Below the pieces are notes generated by a model. That model was not told the origin of the DNA. It saw only the letters and a program-made list of their open reading frames with translations, and searched no databases. Below, in pieces: positions 1 through 57,121 of a DNA stretch of 57,121 nt (position 1 is the stretch's first letter; each line of letters opens with the position of its first letter). This DNA comes from Desulfobacteraceae bacterium 4572_35.1. Lineage in GTDB: Bacteria; Desulfobacterota; Desulfuromonadia; Desulfuromonadales; Desulfuromonadaceae. The DNA is taken from contig NBLX01000008.1 in assembly GCA_002084705.1 (NCBI GenBank), forward strand, positions 1-57,121, in the 5' to 3' direction. Position numbers and translations under genes: made by a program.

Positions 1-6
1 ACCGGT

Positions 7-95
7 GATGGGCACGCTTCGCTTTGCACCATCCTACCGTAATCACGGCAATATTCTGCGTAGGATGGGCAAAGGAGTGAAACGACGTGCCCATC
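7..95. repeat. Dispersed-repeat inverted pair, copy 1
   Basis: A unit GATGGGCACGCTTCGCTTTG...ATCCTAC (7-37) is followed after about 20 bases by an inverted relative (60-95, beginning GTAGGATGGGCAAAG and ending GTGCCCATC). The two arms can pair into an imperfect hairpin. From memory, very similar GTAGGATGGGCAAAGCG...GTGCCCATC units are scattered in many bacterial genomes and create spurious ORFs reading MGTLRFAHPT. They behave like REP or MITE-type non-coding repeats. No coding function is supported. Confidence 0.75.
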
Positions 96-129
96 ATAGA
101 GTTAGTTACAAACCGCGAACATCGCTCTT

Positions 130-237
130 ACCGGTGAGGGGCACACTGCGCTTTGCCCATCCTACCTTAATCGCTCAATCCAACATAATTTCGTTTCATT
201 TGTATTGATGGGCACGCTCCGCTTTGCGCCATCCTAC
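130..237. repeat. Dispersed-repeat units, two direct copies
   Basis: Two further copies of the same unit lie in the same orientation: 130-166 (a divergent copy, GAGGGGCACACTGCGC form) and 207-237 (GATGGGCACGCTCCGC form). Unlike the flanking copies, neither has an inverted partner close by, so they look like half elements. Confidence 0.65.
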
Positions 238-279
238 TTTATCCGCACCGTTCCGCATTATCGATTTTGCCGGTGATCC

Positions 280-366
280 GATGGGCACGCTTCGCTTTGC
301 ACCATCCTACCTTGCGATTCTATATCATCCGTAGGATGGGCAAAGGAGTGAAACGACGTGCCCATC
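280..366. repeat. Dispersed-repeat inverted pair, copy 2
   Basis: The unit at 280-310 is identical over its core to the one at 7-37. The inverted partner at 331-366 is identical to that at 60-95. The pair is therefore a near-exact second copy of the 7-95 element with a different spacer. This supports duplication of a defined two-armed element rather than chance. The whole block ends about 50 bases before the stop of the DUF190 gene. Confidence 0.7.
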
Positions 367-416
367 GTTTACATGTTACACATCCATTGGCATCCTTTGG
401 CAGCGCGGATCTGATT

Positions 417-755
417 TCAGCTCTTATCCGTACGATAAATTTTCACTTCAGCCCGTTCTAAAGTAACTAGCCCGCTGTCAATCACGCCGTCAATGTGCTC
501 TAAAAATGCAACTATTTTTTCTGGGCTATCAACAATTTCGATAACCAGCGGCAAATCGAGGGAGAGGCGCAATATTTTAGCCGTGTGGATTCGACTGCTG
601 GCACCGAAGCCCATCATCCCTTTCAGTACAGTCGCCCCCGCCATACCTTGCTCTCGTGCTTCCAGCACTATCCATTCATACAGCGGTTTACCGTCATGTT
701 TGGCACTTTCACCAATAAATATCCTCAACAACTGTCCTTCAGTAGCAATTTTCAT
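417..755 (-). CDS. DUF190 family protein
   Basis: A 112-residue protein of the DUF190 family, recognised by the GQLLRIFIGES opening, the GATVLKGMMGFG segment and the LPLVIEIVD strand. The fold is PII/ferredoxin-like. The biochemical role is not established, but the family is repeatedly found beside CrcB fluoride channels, as here. The start codon lies three bases after the crcB stop and has a GGAG ribosome-binding site, so the two are translated together. A role linked to fluoride or anion tolerance is inferred only from that neighbourhood. Confidence 0.85.
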   Translation of the reverse strand: MKIATEGQLLRIFIGESAKHDGKPLYEWIVLEAREQGMAGATVLKGMMGFGASSRIHTAKILRLSLDLPLVIEIVDSPEKIVAFLEHIDGVIDSGLVTLERAEVKIYRTDKS

Positions 756-758
756 CTT

Positions 759-1139
759 TTATCTCCACAATGTAATCACAACATAGCGCCCCAGCAATAC
801 TGCACCTAAACCAAGAATCAGATGGATACCGATATTGATAAGTCCCAGAGAAAAACGATCCTGCATCAAACCTACGGTTTCGTTACAAAAGGTTGAATAG
901 GTGGTAAACGATCCCAGCAGACCAATCATGACAAACAAACGTACTTCGGCACTTACCCCCATATTGAGTTCCGCCATGTGTGAAAGCAGACCAAGAAAAA
1001 AACAGCCGACGATATTGACGGTCAAAGTACCATAGGGAAAGCTGATGCTCTGCGACAGGTTCTGCACAAAACCGCCCACCAGATAACGCAGGGTAGCGCC
1101 GACAAAACCACCAATTCCAACCAGAAGTATCTTGTTCAT
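759..1139 (-). CDS. crcB: Fluoride channel CrcB/Fluc
   Basis: A 126-residue membrane protein with four predicted helices, the usual length for the Fluc fluoride-export channel. The signatures are GGFVGATLRY near the N-terminus, GTLTVNIVGCFFLG in helix 2 and GSFTTYSTF in helix 3, the phenylalanine/threonine region lining the fluoride pathway. Known members are dual-topology dimers in the inner membrane that let fluoride leave the cell. A GGGGAG site precedes the start. It sits second in an MFS-crcB-DUF190 operon. I find no fluoride riboswitch in the 23 bases before it or upstream of the MFS gene. Confidence 0.93.
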   Translation of the reverse strand: MNKILLVGIGGFVGATLRYLVGGFVQNLSQSISFPYGTLTVNIVGCFFLGLLSHMAELNMGVSAEVRLFVMIGLLGSFTTYSTFCNETVGLMQDRFSLGLINIGIHLILGLGAVLLGRYVVITLWR

Positions 1140-1162
1140 CCTTATTTCTCCCCTTTATATTT

Positions 1163-2551
1163 TCAGGAACCCTGATGCTGATGACGACCAAAAGAGATCA
1201 CCACCGCCGACACACATAAGGCGCTTAAAACAAACAGCGATATCTGCATACTACGCAAAAACATCTGCTGAGTTGCGCTGTTTACCGATTGCCCACCCAT
1301 GAAAACTGAAAAAATCAGCGTTATGATTGTCATGCTTGTCAACATCCCCAACGTACGCATACTGGCGGCAAATCCTGAGGCAACACCGAGATAACGTGTT
1401 TCGACGCTGCCCATAATAGCACTGGTGTTGGCGGATGAAAACAGGGCGAAGCCACTGCCAATAAGCGCCAGCAGAACAAATATCATCCACAACGGCGTGG
1501 CAGCGTTAACTGTAGCGGCTACGGCAATACCAACAGCACAGAACATCATCCCTAAAGTGGCTACCTTTGGAGCCGAAAAACGATCTGCCAAACGCCCACA
1601 GGATGGTGAAAATATTGTCTGAAAAATTGGCTGAATAATAAGAATAGCTCCAGCGGTGTGCGGTAAAAAACCACGAACATTCTGCAGATACAGGCTGAGG
1701 AAGAAGGTTAACCCAAAGGTTCCAGCATAGTTAAACAACGCCGACATGTTGCTTAAAGCAAACATCCGATTGTAACGGAGCAAATCAACATTCAGCAGCG
1801 GATACCTCTGACGCGCTTCGAACCACAGAAAGATCGCAGCACTGCAGATGCCAAACAGCAATAATACATACGCCCAGCCACCGGCATGTAGCCGCGTTGC
1901 ACCAGAAACCAAACCAGCAATTGCTCCGACATAGATAAGCCAACCGCGCCAATCAAAAGGCTCGCCAACCGATTCAGCAACTTCATCCGACAACTTAAGT
2001 ACAGCTACGGCAAGAGCAGTTAAACCCAGAGGGATACACAGATAAAAGATGGAGCGCCAACCGAGCATCGACACCAGTATGCCGCCCACAAATGGTCCGC
2101 AGGATATACCGGCGTACACACTGGCCACGGCAATCCCCAGCGCCTTACCACGCTCACTTGCTGGAAACACTGCAACCACCATAGCCATGGTAGTTGCCAT
2201 AACCATGGCACCACCCATTCCCTGAAAAAAACGCAACACGATCACCAGCTCAATTGTCCATGCCTGCGATATCAGCCCCCCTGCCACCGTAAATACTGCC
2301 AGCCCAATGCGGAAAATCCGGCTGCGTCCGAAGATATCCCCCAAACGCCCCATGGCCAGCAGAAATATAGATGCCGACAGTATATAGGTCATCTCCACCA
2401 GCCCCAACTGTACCGCGCTGGCATCAAATTCGCGCCCAACGGCTGGCAGCGCCACCCCCACCGCCGACATCATAAATGGCATCAGAAAATGGGCTACGCA
2501 CACCACAAACAATGTTGTCGATGCCGAAGCCGAATTATAATCATCCTTCAA
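1163..2551 (-). CDS. MFS drug/anion exporter, DHA2 (EmrB/QacA) type
   Basis: A 462-residue major facilitator with about 14 hydrophobic segments. Motif A is visible as GRLGDIFGRSR after helix 2, and the antiporter motif C region as GIAVASVYAGISCGPFVGG. This places it among the proton-coupled DHA2 exporters; the substrate cannot be read from sequence. The listed start is TTG because no ATG or GTG lies upstream in frame before a stop, and no convincing ribosome site precedes it, so the N-terminus is uncertain. It leads a three-gene unit with crcB and DUF190. The pairing suggests a joint toxic-ion or drug resistance unit, but that is inference. Confidence 0.82.
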   Translation of the reverse strand: MKDDYNSASASTTLFVVCVAHFLMPFMMSAVGVALPAVGREFDASAVQLGLVEMTYILSASIFLLAMGRLGDIFGRSRIFRIGLAVFTVAGGLISQAWTIELVIVLRFFQGMGGAMVMATTMAMVVAVFPASERGKALGIAVASVYAGISCGPFVGGILVSMLGWRSIFYLCIPLGLTALAVAVLKLSDEVAESVGEPFDWRGWLIYVGAIAGLVSGATRLHAGGWAYVLLLFGICSAAIFLWFEARQRYPLLNVDLLRYNRMFALSNMSALFNYAGTFGLTFFLSLYLQNVRGFLPHTAGAILIIQPIFQTIFSPSCGRLADRFSAPKVATLGMMFCAVGIAVAATVNAATPLWMIFVLLALIGSGFALFSSANTSAIMGSVETRYLGVASGFAASMRTLGMLTSMTIITLIFSVFMGGQSVNSATQQMFLRSMQISLFVLSALCVSAVVISFGRHQHQGS

Positions 2552-2693
2552 AGTTGATGGTAACGCAGGCAGATTAGAACTAACTACTTGTAACTGTTGT
2601 CATAACCAGAGTAAAGAGATACATTTATTTTTTCTTCTCATAAACAATTTTAACAGGCACAACACTACGCTGATCTAAAATGAGGGGAACCAA

Positions 2694-3008
2694 ATGCAAC
2701 TGGTTTTTTTACACGGGCTGGAAACAGGGCCGCATGGCAACAAATATCAGGCACTTAAAGCCATGTTTGGGAAGGTCATTTCTCCCGATTGCGAAGGGGT
2801 GTTAGATCCATACCAGAGATTGCAAATCATCCAGGCAACAATGAAAGAGCAACCTGGACCCTTTATAGTTGTCGGATCCAGCGCGGGTGGTTTGATGGCA
2901 TTGCTGTGGCAACAGGTTGAGCCACGAATAGTCGGTTTAGTGCTATGCGCGCCGGCACTGCATCCTTTATTCAAAAATTGCAGACCGGTCAGTCAAAAGG
3001 CACGGTGA
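2694..3008 (+). pseudogene. YqiA-like alpha/beta hydrolase, C-terminally truncated
   Basis: The first about 95 residues match the start of the YqiA/UPF0227 esterase family. LVFLHGLETGP gives the oxyanion-hole strand, and VVGSSAGGLMALLW carries the GxSxG nucleophile elbow with its serine. Family members run to about 190 residues and end with the catalytic Asp and His. Here the frame stops after 104, and the last residues overlap the lipoprotein gene on the other strand. A GAGGGG site precedes the start. The catalytic triad cannot be complete, so this is probably a gene remnant. Confidence 0.6.
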
Positions 3009-3333
3009 TCTTAACCTCGCCACCTTCTACCTTTTCTACCAAACCTTCCTGTTGAGGATCAAGCAGAACCCCGGGGCTAACCTCAATTTCTCGCAGTTTT
3101 GCAGAATCTTTCTCTAGTCGCTCAGGGGGCATAGCTAAAAGGGGTTGCTCTTTTTTATCAGCAACTTTTTCCAAAAACTCCCGAGACATCTTCAAATCAA
3201 CTGCGGCTTTTTCCTTTTCCTGAATAACCGCCGGACTTTCAGGTACAACCTTTGCCCCCTCCTCTGACTGACATGCCACCAGCAACAAGGGGATAACGAC
3301 AATAGCAAAAAGACGTTGGTAAAGGTTTTTCAT
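2989..3333 (-). CDS. Small lipoprotein of unknown function
   Basis: The likely start is the internal ATG at 3333, because a GGGGGGG run sits seven bases before it and a signal peptide follows directly. A short positive segment (KNLYQR) precedes a hydrophobic stretch ending in the lipobox LLVAC. The mature part (about 90 residues) is highly charged, rich in Glu and Lys, and predicted mostly helical and surface-exposed. No family is recognised. Its last 20 bases overlap the truncated hydrolase on the opposite strand, so the junction that cut the hydrolase lies at or near this gene. Confidence 0.7.
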   Translation of the reverse strand: MKNLYQRLFAIVVIPLLLVACQSEEGAKVVPESPAVIQEKEKAAVDLKMSREFLEKVADKKEQPLLAMPPERLEKDSAKLREIEVSPGVLLDPQQEGLVEKVEGGEVKITVPFD

Positions 3334-3412
3334 CTTATTTACCCCCCCGTTGTAAAACAGATACAAGTAAACTCAATCATGTATTCTACATTTCCATTTC
3401 GCCCATAATGAG

Positions 3413-4216
3413 TTAGAGATTAACCACACATTTCTCTGCCGACGGTTTACGTTGTTTAAACACGCGCCGCGCTTCACAAGCTGCGCCGATAGCACCGATC
3501 AATTGCGGCTGAGAAGGCACCTGCATATCAAAGCCGATCAGCGCAGAAACCTTGTCTCGCAAGCAGCGGTTGTGAGCACCACCACCGGCAAACATAACTG
3601 AACCATAGATGCCGTTGCGCCGCAACATCCCTGCCGCCCGCTGCGCAACGGAATCGATCACCGCGTTGGCAACATCGGCACGCGGACAACCACTGTTGAG
3701 CAACGACACCACCTCAGACTCGGCAAACACAGCACACATGGAGGATATCTTCAGCGTTTTATCAACTGCCTGCAACGGTGCGGCAGCAAACTCATCCATG
3801 CTGTATCCCAACGTCACCGCCATAACTTCCATAAATTTTCCCGTTCCGGCGGCACATTTTTCATTCATCTGAAATTCGTTCACTGCGCCGTTTTCATCCA
3901 GCGTAATGCTTTTAGTGTCCTGACCACCAATATCCAAAATGGTACGCACATCGGGTAACACATAACGCGCCCCCCGAGCATAGGCCTTAATTTCGGTAAT
4001 CACCTCGGCACCAAAGTTATTGTTGGCAGCATGACGACCATAGCCGGTAGCAACAATCTGATCATAGTCAAACTGCGCCACATGATCACGCGCCCGGGCG
4101 ATGGGATCATAACCGGAATCGATAAGATCATGATGGAGCAGCTCGCCACTTGCGCTATCGAGGAGAACAAAACCGATAGTGCGCGAACCGATATCAATAC
4201 CGGCGGCAACCATCAA
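3413..4216 (-). CDS. ATPase activator of a double-cubane / 2-hydroxyacyl-CoA dehydratase-type enzyme
   Basis: A 267-residue ASKHA-fold ATPase of the HgdC/BcrAD/YjiL family. DIGSRT (phosphate 1), DIGGQDTK (phosphate 2) and the C-terminal GGGAHN adenosine motif are all present. C121 (NEKCAAGTGKF) and C161 (SSMCAVFAESE) are the two cysteines that, in a homodimer, hold the single [4Fe-4S] cluster. Known activators use ATP hydrolysis to push one low-potential electron into a partner protein. The partner gene ends inside this start region (stop at 4213), so translation is coupled. At 267 residues it is full length. Confidence 0.9.
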   Translation of the reverse strand: MMVAAGIDIGSRTIGFVLLDSASGELLHHDLIDSGYDPIARARDHVAQFDYDQIVATGYGRHAANNNFGAEVITEIKAYARGARYVLPDVRTILDIGGQDTKSITLDENGAVNEFQMNEKCAAGTGKFMEVMAVTLGYSMDEFAAAPLQAVDKTLKISSMCAVFAESEVVSLLNSGCPRADVANAVIDSVAQRAAGMLRRNGIYGSVMFAGGGAHNRCLRDKVSALIGFDMQVPSQPQLIGAIGAACEARRVFKQRKPSAEKCVVNL

Positions 4217-5511
4217 ATACCCTCCTTGCGATCGCTTAAAGTTTCCAAGAACGCCTCAATTCTGGTCTGCAACTGCCCCACATCCTCCTGCGAATAATCA
4301 GTTTCCAACCGCATAACCGCTATTCCGGCATCCTTGAGCTGCTTCTCCACTCTGAACCCCTCAATAGTGAAGGGATCGCACGATTGCAGCGCATAATGGA
4401 TCACCCCATCAACTGAATACTCTGAACTCTTGCGAATAATTTTATCAATTCTAGTTTGATTCGGGGTAAAACAGGCGCAGTCGATCTGCAGCGAACGCTG
4501 GTTGATATCACTAACCATCTGCTCAATACTTTTACCCTCACCCTCTACTACCAAATTCTGAAAATAACGCTCACCTGTACACATTTCGTCAAATACGATA
4601 CGGGCACCAGCGGTCTCTATCAGATGGGGAATCTTCCAGTTAGGGATCGCCATGGGGGTGCCGCTAACCATAATACGCAACATATCCTTGCCACTCTGGT
4701 GCGCGGCGGTCTGCTCAATACGCTGCTCCAACTCATCGCACAACTCATTAACTTTAGCAGTAAATCTATCTATATCGTCGTAAAAGGCAACCTGATAAAT
4801 AAGCAACGCATCCTTACCGCTTATGGGTGACGGATCAGCTTTTCTGGCTGCGCTGAGGCGTTGCAACGCTTTGCGTTTGTTATTAACTCGGCGGATACCG
4901 TCCTGCAACGACTGCTCGGTTATCTTGTTGCCGGTTAGTTTCTCCACCACCTCGATAAACCGCTGCAATTCAGCATCCCACATCTGATAGTCGATCTGGT
5001 TTTTCTTCTGCGGGGTCTCCATCACATGAACAGGGATGTAGTCGCCAAGCAGCTCAAAACTTTTTTTCTTACCATCACAGGTGGTTTCACCCACCACTAG
5101 ATCAGCCACCTCAAAGTAGGGGCACACCTTGCCCAGCTTGAACCCCATAAACGATTTAATCAGAGCGCAGATATTACGCGGCAAAACCTTCTCCACCTCA
5201 GGTGTTGCCCAATCAATACCACCACAAAGACCCACGGCAACAGCCCCGGCAGCAAGGACAATCTCTTCCGGCACAAACACACACATAGTTGCCAGCACCT
5301 TGCCACCCTGCTGCTTATGTTCCAACAACTCCTGAATCCGCTTACCATGCAACTCAGAAATAAGATTATCAAAATATTGCATCCCCTGTGGGCGATCTGT
5401 CTGCGACAGATAAATATCCTGATACAAACCAGGCAGAGCACTCATCAATATATCGTGATCTGCCATATTAAGCCCTAGTTCAGACCACATTTCGGTATAA
5501 TCGTTCATCAT
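4213..5511 (-). CDS. Double-cubane cluster protein (HgdB/YjiM-like reductase)
   Basis: This is a 432-residue member of the 2-hydroxyacyl-CoA dehydratase subunit family. I place the start at 5511 (AGGGA site five bases upstream) rather than the longer reading from 5601. Cysteines are spread as in double-cubane proteins: ATMC, GLCGG, RNICAL, KVCPYF, ETTCDG, EMCTGE, CACFTP and QSCDPF. A single catalytic subunit paired with one activator, rather than two dehydratase subunits, fits DCCP or E. coli YjiM/YjiL better than a classical dehydratase. Characterised DCCPs reduce small molecules such as acetylene at an [Fe8S9] cluster; the natural substrate is unknown. A CoA-acid dehydratase remains possible. 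Confidence 0.85.
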   Translation of the reverse strand: MMNDYTEMWSELGLNMADHDILMSALPGLYQDIYLSQTDRPQGMQYFDNLISELHGKRIQELLEHKQQGGKVLATMCVFVPEEIVLAAGAVAVGLCGGIDWATPEVEKVLPRNICALIKSFMGFKLGKVCPYFEVADLVVGETTCDGKKKSFELLGDYIPVHVMETPQKKNQIDYQMWDAELQRFIEVVEKLTGNKITEQSLQDGIRRVNNKRKALQRLSAARKADPSPISGKDALLIYQVAFYDDIDRFTAKVNELCDELEQRIEQTAAHQSGKDMLRIMVSGTPMAIPNWKIPHLIETAGARIVFDEMCTGERYFQNLVVEGEGKSIEQMVSDINQRSLQIDCACFTPNQTRIDKIIRKSSEYSVDGVIHYALQSCDPFTIEGFRVEKQLKDAGIAVMRLETDYSQEDVGQLQTRIEAFLETLSDRKEGI

Positions 5512-5600
5512 CTTTTCCCTAAATTGAAATTGAATGGTAAATGGAAAAATGGGTGGAACCAATCCCGCCACCCCGTTTATGGATATTCTGTTAAAGATCA

Positions 5601-5629
5601 ATACTATGCACTCAATAACAAGATAACAA
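5601..5629 (-). promoter_or_regulatory. Candidate sigma-70 promoter for the double-cubane operon
   Basis: Read on the minus strand, a -35-like TTGTTA (5624-5629) and a -10-like TAGTAT (5601-5606) are separated by exactly 17 bases. Each matches consensus at four of six positions. Transcription would begin near 5594, giving a leader of about 80 bases before the ATG at 5511. The match is moderate. Confidence 0.35.
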
Positions 5630-5644
5630 ACAAATTATATTGAT

Positions 5645-5663
5645 AATAGTTTTGTAAACTATT
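5645..5663. promoter_or_regulatory. Perfect 8-bp dyad, candidate operator
   Basis: AATAGTTT, three bases, then AAACTATT form a perfect inverted repeat. It lies about 15 bases upstream of the candidate -35 of the double-cubane operon and in the gap shared with the divergent chemotaxis gene. The size and symmetry suit a dimeric regulator. No known consensus is recognised. Confidence 0.4.
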
Positions 5664-5726
5664 GGGTTTTCCTATGAGAAACCGGCAAACTTTCATAACG
5701 TCCTTACGCACATAGCAAATTTACGC

Positions 5727-5759
5727 TATACAAAAAAACGTCTCTAGTTTTTTTGTATA
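5727..5759. promoter_or_regulatory. 12-bp inverted repeat before the chemotaxis gene
   Basis: TATACAAAAAAA (5727-5738) and TTTTTTTGTATA (5748-5759) are perfect inverted copies separated by nine bases. The structure lies 60 bases before the mcp start. It could be an operator, or a weak A/T-rich bidirectional terminator separating the divergent genes. The sequence alone does not decide. Confidence 0.45.
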
Positions 5760-5819
5760 TTCTAAGATAATATATTTGTAAGCAATCCAACAATGGCACC
5801 CTACATCTGGAGAAATAAA

Positions 5820-7967
5820 ATGTTTGCTAATTTAAGCATAGGAAAAAAACTTTCTATTGGTTTTGGAGCTATTTTGTCGATACTCATTGTCGTCGGGTTC
5901 CTTTCATCTTCGACCTTACAAAAAAGCTCAAATGGTTTTGATGAATATCGTAGTCTAGCACGTGATACGAACCTTGCTGGTCTGGTTCAGGGAAATCTTT
6001 TAATGATTCGAATAAATGTTAATGATTTTATAACGACTTCAAGTGCCAAAAATTTAAACCAATATCAAGCGTATTGGGATAAAACCAGACAATTTCTGGA
6101 AACAGCTCAAGCTGAGATCAAAAATCCTAAACGCGCTAACTTGATCGATAAAATCGACGACATGCTCCAGCAATACAACAAATCATTTCGACAAGTCGTG
6201 GACTTGATCAATCAACGGGAAGAACTAGTCAAAGAAGGGATAGACAAAACAGGTCCGCCAATAGAGAGGCAGTTAACGCAGATTTTAAGTTCAGCCAAGC
6301 AGGATGGTGACATGATGGCAGCTTACAGATCCTCTCTGGCCGCTCGCAATCTTTTACTTGCCCGACTTTATGCGGGAAAGTTTCTCGACACCAATGACCA
6401 ATCAGCAGTTGAGCGCGTTACGAAAGAATTTTCTGAAATGGAAGAAACGCTCAAATCTCTTGACAGGGAGATACAGAACCTAACGCGCCGTGAACTTCTT
6501 TCTCAAGTCATCATTGGCGTTAAAACCTATAGGAAAACCTTTGCGCAGGTCGTGCAGGTCATTAAAAATCGTAATTCTATTATCAATAATCAACTTAATG
6601 TTTTCGGTCCTGAACTTGCCACAATGATAGAACAAGTAAAACTGAGCGTCAAAGGTGATCAGGACATTCTCGGCCCTAAACTTCAGGCCGAAAACCACAA
6701 AGCGGTTGGGATGATTCTTTCCTTGATTGTCTTGGCATTAATTGGCGGGATCGGCGCAACCATAATCATAGTGCGGAACATTACTAAACCAATTATCGAG
6801 GGTGTGAACTTCGCACATGGAATTGCGCAAGGAGATTTCAGTCAACGTATTGAGGCAAAGCATCGTGACGAGATTGGCCTTCTGATCAATGAACTAAATA
6901 ATATGGCAGACAGCCTTGCCACAAATGCCAAAGCAGCACAGCAAATTGCTGAAAAAAATCTCGACGTTAAAATACAATTGGCTTCAGAAAAAGATGAATT
7001 AGGGAAGTCTCTGCAAATGATGGTAGAGGGCTTGAACGACAGCCTCGGGCAGGTACAGTCGGGAAGCGAACAAATTGCTTCAGCTGCCACCGAAATTGCT
7101 GACTCAAGTCAAACATTATCTCAGGGCGCAACCGAAACGGCAAGTTCACTTGAGGAGATCTCCTCATCGCTTGAAGAACTATCATCTCAAACAAAGATCA
7201 ATGCAGATAACGCAATACAAGCAAATTCCTTGGCAAATACTGCTGCTGACTCAGCCAAAAAAGGGAACAGTCAGATGCAAAATATGGTTTCAGCAATGGA
7301 CGAAATCAAAGATGCCAGTCAAAATATTTCTAAAATCATTAAAACGATCGATGAAATTGCCTTTCAAACAAACCTACTAGCACTTAATGCCGCAGTCGAA
7401 GCCGCCCGTGCAGGTCAGCACGGAAAAGGCTTTGCCGTAGTCGCTGAGGAAGTCCGGAATCTGGCTGCTCGTAGTGCTAAAGCTGCAGAGGAAACCTCCC
7501 AGCTCATAGAAGGTTCAGTTGATAAAACAAATAATGGAAGTATGATCGCAAACCAAACTGCCGAAGCACTACAAGAAATTGTTGTCAGCATTGGCAAAGT
7601 AACGGATCTTGTCTCAGAAATCACAATTGCGAGTAAAGAACAAGCTGAAGGGGTTAATCAAATTAGTATCGGTGTCACCCAAATAGATCAGGTAACTCAG
7701 CAAAATACTGCGACCGCTGAAGAATCTGCTGCAGCATCGGAAGAACTTTCAGGACAAGCACTGCAAATGCAAGAGATGGTTCGGCATTTTAAATTGAGGC
7801 AACAAGGAACTATGTCGCATAAACTCCCAGAATCCACGATAACACCTTCAACACAAAAAGCTCGTCCTTCCCAATATCCTGCCAGCAACTGGGACGATAT
7901 GGCGAAACAAAGTAACGAAAGTTCACTACAAATTGCTTTAGATGATAATGACTTTGGGAAGTACTAA
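5820..7967 (+). CDS. Methyl-accepting chemotaxis protein
   Basis: A 715-residue chemoreceptor. The ATG at 5820 is preferred because CTGGAG lies seven bases upstream and a transmembrane helix begins within ten residues. Order: TM1 (about 10-32), a helical periplasmic sensor of about 270 residues, TM2 (about 300-325), HAMP (with the GDFSQRIEAKHRDEIG signature), then a long cytoplasmic coiled coil. The hairpin tip reads IDEIAFQTNLLALNAAVEAA followed by GKGFAVVAEEVRNLA, the CheA/CheW-binding core. No C-terminal CheR-tethering pentapeptide is visible. The sensor is a four-helix-type domain with no recognisable ligand motif. No che genes are nearby. Confidence 0.93.
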   Translation: MFANLSIGKKLSIGFGAILSILIVVGFLSSSTLQKSSNGFDEYRSLARDTNLAGLVQGNLLMIRINVNDFITTSSAKNLNQYQAYWDKTRQFLETAQAEIKNPKRANLIDKIDDMLQQYNKSFRQVVDLINQREELVKEGIDKTGPPIERQLTQILSSAKQDGDMMAAYRSSLAARNLLLARLYAGKFLDTNDQSAVERVTKEFSEMEETLKSLDREIQNLTRRELLSQVIIGVKTYRKTFAQVVQVIKNRNSIINNQLNVFGPELATMIEQVKLSVKGDQDILGPKLQAENHKAVGMILSLIVLALIGGIGATIIIVRNITKPIIEGVNFAHGIAQGDFSQRIEAKHRDEIGLLINELNNMADSLATNAKAAQQIAEKNLDVKIQLASEKDELGKSLQMMVEGLNDSLGQVQSGSEQIASAATEIADSSQTLSQGATETASSLEEISSSLEELSSQTKINADNAIQANSLANTAADSAKKGNSQMQNMVSAMDEIKDASQNISKIIKTIDEIAFQTNLLALNAAVEAARAGQHGKGFAVVAEEVRNLAARSAKAAEETSQLIEGSVDKTNNGSMIANQTAEALQEIVVSIGKVTDLVSEITIASKEQAEGVNQISIGVTQIDQVTQQNTATAEESAAASEELSGQALQMQEMVRHFKLRQQGTMSHKLPESTITPSTQKARPSQYPASNWDDMAKQSNESSLQIALDDNDFGKY

Positions 7968-7983
7968 AATATCAATTATATTT

Positions 7984-8007
7984 CGGTGGGAGCGGAAGCT
8001 CCTGCCG
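7984..8007 (+). other. Hairpin just after the chemotaxis gene
   Basis: CGGTGGGAGC, a GGAA tetraloop, then GCTCCTGCCG form a 10-base stem with eight canonical pairs. It sits 17 bases after the mcp stop. There is no U-run behind it, so it may be a 3' end stabiliser or a Rho-linked end rather than a classic terminator. Confidence 0.4.
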
Positions 8008-8648
8008 ATTCATGGTGCGAATATCAAAACTGATCTTTGTATGGCACATCTAACCGTTCAATTCGCAAATTCCGCATTATTCAATCAATGGATCATCCCG
8101 AACCATTTTCTATGGGATGCCACGACAGACCAAATCAAAATTGTGAATTTTTATCCCACGCCTCCAATAGTAACGGTGTTGCCGTAACTCTAAATTCCAG
8201 TATATTGCCGAACACTAACCATTTGCCATCAGCTTATCACTATGTTAAGCTGCCTTCATTCATGGTGACGTTCAATCTGGACGGTTCAACCATAGACCCG
8301 CTAGTGAGGTGGACTGATTATGCTCTGGCGTAATCGGGTCGAACCCTCTCTCTCTGGGGCAGCACTGACTTGAAATGTCCCATTTTAAGCTCGGGTGCGG
8401 GTGGCCCCAAACCTATAAACATAAACCCAATCTATAAACTCTCAGCACACTGCTGACCACCTGCGTTATCTACGAATCTCACTAATATCCTTTTGATTTT
8501 CAATATTTTCTTGATGGCTCACGTCAATTATTTTTGTCTTGTATGCGTTTTATCCTGTCTGCGGTGTGCTTAAACCGAAACAAGCTTATTCTTCACTGTT
8601 GTCGAATCTGCTTTTATCGTTCATTCATCTACCCGTAAAGGAGACACC
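8008..8648. other. Gene-poor stretch before the kamA remnant
   Basis: No convincing gene. The longest reading frame here (8037-8333, plus) has no ribosome site, no recognisable domain and ordinary intergenic composition. A TCTCTCTCTC run occurs near 8350. The last bases contain the AAGGAG site of the kamA remnant. The stretch adjoins two broken genes and is probably decayed sequence. Confidence 0.5.
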
Positions 8649-9477
8649 ATGACAGCCGAGTGGCAAGGTCAACTCAGAAACTTTGTTAACACCATCGACC
8701 GCCTTGAACAGTACATCAATTTAAGCAACGAGGAGCACAAGGTTCTTGAAGCAAACACCACGACCTGGGGAACCACGCCCTACTTTGCTGCCCTTATGGA
8801 TCGTGATGATCCAAACTGCCCAATCCGCAAACAAGTGATTCCATCCTGTCATGAACAGGAAAATGTATTTGGCATGGATAACTATCTGGTATGGAAAGAA
8901 AATCGTGCCACCGATGAGGTGCGACCTGACAGTATTGCCCGTCAGTATAAAGATCGCGTTGCCTTCACCGTCACCCAGACCTGCGGCGTCTACTGCCGTC
9001 ACTGTTTTCGCAAGGAACTGGTGGTCGATGGTGATCTGAAGCTTGACTTCAATGTCGATGAGGGGTTGAGATGGATTGCAGAACACCCAGAGGTGCGCGA
9101 TGTTCTGGTCACCGGCGGTGATCCATTGCTGTTGCCCGACGAGCAGATCGCCTACCTTCTTGATAGCCTGCGCAATATTCCACATATTGAGATGATCCGC
9201 ATTGGTTCAAGATTGCCGATCGTGCTGCCATGCCGCATCACCGACAGCTTGAAAAAAATTCTCGGTCAATATCACAAGGTACCGATCTGGATTAACACCC
9301 AATGCAACCACCCCAAAGAGTTAACCCGGTCTAGCGCAGCCGATGTATGTGGTAGCTACCAATATTGGCAAAATTCCACTGATGCCCGATTACTATATTC
9401 AGGACAAGGACGAGCAACAATATACCTTGAAAAACCACCTCGGCAACACAACCACCATCCCTAATATGCCCGAATAA
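8649..9477 (+). pseudogene. kamA: Lysine 2,3-aminomutase family (KamA), internal deletion and frameshift
   Basis: Residues 1-226 are a clear KamA-type radical SAM protein. C112, C116 and C119 (CGVYCRHC) would bind the [4Fe-4S] cluster, and VTGGDPLLL and NTQCNHPKELT are family motifs. Directly after ELT the frame degenerates. The family C-terminus (QPMYVVATN..GKIPLMPDYYI, ending NMPE) appears in the +1 frame from about 9331 to the stop at 9477. Family members have roughly 95 more residues between these points, so an out-of-frame internal deletion has removed part of the barrel. A good AAGGAG site remains. The intact enzyme would move the amino group of lysine (or act on elongation factor P). 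Confidence 0.85.
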
Positions 9478-9520
9478 AGCTGGTGTACTTCATAGCAACA
9501 AATAGCCCAATTTGACCTTT

Positions 9521-9562
9521 AGCAGCCTTCGAAACGCAATCTATAGCGACTCGAAGGCTGCT
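9521..9562. terminator. Strong nested hairpin after the kamA remnant
   Basis: AGCAGCCTTCGA (9521-9532) and TCGAAGGCTGCT (9551-9562) are perfect 12-base inverted copies. Inside the loop CGC and GCG can pair again. There is no U-run on either strand, so termination is a guess, but the stem is too long to be chance. Confidence 0.5.
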
Positions 9563-9683
9563 GCCAATTTGGCATCCTCGCACCCAATTAATAAAATCCC
9601 TCAATCAAAATGATTAAAAGTGAATGAGAGCTTGACAACGCTGAGCTTTATCCGGACACTTTCACTACCAATTCTCAACATAA

Positions 9684-10040
9684 AAGCGAGCCCAACAAGC
9701 ACAGCAAGATCGCCAACGCAATGAACAGCGACGGCAGCAGGAACAACGCAAGGCGAATCAGGCGGCAGCCAAACAGATTATTAACGCCAATCGCCAACTA
9801 CTAAAAGAGGGGGATGATAGCTATCACTATGTAAATGGCGATGGGCAGATCAATCGCATCTTCGTTACAAAAGAAACAGCGGATCAACTAGCCAATGGGA
9901 TAATGGGCTTGGCCATGTATGATGATGAAATTGTGCTGATTCCGGCAGATGCGATCGCCAAAGTGCAGCAGCGCGACGCCGACGCGGTTTTGGCATATAA
10001 TGATCCGGCTGAGCAGGATGAGTATCCGGAACAGTGGTAG
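9684..10040 (+). pseudogene. DUF2058 (YaiL-like) protein, N-terminus missing
   Basis: An open frame without a usable start codon runs from just after a TAA (9681-9683) to the TAG at 10038. It translates to a Gln/Arg-rich coiled segment (QQAQQDRQR, RRQQEQRKANQ) followed by the DUF2058 C-terminal domain: LLKEGDDSYHYVNGDGQINR, IFVTKETADQLANG, IVLIPADAIAKVQQRD and an acidic tail ending in EQW. Family proteins are about 175-180 residues with a basic N-terminal helix; here about 119 remain. The only in-frame ATGs lie deep in the domain. It is a remnant in the same decayed stretch as kamA. Confidence 0.72.
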
Positions 10041-10086
10041 GGTATTCTTGCTGTTTTGTTTTCGGGTGATCACCACAACCAACCTG

Positions 10087-10896
10087 TTACGCGCGACCAC
10101 TAGTCTTACTGTCAACAAACACATCCTGACGTAACACACCATAGCGGTTAAAACACACACGTAAGGTCATGAGTATGGTCAGGACCACGCTTGTTATTGT
10201 GCTGACAACAATGGCAACCATGATCATTATTTGATATTTAATTGCCACTTCGGGACTCGCACCCCCCAAGATGACTCCGGTCATCATGCCGGGCAATGCC
10301 ACAATACCCATAGTCGCCATGGAGGCAAGTGTTGGCTTTAACGCCAATTGCACGCTTTCGCGCAGATAGGGGAGTAACGCTTCGTAATGTGAAGCACCAA
10401 GAGACAACACATATAGATACTTTTTGCTGTCACTTCTGATTTTTTTATAAAAGGTGGTGATGCCGACAACATTACCGCGCAAAGAGTTGCCCAGTAACAT
10501 GCCGCCCAGAACAATCAGATATTTCGCGTCAAAAATATTATCAAGCCGAATAACAACACTGTTGATGTACAAAATAGCACCAACGTTAGCAATAAAAAAC
10601 GAGGCAAAAGCCGGGATGGCGACTTTGCTGATTTTTATAGAAGAGCCTCTGATGGCCGAAAAGACAGCGACGACAACCATAATCGTCAACCAGAGCAAAT
10701 TGACCAACGTGTTGTTCCATAAAAAAAGGTATTTAAGAAAGATCCCCACCAGAATGAGCTGAATGCTCATCCGCGTAACCGCATAAAACAACGGCCCAAT
10801 CAGGGCGAAGCGATAAATCAGGCTTAAAAGTACAGGTACAACCAGCAGCAGAAAGGTTAAGCCTAATGAAAATAGCGAGAGATCTACAGTCTCCAT
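10087..10896 (-). CDS. fetB: Iron-export ABC permease FetB
   Basis: A 269-residue UPF0014/FetB membrane protein with about seven hydrophobic helices. The family hallmarks LGGMLLGNSLRGNVVG, LSLGASHYEALLPYLRESVQLALKPT and MATMGIVALPGMMTGVILGG are present in order. In E. coli FetAB exports iron and protects against oxidative stress. It overlaps the end of fetA by 13 bases and has a strong AGGAGGG site. Length is normal. Confidence 0.9.
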   Translation of the reverse strand: METVDLSLFSLGLTFLLLVVPVLLSLIYRFALIGPLFYAVTRMSIQLILVGIFLKYLFLWNNTLVNLLWLTIMVVVAVFSAIRGSSIKISKVAIPAFASFFIANVGAILYINSVVIRLDNIFDAKYLIVLGGMLLGNSLRGNVVGITTFYKKIRSDSKKYLYVLSLGASHYEALLPYLRESVQLALKPTLASMATMGIVALPGMMTGVILGGASPEVAIKYQIMIMVAIVVSTITSVVLTILMTLRVCFNRYGVLRQDVFVDSKTSGRA

Positions 10897-11522
10897 CTAC
10901 CCTCCTCAACATCAAAAACCTTTACAGCGGGGCTATCCAGCCATTCAGCATCGTGGGAGATCACCAGGCAGGTCCATTCTTCCCTGGCCAGAAAGTAATC
11001 CGCAACTTTTTTTTTGAGATGCATATCAAGTGACGAGGTTACCTCATCGAGAAGAAAAATATTTCGTCCAAGCGCAATGGCGATCACGATGGCCACGCGC
11101 TGCCTTTCACCCCCAGACAACTCTTTAATCTCTTTTTCGGTAATATCATCGCCAAGCTCAAAATAATTTAGCAGTTCACCAATTTTTCCTTTATTGAGCC
11201 TCTGTGCGCTAACAGCATTTAGCTGTGTAATAAAGTTGATAAAATCTGCTACGCTTCCTTCCCCCATGCTCACAGCCTGATCTACATAGGCAATTTTTTT
11301 TCGAATAGCCCATACACTCTTTTTATCGACCGGCAAGCCGTCAAAAATAATCTCACCCTGACCAGGAACAATAAAACCCAAAAGCAGAGACAGAAGTGAA
11401 CTTTTCCCCGAACCGGACTTGCCCAACAACACCACCTTGTCACCATGCGCTATGGTAAAAGAAAGATTGTGAATTATCTTCTTGCCGTTAAAGTTTAGCT
11501 GGATGTTGTTAAATTCAATCAT
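10884..11522 (-). CDS. fetA: Iron-export ABC ATPase FetA
   Basis: A 212-residue ABC ATPase. Walker A is GKSGSGKSS, the signature is LSGGERQRVAI, Walker B is NIFLLDEVTSSLD, and the H-loop is VISHD. The short length and pairing with a UPF0014 permease identify it as FetA rather than a generic importer ATPase. It begins 21 bases after the toxin-like gene on the same strand, without a clear ribosome site, so it may be read through from the toxin-antitoxin unit or have its own promoter inside it. Confidence 0.9.
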   Translation of the reverse strand: MIEFNNIQLNFNGKKIIHNLSFTIAHGDKVVLLGKSGSGKSSLLSLLLGFIVPGQGEIIFDGLPVDKKSVWAIRKKIAYVDQAVSMGEGSVADFINFITQLNAVSAQRLNKGKIGELLNYFELGDDITEKEIKELSGGERQRVAIVIAIALGRNIFLLDEVTSSLDMHLKKKVADYFLAREEWTCLVISHDAEWLDSPAVKVFDVEEGRWRL

Positions 11523-11543
11523 AGTTTAATACTTGTCGTGTAT

Positions 11544-12275
11544 CTACTTAGTCCTGATTATTAGCTGTTTTTTCGGCAAAATTCGCCTCAGGTTACGGAT
11601 TCTTTCCCACAAAACAGCTTTGGGAACTTTGATTTCCATCGCCAGCATACACCGTTCTAACCAATCAGCTCGGCACTGAAATTTTTCTATCGCCTTAGTA
11701 ATATCCTTAACAATTGCGTCGCCATAAACCAACTCTGCCTTAGCCAACGCTGTATGAAATAAATCTGTAGTTGGTTGCATCATCGCCAAATCTATAAGGT
11801 CTCGATTAAAAGTACTTGCATCTGACCAGCGGTCCGAATTTGCCAACAACTTACTGGTTGCCATATCAAGCGGTGACAAAGTTGTGATTCCACAAATTTG
11901 ATCACTGCCAGCAGGTCTTTGCAATTTAATCCGCCCCTCGAGGACAATCTCAAACTTTACTTGCGTATCGGCAACCAACAGCATGGTTCTAATTCCATAC
12001 TGATCAGCACGTACATCTCTAATCTGCGAAATTGTTCCGACATTAGCTTGAAAAAGTGGCAGGATTCCCAACGAATCGGTCGTTAACAATCGCAGTTGTC
12101 GATAACTGTTGATATCAGATACGAGGAAATCTATATCTTCCGATTCCCGATATTCACCATAACGAAGCGCAATAGCGGTGCCACCACCAAACCAACAGTT
12201 GTGCTCTCGCAACAATTCCCCATTCAATGTCAACAATAGCTGAGCGATGCGCTGATGATGGATGCGTTCAAACAT
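11544..12275 (-). CDS. AbiEii-type nucleotidyltransferase (toxin-like)
   Basis: A 243-residue protein of the DUF1814/AbiEii nucleotidyltransferase family. Residues 30-50 carry the glycine-rich FGGGTAIALRYG followed by ESEDIDFLVSD, giving the two metal-binding aspartates D47 and D49. LSPLDMATSKLLANSDR and RDLIDLAMM match the conserved second half, where a lysine usually contacts nucleotide. Characterised relatives (AbiEii, MenT) stop growth by modifying tRNA or nucleotides and act in abortive infection. The start overlaps the upstream HTH gene by eight bases. Function as a toxin is inferred from family and operon form. Confidence 0.82.
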   Translation of the reverse strand: MFERIHHQRIAQLLLTLNGELLREHNCWFGGGTAIALRYGEYRESEDIDFLVSDINSYRQLRLLTTDSLGILPLFQANVGTISQIRDVRADQYGIRTMLLVADTQVKFEIVLEGRIKLQRPAGSDQICGITTLSPLDMATSKLLANSDRWSDASTFNRDLIDLAMMQPTTDLFHTALAKAELVYGDAIVKDITKAIEKFQCRADWLERCMLAMEIKVPKAVLWERIRNLRRILPKKQLIIRTK

Positions 12276-12756
12276 AATCTACATCTCCAGCAAAAACCTG
12301 CTGTAACAAAGTAAGTAAATTGCGCTCATGTGGTTCCATTTGCTCTAAATCAAGGTGGCGCCAGTTACGTTCGTAAACATTCAAGGCCTCCCGTGGAGAC
12401 AACCAATCAACTCCAAGCACCTGCCAAGCAAGCCGTTTAAGCTGAGGATAGTCGGCAAATAAAATTCTAACAGGAATCGACGCGGTACAGTTTGAAGGAT
12501 CGGTAACATCTTGCTCTGAGGATTGAACTATTTTTAAATCAAGCCCCAAAACTGATAATGCACTTAAACAAGCACCAAAAGTAACAGAGCTCTTCCCTTT
12601 TTCAATACGATACCAAGTTACCCGGGACATACCGGCCGCCTCAGCAGCAGTTGTTGCGCTAACCCCCAGTGTTTTGCGGTAAGCACGAATCTGCGCTCCA
12701 ACCTCAACCGCACTATTTTCAACCAAAGCAGAAATGTTGGACAATTTTGCCGGCAT
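12268..12756 (-). CDS. XRE-family HTH antitoxin-like regulator
   Basis: The likely start is the second ATG (12756), which has AAGGGGG at proper distance; the first ATG (12762) abuts that site. The protein is about 162 residues. Residues about 18-75 form an XRE helix-turn-helix (IRAYRKTLGVSATTAAEAAG, then SRVTWYRIEKGKSSVTF). The C-terminal 80 residues (YPQLKRLAWQVLG, SPREALNVYERNWRH) resemble the domain that accompanies AbiEii partners in HTH/nucleotidyltransferase pairs. As in other toxin-antitoxin modules it comes first and probably represses its own promoter. Confidence 0.78.
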   Translation of the reverse strand: MPAKLSNISALVENSAVEVGAQIRAYRKTLGVSATTAAEAAGMSRVTWYRIEKGKSSVTFGACLSALSVLGLDLKIVQSSEQDVTDPSNCTASIPVRILFADYPQLKRLAWQVLGVDWLSPREALNVYERNWRHLDLEQMEPHERNLLTLLQQVFAGDVDYV

Positions 12757-12829
12757 GGGCATCCCCCTTAAATATGTTTCTCATTCTAGCCTTCAGCGAC
12801 AAAAAGTCAATAATAAGAAACACCCTGAC

Positions 12830-15004
12830 TTACCTTTCCCCCCTGCTTTTCAACCCTGCGGCCAACAGCTGAATAGTATGTTTAACCTGTACCGGCACAT
12901 CAGCTTTTTCCAGCCCGCCCCGAATTTGTAGCATACAGCCGGGGCAGTCCATGGCTACACAGGTTGCAGCGCAAGCCTTGATATCATCTACTTTGTCATG
13001 GAGAATTTTTTTGGAAATATCAGGGTGGCTGGTTAACGAGTAGGAGCCGCCGAAGCCGCAACAGCGATCTGAGTGAGCCATCTCCACCAGTTCGTGCCCT
13101 AGATTCTGGATCAATTGACGGGGTTGCTGCCACACCTTGAGCCCTCGTTTCAAGTGGCATGAATCGTGGTAAGCAACTTTTTCTGCGCCGGCAATCTCGG
13201 CAAATATGCTACTGCCATTCAGATGATCGAGAACGAAGCTGGCAGCATCAACGGTGATGCTGGAGAGCTGTTCCGCCCGCTGAGCCCAGCCGGGGTTATC
13301 GCGCAGATATTCGACAAAGTTATGTTTCAACGCCATGGCACAGGTGGGGCAGGTGGTCAGAACATAGTCGGGATTTTCCGCCAACAACGCATTGATGTTC
13401 TGCTTGGCCAGCTCTATGGCTGTTTCCCTCTCGCCTGAATATATAGCCGGAATGCCACAGCAGTTCTGCTCCAGGGGATATATCACCTCGACATCGAGAG
13501 CATTCATCACCTCGATCAGATCCAGCCCCAGCTCGGGGTAGAGAAAATCGTTGGCGCACCCGGCGAACAGTGCCACCCGATATCGAGGCTTGGCAACTTT
13601 CTGCACTCTCTGAGCGAAACTGTCACGCAGCGGTTTTGGCGCTATCGCCGGCAAGGTACGCCATTCGGTTAATGACGAAAAAAACAGCGGCAGATGACGG
13701 ATGGTCGGCTCCCCGCGTGTCACCGGTTTTTGCAACATGCTGGCAGCGCGGATCATGGTGTGAAACAGTTTGCGATTTTTCATCACCTTGCGGAACACCA
13801 GCGCCTTACCTGCCCCTATCCCCTCTTCATCGCCAATAGTTTCGCGCAGATGGAGGATAATCTCTTCGAGGTCAATATTACTCGGGCACACGGCAACACA
13901 GGAACGGCAGCCAATACACGCCTTGACCAGCTCGGCGGCGTTGTCCAGACCATGATAAAAAGCGGTGAGAATGATACCGATGGCGCCGATATAAACATGA
14001 CCGAATACGTGCCCGCCTACAGTTTGGTATACAGGACAAACGTTGGCGCAGGCACCACAGCGGATACAATTGAGGGCATCGTGACAGTGAGGTGATTCAG
14101 CCAAAGCGCTGCGCCCGTTATCGAGCAAAACGATGTGGAGCTCTTTGTCTCCATCGGTACAGCTATCAGAGCGGGGAACGCTACCACGAATCCAGCTAAC
14201 GTATGAAGTGAGCAGCTGACCTGTGGCATTTTTGGGAAGCACCTGAATAATTTTGGCGGCGTCATCAAGGGTTGGCACCAGTTTTTCTATCCCCACCAGC
14301 GCCACATGCACCTTGGGCAAAGTGGTGGTCAAACGAGCATTACCCTCATTGGTGACCAAGGCAAGACCTCCAGTCTCGGCGATGGCAATATTGGCGCCAG
14401 TGATACCGATATCGGCATCGAGGTAACTTTGGCGCAACTGTTGCCGGGCAACCTCCACCAGATGTTCAATATCGGTCGGCTCCTGCTGCCCGGTCTGTTT
14501 GCTGAACAGCTCGGCAACCTCCTCCTTAAACATGTGGATAGCTGGCATCACCATGTGACTGGGCCGCTGCCCCGCCAACTGGACAATCCATTCCCCCAAA
14601 TCGGTCTCCACCGCCTTGATGCCAGAATCTTCCAATGCCGCGTTCAGGTGAGTCTCTTCACTCACCATACTTTTGCTTTTTACCACCAGCTTTGCCCCAC
14701 GCTCCTGAGCCAGATCGGCAATATAACGATTAGCGTCAGCGGCAGTTTTAGCGCGATAAACGGTGGCACCGGAACGCTCAGCGTTGGCGATAAACTGCTT
14801 GAGCAATTGGGGATGATTTTCACGTACATAGGTTTTTGTGGCAGCAATATCACGCCGCAAAGCCTCAAAATCGAGGCCGGCAAATGCTTTTTCACGGGCA
14901 AGGAGAAAGGCGTCCCCAAATTGGTGTAGAGCGTCCTGAAGTTTCGGAGTGGCCAGAGCCTGATCAACCCGCTGACGATACTCTTTACTACGCTGCTTGC
15001 TCAT
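12830..15004 (-). CDS. LutB-LutA fusion, L-lactate oxidation iron-sulfur protein
   Basis: A 724-residue fusion. Residues about 70-300 are a LUD domain (ITGANIAIAETGGLALVTNEGN). Residues about 305-390 carry two [4Fe-4S] motifs (CIRCGACANVCP and CIGCRSCVAVCP). The C-terminal about 270 residues are two CCG domains (NCCGIPA and RCCGFGG), which in most bacteria form the separate protein LutA. Fused versions occur in sulfate reducers. With LutC it would pass electrons from L-lactate to the quinone pool. A GGAGGGGG site precedes the start, and it follows lutC by 13 bases. Confidence 0.9.
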   Translation of the reverse strand: MSKQRSKEYRQRVDQALATPKLQDALHQFGDAFLLAREKAFAGLDFEALRRDIAATKTYVRENHPQLLKQFIANAERSGATVYRAKTAADANRYIADLAQERGAKLVVKSKSMVSEETHLNAALEDSGIKAVETDLGEWIVQLAGQRPSHMVMPAIHMFKEEVAELFSKQTGQQEPTDIEHLVEVARQQLRQSYLDADIGITGANIAIAETGGLALVTNEGNARLTTTLPKVHVALVGIEKLVPTLDDAAKIIQVLPKNATGQLLTSYVSWIRGSVPRSDSCTDGDKELHIVLLDNGRSALAESPHCHDALNCIRCGACANVCPVYQTVGGHVFGHVYIGAIGIILTAFYHGLDNAAELVKACIGCRSCVAVCPSNIDLEEIILHLRETIGDEEGIGAGKALVFRKVMKNRKLFHTMIRAASMLQKPVTRGEPTIRHLPLFFSSLTEWRTLPAIAPKPLRDSFAQRVQKVAKPRYRVALFAGCANDFLYPELGLDLIEVMNALDVEVIYPLEQNCCGIPAIYSGERETAIELAKQNINALLAENPDYVLTTCPTCAMALKHNFVEYLRDNPGWAQRAEQLSSITVDAASFVLDHLNGSSIFAEIAGAEKVAYHDSCHLKRGLKVWQQPRQLIQNLGHELVEMAHSDRCCGFGGSYSLTSHPDISKKILHDKVDDIKACAATCVAMDCPGCMLQIRGGLEKADVPVQVKHTIQLLAAGLKSRGER

Positions 15005-15017
15005 GGTAACCCCCTCC

Positions 15018-15581
15018 TCACATCTGCATAAAATCGCTGGAAATTCCCGCCACTATCAGCACAAATAGCTGTTTAGGACCATGCACCCCGACAGTGAGTA
15101 CCCGTTCGATATCTGCGGTTCGACTCGGCCCAGTGATATAGGCGATGAAATTACGCTCATCGCGCTGATGAAACTGGCGCAGAAACGTAACGGCATCGAG
15201 CCCGTTGGCAACAATTTTTTCCGGGTCGAGAATAGCAAACTGCTTCGGCGGTAAAGTTGTCGCCAGTCGAATATCCTCAGCGGTACTCTCCAGCACCAGA
15301 GTGCCGGTGTCGGCTATAGCGAAGTTGACCCCGGTCAAGCCCGCTTCAGCTTCAGGGGCAAATTCACGCAAGTTTTCCTCTACAACCTCAACCCCCGACT
15401 GCTTCAACGCCCCTTTCAAATTATACTTATCGGCAGATAGAAATTTTGGTAGCAGCAGGGTGCCATCAATCTGGCTGGCAACATAAGCGGCAGCATCGGC
15501 AACAGAATCAAGGACAACAATCTGAGTACCAACATTGGTTGCGGTCTGAGAAAACTGCTTCAATAATTGACTGTTAACCAT
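15018..15581 (-). CDS. lutC: LutC/LldG-type lactate utilisation protein
   Basis: A 187-residue single LUD-domain protein. The core reads LTGVNFAIADTGTLVLEST, and the C-terminal family signature TGPSRTADIERVLTVGVHGP is intact. LutC proteins are essential, non-iron-sulfur components of the LutABC lactate oxidation system. A GGGGAG site lies six bases before the start. It is followed immediately by the LutB-LutA fusion, so all three Lut functions are covered by two genes. No lactate permease or LutR regulator is seen next to it. Confidence 0.88.
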   Translation of the reverse strand: MVNSQLLKQFSQTATNVGTQIVVLDSVADAAAYVASQIDGTLLLPKFLSADKYNLKGALKQSGVEVVEENLREFAPEAEAGLTGVNFAIADTGTLVLESTAEDIRLATTLPPKQFAILDPEKIVANGLDAVTFLRQFHQRDERNFIAYITGPSRTADIERVLTVGVHGPKQLFVLIVAGISSDFMQM

Positions 15582-15634
15582 ACATTTCTCCCCTTCCTGT
15601 TCCTAGTACACCAAGAGGCCGTCTGAGGACTACG

Positions 15635-16114
15635 CTACTTGTCAGCCGCAGCAATGGTAATACACAAACATTCGGCGCTGGCGAATACGGTATCCCCCTG
15701 ACAGATTTTGCCATGTACCATCACTTTACGCCCCTGCGCTGATACCACTTCGGTCTCAACAGTTACCACTTCTCCCAAAGACAACATATTGCGAAAACTT
15801 ATATTCAGATTGCCAACAACAACAGAATAACCAGCCGTCCATGCCGCCAGCCCCAACACCTCATCCAGCACCGCCGCCATAGCCCCACCATGAGAATGTC
15901 CGGGGGGGCCTTCGGTCGCGGGACCAAACCAGATACGCGCGCGCAACGCACCTTTGCCATTGCGGTAATATGCTACACGATAACGATCTCCACCTATCTC
16001 ACCGGAGACAAAACGCAACGACCCACCGACCAGAGCCGGGGCATCAAACGGTGTCCAATCATCCTCGCCGCTTAAATCAACATCTGTTACCGCTATCTCT
16101 TTCAACTGTTCCAT
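15635..16114 (-). CDS. PaaI/THEM4-like hotdog thioesterase
   Basis: A 159-residue single hotdog domain. GPPGHSHGGAMAAVLDEVLG supplies the His-Gly-Gly loop and the acidic residue on the central helix that act in acyl-CoA hydrolysis. NLNISFRNMLSLGE is the matching strand. Length is usual for the family. It lies 53 bases upstream of lutC on the same strand and may be cotranscribed. The substrate is unknown, but a CoA-ester role is likely. Confidence 0.8.
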   Translation of the reverse strand: MEQLKEIAVTDVDLSGEDDWTPFDAPALVGGSLRFVSGEIGGDRYRVAYYRNGKGALRARIWFGPATEGPPGHSHGGAMAAVLDEVLGLAAWTAGYSVVVGNLNISFRNMLSLGEVVTVETEVVSAQGRKVMVHGKICQGDTVFASAECLCITIAAADK

Positions 16115-16203
16115 CTATAAAGTTCTCCTGCATTTGTAGTTATCGAATAATTTCAATTTGCCTGTTTTTCACTTTTTAAAGGTATGTGCGCTGCCACTAT
16201 TGC

Positions 16204-17064
16204 TTACTGCCGACTCATGCGCCAGTTAGGCGCGACACTCTGATGGGTGCTACGCCATGGGTTAATATCCAGCCCACCACGCCTAGTATAACGGGCATAT
16301 ACGGTAAGCTGTTCAGGATTACAAAAGCGCATCAAGTCGGTAAAAATTCGTTCGACACACTGCTCATGAAATTCATTATGCTGGCGAAATGAGATGAGAT
16401 AAGCAAGCAGAGCAGCACGATCAATCTTGCCCCCACGATAATCTATCCATATACTAGCCCAATCGGGTTGAGAAGTTATCAGACAATTACTTTTCAGTAA
16501 GTGGCTGAACAAACTTTCTCTGACAACATTGTCCTCATCGGCACACTGGTACAACAGATCTTCCTTGAGTTGATAGTGTTCAACCTCGATATCTATATCA
16601 TCGAGGCACTCGCCGGGCATACGCATTACCTGCCAGTTATCTATAGCATCGACCTCCATCAATTCAACCATCACATTCTGCCCCGCCAACTTCGACAGAT
16701 CGTTCTGTAACAACTGTTGCACCTGTGTAAAATCGGCAAAACGACTCTGATTGAGGGAATTAAGGTATAGTTTAAACGATTTTGACTCCACCAAAAACTC
16801 CGCAGTACACGGGAATCGAAACACTGCCAGCGCCACCACTGGCTTGCCGCGCATATTTAACCACGACAACTCATAGCCATTCCACAAATCCTCGCCAACA
16901 AAAGGCAAGTTGTCACCAAGATACAACTCATCACGTTTAATTTTGCGCGGCACAGCAAACAACAGAGTTGGATCGTACTGTTGTGGATAGGTGGTAGTTT
17001 TACCGAGGGGGATTGTATCTACCAAAATTTTCATCCTGCCTGAATCACTCCCTGTATTATTCAT
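16204..17064 (-). CDS. queF: NADPH-dependent 7-cyano-7-deazaguanine reductase QueF
   Basis: A 286-residue type II (two-module) QueF, which reduces preQ0 to preQ1 in queuosine synthesis. The N-terminal module has the NADPH-binding motif VESKSFKLYLNSLNQSRF. The C-terminal module has KSNCLITSQPDWASIWIDYRG, with the catalytic cysteine and aspartate, and EFHEQCVERIF. The ATG at 17064 has a GCGAG site; a TTG two codons upstream is less likely. It is closest in layout to gammaproteobacterial QueF. The gene is divergent from moxR. Confidence 0.92.
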   Translation of the reverse strand: MNNTGSDSGRMKILVDTIPLGKTTTYPQQYDPTLLFAVPRKIKRDELYLGDNLPFVGEDLWNGYELSWLNMRGKPVVALAVFRFPCTAEFLVESKSFKLYLNSLNQSRFADFTQVQQLLQNDLSKLAGQNVMVELMEVDAIDNWQVMRMPGECLDDIDIEVEHYQLKEDLLYQCADEDNVVRESLFSHLLKSNCLITSQPDWASIWIDYRGGKIDRAALLAYLISFRQHNEFHEQCVERIFTDLMRFCNPEQLTVYARYTRRGGLDINPWRSTHQSVAPNWRMSRQ

Positions 17065-17277
17065 ATACAACTCGCTTTATTTTAGCTATCTACAATTATC
17101 GCCTGCACTATATAAATTACTCGATATCATAACACGGTGCATTTTTTCTTAAAACTGCAATTAAAAACTGTGCATTGCCACATTCACATTCTAAAAATAC
17201 GATAGTACAACGGTATAGCGCTTTTGATAAAACAACAATTCAAGTCAATATTTCTGCGAACGGGGCATAGTAGAATT

Positions 17278-18267
17278 ATGGAAACAACTCAACAACAATT
17301 CGTTAGCCTTTCCAATCAGTTAGAACAACAAATAGTTGGTCAACCGCAACTTATTCAACGGCTGCTTATTGCCTTACTGGCCGACGGTCATCTTCTGGTC
17401 GAAGGTGCGCCGGGACTGGCAAAGACACGGGCTATTCGCCTGCTGGGCGAGCACCTTGAGGGGAACTTTCATCGTATCCAGTTTACCCCCGATCTCCTCC
17501 CCGCCGACCTGACCGGCACCGAAATATACCGCCAGCAACAAGGGGAGTTCGAATTTCAAAAGGGACCGCTGTTCAACAATCTGGTGCTGGCAGACGAGAT
17601 CAATCGCGCTCCAGCCAAAGTACAGTCGGCGCTGTTGGAAGCGATGGCAGAACGACAAATCACCGTGGGCAAAACCACTTATCAGCTAGAAGATCCTTTT
17701 TTGGTCATGGCTACCCAGAACCCCATTGAGCAGGAGGGCACCTACCCGCTGCCAGAAGCCCAGCTTGACCGGTTTCTCCTCCACGTAAGAATCAACTACC
17801 CGGCAGAAAAAGCCGAGAGAGAGATTCTCCGACTGGCCCGTACCGAAGCCGCTGCGACACACAATGAGTCCTTCAATGCGGAAGTACAACCGATCAACAA
17901 AACAGTAATAAGCCGCTACCAAATTCAACAGGCGCGTACAGCAGTTCTCAAGGTTTATTTAGCAGAGGAACTGGAAAATTATCTGCTGCAGATTATCCTG
18001 ACAACCCGAGAACCACAACGGTTCGGCAACGATCTTGCCGGTTGGATTCAATACGGCGGCAGCCCACGCGCAACCATAGCTCTTGACCGCTGCGCCCGCA
18101 GTCGTGCCTGGTTGCTGGGTCGCGATTATGTTACCCCTGAGGACATTCAGGATCTGGCCTTCGATGTGCTACGCCACCGCATCCTCCTCACCTATGAAGC
18201 GGAAGCCGAAGGGATAACCGTCGACCGTCTGACCACAGAGTTGCTTAACCGTATCCCCATCCCTTAA
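17278..18267 (+). CDS. MoxR-family AAA+ ATPase
   Basis: A 329-residue MoxR ATPase. Walker A is GAPGLAKT (the MoxR variant), Walker B LADEINRAP, followed by ATQNPIEQEGTYPLPEAQLDRF. The C-terminal lid ends VLRHRILLTYEAEAEG. The start is placed at the ATG 17278; a TTG at 17224 would extend it into low-quality sequence. MoxR proteins act as chaperone-like ATPases with VWA-domain partners, which lie directly downstream. It opens the Bat-type operon. Confidence 0.92.
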   Translation: METTQQQFVSLSNQLEQQIVGQPQLIQRLLIALLADGHLLVEGAPGLAKTRAIRLLGEHLEGNFHRIQFTPDLLPADLTGTEIYRQQQGEFEFQKGPLFNNLVLADEINRAPAKVQSALLEAMAERQITVGKTTYQLEDPFLVMATQNPIEQEGTYPLPEAQLDRFLLHVRINYPAEKAEREILRLARTEAAATHNESFNAEVQPINKTVISRYQIQQARTAVLKVYLAEELENYLLQIILTTREPQRFGNDLAGWIQYGGSPRATIALDRCARSRAWLLGRDYVTPEDIQDLAFDVLRHRILLTYEAEAEGITVDRLTTELLNRIPIP

Positions 18268-18277
18268 AGGCGCTGTC

Positions 18278-19225
18278 ATGAATGCTATTGCTGAAAAATA
18301 CAGCAACGCTACCACCTCAGCGATCTCCATCTCCCTGCCTGAACTATTGGCGTTACGCCAACAGGTTGGAACAAGCAATCACCCACCTAAACAGGTGATA
18401 GCCGCCCAAGGAGAGGGGTACTGTTCCAAATTCCGTGGTCGAGGGATGGAGTTTGCCGAGGTGCGCAACTATCAGGCTGGGGACGATATCCGCAGTATAG
18501 ATTGGCGCGTCACTGCCCGCACGGGCAAACCACACACCAAGCTGTTTCACGAAGAGCGTGAGCGCCCAACACTGGTGGCCATTGACTATCGCCGTCCCAT
18601 GTTTTTTGCTACCCATGGGCAGTTCAAGGCGGTCAAGGCATCGCAACTGGCCGCCTTGATTGCCTGGAAAACCATGCGTCAAGGGGATCGACTGGGAGCT
18701 TTCATCTTTTCCGAAGAACAACATACAGAGCTGCGCCCCCGCCTGGGGAAACGCGCGGTGCTGGCTTTGTTTAACAAGATGGTCAACGATCCCGTATGGC
18801 AACGCGATAATCACCAGCCTTTCGACCCACAACAGCGGTTGTTTCACACCCTCATGAGACTGCGCCGAGTAGTACGTCCGGGCAGCGCGGTGATTATCAT
18901 CAGTGATTTTGTGCAGTGGGATGAAAACGTGGAGAAACAGCTGACCCTATTGGGGCGCAGCAACGATCTAAGCCTAATCTTCTGCTTTGACCAACTGGAA
19001 GCCCAGCTGCCACCAGCGGGGAATTATCCCATCTCCAACGGCAACCAGCGCAGTTATATAAGCAGTGTCAGCGCTGCTGTGCGCCAGCAATACACACACC
19101 AGTTCAACGCCAAACGCCAGCGTATTGAACAATTTTGCCAAAACCACAACGCCCGCTTTACCAGTTGCGCCACCAACGAGACAGCAACAAACTGTTTTCA
19201 ACGTCTATTCGGCAGCAGGATATAA
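18278..19225 (+). CDS. DUF58 protein (VWA-like, MoxR partner)
   Basis: A 315-residue protein with the DUF58 hallmark: RGRGMEFAEVRNYQAGDD, IRSIDWRVTARTGKPHTK and FHEERERP around residues 45-95, then a VWA-like fold (LVAIDYRRPMF, VIIISDFVQW). DUF58 proteins occur almost always right after moxR, as here (10-base gap), in Bat/CoxR-type operons. The role in cell-envelope or stress maturation is known only in outline. Confidence 0.9.
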   Translation: MNAIAEKYSNATTSAISISLPELLALRQQVGTSNHPPKQVIAAQGEGYCSKFRGRGMEFAEVRNYQAGDDIRSIDWRVTARTGKPHTKLFHEERERPTLVAIDYRRPMFFATHGQFKAVKASQLAALIAWKTMRQGDRLGAFIFSEEQHTELRPRLGKRAVLALFNKMVNDPVWQRDNHQPFDPQQRLFHTLMRLRRVVRPGSAVIIISDFVQWDENVEKQLTLLGRSNDLSLIFCFDQLEAQLPPAGNYPISNGNQRSYISSVSAAVRQQYTHQFNAKRQRIEQFCQNHNARFTSCATNETATNCFQRLFGSRI

Positions 19226-19227
19226 CC

Positions 19228-19770
19228 ATGAATCAACCTCAACAAGCTCCACAGCTCCAGTTGCGAGACATCCATCTACCCCCGCCGGTATCTTGGTGGC
19301 CACCTGCACCAGGATGGTGGATACTAGCAATACTGACACTAGTGCTAGCAATGTTTATCATATATGCCATTATCCGCTATCGTCGCCACGCTTATCGCCG
19401 AACAGGATTACGCCAACTGGCTAGATTGGAAAAGGAGTTCAACACTAATGGCGACAACGCACACCTGCTGCAAGGGCTATCCAAACTGCTGCGCCACATG
19501 GCAATACTCCACTATCCACCCCAACAATGCGCGGGGTTGTGTGGCTCGGAATGGTTGAAGTTTCTTGATCAACCTTTTATTAACAGAAAAAAGCAGTCAC
19601 AACCTTTCAGCATGGGCGTAGGACGTATTCTTATCGATTATCCTTACCGGGCAGCGCAACAGCAGGAGCAGAATACTGAAGATAAAAAATGGGCGGATGA
19701 ACTTATATCGTTAGCCAGGTTATGGCTGAAAAAACTGCCGGTGCCACCTCGTGAAGGGGGGGCAAAATGA
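19228..19770 (+). CDS. DUF4381 membrane protein
   Basis: A 180-residue protein starting at the ATG 19228, two bases after the DUF58 stop. The motif LRDIHLPPPVSWWPPAPGWW followed by one hydrophobic helix (about 35-57) is diagnostic of DUF4381, the third gene of many Bat operons. The rest is cytoplasmic and helical, with HMAILHYPPQQCAGLCG-type sequence. The stop overlaps the batA start by four bases. Function unknown. Confidence 0.88.
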   Translation: MNQPQQAPQLQLRDIHLPPPVSWWPPAPGWWILAILTLVLAMFIIYAIIRYRRHAYRRTGLRQLARLEKEFNTNGDNAHLLQGLSKLLRHMAILHYPPQQCAGLCGSEWLKFLDQPFINRKKQSQPFSMGVGRILIDYPYRAAQQQEQNTEDKKWADELISLARLWLKKLPVPPREGGAK

Positions 19771-20771
19771 TTCACTTCGCCTGGCCATGGATTTTTATCA
19801 TGCTGCCCTTACCCTACATAGTCTACCGCTGGATGCCGCTAGCCAACAAAGAACAAAGCCCGGCACTATGGGTACCCAGCCTGAAACCATTCAACAACGC
19901 CACTAGCGCTGCTCCGACAACTACTCGGCAGTGGTGGAAACTGGCGTTAGCGCTATTGTGCTGGCTACTGATAGTGGGGGCTGCTGCCCGACCCCAGTGG
20001 TTAGGACAAAGTGTAGAGCTACCCGTAGTTGGTCGCGATTTGATGATGGCCGTCGACCTGTCTGGCAGTATGCAGATTGAGGACTTCCAGCTCAACGGCA
20101 ATCAGATAGATCGCCTCACCGCGTTAAAGGCTGTAGCATTATCCTTTATCCAACAGCGCGAAGGCGATCGCATTGGACTGATTCTGTTTGGCGATCAACC
20201 ATATATTCAAGCACCGCTGACTTTTGATCATGCCACGGTTATGCGCTTGCTACAGGAAGCACAGATCGGTTTAGCGGGGAAAAGCACCGCTATTGGCGAT
20301 GCCATCGGGCTAGCTATAAAACGGCTAAGCCACAACAAGGACAATCAAAAAGTATTAATTCTCCTCACCGATGGTGTCAACAACAGTGGTCAGCTTACCC
20401 CGGAGAAAGCAGCTGAACTGGCAAAAAAAGTGGGGTTAAAAATATATACCATCGGCATTGGTGCTGATTCCATGGAGGTTGGCAGCTTTATTTTTAAACA
20501 CACAGTTAACCCTTCTGCGGACTTAGACGAAAAAACCCTAAAAATGTTAGCCGACACTAGCGGCGGTAAATATTTTCGCGCCCACGACACCAGTGAACTG
20601 GCAGATATCTACCAACAACTGGATCGGATGGAACCGGTTGAAAAAGACAAGAACATTTATCACCCTATAACTGATCTCTATCATTGGCCACTAGCCCTTG
20701 CCACCCTGCTGTGTCTGCTATGGTTTATTTTACACCAGATCCAACTATATGCGGGGAAAAGTCATGAATGA
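19767..20771 (+). CDS. batA: BatA-like VWA membrane protein
   Basis: A 334-residue protein with two N-terminal helices (about 5-22 and 58-75), a VWA domain and a C-terminal helix (about 305-325). The metal-site motif is intact: DLSGSM (DxSxS), a threonine in AGKSTAIGDAIG and LLTDG. BatA proteins are linked to oxygen tolerance and envelope integrity in Bacteroides and others. It overlaps both neighbours (ATGA with DUF4381; eight bases with batB). Confidence 0.92.
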   Translation: MIHFAWPWIFIMLPLPYIVYRWMPLANKEQSPALWVPSLKPFNNATSAAPTTTRQWWKLALALLCWLLIVGAAARPQWLGQSVELPVVGRDLMMAVDLSGSMQIEDFQLNGNQIDRLTALKAVALSFIQQREGDRIGLILFGDQPYIQAPLTFDHATVMRLLQEAQIGLAGKSTAIGDAIGLAIKRLSHNKDNQKVLILLTDGVNNSGQLTPEKAAELAKKVGLKIYTIGIGADSMEVGSFIFKHTVNPSADLDEKTLKMLADTSGGKYFRAHDTSELADIYQQLDRMEPVEKDKNIYHPITDLYHWPLALATLLCLLWFILHQIQLYAGKSHE

Positions 20772-22350
20772 TTTAATCAGCAATTTTCATTTCATCCGCC
20801 CGCAATGGCTGTGGTTACTGCTGTTGTGCTATATGCTTATTCTCCTGTGGAAACATGGCTATAAACGGCAACATCAAGCACTGTCCATCTGGAGCAAACA
20901 GTGTGACCCCCAACTGCTGCCCCATCTGCTTATTGCCAGCCCGGCAACTCAGCTCAAGCAGGTGAGCACTAAAAGCTGGCTAATGGCACTGGCAGCGACG
21001 CTGGCAATTACAGCCCTGGCCGGGCCAACATGGCAACGGCAGCAACAGCCACTGTTCAAACAACAATCGGCGCTGGTGGTGGCTCTGGATCTTTCCCAAT
21101 CTATGCAGAGCGGTGACCTGAAACCTAGCCGCATGGTGCAAGCCAGACTGAAACTGACCGACCTGCTCCGTCAACGGCGCGAAGGGGAAACAGCTTTAAT
21201 TGTTTTTGCCGCTGAACCATTCACGGTGGTGCCTCTCACCGACGACACCAAAACCATAACGGCCCTGCTCAGCACCTTGGAACCAGCGTTAATGCCGGCT
21301 CAGGGCAGCAATATCAGCGCTGCCATAGAGATGGGGGTTGAGCTATTGCGGCAGGGACATAAGCCCGACGGTACTGTTTTGCTAATAACCGACGACGATG
21401 AGCCAACCTCGGCTACCGGTGCTGCTCGAAAATTGAAAACAGCTGGTTACACCCTGTCTATTCTCGGCGTCGGCACCAGCACCGGAGCGCCAATACCGCA
21501 GCCACAGGGTGGCTTTATCAAGGAGGGCAGCGGGCAAATGGTTCTAGCCAAGCTGCAAGCGGACAAGTTGCGCCAGCTTGCAGCTTGTGGTGGCGGCGCC
21601 TACCGCACCATGAGCATAGACAACAGCGATATAGATGCTCTGCTGAGCAATTTGGGCAACAATAGACGTTTAGAAAATGAAAATACGAAGCTCAAAGGCA
21701 ATCAGTGGCGTGAAGATGGGGTCTGGTTGTTGCTGCCGTTACTGCTGTTAGCGGCGCTGGCTTTCAGGCGCGGGTGGCTACTACTGTTATGTTTCACCCT
21801 GTGGATGCCAGCGCCGGCACAAGCCATCAGTTGGGAGCAGCTATGGCATAATGATAACCAGCGCGGAGCACGCTCTTTCAACAACGGAGATTTTAGTGGT
21901 GCCAGCAAACAGTTTAGCGATAAACGCTGGAAAGCCAGTGCCATGTACCGCAATAACGAGTTTGAACAGGCGATAAAAACATTAGAGCATCCTGAAACCG
22001 CTGATGATTGGTACAAGATCAGAAGGATCAGAAGGATCAGAAGGATCAGAAGGATCAGAAGGATCAGAAGGATCAGAAGGATCAGAAGGATCAGAAGGAT
22101 CAGAAGGATCAGAAGGATCAACAAAACGCTGCCAGCCAACAGAAGCAAGAACAAAATCACTCTGAACAAGATAAAAATGTCGGTGAAAAAGATCACGCCA
22201 ACAATAAAGAAGATGAAAAGGACTGGCAACAGCAGCGCTGGCTACAACAGGTTCCAGATGATCCCGGCGGATTATTGCGACGCAAATTTCTCTATCAATA
22301 TCAACAACGGCAACATCAACCAAATAGTGACAAACCATGGTAAAGCATAA
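20764..22350 (+). CDS. batB: BatB-like VWA/TPR protein, frame broken at a 9-bp repeat
   Basis: From the ATG at 20764: two N-terminal helices, then a VWA domain with DLSQSM and ITDDDEP at about residues 110-240, two further helices (about 325-360), and the beginning of the TPR region (QRGARSFNNGDF, WKASAMYRNNEFEQA). The family then normally continues with YNRGNALA and one TPR unit. Here the sequence jumps after DDWY into a tandem repeat and reads as repeated Ile-Arg-Arg to 22350. The true family C-terminus lies in another frame (next entry). An internal deletion of about 50 codons plus frameshift is the simplest reading. The VWA part should still be made. Confidence 0.85.
   Translation: MNDLISNFHFIRPQWLWLLLLCYMLILLWKHGYKRQHQALSIWSKQCDPQLLPHLLIASPATQLKQVSTKSWLMALAATLAITALAGPTWQRQQQPLFKQQSALVVALDLSQSMQSGDLKPSRMVQARLKLTDLLRQRREGETALIVFAAEPFTVVPLTDDTKTITALLSTLEPALMPAQGSNISAAIEMGVELLRQGHKPDGTVLLITDDDEPTSATGAARKLKTAGYTLSILGVGTSTGAPIPQPQGGFIKEGSGQMVLAKLQADKLRQLAACGGGAYRTMSIDNSDIDALLSNLGNNRRLENENTKLKGNQWREDGVWLLLPLLLLAALAFRRGWLLLLCFTLWMPAPAQAISWEQLWHNDNQRGARSFNNGDFSGASKQFSDKRWKASAMYRNNEFEQAIKTLEHPETADDWYKIRRIRRIRRIRRIRRIRRIRRIRRIRRIRRIRRINKTLPANRSKNKITLNKIKMSVKKITPTIKKMKRTGNSSAGYNRFQMIPADYCDANFSININNGNINQIVTNHGKA
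22008..22343 (+). pseudogene. BatB/BatC C-terminal segment, out of frame
   Basis: Reading the repeat in this frame gives repeated Lys-Asp-Gln, a Gln/Lys/Asp-rich linker and then QQRWLQQVPDDPGGLLRRKF, the hallmark C-terminus of BatB/BatC TPR proteins. The stop overlaps the batD start by seven bases, the expected spacing. So this is the original C-terminus of the upstream gene, separated from it by a frame change at about 22012-22020. No ribosome site supports independent translation. Confidence 0.75.
22014..22121 (+). repeat. 9-bp tandem repeat, 12 units
   Basis: Ten perfect copies of AAGGATCAG run from 22023 to 22112, flanked by CAAGATCAG (22014) and AAGGATCAA (22113). It is a multiple of three, so gain or loss of units would not change the frame. 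All three plus frames are open through it. Only Lys-Asp-Gln fits the charged linkers of the family. Such arrays change length by slippage and are also prone to assembly collapse. Confidence 0.95.
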
Positions 22351-24283
22351 GCTGCACAATCAGAGGATAACAACATTAGTCATAGCCGTAACGGTTCTGG
22401 TTATCACACCAATTACTGCCTGGTGCCAACTAACTGCCTCAATCTCACGCAATGTTATCGGCATATCAGAAAGCGTGACTCTGACACTTAGCCTAAGTGA
22501 CGGCGGTGACTCTGAGCCGGATATCAGTACACTGAATGACGATTTTGAAGTGGTCAGTAGCTCTAAAAGCTCCAGTGTAAATATTATCAATGGCAGCATC
22601 AGCCATTCAAAAGAGTGGAGCATCGGTCTACTGGCACGACGTACTGGCACCCTGACCATCCCCGCACTGTGCAACGGCAACAACTGCACCAAGCCGATTA
22701 CCGTTACCGTTAAGGATCAAACTCCGGCAACTGCAAACAGTGCCGCAGCGTTGCTGGAAACAACGGTATCGACTACATATGTCATGGCTCAAGCGCAGGT
22801 AATATATAGCGTAAAGGTGCTATTAGCTCAACCTCTGGCTCAGGCAAGTTTATCTGAGATAAAACCGCAGGGAGTAGAAACAACCGTCCACCGACTCGGT
22901 GAAGATTTGCGCTATGAAGTCACCCGTGGCGGCAACAGATACCAAGTTATCGAACGCAATTATGCCCTGTTCCCCCAGCACAGCGGCACTATGGAGCTTC
23001 CACCATTACGGCTAGATGGAGTGATGCCCAGCAGGCAATCAAGATTTAGCTCAAACTTCGGTTCTCCATTTGATCCGATGGGACAACTGGGTAAACGGAT
23101 AAGATTACGCAGCAATGCCCTAACTGTTGAGGTTGTTGCTCCACCACCACTCGATCAACAACAAGTGTGGCTACCTGCTCAAGGGGTAGAGATTAACGAT
23201 GACTGGCAGAAGAATCCGCCAACTCTTACCGTAGGGGAACCAGCCACTCGCACTATCACCACTAACGTCATCGGTCTGGCTGCGGCAGCACTGCCTGAAC
23301 TGGAGGCAAACACACCACCGGAGTTTAAAACATATCCCGATAAAACCGTGCGCACTAACAACCTGGCAAGTACTGGCATCGTTGGAACAATGGTTCAAAA
23401 AATAGCACTGGTTCCAACCGTAGCCGGAACCTTCACTTTAGCACCTGGCAACATGAAGTGGTGGAACACCAAAACACAACAATGGCAATCCACCAGCATA
23501 CCGGCAGTTACCCTAACGGTGCTACCCGCGGAACGCACTGCGACAGTAACACCCGCTGGTGACGCAGGGGTACCGACAACATCAGTGAGCACAAAACAGC
23601 AACAATTACATCCAACGGAGAAAAACCCTGTCAAAAACTTCAATACTAAACAGTCTGATAAAACCGCTATTCTGACCGATGGAAAAAGTGATAATTCCAC
23701 AAGCTCAAAATCGTCATTACCTGCGGACAACATTTGGATATGGGTCAGTTTATTATTCGCTGCTGGCTGGCTTGTCACTGTGCTGTTTTATCGACGCAAA
23801 AACCACTCTAGCAATACGAATCCACCCCACAAGAGTAACCAGAAGATAAAACCGAGTACAGCGCATAAGGGGAACAACAGCTCAAAACAACAAGTAATCA
23901 ATTTGGCCAAAGCACACCAGGCAGGGGAAACCAGACGGGCATTGACCGCCTGGCTGGCCACCATTAACAGCGCAAATAAAAGCAACAACAATGGTGACAA
24001 CAGAAATTTAACTATGGATGATTTGCTGCAAAAGGCTGATGAAACGTTACGCCGAGAGGTCAACTATCTCGATCGCTACCTGTTTTCTCAGAACAGTACT
24101 AACAAGGAGAACAGTGACAGTGCTGAAAACAATTGGGATGGAACAGCACTGGCGTTAGCGCTGGAAAACCTAGATCTTAACTTGATAATAGCTGGAGAAG
24201 GGAAAAACAAGAATCAACAGGGAGCTAAACACCAGCGTGGCAGCAATCAGAATGAATTACCAAGCTTTTACCCGAAAAGCTAG
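22337..24283 (+). CDS. batD: BatD-like membrane protein
   Basis: A 648-residue protein with an N-terminal signal or helix (about 12-30), a large periplasmic part of immunoglobulin-like beta domains (opening LTASISRNVIGISESVTLTL; also DLRYEVTRGGNRYQVIERNY and PALCNGNNCTKP), and one C-terminal helix (about 467-487) followed by a basic cytoplasmic tail. This is the BatD/oxygen-tolerance family layout. Its start overlaps the real batB C-terminus. Its stop overlaps the convergent diguanylate cyclase stop by four bases. Confidence 0.88.
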   Translation: MVKHKLHNQRITTLVIAVTVLVITPITAWCQLTASISRNVIGISESVTLTLSLSDGGDSEPDISTLNDDFEVVSSSKSSSVNIINGSISHSKEWSIGLLARRTGTLTIPALCNGNNCTKPITVTVKDQTPATANSAAALLETTVSTTYVMAQAQVIYSVKVLLAQPLAQASLSEIKPQGVETTVHRLGEDLRYEVTRGGNRYQVIERNYALFPQHSGTMELPPLRLDGVMPSRQSRFSSNFGSPFDPMGQLGKRIRLRSNALTVEVVAPPPLDQQQVWLPAQGVEINDDWQKNPPTLTVGEPATRTITTNVIGLAAAALPELEANTPPEFKTYPDKTVRTNNLASTGIVGTMVQKIALVPTVAGTFTLAPGNMKWWNTKTQQWQSTSIPAVTLTVLPAERTATVTPAGDAGVPTTSVSTKQQQLHPTEKNPVKNFNTKQSDKTAILTDGKSDNSTSSKSSLPADNIWIWVSLLFAAGWLVTVLFYRRKNHSSNTNPPHKSNQKIKPSTAHKGNNSSKQQVINLAKAHQAGETRRALTAWLATINSANKSNNNGDNRNLTMDDLLQKADETLRREVNYLDRYLFSQNSTNKENSDSAENNWDGTALALALENLDLNLIIAGEGKNKNQQGAKHQRGSNQNELPSFYPKS

Positions 24284-26583
24284 CTCGCAGTTACGCTGGC
24301 GCTGACAACTCGGTTACGCCCCTCAGCCTTAGCCTGATATAAAGCATCATCAGCCAATTTAAGCACCATGCGCATATCATTATTATGCAGAGGATATAAG
24401 GCTATCCCTAGCGAAATGGTTATACCGAGAAGATCCTTTAGAAAAAAGATATTACAATTGTTTTCCACAACATCCCGCAGTTGTTCAGCTTTAGCTTGAC
24501 ACTGCCCCAAGGTTATATCGGGGAGAATAATTATAAATTCTTCGCCACCATAACGACACACTATGTCACTTTCGCGAAAATAGTCCCGTAGCACCTTGCC
24601 CAATACCCGCAGTATTTCATCGCCGGCCTCATGCCCATAGGTGTCGTTAAATTTTTTAAAGTGATCGACATCTATCATGATTATTCCCACCTGGCTGGCA
24701 TTTCTATCAGCTCGGCTCTCCTCTTGAGCAAGCACCTCATCCATGTAGCGGCGGTTAAACAAACCGGTCAGGGGGTCGCGAACTGATTGTTGGCGCAATC
24801 TGCTACGTAAACGCAGGTTGGCCAATGCACCGGCTGTATATTCAGCAATATCTTCAATCAGAGACAACATCCGCTGCAACCTCTGCTCTGAAACAGACTC
24901 ATGCTGCACATGCAAAACACCGAAGATATCACCGTAGGCGGATATCAACACACAGATCGTATGAACCCCTACATCTGTACCCAAGTGGGAGCAGGGCAAT
25001 TTTTCCTCATTGCTGGCAAAAACATAACTCCCACCACGACGCATAGCAAAACAGGTATCATAGGGAAAAGTTTTACCAAGATTATCTGGTTCACAATTCC
25101 AATCGCTGACAACTTCTAGACGCTGACCTTCATAACCTAGACTAAACAGGGAACCACTTGTAGCCGGAAAAGCTTTACGCATGATTATGTGAACTGCACG
25201 GTAAACCTCTTCGACATTGCGACATTCCTGCAGCATCTCATTGGCTTCTTTCAACATGGTTGTTTCAACATTGTTTTGCTCAAGCTGAGCAACCAGTTGC
25301 GTTTGCGCTGCGGTGCGTTCTGCTACACGCGACTCCAGAGTATCAATCTGTTCTTTAAGACGGTCAACCATAAGGTTGAAACTGTTACCCAGTTGTCCAA
25401 TCTCATCATTGCGCTCTATCTTAACATGTTCGCTCAAGTCACCATCGACAATCTTATCGGTCACCTGTACCAGTTTTTTAATGGCTCCTGTCACATTGTA
25501 AATTAACAACAAACCCAGCACCATTATCAAAAATATCTCAGCTATGCTGACATGGAATAACCGTTTTGCCAAAAGATTACCACTACTCTTGAGATCTTCA
25601 GTGTATACAGAGGAGGTAACATAGTAATCGTACTCGGGTAGATATCTAACCCAAGCTACTTTTTGGTAGCTATAATTGCCCGGATCAGAAGGTTTATCCC
25701 ACTGATATATCAGTTTATTATCCTTGTTCCCAGCGGCAGCTATCAACTCTTGGCCAATAGACTGCCCAGTTAATGGATTTTTCAACCCGGAAAAATTGGT
25801 CTTTTCTATATTACTGTTTGGATGAATGATCATGTTCAAATCACCATCGAAAACATACAGGTAACCACTGGTAGCAATTTTTGCCGTACGGATAAAATCA
25901 CGCAGAAAAGCTATGAGTTCATTTTTTCTGGCCTCGGTATCACGCTGAATGTCTGCGACATAGACACCGGAGCCAACCACCCAGCCCCACTCGGGCAGAT
26001 CCTGGGTGTAAGTAATTTTGCGTATGGGTTGCTGGGTCCCAAGGCGATTCCACCAATACTCGTGGTAACCTGCCCCTGCCGAACGTGCCCTAGCTATCAT
26101 GGGGGGGACAATCAATTGCCCGTTTATATCTTTAAGCTGTGCCGAATTAATACCGTCCAGTTCAGGATCTGGATGAAAAATGAAATTAGCATCATAATCA
26201 CACAGATACAGATAATCGTTGTTGCCATAGCGGAAAGCCTTAATCTGAGCAATAGCTGCCGCTTTAGCTTCGGCATAGCTTAACTGTCCCCGTTCATATT
26301 TATGGTAGATAAGGTGCAGAGATTCAGCTGCAATATTGACGATATCTTTCAACTGACGTTTGTGGCTGGCAATAGAATACTTGTGCCATGCAGCCAGATC
26401 GCGCTCGGTCTGGCTCAGCAAAGTATAAATAGTATCGAGGGTAGTTTTACCGGCGTGTTCCTCAAGTTGATAAATATGTCGATCAACCGCAGGAATGGTG
26501 AAATAGTAGACGCCAGGAATTATAATGGCAACTGCCACAAGAAGAAGCAAAAATAATTTTGCAAATAAGGTGTTTCGAAACAT
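24280..26583 (-). CDS. Membrane diguanylate cyclase with Cache, HAMP and GAF domains
   Basis: A 767-residue sensor. Order: TM1 (about 7-30), two Cache-type sensor repeats (YGNNDYLYLCDYDANFIFHP and SGYLYVFDGDLNMIIHP), TM2 (about 345-367), HAMP, a short coiled coil (VAERTAAQTQLVAQLEQ), a GAF domain and a C-terminal GGDEF domain. The active site is GGEEF, and the preceding RESD is an inhibitory I-site, so it should make cyclic-di-GMP with feedback control. GGGGAG precedes the start. Dual Cache repeats suggest sensing of a small organic ligand outside the cell. A PilZ gene lies about 20 kb away. Confidence 0.93.
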   Translation of the reverse strand: MFRNTLFAKLFLLLLVAVAIIIPGVYYFTIPAVDRHIYQLEEHAGKTTLDTIYTLLSQTERDLAAWHKYSIASHKRQLKDIVNIAAESLHLIYHKYERGQLSYAEAKAAAIAQIKAFRYGNNDYLYLCDYDANFIFHPDPELDGINSAQLKDINGQLIVPPMIARARSAGAGYHEYWWNRLGTQQPIRKITYTQDLPEWGWVVGSGVYVADIQRDTEARKNELIAFLRDFIRTAKIATSGYLYVFDGDLNMIIHPNSNIEKTNFSGLKNPLTGQSIGQELIAAAGNKDNKLIYQWDKPSDPGNYSYQKVAWVRYLPEYDYYVTSSVYTEDLKSSGNLLAKRLFHVSIAEIFLIMVLGLLLIYNVTGAIKKLVQVTDKIVDGDLSEHVKIERNDEIGQLGNSFNLMVDRLKEQIDTLESRVAERTAAQTQLVAQLEQNNVETTMLKEANEMLQECRNVEEVYRAVHIIMRKAFPATSGSLFSLGYEGQRLEVVSDWNCEPDNLGKTFPYDTCFAMRRGGSYVFASNEEKLPCSHLGTDVGVHTICVLISAYGDIFGVLHVQHESVSEQRLQRMLSLIEDIAEYTAGALANLRLRSRLRQQSVRDPLTGLFNRRYMDEVLAQEESRADRNASQVGIIMIDVDHFKKFNDTYGHEAGDEILRVLGKVLRDYFRESDIVCRYGGEEFIIILPDITLGQCQAKAEQLRDVVENNCNIFFLKDLLGITISLGIALYPLHNNDMRMVLKLADDALYQAKAEGRNRVVSASVTAS

Positions 26584-26696
26584 CTTATCTCCCCTGCGGC
26601 AACAAGCAATGATTAAATACTGTAAGCATTAATTAAATCATATTTTTCAACAATTAAAAGAGCAAACACCTGAGAACCTACATAGAGCATCGGCAT

Positions 26697-28340
26697 CTAT
26701 GCTGCCTGAACCATACAACGCAATTGATCGAACAACTCCTGCAATGACTCATCCTTAGCTAATTCACATTGTTCCTTAAGTACACTGACAAGAATATCTT
26801 CGGTGGTCAACGGATTTGCCAACACTACACGAAAAACGGTTACGCTTGTCCCTTTATAACGGGCATGCTCCAAAGTGGTACGTGAGACAAAAGTCTTACC
26901 AGCTTCGCGCTGATATTTCTGAATCATACGAATTATCTGATTAAGCAATGCGTTAATTTCATTAACCTTATCGCCATCAGCACTGGCGATAACCTTCTGC
27001 AACCAAGCTGGATTATATCTGTAGGTAAGTATGTTCAATTCTGGCTCGGTAATAAGCTCAAAGTCCTCATGAGCTTCAATCATATCGGCAAAGTTCTGCG
27101 CACGCGCGATCCCTTGATCGATCAGCAACTCATAACCCTGACGACCGATAATCGAGAGACCGGCATGTACCAGCATCGCCTTACCAGGACGTGAACCTTC
27201 AAGGGTATGGCTGCCAAGATCCTTGGAACCATGGCGTAAAATATAGGCGGCATGATGTTCAATCGCCGAAAGCGCAGCGGGATCTTTAAACAGCACCATC
27301 CCGACACCCATTGGTGCATACAGTTGTTTATGCCCGTCAATAGTCACAGAATCGGATCTCTCAATACCACGCAAACGCCAACGATGGGTATCGGAAAATA
27401 ACGTTGGACCTCCCCATGCGGCGTCGACATGAAAGTGGCAACCAAGTTCTTGTGACAAATCAGCCATCTCATCTAACGGATCAACATTTCCGGTTTCGGT
27501 GGTACCGGCAATCCCAACCAGCGCCAGAATACGCTTGCCATCTGCTTGAACGCGACTGCATTGATTGCGCAAATGACGCATATCGATGCGATTGTTATCA
27601 TCGGTGTCCACTTTAATCAGGTTATCACGCCCGATACCGAGCAAATCAACAACCTTACCAAGAGAATAATGCCCACGCCGGGATACCATAACCGCCAAAC
27701 CAGTGCAATCGAGATGACGCATGGCATTGAGATAACCCTCTTGGGCAATCCCGTTGAAATCACTACAAGGAGCACACAACTTGTTACGTGCCGCCCATAA
27801 AGCCGTCATATTGGCAACGGTACCACCAGAGCAAAATGCCCCCAAAGCACTTTGGCTATCATGAATCCAGCGAGTATAAAAATCATCATCATGGTTATAG
27901 ATCAGGCGGTTAAGCATGGCCAAAACTTGACGCTCTAGCGGAGTAAAGGCTTTGGAGGTCTCCACCTTAACCAGATTCTGATTAAGAGCTGTCATGATCC
28001 GTGTCAACGGCAGCATGAAATATGGCATTGCCGAAGTCATGTGTCCGACAAATCCCGGAGATGCCGTATGTACCGATTGCGCCACCAGTTTATCAGTTAC
28101 AAATTTACTATATTCTGAAACAAAAGTTGGTTGCTCTGGGATATGGGAATCGGCAAAATCACCCTCTATCTCTTCCAGTTCACGTTTTAACGCAACTACA
28201 TGCTCTTGCAAAAAACCAGCGGCATTATCGGTAATGGCCTGATCTATACGCCCCAAAGTAGAATCTGGTGCTTCGGGAATTGTAAAAATCCGGTACAGAT
28301 TCTCCAGATTAGCCTGAGCGTTCTCTTTTTTATTTGGCAT
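26697..28340 (-). CDS. panP: PLP-dependent aspartate 1-decarboxylase, PanP-like
   Basis: A 547-residue fold-type I, group II decarboxylase. CSGGTVANMTALWAARNK and HVDAAWGG are cofactor motifs, and DGHKQLYAPMGVG carries the lysine that binds pyridoxal phosphate. The length and the HKQLYAPMGVG form match the Vibrio-type PanP, which makes beta-alanine for pantothenate without a PanD pyruvoyl enzyme. A glutamate or other amino-acid decarboxylase role cannot be excluded by reading alone. No clear ribosome site lies before the ATG. Confidence 0.82.
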   Translation of the reverse strand: MPNKKENAQANLENLYRIFTIPEAPDSTLGRIDQAITDNAAGFLQEHVVALKRELEEIEGDFADSHIPEQPTFVSEYSKFVTDKLVAQSVHTASPGFVGHMTSAMPYFMLPLTRIMTALNQNLVKVETSKAFTPLERQVLAMLNRLIYNHDDDFYTRWIHDSQSALGAFCSGGTVANMTALWAARNKLCAPCSDFNGIAQEGYLNAMRHLDCTGLAVMVSRRGHYSLGKVVDLLGIGRDNLIKVDTDDNNRIDMRHLRNQCSRVQADGKRILALVGIAGTTETGNVDPLDEMADLSQELGCHFHVDAAWGGPTLFSDTHRWRLRGIERSDSVTIDGHKQLYAPMGVGMVLFKDPAALSAIEHHAAYILRHGSKDLGSHTLEGSRPGKAMLVHAGLSIIGRQGYELLIDQGIARAQNFADMIEAHEDFELITEPELNILTYRYNPAWLQKVIASADGDKVNEINALLNQIIRMIQKYQREAGKTFVSRTTLEHARYKGTSVTVFRVVLANPLTTEDILVSVLKEQCELAKDESLQELFDQLRCMVQAA

Positions 28341-28441
28341 ATCAATAGCGACTATAGCGAGAGGTTAAAATTTCCAGCAATTAAACTGCTAACCTCCCTT
28401 ATATACAGCCATCCCTTTTCTGTCAAATTCAAACTGTGTTT

Positions 28442-28468
28442 AAAAACAACGTTATCCTTATCGATAAC
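28442..28468 (-). terminator. Weak terminator after rsmE
   Basis: On the minus strand GTTATC, six bases and GATAAC form a short stem followed by GTTGTTTTTA. It begins 20 bases after the rsmE stop. The stem is short, so the call is modest. Confidence 0.4.
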
Positions 28469-28487
28469 CACCAATTTTTTGATCTGT

Positions 28488-29216
28488 TCACATGCGTGCT
28501 GCCAACCATGTCAGTGCCGTTTCAACACGCAAAATTCTCCGTCCCAGGGTAACAGGGGTAAAACCGACACCTACCAGCTTTTCAAACTCGTAAGGGATAA
28601 ACCCACCCTCGGGACCAACAGCTATGAGCGTTTGTCTCTTATCGTCGTTCACAGCAATTTCGCCAAGGTTATAGGGGCAAACTGGAGATGTCCCCGGATG
28701 GGCAACATAAGCATTGTTGTTGTGGACAATTGCCGGCAATTCATCCTCAACAAAAGGCTTAAACCGCGGTCGCAATATCACCTGCGGCACCAAGGTATCA
28801 CCGGCCTGTTCAAGTCCAGTTATAAGTTGTCTACTTATCCCCTGCTCAGTCAATACCGGAGACCCCCAATAGCTTTTATCCACTCGCCAACTGTTACATA
28901 TATAAATCCGTTTTATTCCAAGTGTTGTTGCCGTCAATAAAACCCGTTGCAACACCTTGGGTCGCGGTAGGGCAATAATCAGCGTTAACTCCAGAGGTTG
29001 TGGTGGTCTTTCTGTACAACGCACTTTCAATGTCAGCGAAGAGTCACTTATATGCACAACCTCACCGCTACCGGTCATACCGTTAACATCGCCAACCTTA
29101 AGTCTTGCTCCCAACTGGGGACGATGAATATCACGCACATATCGATGCCGATAATCGCTGATACACACACAGCCATCCTCTGTATAATCTTCGGGATAAA
29201 GAACTATCAGGTTCAC
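28488..29216 (-). CDS. rsmE: 16S rRNA m3U1498 methyltransferase RsmE
   Basis: A 242-residue SPOUT methyltransferase. The N-terminal PUA-like part (RHRYVRDIHRPQLGARLKVG) is followed by the knotted domain with VGPEGGF and LGRRILRVETALTWL, which binds S-adenosylmethionine. Length is normal. RsmE methylates U1498 of 16S rRNA. The start overlaps the stop of the upstream UbiD-like gene (four bases), so the two are translationally coupled, an unusual partner for rsmE. Confidence 0.95.
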   Translation of the reverse strand: MNLIVLYPEDYTEDGCVCISDYRHRYVRDIHRPQLGARLKVGDVNGMTGSGEVVHISDSSLTLKVRCTERPPQPLELTLIIALPRPKVLQRVLLTATTLGIKRIYICNSWRVDKSYWGSPVLTEQGISRQLITGLEQAGDTLVPQVILRPRFKPFVEDELPAIVHNNNAYVAHPGTSPVCPYNLGEIAVNDDKRQTLIAVGPEGGFIPYEFEKLVGVGFTPVTLGRRILRVETALTWLAARM

Positions 29217-30607
29217 TGATTATCACCAACCATTGAACCTAGTCCATACTCAGCCCAGCGCTTATTGAGCAGTTGCTCTGTGTCAGGATCAGAGTTTAGC
29301 AATCTGCGCGCACCTTTATTCCACCTCGTTGCGTCAATCACCATCTTTCCACCTTTGAATTGTACCACATCGTTAAGGGACTGATTCATTATCCGCCACA
29401 AAACACGTGCGGGAGCTTTAACGTCAATATATTCATCGACAAACACCAGCAATTTAGAATTTCTAAACATTGGCGCTTGTATAATTTGACTTTTAACTTG
29501 CTCAATCATTGCATCAACCCGCAGACGAATAAGGGCACACCCGTGATATACTGTCTCTTGTGGCATATAAATATCTACTAACTGCTCAATTTCCCGCTGC
29601 ATTAACGGCAATATAAAATCTATAAAGCTGGCACCAATCACACTGCTTTCACTTGGTGGAGGGCCAACAATCGAAGCTGGAAAAATAGCATCCTTGCGTG
29701 CAGTAAGCTGTTTCAATTCAAATAGCGGGCACAACACCTTGTCGGTATAAAATCCCTGATGATTACCGAAAGGACCATCATACATTTGCTGCTTTGCCGA
29801 CACAACTCCCTCCAGGACAAATTCACTTGTTGCCGGAACTGGGATATCTGAATTTGACGAATCATGAATCATAATTGGCTGTTGTTGTAAAAAAGCCGCG
29901 AAGTTAAATTCACTGCACCCCGGTGGCAGGGGGAAAGCGGCTGAGTATGTAAGGGCAGGCTCGCAACCAAGAACAATGGTTACCGGCATAGCAACTCCTG
30001 CGTTCTGGTAACTGGCAAATAGGCGCGCACCATCTGAACCGGCACGCCAATGGATAGTTGCCAATCGATTACCATGAACTTGAACACGGTATAATCCACA
30101 ACTTAGCTCTTCACCATCCAATGCGCGGCAGATAACCACAGCCATTGACAAGTAATGACCACCATCTTTTGGCCATACTTGCAGTGCTGGCAACTGATCC
30201 AACCCATTCAATTCATCTTGTGCTGGTAATTCGCCCGCTACTGTTACTAAATCCTCCTGTCCCTGCAACCATGTTGAAAACAGAGTAAAACTATTAATCC
30301 CCTTGTCTAAAGTATCACTTAGTTCGAACAGAGAAGAAAAGGTCTGCCCACCTACCAACTGGTTTATACGCATTTTACTGGAGAACAAATTGGTCAATAC
30401 TGGCCACTTACAACCATTCACATGGTTAAACAGCAAAGCTGCATCAATATTAGCTGAATGAACAAAGCGCCTCACAATTGCAGCGAGTTCCAAGCGAGGG
30501 TCAACTCCAGTATTTACAACACAAACTGAATTACTACTTTTTAGGTGATTAAGACGATCACGGAAAGTGGATGGGAAAAGTTTCGATGTTCTTGAAGGGG
30601 AAAACAT
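29213..30607 (-). CDS. UbiD-family decarboxylase-like protein with altered active site
   Basis: A 464-residue UbiD-fold protein. R174 (GLYRVQV) aligns with the catalytic arginine. The block that usually reads EGPFG(E/D) is D277-GPFG-N282, so both catalytic acids differ (Glu to Asp, and Glu/Asp to Asn). LEG at 265-267 keeps the likely metal-ligand glutamate. UbiD enzymes decarboxylate aromatic or unsaturated acids using prenylated FMN. No UbiX lies nearby. It starts only 8 bases beyond the nuo terminator stem, with no clear ribosome site. It may be an altered decarboxylase or have a non-catalytic role; a ubiquinone/menaquinone role is possible but unproven. Confidence 0.75.
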   Translation of the reverse strand: MFSPSRTSKLFPSTFRDRLNHLKSSNSVCVVNTGVDPRLELAAIVRRFVHSANIDAALLFNHVNGCKWPVLTNLFSSKMRINQLVGGQTFSSLFELSDTLDKGINSFTLFSTWLQGQEDLVTVAGELPAQDELNGLDQLPALQVWPKDGGHYLSMAVVICRALDGEELSCGLYRVQVHGNRLATIHWRAGSDGARLFASYQNAGVAMPVTIVLGCEPALTYSAAFPLPPGCSEFNFAAFLQQQPIMIHDSSNSDIPVPATSEFVLEGVVSAKQQMYDGPFGNHQGFYTDKVLCPLFELKQLTARKDAIFPASIVGPPPSESSVIGASFIDFILPLMQREIEQLVDIYMPQETVYHGCALIRLRVDAMIEQVKSQIIQAPMFRNSKLLVFVDEYIDVKAPARVLWRIMNQSLNDVVQFKGGKMVIDATRWNKGARRLLNSDPDTEQLLNKRWAEYGLGSMVGDNQ

Positions 30608-30615
30608 TGCAGGGG

Positions 30616-30648
30616 AATAAAAAGCCCCGAAAACCGGGGCTTTTTATT
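30616..30648 (-). terminator. Intrinsic terminator of the nuo operon
   Basis: A 14-bp perfect stem (AATAAAAAGCCCCG paired with CGGGGCTTTTTATT) with a five-base loop. On the minus strand it follows the nuoN stop by 12 bases and ends in a U-rich arm, so it should end nuo transcription. Symmetry makes it work in both directions. Confidence 0.9.
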
Positions 30649-30659
30649 TATCGCATCAA

Positions 30660-32120
30660 TTAAAACAGAGCCTGTCGCGCTAGCGACATGATACTGCCCG
30701 GCAGTATGCCCATATACAGGACAACGATAACCGAAACAACTACACAAATAGTAGCACCAGGCATTAGCCTAACCCAATCAAACTCCTCTTCTGCATCTTT
30801 AAAATACATAAATACCATAACCCTCAGGTAATAATACAAAGATACAGCTGAGTTCAGCACACCGAGAATTGCCAGCCAGATATATCCAGCTTCAACTGCA
30901 CCTGCAAAGATATAAAACTTACCACTAAATCCTGCCGTTGGTGGTATTCCCATCAATGAGAACAAACAGATCGACAACAACACTGCCAGTAGAGGTCTTT
31001 TATAACCCAAGCCTCGGAAACCATCGAGGGTCAAGTTGTCCTCACCTTGCTTACCAATCAGTACCAGCACCGCAAAAGCACCGATATTCATGAAAGTGTA
31101 GGCCAACATATAATAAAGAACACCTGAAACACCAATTTCGTTAGCAGCAACCAAGCCCACCAAGGCATAACCTGCATGCGCTATTGAAGAATAAGCCAAC
31201 ATACGCTTAAGGTTTGTCTGATTCAGGGCAATAAAGTTACCCGTAACCATGGTCAACACAGCCAAAACCCACAGCGTTGACTGCCATGTATCATGCATTG
31301 ATCCCATACTTACCAACAATATACGCATGAAAGCGGCAAAGGCAGCTGCCTTTGGACCAGCACTCATAAAAGCAGTCACTGGAGTTGGAGCGCCTTCATA
31401 AACATCGGGAGTCCACATATGAAACGGAGCAATGGCAATTTTAAACAGAAAACCTGTAGACATCAACAGCATTCCAGCAACTGACACTATATTTGTGACA
31501 GCTTCTGGTGTCTGAGCATAGAATCCAGCGATATCAACTAAGTTAGTTGTACCAGTAACACCATATATTAATGCCATACCATAGAGAAGGAAGCCCGTTG
31601 AAAAGGCACCCAGCAGGAAGTACTTTAGACCTGCCTCATTTGAGCGTTTCTGCCCGCGGAAGAAACCGGCAAGGATATACAGCGATACCGACAGCACTTC
31701 CAACCCAAGGAAAATGGTCATCAGATCTGTACCAGTAGCCATTATCATGGCACCAACAGTACAGAACAGTACTAACGGATAAAACTCACCAACCGGATAA
31801 CCCTCTCGCTTAAGATAACCATCCGACATCAGTATCGTCAATGCGGCAGCTATCAGAACCACAAAGGTAAAGAAAACACCGAAATTATCCAATACGACAT
31901 GACCGGCAAAACCGGCTTCGGGATGATTCCATGCGTAAAATGCCGAAAAAGCAGTTGTAGCCAGGGCCAGCAGACTTATCCAGGCCACAGGAGCTGTAGC
32001 TCCACGCCGAGAGAAAGCAACAATCAGTAGCAAGCCCATGCTGAAACACGCCAGAACCACAGATGGCATGATGGCTGCAAAATTCACATTCTGCAAGGCT
32101 GTTTGCACCAGATTTTCCAT
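30660..32120 (-). CDS. nuoN: NADH-quinone oxidoreductase subunit N
   Basis: A 486-residue antiporter-like membrane subunit with about 14 helices. PVTAFMSAGPKAAAFAAFMR and LKRMLAYSSIAHAGYALVGL are proton-channel segments with their conserved lysines, and LMGIPPTAGFSGKF is typical for NuoN. It is the last gene of the nuo operon, intact and of normal length. A second nuoN fragment at 56396-57121 is clearly different in sequence. Confidence 0.95.
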   Translation of the reverse strand: MENLVQTALQNVNFAAIMPSVVLACFSMGLLLIVAFSRRGATAPVAWISLLALATTAFSAFYAWNHPEAGFAGHVVLDNFGVFFTFVVLIAAALTILMSDGYLKREGYPVGEFYPLVLFCTVGAMIMATGTDLMTIFLGLEVLSVSLYILAGFFRGQKRSNEAGLKYFLLGAFSTGFLLYGMALIYGVTGTTNLVDIAGFYAQTPEAVTNIVSVAGMLLMSTGFLFKIAIAPFHMWTPDVYEGAPTPVTAFMSAGPKAAAFAAFMRILLVSMGSMHDTWQSTLWVLAVLTMVTGNFIALNQTNLKRMLAYSSIAHAGYALVGLVAANEIGVSGVLYYMLAYTFMNIGAFAVLVLIGKQGEDNLTLDGFRGLGYKRPLLAVLLSICLFSLMGIPPTAGFSGKFYIFAGAVEAGYIWLAILGVLNSAVSLYYYLRVMVFMYFKDAEEEFDWVRLMPGATICVVVSVIVVLYMGILPGSIMSLARQALF

Positions 32121-32189
32121 GTAAATGCTCCTTTAGAAGCGGTTTAACGTAAAGATCAATTTATAAAGCACACTGCAAAGAACAATCAA

Positions 32190-32780
32190 TTAGTGATGTA
32201 GTCCATGAGACGGTGCTTGCTCTTCTACTTCGGTGGTTACCGCGGCTGCTTCATGAACAGCAGCAGGAACTACAGATGTATATACCGGAGTTTTTTCTCT
32301 AGTTATCTGCTGAATAATCTGATCTACAGCGGGATTCATTTTTTCCAGGAAAGTATTTGGAGCAACACCAATCCAGAATACGAAAACCATCAGCGGCAAC
32401 ATGATACACATCTCGCGTAATGACAGATCTTTAAGATTCTGATTCTTTGGATTATCCAACTTTCCAAACATAACTCGCTGGTACATCCACAACATATAGA
32501 CTGCAGCAAAAATAACACCCGAGGTTGCGAAAACAGCGAACCAGCGTAATTCACCCTGAAAAGCCCCCAGCAGAATCATAAACTCACCAACAAAACCGTT
32601 AGTTCCAGGTACGCCGATGGAGGACAGAGTAATAATCATGAAGACCGTCGCATAAACAGGCATCTGTTTAGACAAGCCACCGAAATCCTTAATCAGGCGA
32701 GTGTGACGTCGTTCATATATAAAGCCAACAATGAGGAACAGCGCCCCAGTAGAGATACCATGGTTGATCATTTGCAGCAC
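32190..32780 (-). pseudogene. nuoM: nuoM, C-terminal fragment (out of frame)
   Basis: From about 32803 downward this frame reads LNTVGVSGAVLQMINHGIS, then FIYERRHTRLIKDFGGLSKQ and continues to a normal NuoM C-terminus rich in membrane helices. The apparent start at 32780 (GTG) is internal to a conserved helix and has no ribosome site. So this is the second part of nuoM, detached by a frame change from the first part. About 200 residues remain. Confidence 0.88.
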
Positions 32781-33579
32781 TGCACCGCTGACACCAACCG
32801 TATTCAGCTGCCAAAATTACTGAACCGGCAGTTGGTGCTTCGGTATGAGCATCTGGCAACCAGGTATGAACTGGAAACATAGGAACTTTAATCGCGAAGC
32901 TAAGAGCGAAGGCAAGGAACAACCACTTTTGCAACTCTGGATCAAGTGATAGTTGGTAGAAATCGGTAATATTAAAACCACTGATGTTCATGCCGGATTT
33001 TACCGCAGCATAATAAATGAACATGATGGCCACCAACATCAACAGGGAGCCAACCGCCGTATAGATGAAGAATTTAACCGCTGCATAAATTCGGTTCGCC
33101 CCACCCCAGATTCCGATCATAAAATACATCGGGATCAACATCAATTCCCAGAAAATATAGAACAGGAACAGATCCAGAGAGATAAACGCACCCAGCATAG
33201 CCGTTTCGAGCAGCAATATTAACGCCATGTAGCCTTTAACGTTGGTATTGACTGCCTGCCAGGTAGACAAAATAGCGATAGGCATAATGAAGGTGGTTAA
33301 CATGACCAGCCATAAACTGATTCCGTCAATACCAACACTATAGTTCATGTGAAAATAGTTACCAACACTGATCCATTCTGCAAATTCAGTGTAGTGCATG
33401 CCTCCGGAAGTTTTGAACACCGGATCAAGAGCCAAAGGAATGCTAATGACGAAGGTAATCAAAGAGAATACCAGCGCAGCACCTTTAAGCAATCCACCAT
33501 TATTTTTAGGCAACATCATAACGATTAGCATGCCTAAAATGGGGAAGAATGTCATCAAGCTGAGAAGATGTTCTGACAT
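32713..33579 (-). pseudogene. nuoM: nuoM, N-terminal fragment (broken by deletion)
   Basis: Residues 1 to about 257 are a normal NuoM N-terminus (MSEHLLSLMTFFPILGML; SVGIDGISLWLVMLTTF; HTWLPDAHTEAPTAGSVILA). In the family the last motif continues with a helix bearing LLKMG and about 65-80 residues before VLQMINHG. Here LNTVGVSG follows at once in another frame near 32803-32810. The missing part contains conserved proton-path lysines. As written, complex I could not be complete unless another nuoM exists or the assembly is wrong. Confidence 0.88.
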
Positions 33580-33622
33580 TAGAAGTTGCTCCTTGTATAT
33601 AAGGTCTTATTCACAGCTATCA

Positions 33623-35602
33623 TCAATTAAATACGTAGACAGCAATGATGGCTACGACACCAATTACCATCGACATTGCATAGTTGTGTGTATAACCACT
33701 CTGTGTGTAGCGTAGAGTCTTACCGACACCCTTAACCGTCCATGCTACACCATTGACAATACCGTCGACAAAACGAGCGTCGAAAATTTGCCACAACACA
33801 GTACCGGCACGCTTAGTCGGGTTAACAATCAATGCATCATAAAACTCATCGATATACCATTTATTAAAAACAGCACGGTGTAATTTAGGGAATACCGCAA
33901 CAAGTTTTCCTGGTAGCTGTGGGTTTTTACAGTACATTATCCATGCCACACCGATACCCACAACAGCGATACCCACTGAAACTCCCATAAACGAGAATTC
34001 AGTTGCTGCTGTACCATGGGCATGAAGCTGATGTAAATGTTGGGTATGCTCAAATACCGGATCAAGAAAATGCTCGATCAGGTTTGGCACATGACCGAAA
34101 AGTTTTCCTAACACATGCGGAACCCCCAAGAAACCACCAATTGTAGCCAAGGCAGCCAGCACCATCAGAGGGAAAGTGATAACCAGCGGAGATTCGGGGA
34201 TGTGATCTTTAGCGCGAGCATCTGTTTTTTGCTCACCAAAGAATGTCATGAATACCAAACGGAACATATAGAACGCCGTCATCAATGCCGCTACAGCACC
34301 CATCAGCCACAATACCCAATGACCACGAGTCGATGCGAAGGACCACCACAGAATCTCGTCCTTGGAGAAAAACCCAGAGAAAAACGGAATACCTGATATT
34401 GCCAGGGTTGACAGCAAGAAAGTAATAAAAGTGATCGGCATTTTCTTACGCAAACCACCCATGTTACGCATATCCTGTGGATCATCATGTATATGGGCAT
34501 GGTGAAAAGCATGGTGCATACCATGAATTACCGAGCCGGAACCGAGGAACAGACAAGCCTTAAAGAAAGCGTGGGTAAGGAGATGAAAAATACCTGCGCT
34601 AAATGCGCCGACACCCATAGCCAAGAACATATAACCCAGCTGTGAGACCGTTGAATACGCCAGCACACGCTTAATATCATTTTGAGCCAGCCCAATTGTA
34701 GCAGCAAATAACGCTGTTGACGCACCCACGATGGCGACAACCATCATAGTATCCGGCGCCATGGCGAACAGCCCATTCATCCGTGCAATCATATATACAC
34801 CAGCAGTAACCATTGTCGCCGCATGGATCAGGGCAGAAACAGGGGTCGGACCTTCCATAGCATCGGGCAACCAAGTATACAGTGGAATCTGAGCTGACTT
34901 ACCAGTAGCGCCAAGGAAGAAGCACAGGGTAATAATAGTAACTATTAAACCACCGTTTTCCAACAATTGAGTACTGGCAGCGATCTCAGTAAAGTTAATT
35001 GTCCACACCCCTTTTTGCCCAAGAGACCAGAACAGAGTAAACAGACCCAGCAAGAAACCGAAGTCACCAACACGGTTAACAACAAACGCTTTTTTACCGG
35101 CATCGCTAGCACTCTGCTTCTCGTAATAGTAGCCGATGAGCAGGTATGAGCACAGACCAACACCCTCCCAACCAACAAACATTACCAATGCGTTGTTGCC
35201 TAAAACCAGCATCAACATAGCAAAAGCAAACAGGTTCATGTATGAAAAGAAACGGAAATAACCCTCTTCACCGTGCATATAACCGATAGAATACAACGTA
35301 ATCAACGTAGCTAAACCGCTGACATTCATCATCATCAGGCCAGACAAAGGATCGAGGAGAAAACCCCAATTTACATGCAATGGCCCAGCTGTAATCCAAC
35401 TGGTTATAATTACTTCGTGCACCTTCTGGTCATCACCAAGTAATTGCAAAAAATAGTGACAGGACACTAAAAATGAACAGAAGATTGACAAGGTTGCAAT
35501 AGACCCAATCACCTTTTCATTTTTAATTCTTTTGCCCAACAAACCGTTGATCAAAAAACCTATAAAGGGGAACAGCGGTATGAGCCATAATTTATCGTAC
35601 AT
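33623..35602 (-). CDS. nuoL: NADH-quinone oxidoreductase subunit L
   Basis: A 659-residue antiporter-like subunit with about 16 helices. Recognised by YLLIGYYYEKQSASDAGKKAF, IPLYTWLPDAMEGPTPVSAL and NDIKRVLAYSTVSQLGYMFLA. The C-terminal part contains the lateral helix and final anchor that brace the membrane arm. The His-rich cluster HHAFHHAHIHDD is in the usual place. Intact. Known role: pumps protons at the distal end of complex I. Confidence 0.96.
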   Translation of the reverse strand: MYDKLWLIPLFPFIGFLINGLLGKRIKNEKVIGSIATLSIFCSFLVSCHYFLQLLGDDQKVHEVIITSWITAGPLHVNWGFLLDPLSGLMMMNVSGLATLITLYSIGYMHGEEGYFRFFSYMNLFAFAMLMLVLGNNALVMFVGWEGVGLCSYLLIGYYYEKQSASDAGKKAFVVNRVGDFGFLLGLFTLFWSLGQKGVWTINFTEIAASTQLLENGGLIVTIITLCFFLGATGKSAQIPLYTWLPDAMEGPTPVSALIHAATMVTAGVYMIARMNGLFAMAPDTMMVVAIVGASTALFAATIGLAQNDIKRVLAYSTVSQLGYMFLAMGVGAFSAGIFHLLTHAFFKACLFLGSGSVIHGMHHAFHHAHIHDDPQDMRNMGGLRKKMPITFITFLLSTLAISGIPFFSGFFSKDEILWWSFASTRGHWVLWLMGAVAALMTAFYMFRLVFMTFFGEQKTDARAKDHIPESPLVITFPLMVLAALATIGGFLGVPHVLGKLFGHVPNLIEHFLDPVFEHTQHLHQLHAHGTAATEFSFMGVSVGIAVVGIGVAWIMYCKNPQLPGKLVAVFPKLHRAVFNKWYIDEFYDALIVNPTKRAGTVLWQIFDARFVDGIVNGVAWTVKGVGKTLRYTQSGYTHNYAMSMVIGVVAIIAVYVFN

Positions 35603-35648
35603 CTACATCTCCTCTAAGCGGACTGAATCTTCGACAGCCCTGAAGAAG

Positions 35649-35951
35649 TTACCATTTCAACAGGCTGAAGTCCTCAACGTCTACGGAATCACCGTTACGG
35701 AAGAATGCGATCATAAGCGCCAGGCCCACTGCAGCTTCAGCAGCAGCAACAGTCATAATGAAAAACACGAAAACCTGACCATCCATATTACCGAGATGAC
35801 TTGAAAGTGCGATAAAAGTGAGATTAACCGCATTCAACATCAACTCAACGCACATAAAAATTACTATGGCATTCCTGCGAGTTAGCACACCAATGGTGCC
35901 AATTGAAAACAAAATGGCACTTACTGCCATATAGTGAGTGATTGTAATCAT
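35649..35951 (-). CDS. nuoK: NADH-quinone oxidoreductase subunit K
   Basis: A 100-residue, three-helix subunit, exact family length. The key segments are [24 protein letters not shown], with the membrane glutamate (VEL), and [18 protein letters not shown], with the second glutamate. Both acids are part of the proton path linking the quinone site to the antiporters. Confidence 0.95.
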
Positions 35952-35974
35952 GTTAAATCCCCTGTCCTCAGAAT

Positions 35975-36487
35975 TTATACTTCTCGCTTCGCCAGTACAA
36001 CGGCACCGACTATGGCAACCAAGAGCAGAATCGAAGCTATTTCAAACGGAAACAGAAAGTCGGTAAATAAAGCCTGACCAATCAGTTCAGTATGCCCAAC
36101 CTCCTCAATCATCGCACTATTTACGGGGCCAACCACCCCACTGACGTCACCATGCTTTAGGGTAACCAGCACCTGCAACATCATAATACCAGCAGCGACA
36201 ACTGCTCCAACTACCGCATGTCGGCAACGTGCAACTACCTCAGCACCTTGATTGAGCAACATCATTACAAAGATGATCAAAACCATGATGGCACCGGCAT
36301 AAACCATTATTTGTATTGCTGCCATAAAGGGAGCATGCAAGGTTACATAAAAAATCGCCAGACAGAAAAATGTCATAACTAACGAAATAGCACTATTGAT
36401 CGGGTTCTTGCACAATACAACACAGAGTCCCGAAACAATTGTGACAAAGGCGACAAGATAAAAGAATAGCAACTGCAATATTTCCAT
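35975..36487 (-). CDS. nuoJ: NADH-quinone oxidoreductase subunit J
   Basis: A 170-residue, five-helix membrane subunit. [20 protein letters not shown] and [21 protein letters not shown] (the pi-bulge helix) are typical. It lies between nuoI and nuoK as usual, with a 23-base gap to nuoK. Intact. Confidence 0.93.
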
Positions 36488-36507
36488 GGGTGTGTCTCCT
36501 ATCCCGA

Positions 36508-36903
36508 CTATTTGAGCAAGCGCTCCTTGGTGAAGCAGAAGTCTTCACGCTTATAATTAGCCAATTCATACTCGCCGGTCATCTCGATAGCTTCAAGGGG
36601 GCATGCCTCAACACAATAACCGCAGAAGATACAACGCAGCATGTCTATCTGATACACTGTGGGATATTTTTTACCATTTTTATCCTCACCTGCTTCAATT
36701 GTAATACATTTTGCTGGACATACCGTTGGGCACAAATAACAAGCAACACACTTCTCCCGATCGTGCTCCAATACCAAATGATGTAAACCACGGAACCGCT
36801 CGGAGGTCTCCAATCTCTGCTTAGGATATTCAACAGTTGTCGAATTGCCTGGCAAGAGATGTTTTGCCGTTATGCTAAGGCCCTGAATTAACTCTTTAAT
36901 CAT
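36508..36903 (-). CDS. nuoI: NADH-quinone oxidoreductase subunit I
   Basis: A 131-residue ferredoxin-like subunit with two [4Fe-4S] motifs: CVACYLCPTVCP and CIFCGYCVEACP. The clusters (N6a, N6b) relay electrons toward NuoB. The conserved FRGLHHL precedes them. Because nuoEFG are absent, NuoI may be the entry point for a ferredoxin or other donor, as proposed for similar complexes. Confidence 0.95.
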   Translation of the reverse strand: MIKELIQGLSITAKHLLPGNSTTVEYPKQRLETSERFRGLHHLVLEHDREKCVACYLCPTVCPAKCITIEAGEDKNGKKYPTVYQIDMLRCIFCGYCVEACPLEAIEMTGEYELANYKREDFCFTKERLLK

Positions 36904-36936
36904 GGGTTGATCCTTTGTACAGGGGTTACTACATCT

Positions 36937-37953
36937 TTAAAGAAAAACAACAACTGCACCGGTTATAACAATATTCAACAATGCTAAAGGCAAGAACACC
37001 TTCCATCCCATAAACATAAGTTGATCATATCGTACCCGAGGAAACGTGGCACGAATCCAAATAAACAGGAACATAAAGAAGAATACTTTAAGCAACAGAT
37101 TAATCGGACCAGCAAAAGGTCCTGCCGGGCCACCCAGAAACAGTGTCGCAGTAATTGCTGATACAACGATCATATTGGCGTACTCAGCCATGAAGAACAA
37201 AGCGTACTTCATAGATGAATATTCAGTACAAAAACCAGAAACAAGCTCAGTTTCCGCCTCAGGCAAATCAAACGGGGTCCGATTGATCTCCGCTAATGAG
37301 GTGATCACAAACAGACAGAAGGCCAACGGCTGTGAAAAAATGTACCAGTCCAGAACTGATCCCGACTGCGCAGCAACAATACCGCGCAGGCTCAGGGTAC
37401 CAGACAGCATAAAAACCGCTATAATGGCAAGACCAGCGGCAAGCTCATAGGATATAACCTGTGCAGCAGACCTAATCCCACCAAGCAGCGAATATTTGCT
37501 ATTTGATGCCCAACCAGCCAAAACAATACCGTATACACCCAAACCAGCCATAGCCAGAATGTATAATATGCCGATATTTAGATCAGTTATCTGCAACGGA
37601 ACGGCAAAACCCTTAATAACGACATCACCACCAAAAGGGATAACTGCAACGGTAATGAATGCGGGCACTAAAATCATCATCGGCGCCAGCAAAAAAGCCA
37701 ATTTACTCGACTGGGCGGGAATAATATCTTCCTTGAAAAACAACTTCAAACCATCTGCGATGGGCTGGAGCAATCCTAAGGGACCAGTCATCGTGGGTCC
37801 AAGTCGAGTCTGCATCCGACCGATAATCTTGCGCTCGGCATAAGTTGCATAGGCAACGATCAAAATAACCACAATAAATACCGCAAGAATTTTCGCAAGC
37901 ATTAAACTCAAAAACAGTATCGGGTCATTCGAGAGGCTAAGCATTTCAGGCAT
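36937..37953 (-). CDS. nuoH: NADH-quinone oxidoreductase subunit H
   Basis: A 338-residue membrane subunit forming much of the quinone chamber. ERKIIGRMQTRLGPTMTGP, LLQPIADGLKLFFKEDIIP and INRTPFDLPEAETELVSGF (acidic quinone-side loop) are all intact. It directly follows nuoD (101-base gap), where many genomes carry nuoEFG. Confidence 0.96.
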   Translation of the reverse strand: MPEMLSLSNDPILFLSLMLAKILAVFIVVILIVAYATYAERKIIGRMQTRLGPTMTGPLGLLQPIADGLKLFFKEDIIPAQSSKLAFLLAPMMILVPAFITVAVIPFGGDVVIKGFAVPLQITDLNIGILYILAMAGLGVYGIVLAGWASNSKYSLLGGIRSAAQVISYELAAGLAIIAVFMLSGTLSLRGIVAAQSGSVLDWYIFSQPLAFCLFVITSLAEINRTPFDLPEAETELVSGFCTEYSSMKYALFFMAEYANMIVVSAITATLFLGGPAGPFAGPINLLLKVFFFMFLFIWIRATFPRVRYDQLMFMGWKVFLPLALLNIVITGAVVVFL

Positions 37954-38054
37954 GATTTTCCTCTTTCCTTCTTCTCTATTCCCACCTTAATTACATTGGC
38001 AGGAGACTTAAGATACGGCCACAAACGGCGCATCACTGTTTATCGACACTAATA

Positions 38055-39233
38055 CTAACGGTCAATCTCTCCAAGAACAATATCTAGAGTACCGATAGCA
38101 GCAATAACATCAGCAAGTAGCTTGCCCTCAACCATCTTCGGCAATGCTTGTAGATTAACAAAAGATGGTGGCCGAATTTTCATACGGAAGGGATTCGCAC
38201 TACCATCGGAGATCATATAGTATCCGAGTTCACCTTTAGGAGCTTCTACACCTTGGTATACCTCACCAGGTTCCGGCTTGAAGCCCTCAGTGATAATTTT
38301 AAACTGGTGTATCAACCCCTCAATGGAGTTAACAACATCTTTTTTAGGTGGCAAACAAACATCAGGAACATCTGCCAGAATCGGACCGGGTTGCAGCTTA
38401 TCGACCGCCTGACGAATGATCTTGCAGGATTCACGCATCTCATCCAGACGGTTTTTATAACGATCAAAAGTATCACAACCATCACGTGTGATAACTTCAA
38501 AATCATAATCTTCATATCCTGAATAAGGATTATCACGGCGCAAATCCCAGTCCACACCACTTCCACGCAATGCCGGACCGGTAAGTCCGATATCAATAGC
38601 ATCCTCGGCGCTAATTGGAGCAACACCAACTGTACGTTTCTGCCAAATTTTATTGCCAGTCAACAAACCCTCGTAGGTATCTAAATGTCCAGGCATGTCA
38701 TCAATAAAACTGGTCACATCATCTACAAAACCTTCCGGCAAATCGAGAGAGAGACCACCGACACGGAAGTAGTTAGATGTCATCCGCGCCCCAGACAACT
38801 TCTCGTACATGTCCATAATCTGCTCACGCTCACGGAAGCAATACAGAAACACAGTCATCGCTCCTATATCCAAAGCGTGGGTTGCCAGCCACACCAAGTG
38901 ACTCTTAATACGGGTCAACTCAGCCATCATCACGCGAACCACCTTGGCACGTTCCGGAATTTGATCGGTAATTCCAAGCAACTTCTCAACCGTCAGGACA
39001 TAACCTAAGTTATTACTCATCGGTGCCAGATAATCAAGGCGATCGGTCAGAGGAAGTGCGCGATGGTAGCTGCGATTTTCCGCCAACTTTTCTACTCCAC
39101 GATGGAGAAAACCAATATGGGGTACAGCGTTAACGACTGTCTCACCGTCAAGTTCAAGAACCAACTGCAACACACCGTGGGTCGATGGATGCTGTGGCCC
39201 CATATTTATTGTCATCGTCTCTTTTTTAGCCAT
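38055..39233 (-). CDS. nuoD: NADH-quinone oxidoreductase subunit D
   Basis: A 392-residue NuoD (49-kDa type). MGPQHPSTHGVLQLVLELDGE and PHIGFLHRGVEKLAENR mark the quinone-site histidine region; RVGGLSLDLPEGF, TGPALRGSGVDWDLRRD and the final ADVIAAIGTLDIVLGEIDR are normal. It is not fused to NuoC. Confidence 0.97.
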   Translation of the reverse strand: MAKKETMTINMGPQHPSTHGVLQLVLELDGETVVNAVPHIGFLHRGVEKLAENRSYHRALPLTDRLDYLAPMSNNLGYVLTVEKLLGITDQIPERAKVVRVMMAELTRIKSHLVWLATHALDIGAMTVFLYCFREREQIMDMYEKLSGARMTSNYFRVGGLSLDLPEGFVDDVTSFIDDMPGHLDTYEGLLTGNKIWQKRTVGVAPISAEDAIDIGLTGPALRGSGVDWDLRRDNPYSGYEDYDFEVITRDGCDTFDRYKNRLDEMRESCKIIRQAVDKLQPGPILADVPDVCLPPKKDVVNSIEGLIHQFKIITEGFKPEPGEVYQGVEAPKGELGYYMISDGSANPFRMKIRPPSFVNLQALPKMVEGKLLADVIAAIGTLDIVLGEIDR

Positions 39234-39268
39234 TTCAAGCCTCGTTATTTATATCTGCGCTATTAAAG

Positions 39269-39754
39269 TTAAGAAAGTCGACCTTGGTACGGCTCACGAT
39301 CTGGCCCCTGCAACGGATAATCCTTACGCAACGGATGACCAACCCAACCTTCAGCCATCAATATCCGGCGCAAATCGGGATGATTATTGAAAGAGATACC
39401 CATCAGGTCCCAACATTCACGCTCAGGCCAATTAGCTGTACTCCAAACAGTGCTAACCGTATCAACTCTTGGATTTTCTTCCTCAACCGGAACCTTGACC
39501 CGCAAACGCTCTTTAGTTGTGATGTTGTACAGATTATAAACCACCATAAAACGTGGTTGCTGGCCCAAATAGTCAACTCCGCACAGATCACACAGGAAAT
39601 TATACCCGGCTTCATCCTTAAGGAATTGGCAAATGGCAACAATCTCCTCCTTCTTCACCGTAACGGTAACCTCACCACGATACTCTTTTACATCAAGAAC
39701 ATCAGCAGAGAAGGCCTCCCTCAGCTTTGCTACAACAGCTTGACTCATACTCAT
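39269..39754 (-). CDS. nuoC: NADH-quinone oxidoreductase subunit C
   Basis: A 161-residue NuoC (30-kDa type). The signature RVDTVSTVWSTANWPERE...DLMGISFNNHPDLRRILM, followed by the C-terminal GHPLRKDYPLQG, is complete. It starts 36 bases after the nuoB stop and ends 35 bases before nuoD. Confidence 0.95.
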   Translation of the reverse strand: MSMSQAVVAKLREAFSADVLDVKEYRGEVTVTVKKEEIVAICQFLKDEAGYNFLCDLCGVDYLGQQPRFMVVYNLYNITTKERLRVKVPVEEENPRVDTVSTVWSTANWPERECWDLMGISFNNHPDLRRILMAEGWVGHPLRKDYPLQGPDREPYQGRLS

Positions 39755-39790
39755 TTTCCCTATTTGTCAGTTACTAAGTGAATGACATTA

Positions 39791-40333
39791 CTAACCTGGA
39801 ATAACGTCCCCTGCACCAATAGCTGCACCAAAAGTATTACGCTCTCGCATAATCTTCTCCTGCAACTTAATCAAGCCGTACAACAACGCCTCGGGGCGAG
39901 GAGGACAACCCGGCACATAAACATCAACAGGCAACTCTTGATCAATCCCTTGCACCACACTGTAGGTATCAAATACGCCACCAGAGGAAGCACACGCCCC
40001 CATAGCAACAACGTACTTAGGCTCTGGCATCTGCTCATATACAACCTTGATAACCGGCAGCATCTTATGTGTTACCGTTCCGGCAATAATTATCACATCG
40101 GCCTGCCGTGGTGAAGCACGGAACAAAACCCCCATTCGGTCAAGGTCAAATCGTGCCGCACCTGTAGCCATCATCTCAATAGCACAACAAGCAAGACCAA
40201 AGGTCATCGGCCACAGCGAACGAGAACGAGACCAGTTAACTACAAGGTCTAAAGACGTAGTCAAGACATTATTGCCCAAGACTTTGCTATATTCAGCCCC
40301 AGAGGCTTTTTCAGCTCCTTGCGTTACTCCCAT
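39791..40333 (-). CDS. nuoB: NADH-quinone oxidoreductase subunit B
   Basis: The start is the ATG at 40333, since AAGGAG sits seven bases before it; the longer reading from 40354 lies within nuoA. The protein is 180 residues. [19 protein letters not shown] and [11 protein letters not shown] supply the four cysteines of cluster N2, the last iron-sulfur centre before quinone. It overlaps the nuoA stop by ten bases. Confidence 0.95.
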
Positions 40334-40680
40334 TCCAGCGCTCCTTTTTTCCAAACATAAACGTAACCTACCAGCAAGATCACGACAAAGACACCCATCT
40401 CCACAAAACCAAACATCCCCAGTTTCTTAAAGACAACTGCCCAGGGGTAGAGAAAGACTGTCTCAATGTCAAACAGAATAAACAACATCGCCACAATGTA
40501 AAATTTGACCGAAACCCGCTCACGTGCGGTTCCGACAAGTGGCATACCACACTCATAGGGCGCTAATTTTATGGCACTCGGTTTTTTAGGACCAATCAAG
40601 AATGAAAAAGTCACCGAGCCCAAAGCAAACAACAGAGCGATGATTATGAGGACGAGTATCGGTAGATAACTCTCAAGCAT
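40324..40680 (-). CDS. nuoA: NADH-quinone oxidoreductase subunit A
   Basis: A 118-residue, three-helix subunit opening the nuo operon. [25 protein letters not shown]-type core (the conserved YECG loop) and [13 protein letters not shown] are intact. The start has a GGAACCGTTCC-containing leader and follows a good promoter candidate about 75 bases upstream. Confidence 0.95.
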
Positions 40681-40751
40681 GGAACGGTTCCTCCAAACAG
40701 GGTTAATTCATGTCGTTAAAACGGCACATTCTACTCATTTCAGCGTCGAGC

Positions 40752-40780
40752 AAGTTAAGTTAAAAAGACGTCTTTGTCAA
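40752..40780 (-). promoter_or_regulatory. Candidate promoter of the nuo operon with palindromic operator
   Basis: On the minus strand a perfect -35 TTGACA (40775-40780) is followed after 17 bases by TAACTT (40752-40757), a weaker -10. The spacer contains the perfect 12-bp palindrome AAAGACGTCTTT (40764-40775), which touches the -35. A regulator bound there would block RNA polymerase. The leader to the nuoA ATG would be about 65 bases. Confidence 0.5.
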
Positions 40781-40793
40781 GGGGAAAATATAG

Positions 40794-40807
40794 TATACAG
40801 TATGCAA
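40794..40807. promoter_or_regulatory. Motif TATACAGTATGCAA upstream of nuo
   Basis: This 14-base motif differs at one position from TATACAGTATACAA at 47550-47563 upstream of nqrA. Here it lies 13 bases upstream of the candidate -35, a position typical of an activator. It is nearly self-complementary at its core (ATACnGTAT). A shared regulator is a hypothesis. Confidence 0.4.
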
Positions 40808-41054
40808 CCAAAACACCATTTATCCCTTTAACTACAGGAAGTTATACTAATTTTTCGCAAAAAAAATCGGTTAAAATAACACCAAAATTTCTCCAGATTT
40901 TCCTCCAGACAGCACACCAGTCTTCCCTTTTACACAACTTCAATTCCAGGGAAAAACAGCATTTTTCCCTCAACAATTTACAATAATTAATTACAATGTA
41001 GTCATCAAAAAAATACTTGGCAACTATGCACACAACTCAGAAAAGACCACGACA
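40808..41054. other. A/T-rich gap between nuo promoter and iscU
   Basis: About 250 bases of A/T-rich sequence. The one minus-strand frame here (40842-41033) has no ribosome site and looks like chance. I see no strong terminator for the iscU-like gene that ends at 41055. Confidence 0.4.
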
Positions 41055-41438
41055 CTAATCACACTTCTCCTTTTCTGGCGGAGTAAGGTAACGGGTAACC
41101 GCAGCCCTAATAGCCGTAGCAGCAAGATTAGAACAATGCATCTTGACCTCAGGCAATCCACCCAGGGCATCAGCAACCTTTTCATCCGTCACCTCAAGAG
41201 CTTCCTCCAACGTTTTCCCCTTAATCATTGTGCTGGCCATAGATGTAGTCGCAATGGCCGCACCACACCCATAAACTTTGTATTTTACATCGCTAATCAC
41301 ATTGTCTTTGATCTGCATAAAAATCAAAACGGCATCACCACAGCCTGGGTCACCAACCTTAACCACCACATTAGGATTCTCCATCGTACCAACATTTCTC
41401 GGATTAGAAAAATGATCCATCACTTTTTCGGTATACAT
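41055..41438 (-). CDS. IscU/NifU-type iron-sulfur scaffold
   Basis: A 127-residue scaffold protein. The three cluster cysteines and the aspartate are present: GDPGCGDAV (Cys and Asp), VYGCGAAIA and MHCSNLA. The HFSNPRNVGTMENP opening is canonical. It corresponds to IscU or the N-terminal domain of NifU. No cysteine desulfurase, IscA or HscAB is adjacent, so it is a lone gene here; a desulfurase must be elsewhere. It lies upstream of and in the same direction as nuo. Confidence 0.92.
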   Translation of the reverse strand: MYTEKVMDHFSNPRNVGTMENPNVVVKVGDPGCGDAVLIFMQIKDNVISDVKYKVYGCGAAIATTSMASTMIKGKTLEEALEVTDEKVADALGGLPEVKMHCSNLAATAIRAAVTRYLTPPEKEKCD

Positions 41439-41697
41439 ATTTTTATCGTTGCTCCTCGCCCGAATTTACGAGCCCAAATATCAACTGCGCACAAACGCGC
41501 ACCATACAAATCAATCTTCCGTTCCATCAGTTCAAATTTAGCCAAGAAATACTAAAACCATTGTTCGACTGCGTCAAGCATTAGCAACTGAACAATTTTC
41601 GTTCTTAATTATTTTGTAGATACAACCTTAACTTTTCAATGCTACACTGCATACTTCATCCGCGAAAATTACAGTTAACTACAGAATACAACAAACA

Positions 41698-44226
41698 ATG
41701 AACTCATACTCCCCCAGCACCATCTTCTCCATGCGCGAGGCCATTGAACTCAGTGCTGGCAACGAAATATTTTTTCTCGGCCACACCGACAACAACCTCA
41801 ACATCTGGAGCGTAACCGTTCTTGCACGCGGCAACAAACAAGCTGTACCAGCGATTGCCAGCCGCTGCCACAGTGGTGACACGGTTATCCACAACCACCC
41901 ATCGGGCGATTTAACCCCTTCTGCCGCAGACCTGAATGTTGCAGCGACTCTCGGTGAACGTGGGATCGGCTTTCACATTGTGGACAACACTGTTGAAAAC
42001 GTCTACAAGGTGACAGATGCATCCCCAGCACCAGAGCCGCAATACCTCGACCCCAATCAAGTTACTGCGATGCTCGCCGCCAATGGACCACTGGCAAAAC
42101 TGCTGGACAATCACGAAGAGCGCCCAGAGCAACTACACATGGCGCAAGCTGTCACTGCAGCATTTAATAATGACAGTCTGGCTACCATCGAAGCTGGCAC
42201 CGGCACAGGTAAAAGTTTAGCTTACCTTATCCCCACAATTATGTGGTCACTACGCCACGAAGAAACCATTGTCATCTCAACCAACACCATTAACCTACAA
42301 GAACAGTTGTTACGCCACGATCTACCCATATTGCAAAAAGTTATTTCAGATGATTTTCTCGCCGTACTGGTCAAGGGTCGCAGCAACTATTTGTGCCTGC
42401 GCCGTCTCGACAATGCTTACCATGAACCGGATCTATTCAACAGCGACAACAACGGTGAACTGGAAGCACTACGCGCATGGTCTTTAACTACCAAAGCCGG
42501 CAGCAAGGATGAGCTCAATATCCCACCCAGCATCAACATCTGGAGTGAGGTATGTTGCGAAATGGATCAGTGTCCGCGTACACGTTGCCCCAGCTACAGC
42601 CGCTGTTTTTTTCACAAAGCTAGACGAAAAGCCGCCCACGCCGACCTGTTGATCGTCAACCACTCCCTGTTATTGTCCGATCTCGCTGTCAGAATGCAAA
42701 CTGACAACTACTCTGCAGCAGCGGTATTACCTCCATATAGCCGCATTGTGCTCGACGAAGCGCACCACCTTGAGGAAGCTGCCACCCGTAATTTTTCCAT
42801 CCGCATCAGCAACTACAGCTTTGCCCGCATTGTCAACCGCCTCAGTCATCCCCGCAAACCGGAACGCGGACACCTGCCCCGACTGCTCAGCACCATAGCC
42901 AAAGAGTTACCCGATAGTGCCAGTACCGTGTATGACACCATCTATCAACGGGTAGAGGAGTTGATCTCAGCTTGCCGCTGTTTACGCGACCACAGTCACA
43001 AGCAATTTGACGATCAATTTAAAAACATACAGGAAAAACACAGCACAAAAACAGGCTATAACAGCAACAATTTCTGCTGGCACATAACCGCCGATCAAGG
43101 GCAGACACCACGTTGGACACTGCTACAGCAAGGGCTGTCACCATTGGTGCATGAGTGCATAAATTTAGCCAAGAATCTGGAACAGTTGGGCAAACAATGC
43201 GAACAACTGTTGCCAGAAAAACTAGCAGATCAACTTGCCCCTCAACTAACTGACATTAAAGGGCTAAGCGAACGCCTTGCCGGTCTTGGCTGCGACCTGA
43301 ATACTTTTTTGTCTCTTGACGAACAAGCATGCAACTGGATTGACAGCACCACCAGCAACAGTCATCGTCGACAGACAACCACCATGTGGCTAAACAGCGC
43401 GCCAATTGATGTAGCCGCAACAATGAAACAGGCAATCTATCAGCGCTTTCGCACCGTTGTCATGACCAGCGCTACACTCACAACTAGCCACAGCTTTAAC
43501 TTCTTCAACAAACGCAGTGGTCTAGAGTTGTGCCCAATTGAGCGCCGCACTGAAATACAGTTAGAATCCCCCTTCGATTTTGCTAATCAGGCACTGATTG
43601 CTATACCTACTGACATTGCTGCCCCCAACCACGAAGATTACGCCGAAATGCTTATGGAGCAAATCGAATTGGCGGCAACTGCCGCCGGAGGGCGAACCTT
43701 TGTACTATTTACCGCCTATTCACTTTTACGCCAACTGTATAATCAACTAGACGCAGCCTTCAACGCACGCGGATTCAACTGCCTGCGCCAAGGACAAATA
43801 GCCCGCCACCAATTGCTTAATCAATTTAAACATGGCGACGGCAACATCCTGTTTGCTACCGACTCTTTTTGGGAAGGAGTTGATGTCCCGGGAAAGGCCC
43901 TGGAGCAAGTAATCATAACCCGCCTCCCCTTTCGAGTCCCCACTGAACCGATACAAATTGCCCGCTGTGCTGCGATAGAACGGCACGGCGGAAATTCCTT
44001 CAACCAATACACTGTCCCACAAGCCATCATCCGATTAAAACAAGGTTTTGGTCGATTAATCCGCCACCGAGACGATCGCGGCGTTGTTCTCATTCTCGAT
44101 CAACGCGTTGTCAGCAAAGGCTACGGCAGATCATTTTTAAAATCGTTACCTCCGGCGCAACTTGTCACCGCGCCAGCACAGCAGATACAAAGGGAAATTA
44201 AAAACTTTTTTCAGCAAAAAAGCTAA
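41698..44226 (+). CDS. JAMM (RadC-like) domain fused to a DinG-type iron-sulfur helicase
   Basis: An 842-residue fusion. Residues 1-100 form a JAB/RadC-type domain with the complete JAMM zinc motif: E23, H65-x-H67, S75, D78. Residues about 145-840 are a DinG/XPD superfamily 2 helicase: GTGTGKS (167-173), the four-cysteine iron-sulfur region around CCEMDQCPRTRCPSYSRC, DEAHH, FWEGVDVPG and QGFGRLIR. DinG helicases unwind DNA forks, R-loops and G-quadruplexes. The JAMM part could act as a peptidase or as a DNA-binding adaptor; its substrate is unknown. Related fusions may exist in other deltaproteobacteria. Confidence 0.88.
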   Translation: MNSYSPSTIFSMREAIELSAGNEIFFLGHTDNNLNIWSVTVLARGNKQAVPAIASRCHSGDTVIHNHPSGDLTPSAADLNVAATLGERGIGFHIVDNTVENVYKVTDASPAPEPQYLDPNQVTAMLAANGPLAKLLDNHEERPEQLHMAQAVTAAFNNDSLATIEAGTGTGKSLAYLIPTIMWSLRHEETIVISTNTINLQEQLLRHDLPILQKVISDDFLAVLVKGRSNYLCLRRLDNAYHEPDLFNSDNNGELEALRAWSLTTKAGSKDELNIPPSINIWSEVCCEMDQCPRTRCPSYSRCFFHKARRKAAHADLLIVNHSLLLSDLAVRMQTDNYSAAAVLPPYSRIVLDEAHHLEEAATRNFSIRISNYSFARIVNRLSHPRKPERGHLPRLLSTIAKELPDSASTVYDTIYQRVEELISACRCLRDHSHKQFDDQFKNIQEKHSTKTGYNSNNFCWHITADQGQTPRWTLLQQGLSPLVHECINLAKNLEQLGKQCEQLLPEKLADQLAPQLTDIKGLSERLAGLGCDLNTFLSLDEQACNWIDSTTSNSHRRQTTTMWLNSAPIDVAATMKQAIYQRFRTVVMTSATLTTSHSFNFFNKRSGLELCPIERRTEIQLESPFDFANQALIAIPTDIAAPNHEDYAEMLMEQIELAATAAGGRTFVLFTAYSLLRQLYNQLDAAFNARGFNCLRQGQIARHQLLNQFKHGDGNILFATDSFWEGVDVPGKALEQVIITRLPFRVPTEPIQIARCAAIERHGGNSFNQYTVPQAIIRLKQGFGRLIRHRDDRGVVLILDQRVVSKGYGRSFLKSLPPAQLVTAPAQQIQREIKNFFQQKS

Positions 44227-44418
44227 GACCTAAACGGATTAAAGGCTAGTCTGGCAAAAACTAAATAAAATGGTAGGAATCGAATAACAACTTTTTCAAA
44301 ATTCATTCCAGTTTATGCTGGAGTTAGCCACCATAACTAGTTTATATATACTGGTTACACTAATCCACCATTGTACAAATTACAACTTTACCTGTCTAAA
44401 AGGACTAAATAAAATCCT

Positions 44419-46563
44419 ATGTTTAATTGGCACACTCGGCATTTCCCGGCACAATCTATCTCAATCAAATTGAGCATAATAATTTTTATCGTCCTCAGTC
44501 TGACACTGGCGTGTCCGATCACTAATTATGCCCAATCAACAATTGAACACCCTTTCGACCCCGATCGCGCTAAAGTTCTCGGCTATATTATCAGCCAGGA
44601 TCTAATGCACTACCACTACAGCCACAAACGCCTCAATGATGAACTGTCTACTGCGGCTTTTGACCTTTACATTAAACAGCTTGATGCCCAAAAACGATTT
44701 TTATTGAAAACTGATGTTCAGATGTTGGCAGCCTATGAAAACTATCTGGACAATGAGATCCGGCGGGGCAAAATCCATCTGCCCATCTACAGCTGCGAAA
44801 TAATGAGCCAGCGTATACCAATCGTTAAAAAAATGATTTTATCTATTTTGGATCAACCTTTCGACCTAAATGCCAAAGAACAGCTGGAAACTGACAACAA
44901 AAAACTGAAGTTCTGCACCAGCGACAAACAACTACGTGAACGCTGGCGCAAAACCTTAAAATATCAGGTAATCAATCGCTATCTGGACCTAAAAGAAGAG
45001 CAAGAGAAAAAACCTGGGGAAAACGAAAAGGTAAAAAAAACTACCGCGAAGAAGAAACAACACTTAAACGACAAGCAGTTACATCAAAAGGCCATAGAGA
45101 AAGTCCGCAAACGCTATATCCATCTGCTCAAGCGCATGCTCCAGGAAAAAAAAGAGGAACATTTTGAACGTTACCTAAACGCCATATCTCGCGCCTACGA
45201 TCCACACAGCATGTATCTTCCACCGGAAGAAAAAGAAGATTTTGACATCCATATGCGCGGCTCCCTAGAAGGGATTGGCGCGCTGCTACGTGAAGAGGAT
45301 GGTTACATCAAGGTGGTTAATTTAATACCAGGCGGTGCGGCTGAAAAACAAGGTGAACTTGAAAGTGAGGACACTATCCTCAAAGTTGCTCAAGCTGACG
45401 ACGATCCTGTTGATATCACCGACGCCCGCATCCGCGATGCGGTCAAGTTGATACGAGGACCCAAAGGAAGCAAAGTACTGCTGCACATAAAAAAACCGGA
45501 CGGAACTCGCCGTATCATTCCAATTATTCGAGCAGTGATTCAGATCAAAGACACCTTCGTAAAATCGATGGTAGTAACATCAAAAGATGGACACAAATAC
45601 GGATATTTACGCATACCGACTTTCTACCGCGACTTTAAAAATAAAAGTGCATCAGCACGCAATGTCACCAAAGACACCAAGGCTGAGCTTAAAAAGCTAA
45701 AGAAAGAACAGATTCAAGGGCTTATCATCGACCTGCGCAACAACGGAGGCGGCTCCCTCACCGATGCTGTAGATACCACCGGTCTGTTCATTAAAGAAGG
45801 TCCGGTAGTCCAGATCAAGGACAGCAGCGGAAAGATTGAAGTACTTGCCGACCACGACCGAGCGCTAGAGTATGCTGGCCCGCTGGTAATTCTAGTCAAT
45901 AAATTCAGTGCTTCAGCCTCAGAGATATTAGCAGGAGCCTTGCAAGATTACCGCCGTGCCATAGTTGTCGGCAGTGAACATACCCATGGCAAAGGCACGG
46001 TTCAAGCGGTTATTGACATTGACCGTGAAACACCACTTCGCCGTTTGGACAAATTCAAACCCATGGGAGCACTGAAAATAACAGTGCAAAAATTCTACCG
46101 GATCAGCGGTGCGTCCACCCAATATCGTGGCATCCACTCCGATATCGTATTGCCGGACCGCTTCAAAGCAATAAAAAGCGGTGAACGATATATCGACTAC
46201 TCCATGCCATGGGACACAATCTCAAAGTGCAAATACCAACCGCTTGGCAGCAAATTGCCCCTCAAAGAGTTAAGCAAACAAAGTGCACTGCGAATAGCTG
46301 ATAACAAAAAGATGCAACGCATCCTCGAACTGGCACAAAAAACCAAAAATCGGATCGAACACAGCAAACGCAGCATCACGCTGAAAGACATTATCGCTGA
46401 ACGTAAAGATCTTCTCGACGGGGAAAAACTGGACGAGCAATCAATCACCAATGGTAAATCCGATAAAGACAAAAAAGACTGGCGTAAAAAAGTTAAAAAA
46501 GATCCATACGTACTCGAAGGGATTGCGATTGTAGATAACTTACGTGAGAGCGTGGCAGAATAA
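44419..46563 (+). CDS. prc: Tail-specific carboxy-terminal protease Prc
   Basis: A 714-residue Prc/CtpA-family serine protease, close to the 682 residues of E. coli Prc. An N-terminal export signal (helix about 15-32; LTLAC could be a lipobox) is followed by a long helical domain, a PDZ domain (LEGIGALLREEDGYIKVVNL) and the catalytic core. The nucleophile serine lies in KFSASASEILAGAL and the lysine in HGKGTVQ. In the periplasm Prc trims lipoproteins and cell-wall enzymes. A Lys-rich insert (KKTTAKKKQ) is present at about 200-215. Confidence 0.95.
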   Translation: MFNWHTRHFPAQSISIKLSIIIFIVLSLTLACPITNYAQSTIEHPFDPDRAKVLGYIISQDLMHYHYSHKRLNDELSTAAFDLYIKQLDAQKRFLLKTDVQMLAAYENYLDNEIRRGKIHLPIYSCEIMSQRIPIVKKMILSILDQPFDLNAKEQLETDNKKLKFCTSDKQLRERWRKTLKYQVINRYLDLKEEQEKKPGENEKVKKTTAKKKQHLNDKQLHQKAIEKVRKRYIHLLKRMLQEKKEEHFERYLNAISRAYDPHSMYLPPEEKEDFDIHMRGSLEGIGALLREEDGYIKVVNLIPGGAAEKQGELESEDTILKVAQADDDPVDITDARIRDAVKLIRGPKGSKVLLHIKKPDGTRRIIPIIRAVIQIKDTFVKSMVVTSKDGHKYGYLRIPTFYRDFKNKSASARNVTKDTKAELKKLKKEQIQGLIIDLRNNGGGSLTDAVDTTGLFIKEGPVVQIKDSSGKIEVLADHDRALEYAGPLVILVNKFSASASEILAGALQDYRRAIVVGSEHTHGKGTVQAVIDIDRETPLRRLDKFKPMGALKITVQKFYRISGASTQYRGIHSDIVLPDRFKAIKSGERYIDYSMPWDTISKCKYQPLGSKLPLKELSKQSALRIADNKKMQRILELAQKTKNRIEHSKRSITLKDIIAERKDLLDGEKLDEQSITNGKSDKDKKDWRKKVKKDPYVLEGIAIVDNLRESVAE

Positions 46564-46660
46564 TTAAATAGGTTGCACAATCCATCATTATGCAGCTATG
46601 CTGAAGCTGTGTAATATCTTGTAGGGTGATCATTAATCGGGAAAAAGAGGGGAAGGGGTC

Positions 46661-47392
46661 ATGAACAGAAACACTATCCTTATCTCTGCAAAAGCAGAGG
46701 ATATGCTCTCCCTCGACATCAATTTTTCCGAGCGCGAGGGATTTACAATTCTCAGCAGCACCGATGCCTCTAACTTTCTGGATATTGCCCGCACTCAAAA
46801 GCCGGATATTATTTTTCTGTGCCCAGCCTCAACCAACGAAGACTACACCTGTTATCGCCTGCTCAAAGAGGACAATCGCATCAGCGAAATTCCTGTGGTG
46901 GTCATTGTCGACAGTGCCAAGCTCAGAGAGCTGAAACATATGCAACATGAGCGTCCAGCCGATATGTTGTTTACCCCAGTAACTCCCCACATGTTTCTCG
47001 CCTCAGCACGACGTACCCTTGGTTTAGCTGCACGGGCCTTCCAAAGACAACAAACCAGCCTGTTAATCCATTTTGGCATTGATCCGCAGGAGCTGCACAC
47101 CGCCTGCGCCTTCAACCTAAGTACCGGTGGCGTTTTTATTGCCTCCAATACTGCGCCACCTCTGGATAGCGCCATCCATATTCAACTCGACATTCAAACA
47201 GCTGATGAACCAATAATTTGTCAGGGGGTAGTTACTTGGCACAACGACATAGTTAAACCAGTACGCCCGGATGTACCTGCCGGTTTCGGTCTTCAATTTG
47301 CCTCACTAAAAATTGCCGACTTGTTCGCTATTCGTTCCTTCATTGACGAGTTATCAAAAGTCAATCTCTCCAAACAAAGACCAGATGTATAG
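46661..47392 (+). CDS. Receiver-like plus PilZ domain protein
   Basis: A 243-residue protein. Residues about 1-125 resemble a response-regulator receiver (TILISAKAEDM, PDIIFLCPAS, IPVVVIVDS, and FTPVTPHMF in place of the usual K-P-F), but the usual phospho-aspartate is not evident, so it is probably degenerate. Residues about 135-235 are a PilZ variant of the deltaproteobacterial type (ACAFNLSTGGVFIAS, GVVTWHND, PAGFGLQFASL). The classical RxxxR motif for cyclic-di-GMP is not seen, so ligand binding is uncertain. A GGGAAAAAGAGGGGAAGGGG stretch before the start includes the ribosome site. Confidence 0.82.
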   Translation: MNRNTILISAKAEDMLSLDINFSEREGFTILSSTDASNFLDIARTQKPDIIFLCPASTNEDYTCYRLLKEDNRISEIPVVVIVDSAKLRELKHMQHERPADMLFTPVTPHMFLASARRTLGLAARAFQRQQTSLLIHFGIDPQELHTACAFNLSTGGVFIASNTAPPLDSAIHIQLDIQTADEPIICQGVVTWHNDIVKPVRPDVPAGFGLQFASLKIADLFAIRSFIDELSKVNLSKQRPDV

Positions 47393-47690
47393 ATTTTATA
47401 TACGTTTTTTCGCAACAAGAAAAAAACAACTCATTTTTTGCCTACCATTGGTTTACCCTGCCTAAAAACCCAATTTGTCACCCTTTTTTCATCATCCACT
47501 ATTGACACACAAGCCCATTACAGCGTAATAGTAGCTGTTGCATTAGTATTATACAGTATACAATTTTTCTGTGGTTATTGCGTGAGTAAGTTTGTTTTAT
47601 TCACCTTGTTTTGTATTGTGCCTATATTGTTTTTGAGATCTCTCGAAACAGGCTTGTGATTTTTATTCGAAAGGGGAGGTATGTATTAAA
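47393..47690. other. Upstream region of the nqr operon
   Basis: About 300 bases rich in T. It holds the motif at 47550-47563 but no convincing gene: the frame at 47438-47659 lacks a ribosome site and any family resemblance. A TATATT box near 47629 could be a -10, but I find no good -35 for it. AAGGGGAGG at 47671-47679 is a strong ribosome site for the short frame that follows. Confidence 0.45.
47550..47563. promoter_or_regulatory. Motif TATACAGTATACAA upstream of nqr
   Basis: Matches 13 of 14 bases of the motif upstream of nuo (40794-40807). It lies about 280 bases before nqrA and 130 before the short upstream frame. The core GTATACTGTATA on the other strand is nearly palindromic, consistent with a dimeric regulator. 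Confidence 0.4.
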
Positions 47691-47774
47691 ATGAAATTTA
47701 CAACAGTTCGTGCAGGACCCTGCATAGGCATTAACGGTAAAATCAACTGCGTCTATTTTGCCCACCGCTTCTGA
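47691..47774 (+). CDS. Short upstream ORF (possible leader peptide) before nqrA
   Basis: A 27-codon frame opening MKFTTVRAGPC and ending CVYFAHRF, preceded by AAGGGGAGG about ten bases before the ATG. It ends 70 bases before nqrA. No family is recognised. The strong ribosome site in an otherwise empty leader suggests it may be translated, perhaps as a regulatory leader. Another ATG at 47682 gives only two codons. Confidence 0.35.
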   Translation: MKFTTVRAGPCIGINGKINCVYFAHRF

Positions 47775-47844
47775 CAAGCAGAAGTGCAATTAAGCAAAGT
47801 TGAACAAAGATTGATTCTCAACCCTTTTTAGAAAGTGCATTGAA

Positions 47845-49182
47845 ATGATCAAAATCAACAAGGGCTTGGACTTGCCGATCACCGGCAGCCCCGAACAGAG
47901 AATTTATGACGGGTCGGCCGTTAAGAACGTCGCGGTTCTCGGCCCAGATTATGTCGGCATGAAGCCGGGTATGAAAGTTAAAGTGGGAGACAAGGTAAAA
48001 CTTGGGCAACTGCTTTTTGTTGACAAAAAAACCGAGGGCGTAAAATACACCGCACCAGGTTGTGGTAAGGTTGTTGCGGTAAATCGCGGCGCACGCCGAG
48101 TACTACAATCGGTTGTTATCGAACTAAGTGGCAACGACAGCGAAAAATTCGCCGCCTACAAAGAAGCAGAGCTTGAGGATTTGGCCAAAGATAAAGTGGT
48201 AACCAACCTCGTAGATTCTGGATTATGGACTGCCCTGCGCACCCGTCCATTCAGCAAAGCACCTGCTATCGACAGCACACCAGCTTCTATCTTTGTAACC
48301 GCAATGGATACTAATCCATTATCAGCCAAAGCTGAAATCATCATCAAAGAAGAGGAACAAGCTTTTACTAACGGCCTTAAAGTGTTAACCCGCTTGACCG
48401 ATGGCAATGTTTTCGTCTGCCAAAAGCCAAATGTAGTGCTCCCCAAAGTTGCAGGAACTACATGCGAAGAGTTTGAAGGTCCGCACCCTGCCGGTTTGGC
48501 TGGAACCCACATCCACTTCCTTGACCCCGTAAATGAAAACAAATCTGTATGGTCTATAGGCTACCAGGATGTTATCGCTTACGGTAAATTCTTTACCACC
48601 GGCAAAATTCCGGTTGAAAGAATTGTTGCACTTGGCGGTCCTGGGGTCAAACAACCTCGACTGATACGTACTCGTGTAGGAGCTGCATTAGATGAACTTA
48701 CTGCAAACGAGTTAAACGCTGGCAGCCAGCGCATCGTTTCCGGCTCGGTACTAAACGGCACAACTGCTGCTGGTCCCATGGCATTCCTGGGACGCTTCCA
48801 CGTTCAGGTTTCGGTTCTGCCCGAAAAAAATGAGCGCGAGCTTCTGACATCTTTGACAGCTGGTGCAGATAAGTTCTCCGTTAAGCGAGCTTTCTTGTCA
48901 GCATTTACCGGTGGACCTAGCGCTCCAATGCACACCAGTCAAAATGGTCGTAAGGGTAACATTTTACCCATCGGCTCTTTTGAAAAGGTGATGCCCCTAG
49001 ATGTATTACCAAACTATCTGTTGCGCAGTCTCGCTGCAAACGATACCGATGAAGCCCAAGCGTTGGGTTGCATGGAACTGGACGAAGAAGATCTGGCTCT
49101 ATGTACATATGTTTGCTCTGGCAAAAATGACTTCGGCGTTATGTTGCGTGAAGCACTCACCACCATCGAGAAAGAGGGATAA
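47845..49182 (+). CDS. nqrA: Na+-translocating NADH-quinone reductase subunit A
   Basis: A 445-residue NqrA, normal length. The opening INKGLDLPITGSPEQ, VLGPDYVGMKPGMKVKVGD, ARRVLQSVVIEL and the GPHPAGLAGTHIHFLDPV segment are family hallmarks. NqrA is a membrane-associated cytoplasmic subunit that contributes to quinone handling. It opens a six-gene operon with five bases to nqrB. Its ribosome site is weak (AGAAAGTG), which fits control by upstream sequence. Confidence 0.96.
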   Translation: MIKINKGLDLPITGSPEQRIYDGSAVKNVAVLGPDYVGMKPGMKVKVGDKVKLGQLLFVDKKTEGVKYTAPGCGKVVAVNRGARRVLQSVVIELSGNDSEKFAAYKEAELEDLAKDKVVTNLVDSGLWTALRTRPFSKAPAIDSTPASIFVTAMDTNPLSAKAEIIIKEEEQAFTNGLKVLTRLTDGNVFVCQKPNVVLPKVAGTTCEEFEGPHPAGLAGTHIHFLDPVNENKSVWSIGYQDVIAYGKFFTTGKIPVERIVALGGPGVKQPRLIRTRVGAALDELTANELNAGSQRIVSGSVLNGTTAAGPMAFLGRFHVQVSVLPEKNERELLTSLTAGADKFSVKRAFLSAFTGGPSAPMHTSQNGRKGNILPIGSFEKVMPLDVLPNYLLRSLAANDTDEAQALGCMELDEEDLALCTYVCSGKNDFGVMLREALTTIEKEG

Positions 49183-49187
49183 CAGCC

Positions 49188-50351
49188 GTGAAATTACTCG
49201 ACGATTTAAAACCTCACTTTGAGAAGGGTGGTAAGTGGGAAAAATACTCCGCCCTGCACGAAGCAATTGACACTACCCTGTATTCACCTGCGGACGTAAC
49301 CACCGGTTCCGTTCACGTACGCGACAGCATAAACCACAAAAGAGTCATGAGCATCATCATACTGGCGTTGCTGCCGTGCATAATGATGGCCATGTGGAAC
49401 ACTGGCTTTCAGGAAAACCTTACTCTGAACCAAATGTTGGCAGCAGGTAAAATTGACAGTTTACCTGCATTAAGCAATAGCAATTCTATCTTCGCCAACT
49501 TACTGACAGGAGCAGCTTCTTTTATTCCTGTACTGCTGACAGCCTTAATCACTCAAGGGATCTGGGTAACCATCTTCGCTTCAATGAGAAACAAAAAAAT
49601 TGATGCCGGTTTCTTGGTGACAGCAGTGCTTATCACGCTGTTAATGCCCCCTACGATTCCTCTATGGCAGGTTGTTATTGCAACTTCCTTTGGCGTAGTT
49701 ATTGGTCGGGAGCTTTTTGGTGGCATTGGCATGAACTTCCTCAGTCCAGCCCTTGTAGCTTGGGTTTTTCTGGCACTAGCTTACCCCGGCTCCATGTCTG
49801 GAGACGCTGTGTGGACAACAGTTGACGGCTACACCGGAGCAACTCCACTAACCATGGCGCTCGCAGATGGCTTACCAAGTCTGGCAGCTCAAAACATCTC
49901 ATGGCAATCTGCCTTCCTTGGCACAATACCAGGCAGCATGGGTGAAACCTCTGCCCTGGCATGCCTACTTGGCGCTGCTGTTTTGATCATAAGCGGAATT
50001 GCTTCATGGAGAATCATCGCGTCCATTCTTATTGGCGTTATCAGCATATCCTCACTGCTGTGCTTATTTGACCCCGCTGCAATGAACCCAGCTTGGCACC
50101 TGGTATTAGGTGGACTTGCCTTTGGTATGGTGTTCTTAGCAACAGATCACTCCTCTGCAGCTATGACCATTAAAGGGCAGTGGGCATATGGTCTATTAAT
50201 TGGGATATTGGTTGTTATTGTTCGAGTTTTCAACCCAATGATGCCTGAATGTGTTGGAATGATCATCTTATTCGGCAGCGTTGCTGCTCCGTTGATTGAC
50301 CGTTTGGTCGTGAACGCACACATCAAGAAAAGGAAAATGCGCCATGTCTAA
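49188..50351 (+). CDS. nqrB: Na+-translocating NADH-quinone reductase subunit B
   Basis: A 387-residue membrane subunit with about ten helices. The flavin-attachment site lies in DGYTGATPLTMALADG (the threonine of the GAT motif), which carries covalent FMN placed by ApbE. GREL..GGIGMNFLSPALVAWVFL is typical. NqrB also binds riboflavin and forms the Na+ path. It overlaps nqrC by eight bases. Confidence 0.96.
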   Translation: MKLLDDLKPHFEKGGKWEKYSALHEAIDTTLYSPADVTTGSVHVRDSINHKRVMSIIILALLPCIMMAMWNTGFQENLTLNQMLAAGKIDSLPALSNSNSIFANLLTGAASFIPVLLTALITQGIWVTIFASMRNKKIDAGFLVTAVLITLLMPPTIPLWQVVIATSFGVVIGRELFGGIGMNFLSPALVAWVFLALAYPGSMSGDAVWTTVDGYTGATPLTMALADGLPSLAAQNISWQSAFLGTIPGSMGETSALACLLGAAVLIISGIASWRIIASILIGVISISSLLCLFDPAAMNPAWHLVLGGLAFGMVFLATDHSSAAMTIKGQWAYGLLIGILVVIVRVFNPMMPECVGMIILFGSVAAPLIDRLVVNAHIKKRKMRHV

Positions 50352-51117
50352 TGATTCTACATTAAAAACATTTCTGGTCGCTTTCCTGCTTTGCATTGTC
50401 TGTTCGGTATTGGTTTGTATGGCAGCAATCGTGCGCATCGATCGGGAAGGCTACAACAAGCAGCTTGAGATTCGCAAAACTGTTCTTGCCGCAGCTGGAT
50501 TCCAACAACAAATAGATGATGGCGACGATATCGACGAGCTTTTTACCAACAACGTAGAACTTAAGTTAGTGGATCTCGCAAACGGTGACTATACAACCGC
50601 AGTTGATGCCGCTACATACGACCAAAAAGAAGCTGTCAACAATCCTGCACTTTCAGAAGCTATTCCTGCAGATCTTGATGTTGCCGGCATAGGCACACGT
50701 GCTAAATATGCTGCAATCTATGTTACTAAAGATGGGGATTTTATCCTGCCAATTCGCGGTGCAGGCATGTGGGGTCCCATGTACGGTTACATTTCGGTTG
50801 GAAGCGATTGCAAGACGGTTAAAGGGTTCACTTTTTATCAGCATGCTGAAACCCCAGGGCTCGGTGCCGAAGTAGACAATCCACGCTGGAAAGCACAATG
50901 GACTGGCAAGGAGTTGCTAAACGACTCTGGCGATTTAGCTTTAAAAATCGTTAAAAATGGCAGCTTCGATCCAAACGCTGCTGACGCAAATAACACCATT
51001 GACGGCCTAGCCGGTGCCACAGTTACTGGAAACAAAGTTCAAGGCATTATCAGCTACTGGTTTGGCGAGCACGGATTTAAGAAATTCCTAGCCAACCAGA
51101 AAGCAAAGAGAGGTTAA
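50344..51117 (+). CDS. nqrC: Na+-translocating NADH-quinone reductase subunit C
   Basis: A 257-residue periplasm-facing subunit with one N-terminal helix (about 8-30). [15 protein letters not shown] holds the threonine for covalent [18 protein letters not shown] and [17 protein letters not shown] are family segments. Intact. Confidence 0.95.
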
Positions 51118-51119
51118 TC

Positions 51120-51734
51120 ATGGCAAAAGCAAAAGACGCACTGCTGGATCCATTATTCAACAATAACCCCATTGCCTTACAAATACTCGGTATATGTTCT
51201 GCTTTGGCGGTTACCAACAAACTTTCAACCGCACTGACAATGACTATCGCGGTAACATTGGTTACCGGTTTTTCCAATGCTTCTATCAGTGCCATACGTA
51301 ACCATATTCCCAACAGCATTCGTATCATTGTGCAAATGACAGTTATCGCTACGCTGGTTATCATCATTGACCAAATGTTAAAAGCATATGCATATGAAAT
51401 GAGTAAAGCTCTCTCAGTATACGTTGGACTTATCATAACCAACTGTATTGTCATGGGTCGCGCCGAAGCTTATGCTATGAAAAATCCTGTCTATGAAAGC
51501 TTCATGGACGGAATCGGCAACGGTCTCGGATATGGTATCATCCTTCTAGCCGTTGGTTTTGTTCGCGAACTGTTCGGATCGGGTAAGATTTTCGGCCTGA
51601 CAATTCTTAATCCTGTCAACAATGGTGGTTGGTACCAAACCAACGGCCTGATGCTACTGGCACCTAGCGCCTTCTTCCTGATCGGCTTCATCATCTGGGG
51701 TTTGCGCACCTGGAAGCCTGAACTTCAAGAATAG
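51120..51734 (+). CDS. nqrD: Na+-translocating NADH-quinone reductase subunit D
   Basis: A 204-residue, six-helix subunit. [15 protein letters not shown] and [17 protein letters not shown] carry the cysteines that, with those of NqrE, hold the intramembrane iron-sulfur centre. Starts two bases after nqrC. Normal length. Confidence 0.95.
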
Positions 51735-51745
51735 GAATAGACGTT

Positions 51746-52354
51746 ATGGCTCATTATTTTACAATATTTTTTAATTCGGTCTTTATTGACAACATTGCAT
51801 TAACCTTCTTCCTGGGCATGTGTACTTTCATCGCGGTATCGAAAAAAGTTGATACTGCCATAATGCTTAGTGCTGCAGTTATTGCTGTTGAATTTATCAC
51901 AGTTCCTGTCAATAACTTGCTCTACACCTTTCTCCTTAAAAAGGGAGCGCTTGCTTGGGCTGGATTCCCTGAACTTGACCTGAGTTTTTTAGGACTTATC
52001 TGCTATATCGCCGTTATTGCGGCTATTGTACAGATTCTTGAAATGGCACTTGATAAATATCTGCCTGCCCTGTACAACGCCTTGGGTATTTTCCTACCCC
52101 TTATCACGGTAAACTGCGCCATCCTCGGTGCATCACTGTTTATGGTTGAGCGCGATTACAATGTCATGGAAAGTACTGTATACGGCGTTGGCGTAGGTGT
52201 TGGCTTCGGTCTGGCTATATGCTTACTAGCTGGAATCCGTGAGAAACTGAGCTACAGTGATGTCCCTAAAGGGATTCGTGGCGTAGGTATTACCTTCATT
52301 ATCGTTGGATTGATGGCCATGTCATTCAAAGCATTTTCAGGGCTGCAATTTTAA
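51746..52354 (+). CDS. nqrE: Na+-translocating NADH-quinone reductase subunit E
   Basis: A 202-residue, six-helix subunit, the inverted-topology partner of Nqr[19 protein letters not shown] and [21 protein letters not shown] contain its cluster cysteines. Intact, 11 bases after nqrD. Confidence 0.95.
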
Positions 52355-52385
52355 CATAGCGCTACATGAATAAAAGGATTGAACT

Positions 52386-53612
52386 ATGGACTTAATAATA
52401 GCTGGATGCACCATGTTTACCGGGGTTATCCTGGCACTGGTAGCCATCATTCTAGTAGCTAGAAAGAGCTTGGTTCCCAGCGGAGACATACAGTTTTTCA
52501 TCAATGATGATCCAAGCAAAACAATCACAACAAAACCTGGCGGTAAATTGCTCGGTGCCCTTGCCGAACAAGGGATATTCATCCCATCAGCCTGTGGCGG
52601 TGGCGGAACATGTGGACAATGCCATATTAAAGTATATGAAGGTGGGGGTGATATCCTGCCAACTGAAACAGGTTTCATCAATAAAAGACAAGCGCGTGAA
52701 GGTATGCGACTTGCGTGTCAAGTTGGTGTTAAACAAGACATGAAGTTGGGTATCCCAGCTGAGATTTTTGATATCAAAAAATGGGAATGCGTTGTTAAAT
52801 CAAACGACGGCAAAGCAACTTTCATCAAGGAACTCGTAGTTGAACTGCCCGAAGGTGAGGACTGCGATTTTCGTGCCGGTGGATACATTCAAATTGAAGC
52901 TCCTGCTCATGAATTGTCTTACTCTGAGTTTGATATTGAAGAGGAATATCGTGAAGATTGGGACAAGTTTGACCTGTGGCGCTATAAATCCATTGTCAAA
53001 GAGCCCATCATGCGTGCGTATTCCATGGCAAGTTTCCCACTGGAAAAAGGGATTATCATGCTTAACGTACGCTGCTGTCCTCCACCACCTAATGCACCAG
53101 ACGCACCTCCAGGGCAGATGTCATCTTTTATTTTCAACTTGAAGCCTGGCGACAAAGTAACTATCTCCGGTCCATATGGAGAGTTCTTTGCTCGTGAAAC
53201 AGATAACGAAATGGTATTTATCGGTGGTGGCGCAGGTATGGCTCCAATGCGTTCACACATCCTTGACCAACTCTTACGTTTGAACTCAACACGTAAGATG
53301 ACTTACTGGTATGGTGCACGTAGCCTAAAAGAGATGTTCTATGTGGATGAACTCAACGATCTGCAAAAGAAATTCCCCAATTTTAAGTGGTATTGTGCGC
53401 TATCAGATCCACTGCCAGAAGACAACTGGACAGGACCTACCGGATTTATTCACAATGTACTCTATGATCTATACATAAAAGACCATGAGGCTCCAGAGGA
53501 TTGTGAATATTACATGTGCGGTCCCCCAATGATGGCTAATGCTGTAACGAATATGTTACTTGAACAAGGTGTCGAACGTGAAAACATAATGTTTGATGAC
53601 TTTGGTGGCTAA
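52386..53612 (+). CDS. nqrF: Na+-translocating NADH-quinone reductase subunit F
   Basis: A 408-residue NADH-oxidising subunit. One N-terminal helix (about 3-25) precedes a [2Fe-2S] ferredoxin domain with C70, C76, C79 and a fourth cysteine near 111 (LACQVG). The FAD-binding RAYSMAS and the NADH domain ([14 protein letters not shown], and [10 protein letters not shown] near the end) follow. Electrons pass from NADH through FAD and 2Fe-2S to the membrane flavins. Confidence 0.96.
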
Positions 53613-53639
53613 ATTTAGCTCGCCGACATGTTGAAATTG

Positions 53640-53690
53640 CGCCCCTTTATGTTAAGCTTTGTATAAATAAGCCTAAATAAAGGGGCGTTT
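53640..53690 (+). terminator. Long-stem terminator after nqrF
   Basis: CGCCCCTTTAT (53640-53650) and ATAAAGGGGCG (53677-53687) form a perfect 11-bp stem. Inside, TTAAGCTT and AAGCCTAA add a second stem with one mismatch. A TTTT run follows. It lies 28 bases after the nqrF stop and would separate nqr from the next genes, wholly or partly. Confidence 0.85.
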
Positions 53691-53709
53691 TCAGTCAGGA
53701 GGAGATGAT

Positions 53710-54165
53710 ATGCCATACGGACAAGCGAAAGAGATTCTTAATTATGCCAGTGAATTTCATAAAAAAGCTGGGGAATTCTATCAACGGGTAGCAGACAAAG
53801 AACAAAGTGCTCGGGTAAAATTACTACTCGATTATATGGTTCGCCACGAAAAGCACCTTGAACGTACGCTGAATGAATATGATAAAAATGTTTCGTCAAA
53901 AGCACTGGATGCGTGGTATCAATACGCGAAGGAAAACCAAACCTTTGCAGCATTAGATTCAATAAAATATTCTGACAACATGTCTGTCAACGATATCATG
54001 AAGATAGGTACAACCATTGACAACTGCTTGATCACATCGTACAAGGGTATTGTTGAAACGGCAGCAACACCTGAGATTCGAGAAATATTTGAGAACCTGC
54101 TTGCAATGGAAGAGCAGCAAAAACATGTTAAGGCACGCGCAGCCCTTGGGATCAATGATATGTAA
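53710..54165 (+). CDS. Helical-bundle protein, possibly ferritin-like
   Basis: A 151-residue, all-helical protein preceded by a strong AGGAGG site. The spacing of acidic and His residues in helices (E22 in KKAGEFYQRV, H46/E47/H49 in VRHEKHLER, E134/E135 and H139 in MEEQQKHV) recalls ferritin-like or rubrerythrin bundles. The canonical ExxH ligands are not all present, so metal binding is uncertain. It is bracketed by terminators between nqrF and apbE, an unusual place. It could protect or store iron, or be unrelated. Confidence 0.6.
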   Translation: MPYGQAKEILNYASEFHKKAGEFYQRVADKEQSARVKLLLDYMVRHEKHLERTLNEYDKNVSSKALDAWYQYAKENQTFAALDSIKYSDNMSVNDIMKIGTTIDNCLITSYKGIVETAATPEIREIFENLLAMEEQQKHVKARAALGINDM

Positions 54166-54192
54166 CCACAAACCTTACATATACTAGATCGC

Positions 54193-54222
54193 AGGCCATG
54201 TCTTTTGATGTGGCCTTTTTTT
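54193..54222 (+). terminator. Terminator after the 53710 gene
   Basis: AGGCCA (54193-54198) pairs with TGGCCT (54211-54216), with wobble pairs extending the stem, followed by seven T residues. It ends ten bases before the apbE ATG, so the GGAG ribosome site of apbE lies just after the U-run. Confidence 0.8.
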
Positions 54223-54231
54223 GGAGAAAAA

Positions 54232-55269
54232 ATGCAGAAACGAATATTTTACAGCCTTATCGTTCTGATTACCCTCGCAGGAATGGTTATTTATCTCAAT
54301 AAATATTCAACACAAAAACAGACATTGATTTCCATCAATGGACAAACTATGGGTACCACATATCACATTAAGCTTCTTCAGGAATCATCTACAACTATAG
54401 ATAAAATATCCTTAAAAAAACTGATAGATCAACGTCTTTCTGAAATCGACCACAGAATGTCTACTTATAAACAAGATTCAGAATTATCACTTTTCAATAG
54501 ATTCCCAGACAAGCAATGGATGCCTATTTCATCAGAGCTACTATACGTTGTAAAAACGGGTCAGGAATTGAGTAGAAGAACAAACGGTGCCTTTGATATG
54601 ACCGTGGGGAAATTAGTTAATCTATGGGGATTTGGTCCATCCACAAAGGAGAAAATAATCCCAAATCAACTTCAGATAAACAATCTACTGCAATATTGTG
54701 GTTACGAAAAGATTCAGTTAAAAACACAACCACCTGCAATAATAAAAGAATCAAACAACATATTTCTTGATCTTTCAGCAATAGCCAAGGGCTATGCAGT
54801 TGATGCAGTAGCGAAAGTAATACTTAATAATGATATAAATAATTTTCTGGTAGAAGTGGGCGGCGAAATCATTACTAAAGGGCATAAAATTAACAACATG
54901 CCGTGGGTTGTTGGCATTGAAACCCCAGTAAGTAATAAAAGAAAAATCAGAAAAAAACTGCATCTTAACGGCGCAGCAATGGCGACTTCAGGTGACTACC
55001 GTAATTTCTTCGATTATGGCGGCAAACGTTATTCGCACACCATTGATCCCAGAACTGGATATCCTGTAAAACACACTCTGGCATCTGTAACAGTAGTAAG
55101 CGGTTCATGTATGAAAGCTGATGGCCTGGCTACCGCATTTATGGTTATGGGCCCAGAGAAAGGACTTAATTTTTCAGAAAAAAACAATATTGCTATATTC
55201 ATGATAATAAAGAATGGTGATAAGTTTATTGAAAAACAAAGTGCTGCTTTTAATAAGTACCTACAGTAA
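54232..55269 (+). CDS. apbE: FAD:protein FMN transferase ApbE
   Basis: The start is the ATG at 54232 (GGAG six bases upstream). The protein is 345 residues. An N-terminal helix (about 5-23) anchors it to the membrane, facing the periplasm. MGTTYHIKLL, FDMTVGKLVNLWGFG, LDLSAIAKGYAVDAV, EVGGEIITKG and HTIDPRTGYPV are ApbE motifs for FAD and Mg binding. ApbE attaches FMN to the threonines of NqrB and NqrC, so it belongs to this cluster functionally. Confidence 0.94.
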   Translation: MQKRIFYSLIVLITLAGMVIYLNKYSTQKQTLISINGQTMGTTYHIKLLQESSTTIDKISLKKLIDQRLSEIDHRMSTYKQDSELSLFNRFPDKQWMPISSELLYVVKTGQELSRRTNGAFDMTVGKLVNLWGFGPSTKEKIIPNQLQINNLLQYCGYEKIQLKTQPPAIIKESNNIFLDLSAIAKGYAVDAVAKVILNNDINNFLVEVGGEIITKGHKINNMPWVVGIETPVSNKRKIRKKLHLNGAAMATSGDYRNFFDYGGKRYSHTIDPRTGYPVKHTLASVTVVSGSCMKADGLATAFMVMGPEKGLNFSEKNNIAIFMIIKNGDKFIEKQSAAFNKYLQ

Positions 55270-55304
55270 GTATCTTTAGCAATCGAATTTAAAGGGTCTT
55301 AAAT

Positions 55305-55459
55305 ATGAAGTTATTTTTACCAGCCATAATTATCTTTTTGCTAGCCTTTGCTGGTCTCTCAATCGGTATCATGTTGATGCTCCTATAGAGGTAATCTGCC
55401 CACAAGATGATCCTGAAAAATATCAACAATTACTAAATGAACTCGAAAATCGCGACTGA
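55305..55459 (+). pseudogene. NqrM-like remnant, frame-broken
   Basis: A 27-residue frame (MKLFLPAIIIFLLAFAGLSI opening, stop at 55386-55388) with an AGGG site looks like the membrane helix of NqrM, the NQR assembly factor that usually follows apbE. A second frame (DAPIEVICPQDDPEKYQQ, ending LENRD at 55459) could be its tail. The Cys-rich middle expected for NqrM is missing, with only one cysteine left. Position and helix support the call; a lone micro-ORF is the alternative. Confidence 0.42.
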
Positions 55460-55514
55460 TTAAACATATAAAAATGCGTGCACCAGTGATGAGAGCTTTT
55501 GTTTTATGAACTTC

Positions 55515-56273
55515 TCAACTATTAAAGAATTTTACGATTTTATATACCTGTTTCTTAATATGGCAATTTATTTTATCGCATTGAACATATTCTTTATAAA
55601 ATTTCAACCTTAAGCTTCTGGATAAAACTTTCTTCGCCACCTTATCTAGGCAGGCAATATCCTTTATTGCCCCCCTTCTTCTTAACCAACCAAAACGTTG
55701 TCGACCTAATGGGCAATCAAAAAAACAGACAAGAGGTTGCTGAGTAGTGTAATTACTGACAAGAATATTCCTCCACTTCAAATCCCAGTGAACAAACCCG
55801 TGACAATGGAGTATACGAGTAAATTGAGCGATTTGAGCCATAACTGAATCTCGCCAAATCTTGTCTTGTAATAAAGTTGAATTCTTTTGAGATATAGTGA
55901 GCAAATCAGCGGAATCTGGCACCTCCGCAGTAACTAAAACACCAAAACGAAACTGAAAATATTTTGTACGCTGCCCATAAGCAACAATCCTCGGTATCCG
56001 AATACCTATGTTTTCGAAAAAAAACAGGTTCTCCCATTCTCCCTGCAATCTGCCCCTGCCTAAATAATGCCTCAAGCCGTTACCATTGCGATAATAAATT
56101 TTTACATAGTATACGCGACCATCATTTACTACTTTTCTAACTAAACTTATTTTATCGGAGGATACAATCTCCCCATCCAAATCTAATATTTTCTCAATTG
56201 AACAAAACTCGACACTCTCTTGAGCCGTTCCGACAAACACCCAACTATTTTGCGCTAACAATTTTGACAACAT
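55515..56273 (-). CDS. Kdo/lipopolysaccharide kinase-like protein (InaA/KdkA family)
   Basis: A 252-residue protein kinase-like fold. VYYVKIYYRNG supplies the ATP-lysine strand, FVHWDLKWRNILV is the catalytic loop (HxDLxxxN), and FFDCPLG replaces DFG as the metal loop. These features match the KdkA/InaA/RfaP lipopolysaccharide-core kinases. It would phosphorylate Kdo or heptose in the outer-membrane core. No other LPS genes are adjacent. Convergent with the nqrM remnant. Confidence 0.78.
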   Translation of the reverse strand: MLSKLLAQNSWVFVGTAQESVEFCSIEKILDLDGEIVSSDKISLVRKVVNDGRVYYVKIYYRNGNGLRHYLGRGRLQGEWENLFFFENIGIRIPRIVAYGQRTKYFQFRFGVLVTAEVPDSADLLTISQKNSTLLQDKIWRDSVMAQIAQFTRILHCHGFVHWDLKWRNILVSNYTTQQPLVCFFDCPLGRQRFGWLRRRGAIKDIACLDKVAKKVLSRSLRLKFYKEYVQCDKINCHIKKQVYKIVKFFNS

Positions 56274-56347
56274 AAAAATAGTAAAACTCCTTTATCACTA
56301 CCCATTGCCAACATACGCTCAATCATATCTATTTGCGCCAAAACCAA

Positions 56348-56375
56348 AAAAGGCTCACCAAACGGTGAGCCTTTT
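56348..56375 (-). terminator. Terminator after the second nuoN
   Basis: A 12-bp perfect stem (AAAAGGCTCACC paired with GGTGAGCCTTTT), four-base loop. On the minus strand it follows the second nuoN stop by about 20 bases and ends in TTTT. It can act in both directions. Confidence 0.88.
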
Positions 56376-56395
56376 AATAACATATTTATCTACTA

Positions 56396-57121
56396 TTATA
56401 AAAGTGTTGCTACAGCATTTTGTGCTGCCGACAAGAGCGTTTGTGGCATAGCACCAGCTACCAAAATAATTACAATGAAAAAGGCAGCCATAATCTTGGC
56501 AGTAAAAGGGAGAACAATAGTCTCCTTTTCAACGTCAGGAACACAATATGCTACCCGTACCATCTTCAGATAGTAGTAAGCCGCTGCCGCTGCATTAATA
56601 ACAGCGATTATTACCAAAGCATAGAAACCTTTATCAATCGCGCCAGTGAACAGCATAAACTTGCCAATAAAACCAATCGTAGGCGGAACTCCTGCCATAC
56701 TAAAGGCAGATACCAACAATGTCATTGCCAATAACGGTGAACGCCGTGACAACCCTTTCAGATCATCAAAAGTAACATTCTCACCCTCTGGGGCAATATT
56801 ATAGATGACATAAAAACAACCAAGGTTCATAAGCAGGTAAGCAGTGATATAAAATACTGCTGAAGCCATACCAACCTTATCAGCTGTTAAAATACCAAGC
56901 ATAACATACCCGGCATGGGCAATACTTGAATAAGCCAGCAAACGCTTCAGGTCAGACTGAACTAGTGCGCTTAGGTTACCAATAGTCATTGAAAACACAG
57001 CCACTGTTGCCAGAACCCAAGTAAACTGGGTTATATCAACACCTGCTACGGATACTAGGCGCAACAACAAAATTACCGCACCAACCTTAGGCACAGTTGC
57101 AACAAAACTAGTTGTCTCGTT
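56396..57121 (-). CDS. nuoN: Second NADH-quinone oxidoreductase subunit N, partial
   Basis: A frame open to the right edge of the window (240 or more residues). FVATVPKVGAVILLLRLV, LKRLLAYSSIAHAGYVMLGI and SMAGVPPTIGFIGKFMLF are NuoN proton-channel segments. It is clearly divergent from the nuoN at 30660 and ends with its own terminator, so it is probably the last gene of a second nuo operon lying beyond the window. The real start is outside. Confidence 0.9.
   Translation of the reverse strand, partial: NETTSFVATVPKVGAVILLLRLVSVAGVDITQFTWVLATVAVFSMTIGNLSALVQSDLKRLLAYSSIAHAGYVMLGILTADKVGMASAVFYITAYLLMNLGCFYVIYNIAPEGENVTFDDLKGLSRRSPLLAMTLLVSAFSMAGVPPTIGFIGKFMLFTGAIDKGFYALVIIAVINAAAAAYYYLKMVRVAYCVPDVEKETIVLPFTAKIMAAFFIVIILVAGAMPQTLLSAAQNAVATLL

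Follow-up and report, generated by a model that had tools for sequence, protein, structure and literature searches.

A nuoM gene broken by a clean internal loss in a draft genome of the Desulfuromonadaceae is most probably an artefact of assembly

Introduction

NuoM, a proton-pumping subunit of respiratory complex I, is encoded in the window (the whole stretch of 57,121 nucleotides analysed here, contig C119 of a draft assembly of 166 contigs and 2,328,692 bases) by a gene that falls into two frames, with a piece of the conserved sequence missing between them. The question is whether the organism has lost a part of complex I or the assembly has lost a part of the gene. The initial annotation left three readings standing, namely that this complex I is dead, that a second nuoM elsewhere in the genome supplies the missing part, or that the assembly is wrong. 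The draft, which looks like a metagenome bin, is 87.05% complete and 4.77% contaminated.

Results

Structure and extent of the nuoM lesion

The gene and its surroundings comprise the following features.

33579..32190, minus strand: nuoM as assembled, in two frames, with the switch at about 32806
32806..33579, minus strand: N-terminal piece of nuoM, 258 residues, family positions 1-247
32806..32807, minus strand: nuoM junction, where 215 bp are absent compared with nine of nine relatives of the same genus
32190..32805, minus strand: C-terminal piece of nuoM in another frame, family positions about 318-485
33623..35602, minus strand: nuoL, intact, upstream of nuoM
30660..32120, minus strand: nuoN, intact, downstream of nuoM

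The first piece runs up to GSVILA and the second, with the frame shifted, begins LNTVGVSG; these ends, as initially annotated, are confirmed by the translations and by the coverage of the NCBIfam profile TIGR01972 (486 positions). In the profile search, the first piece matched positions 1-247 and the second 318-485, so that about 70 family positions, approximately 248-317 on this scale, are missing and neither piece extends over the full family length. The first piece scored 279.5 bits, above the curated cut-off of 263.8, yet covers only its 247 of the 486 positions, and the second scored 200. Both pieces are members of the NuoM family and lie, like other members, between nuoL and nuoN in the nuo operon; unlike them, the gene as assembled lacks the central positions and switches frame.

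The conserved lysine of the central LLK or MLK helix of NuoM has a role in proton transfer. Both translations were checked for this motif and neither piece contains it; it occurs in the NuoM of a relative and in the solved structures 8qby and 7ar7. The segment VMLKMGTYGYVRF of an intact relative falls inside the absent stretch.

By DNA matches, the absent stretch amounts to 215 bp (71 codons plus 2 bases) against each of the nine relatives of the same genus, although for two of them (G001 and G002) this figure holds after allowing for an alignment gap of 1 or 2 bases. When the same nine were compared by protein, the figure was 215 bp in six and 197 bp in three (G004, G005 and G009), the smaller value arising because the protein alignment extends beyond the junction. 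The lengths reported here come from such DNA and protein comparisons. Automatic placement of the gap was erratic (for example, 97 bp for G006, 113 bp for G007 and none for some relatives), and automatic junction placements were used only for G009. The early estimate of 65-80 missing residues (about 200 bp), with the LLK helix among them, thus agrees with the comparison, and the junction lies within the range of 32780-32830 that had been proposed for it.

nuoM in relatives and the state of its neighbours

The 215 bp are present in all nine genomes of the same genus; in G009, for instance, nuoM is a single whole gene of 535 residues. The flanks of the lesion diverge ordinarily from these nine relatives, with identities of 78-82% and 75-79%. 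Among the best 80 matches, the closest to the N-terminal piece was from the metagenome bin Desulfobacteraceae 4572_35.2 (89% amino acid identity), and other closest matches among those listed came from bins labelled Geobacteraceae (MAG32) and Desulfuromonas.

More broadly, nuoM DNA was matched in 52 of the 58 genomes searched, the window's own genome included. When the loci of 29 relatives were compared by protein, 215 bp were missing against 16 and 197 bp against 11. These 27 loci hold an unbroken nuoM, and against each of them the gene of the window is in two pieces that lack 197-215 bp between them. The two loci that lack a whole nuoM are those of G038, where the contig ends, and G012, a draft of some 330 contigs from the same family, in which nuoM is frame-broken and lacks 169 bp. 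The loss in G012 adjoins the missing interval of the window and does not coincide with it. Contig C29 of G038 stops inside nuoM at the place of the window's junction, as does contig MHXM01000029; because the coordinates agree, the two look like a single record and hence a single observation. A recurrent break site in nuoM was considered and rejected, given that one observation and a loss beside the interval, not at it, are all that these genomes offer.

Eleven genes (A, B, C, D and H-N) make up the nuo operon, which is on the minus strand and spans 40680-30660. The ten other than nuoM (nuoN, L, K, J, I, H, D, C, B and A) are intact, as had been noted initially: aligned with five relatives of the same genus, they match end to end except for 1-2 terminal residues, at 77-93% identity, and the sole internal gap is one residue in nuoB.

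At this locus (30660-40680, minus strand), which is where we looked for them, no nuoE, nuoF or nuoG was seen; electrons may enter this complex I through another partner.

A second complex I at the end of the window

In relatives, the genes nuoN2, nuoM2 and nuoL2 of a second complex I lie directly beyond the right end of the window. In the draft, they are distributed as follows.

56396..57121, minus strand: C-terminal part of nuoN2, cut by the contig end; the N-terminal part opens contig C63
Contig C63: nuoM2, 143 bp lost by DNA comparison, 161 bp by tblastn
Contig C63: nuoL2, 285 bp lost
Contig C133 (L010), 1-5255: a copy of nuoL2-nuoM2-nuoN2-apbE, with nuoM2 intact

Measured against five of five relatives, the end of the window and the start of C63 lie 147 bp apart inside nuoN2, a figure that extrapolates across up to 28 unaligned bases. 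Thus, in nuoN2, a piece of a size similar to the other losses was dropped and the contig was left broken, whereas at 32806 the ends were joined.

The suggestion that the genome might hold a second nuoM proved right insofar as a second complex I exists, on C63; however, its nuoM2 is itself broken, by the loss of 143 bp. Rescue by the intact nuoM2-type gene of C133 (the fourth gene of which we take to be apbE) is not supported either. Over 3063 bp, the nuoM2-nuoN2 part of C133 matches G003 at 90% identity, compared with 74-79% for C63. The first 4.1 kb of C133 have a G+C content of 48%, against 43% for the initial 4 kb of C63, which hold the same genes. One nuoM2-type locus each was found in G002, G006 and G008, which are assembled in one or two contigs apiece. 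On these sequence comparisons, C133 is probably a contaminant from a related species. More distant matches to TIGR01972, below the cut-off, are paralogues of the hydrogenase or antiporter type on C81 and C99.

Clean losses in unrelated genes

Where comparison with relatives was possible, clean losses of 34-330 bp were seen elsewhere in the assembly, in unrelated genes that include secY. In addition to nuoM2 and nuoL2, these are the following.

Window, 8649..9477, plus strand: kamA-like gene, 248 bp absent at about 9326, with a change of frame
Contig C63: porin-like gene, 95 bp lost
Contig C45 (L147), 9125-10257: secY, 178 bp lost
Contig C141: motA, 143 bp lost
Contig C141: flhF, 330 bp lost
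Contig C93: pgi, 34 bp lost
Contig C93: glgP, 65 bp lost
Contig C125: hydantoinase-like gene, 215-233 bp lost

The identities of secY and nuoM rest on family scans, and those of motA, flhF, pgi, glgP, kamA, the hydantoinase and the porin are presumed, their names having been read off the sequences. The loss in the kamA-like gene holds against all eight relatives in which both pieces are matched; in G003, the ninth, just one is. Only two of the eleven loss lengths (285 and 330) are divisible by three, and there is therefore no sign of selection for the reading frame. The 406,736 bases of the assembly that were read contain no N characters.

The gene secY encodes the central component of the protein translocation channel; it is indispensable in the bacteria studied. 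In this assembly it was found in one place only, in two pieces (1-262 and 325-414 of 414), whereas the four relatives compared carry a single unbroken secY each. The broken gene sits in a ribosomal-protein operon that, judged by eye, appears intact; the genes behind it are presumably those for adenylate kinase and methionine aminopeptidase. A living cell that relied on this broken secY alone is not credible. Because the sole secY found is broken, its loss is most simply explained as an assembly artefact, and the other losses resemble it, although this reading is tempered by the 13% of the genome that may be absent from the assembly. A second essential gene, rpoB, was rejected as a yardstick, being absent from the searches of the draft itself, and secY was used instead; rpoB was likewise not found in G001 and G009 and is present in G002 and G006.

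Frequency of losses compared with controls

To put a rate on these losses, we read 25 of the 166 contigs of the draft, in part or whole (stretches of 22 contigs in addition to the window, C63 and C133), 20 of the 25 having been picked at steps of eight along the contig list. This sample amounts to 0.41 of 2.33 Mb, of which 0.13 Mb was comparable with relatives. The stretches were compared with the proteins of G002 and G006, relatives assembled in single contigs, and a loss was counted if it was at least 30 bp long and both flanks showed at least 60% identity. By this rule, the draft has 8 losses in 130,100 bp compared. When G002 and G006 were compared against each other, there was 1 loss in 340,341 bp and 0 in 337,935 bp, the single one being an in-frame length difference of 570 bp that we kept in the count. 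A third control, run on the nuo regions of three relatives (G007, G008, G009), gave 0 losses in 129,461 bp. The concentration of eight of nine losses in the draft's share, with the first two controls as the remainder, has a binomial p of 3.5e-6; the draft was compared with two protein sets and each of these two controls with one (the third control with both), which favours losses in the draft. Four of the eight sit on C119 and C63, contigs examined for their nuo genes, and with the contigs so chosen excluded, 4 losses in 84,764 bp remain (p 7e-4).

The hydantoinase-like gene and flhF (below 60% identity) and kamA (found by DNA) stand outside the eight. The rows left out, all shorter than 30 bp, are C37 at 1404 (17 bp; 46% and 37% identity), C45 at 7006 and C81 at 1100 (-1). 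The same test recorded no small frameshift-like breaks in the draft, against 6, 6 and 5 in the three controls; the losses are therefore not ordinary pseudogene decay. In-frame stops, with individual stops taken unvetted, were listed in 24 alignments of the draft; the controls had 91, 116 and 90 such alignments.

Discussion

Taken together, the recurrence of clean losses in unrelated genes, the absence of the nuoM lesion from relatives, the single, broken secY and the open gap of 147 bp in nuoN2 make us highly confident, from comparison of sequences, that the lesion in nuoM is an artefact of assembly and not a biological deletion. Of the three readings initially offered, a wrong assembly is the one that the data strongly support. 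The organism itself most likely has a whole nuoM and a normal complex I.

A real internal deletion, which would make nuoM a pseudogene and leave complex I inactive or remodelled, perhaps in a decaying genome, appears very improbable. Such a deletion would fit the clean flanks of nuoM in the assembly as given, as well as the size of the assembly, which at 2.33 Mb is small compared with the 3.8-4.5 Mb of relatives in one or two contigs, in a genus where drafts of 1.9-3.1 Mb exist. However, a dead complex I as an isolated event finds no support when like losses occur in secY, motA, flhF, pgi, glgP, kamA, nuoM2 and nuoL2: the lesion is shared with the only secY found and with nine other genes, so that the losses do not spare genes that the cell cannot lose, as pseudogene formation by deletion would. 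Moreover, the other ten nuo genes have stayed intact at 77-93% identity to relatives, and the losses come without small frameshifts.

Slightly less probable still, in our estimate, is a mixture of strains, in which the assembly would have retained a deleted variant present in some cells or merged two related populations at the junction. The bin does seem to carry a related population, as indicated by the similarity of C133 to G003 and by the estimated contamination. Nevertheless, the two flanks of nuoM show ordinary divergence from all nine relatives, the same type of loss recurs in unrelated genes, and a variant with a deletion in secY should be inviable. We give equally little weight to a real variant in which clean deletions of 30-330 bp are spread over the genome, one complex I and parts of the second are inactivated, and secY and other functions are provided by copies that an assembly 87% complete has missed. 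Finally, the idea that the two pieces of nuoM are separate proteins which together form a functional subunit can practically be dismissed: each piece is a long open frame (258 and about 200 residues), but the roughly 71 lost residues are kept in 27 of 29 relatives' loci and in solved relatives of NuoM, and losses also affect the second complex I, in nuoM2 and nuoL2.

Under the assembly explanation, the assembler would have met stretches of approximately 30-330 bp that it could not read through and would have dropped them, after which the flanking pieces would have been joined directly, with neither filling nor Ns. Three such stretches would touch C119, those in nuoM (215 bp), kamA (248 bp) and nuoN2 (147 bp), the last having been left open. 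The simplest cause would be that contig ends bridged by read pairs were joined without fill; the missing bases should then be present in the reads.

At the examined junctions we found no sequence feature accounting for the positions of the breaks. With slippage between direct repeats in mind, we read the junctions against the relatives' sequences and saw no long repeat there. A tangle caused by conserved, shared sequence was considered for nuoM, which breaks close to where nuoM2 does, and rejected: among the nine relatives, conservation is 0.813 in the missing stretch and 0.833 and 0.811 in the rest of the gene, and such a tangle is therefore unsupported there. Across genes, the identity to relatives is somewhat higher in broken (n=7) than in unbroken ones (n=98; P 0.029), the broken ones also being longer. 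C63 and C133 share no exact match of at least 17 bases that crosses the junction in either nuoM2 or nuoL2. If 215 and 143 bp were lost at random positions of a gene 1.6 kb long, the two would overlap in about one case in five.

Gaps and local assembly errors in metagenome assemblies have been described, in a review of metagenome curation, as a source of incomplete protein-coding genes (PMC7111523). The present case resembles those in that gene-breaking losses would lie at contig joins in a fragmented, partly contaminated bin. It differs in that the errors treated in the part of that article drawn on here are gaps filled with Ns, consensus sequence without read support and miscounted repeats, and that part describes no clean losses lacking Ns such as those found here.

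Annotation of the draft as it stands would record, among other things, defects in both complexes I, in secY and in a flagellar motor gene, and none of these losses should be taken as biology before the reads are checked. Clean losses in an indispensable gene, combined with contig ends that face each other across gaps of like size, are a cheap sign of such assemblies.

Elsewhere in the window, a gene region that we take to be Bat-like contains a short tandem repeat at approximately 22008-22130 on the plus strand, which reads as (DQK)n or, in another frame, as (RRI)n.
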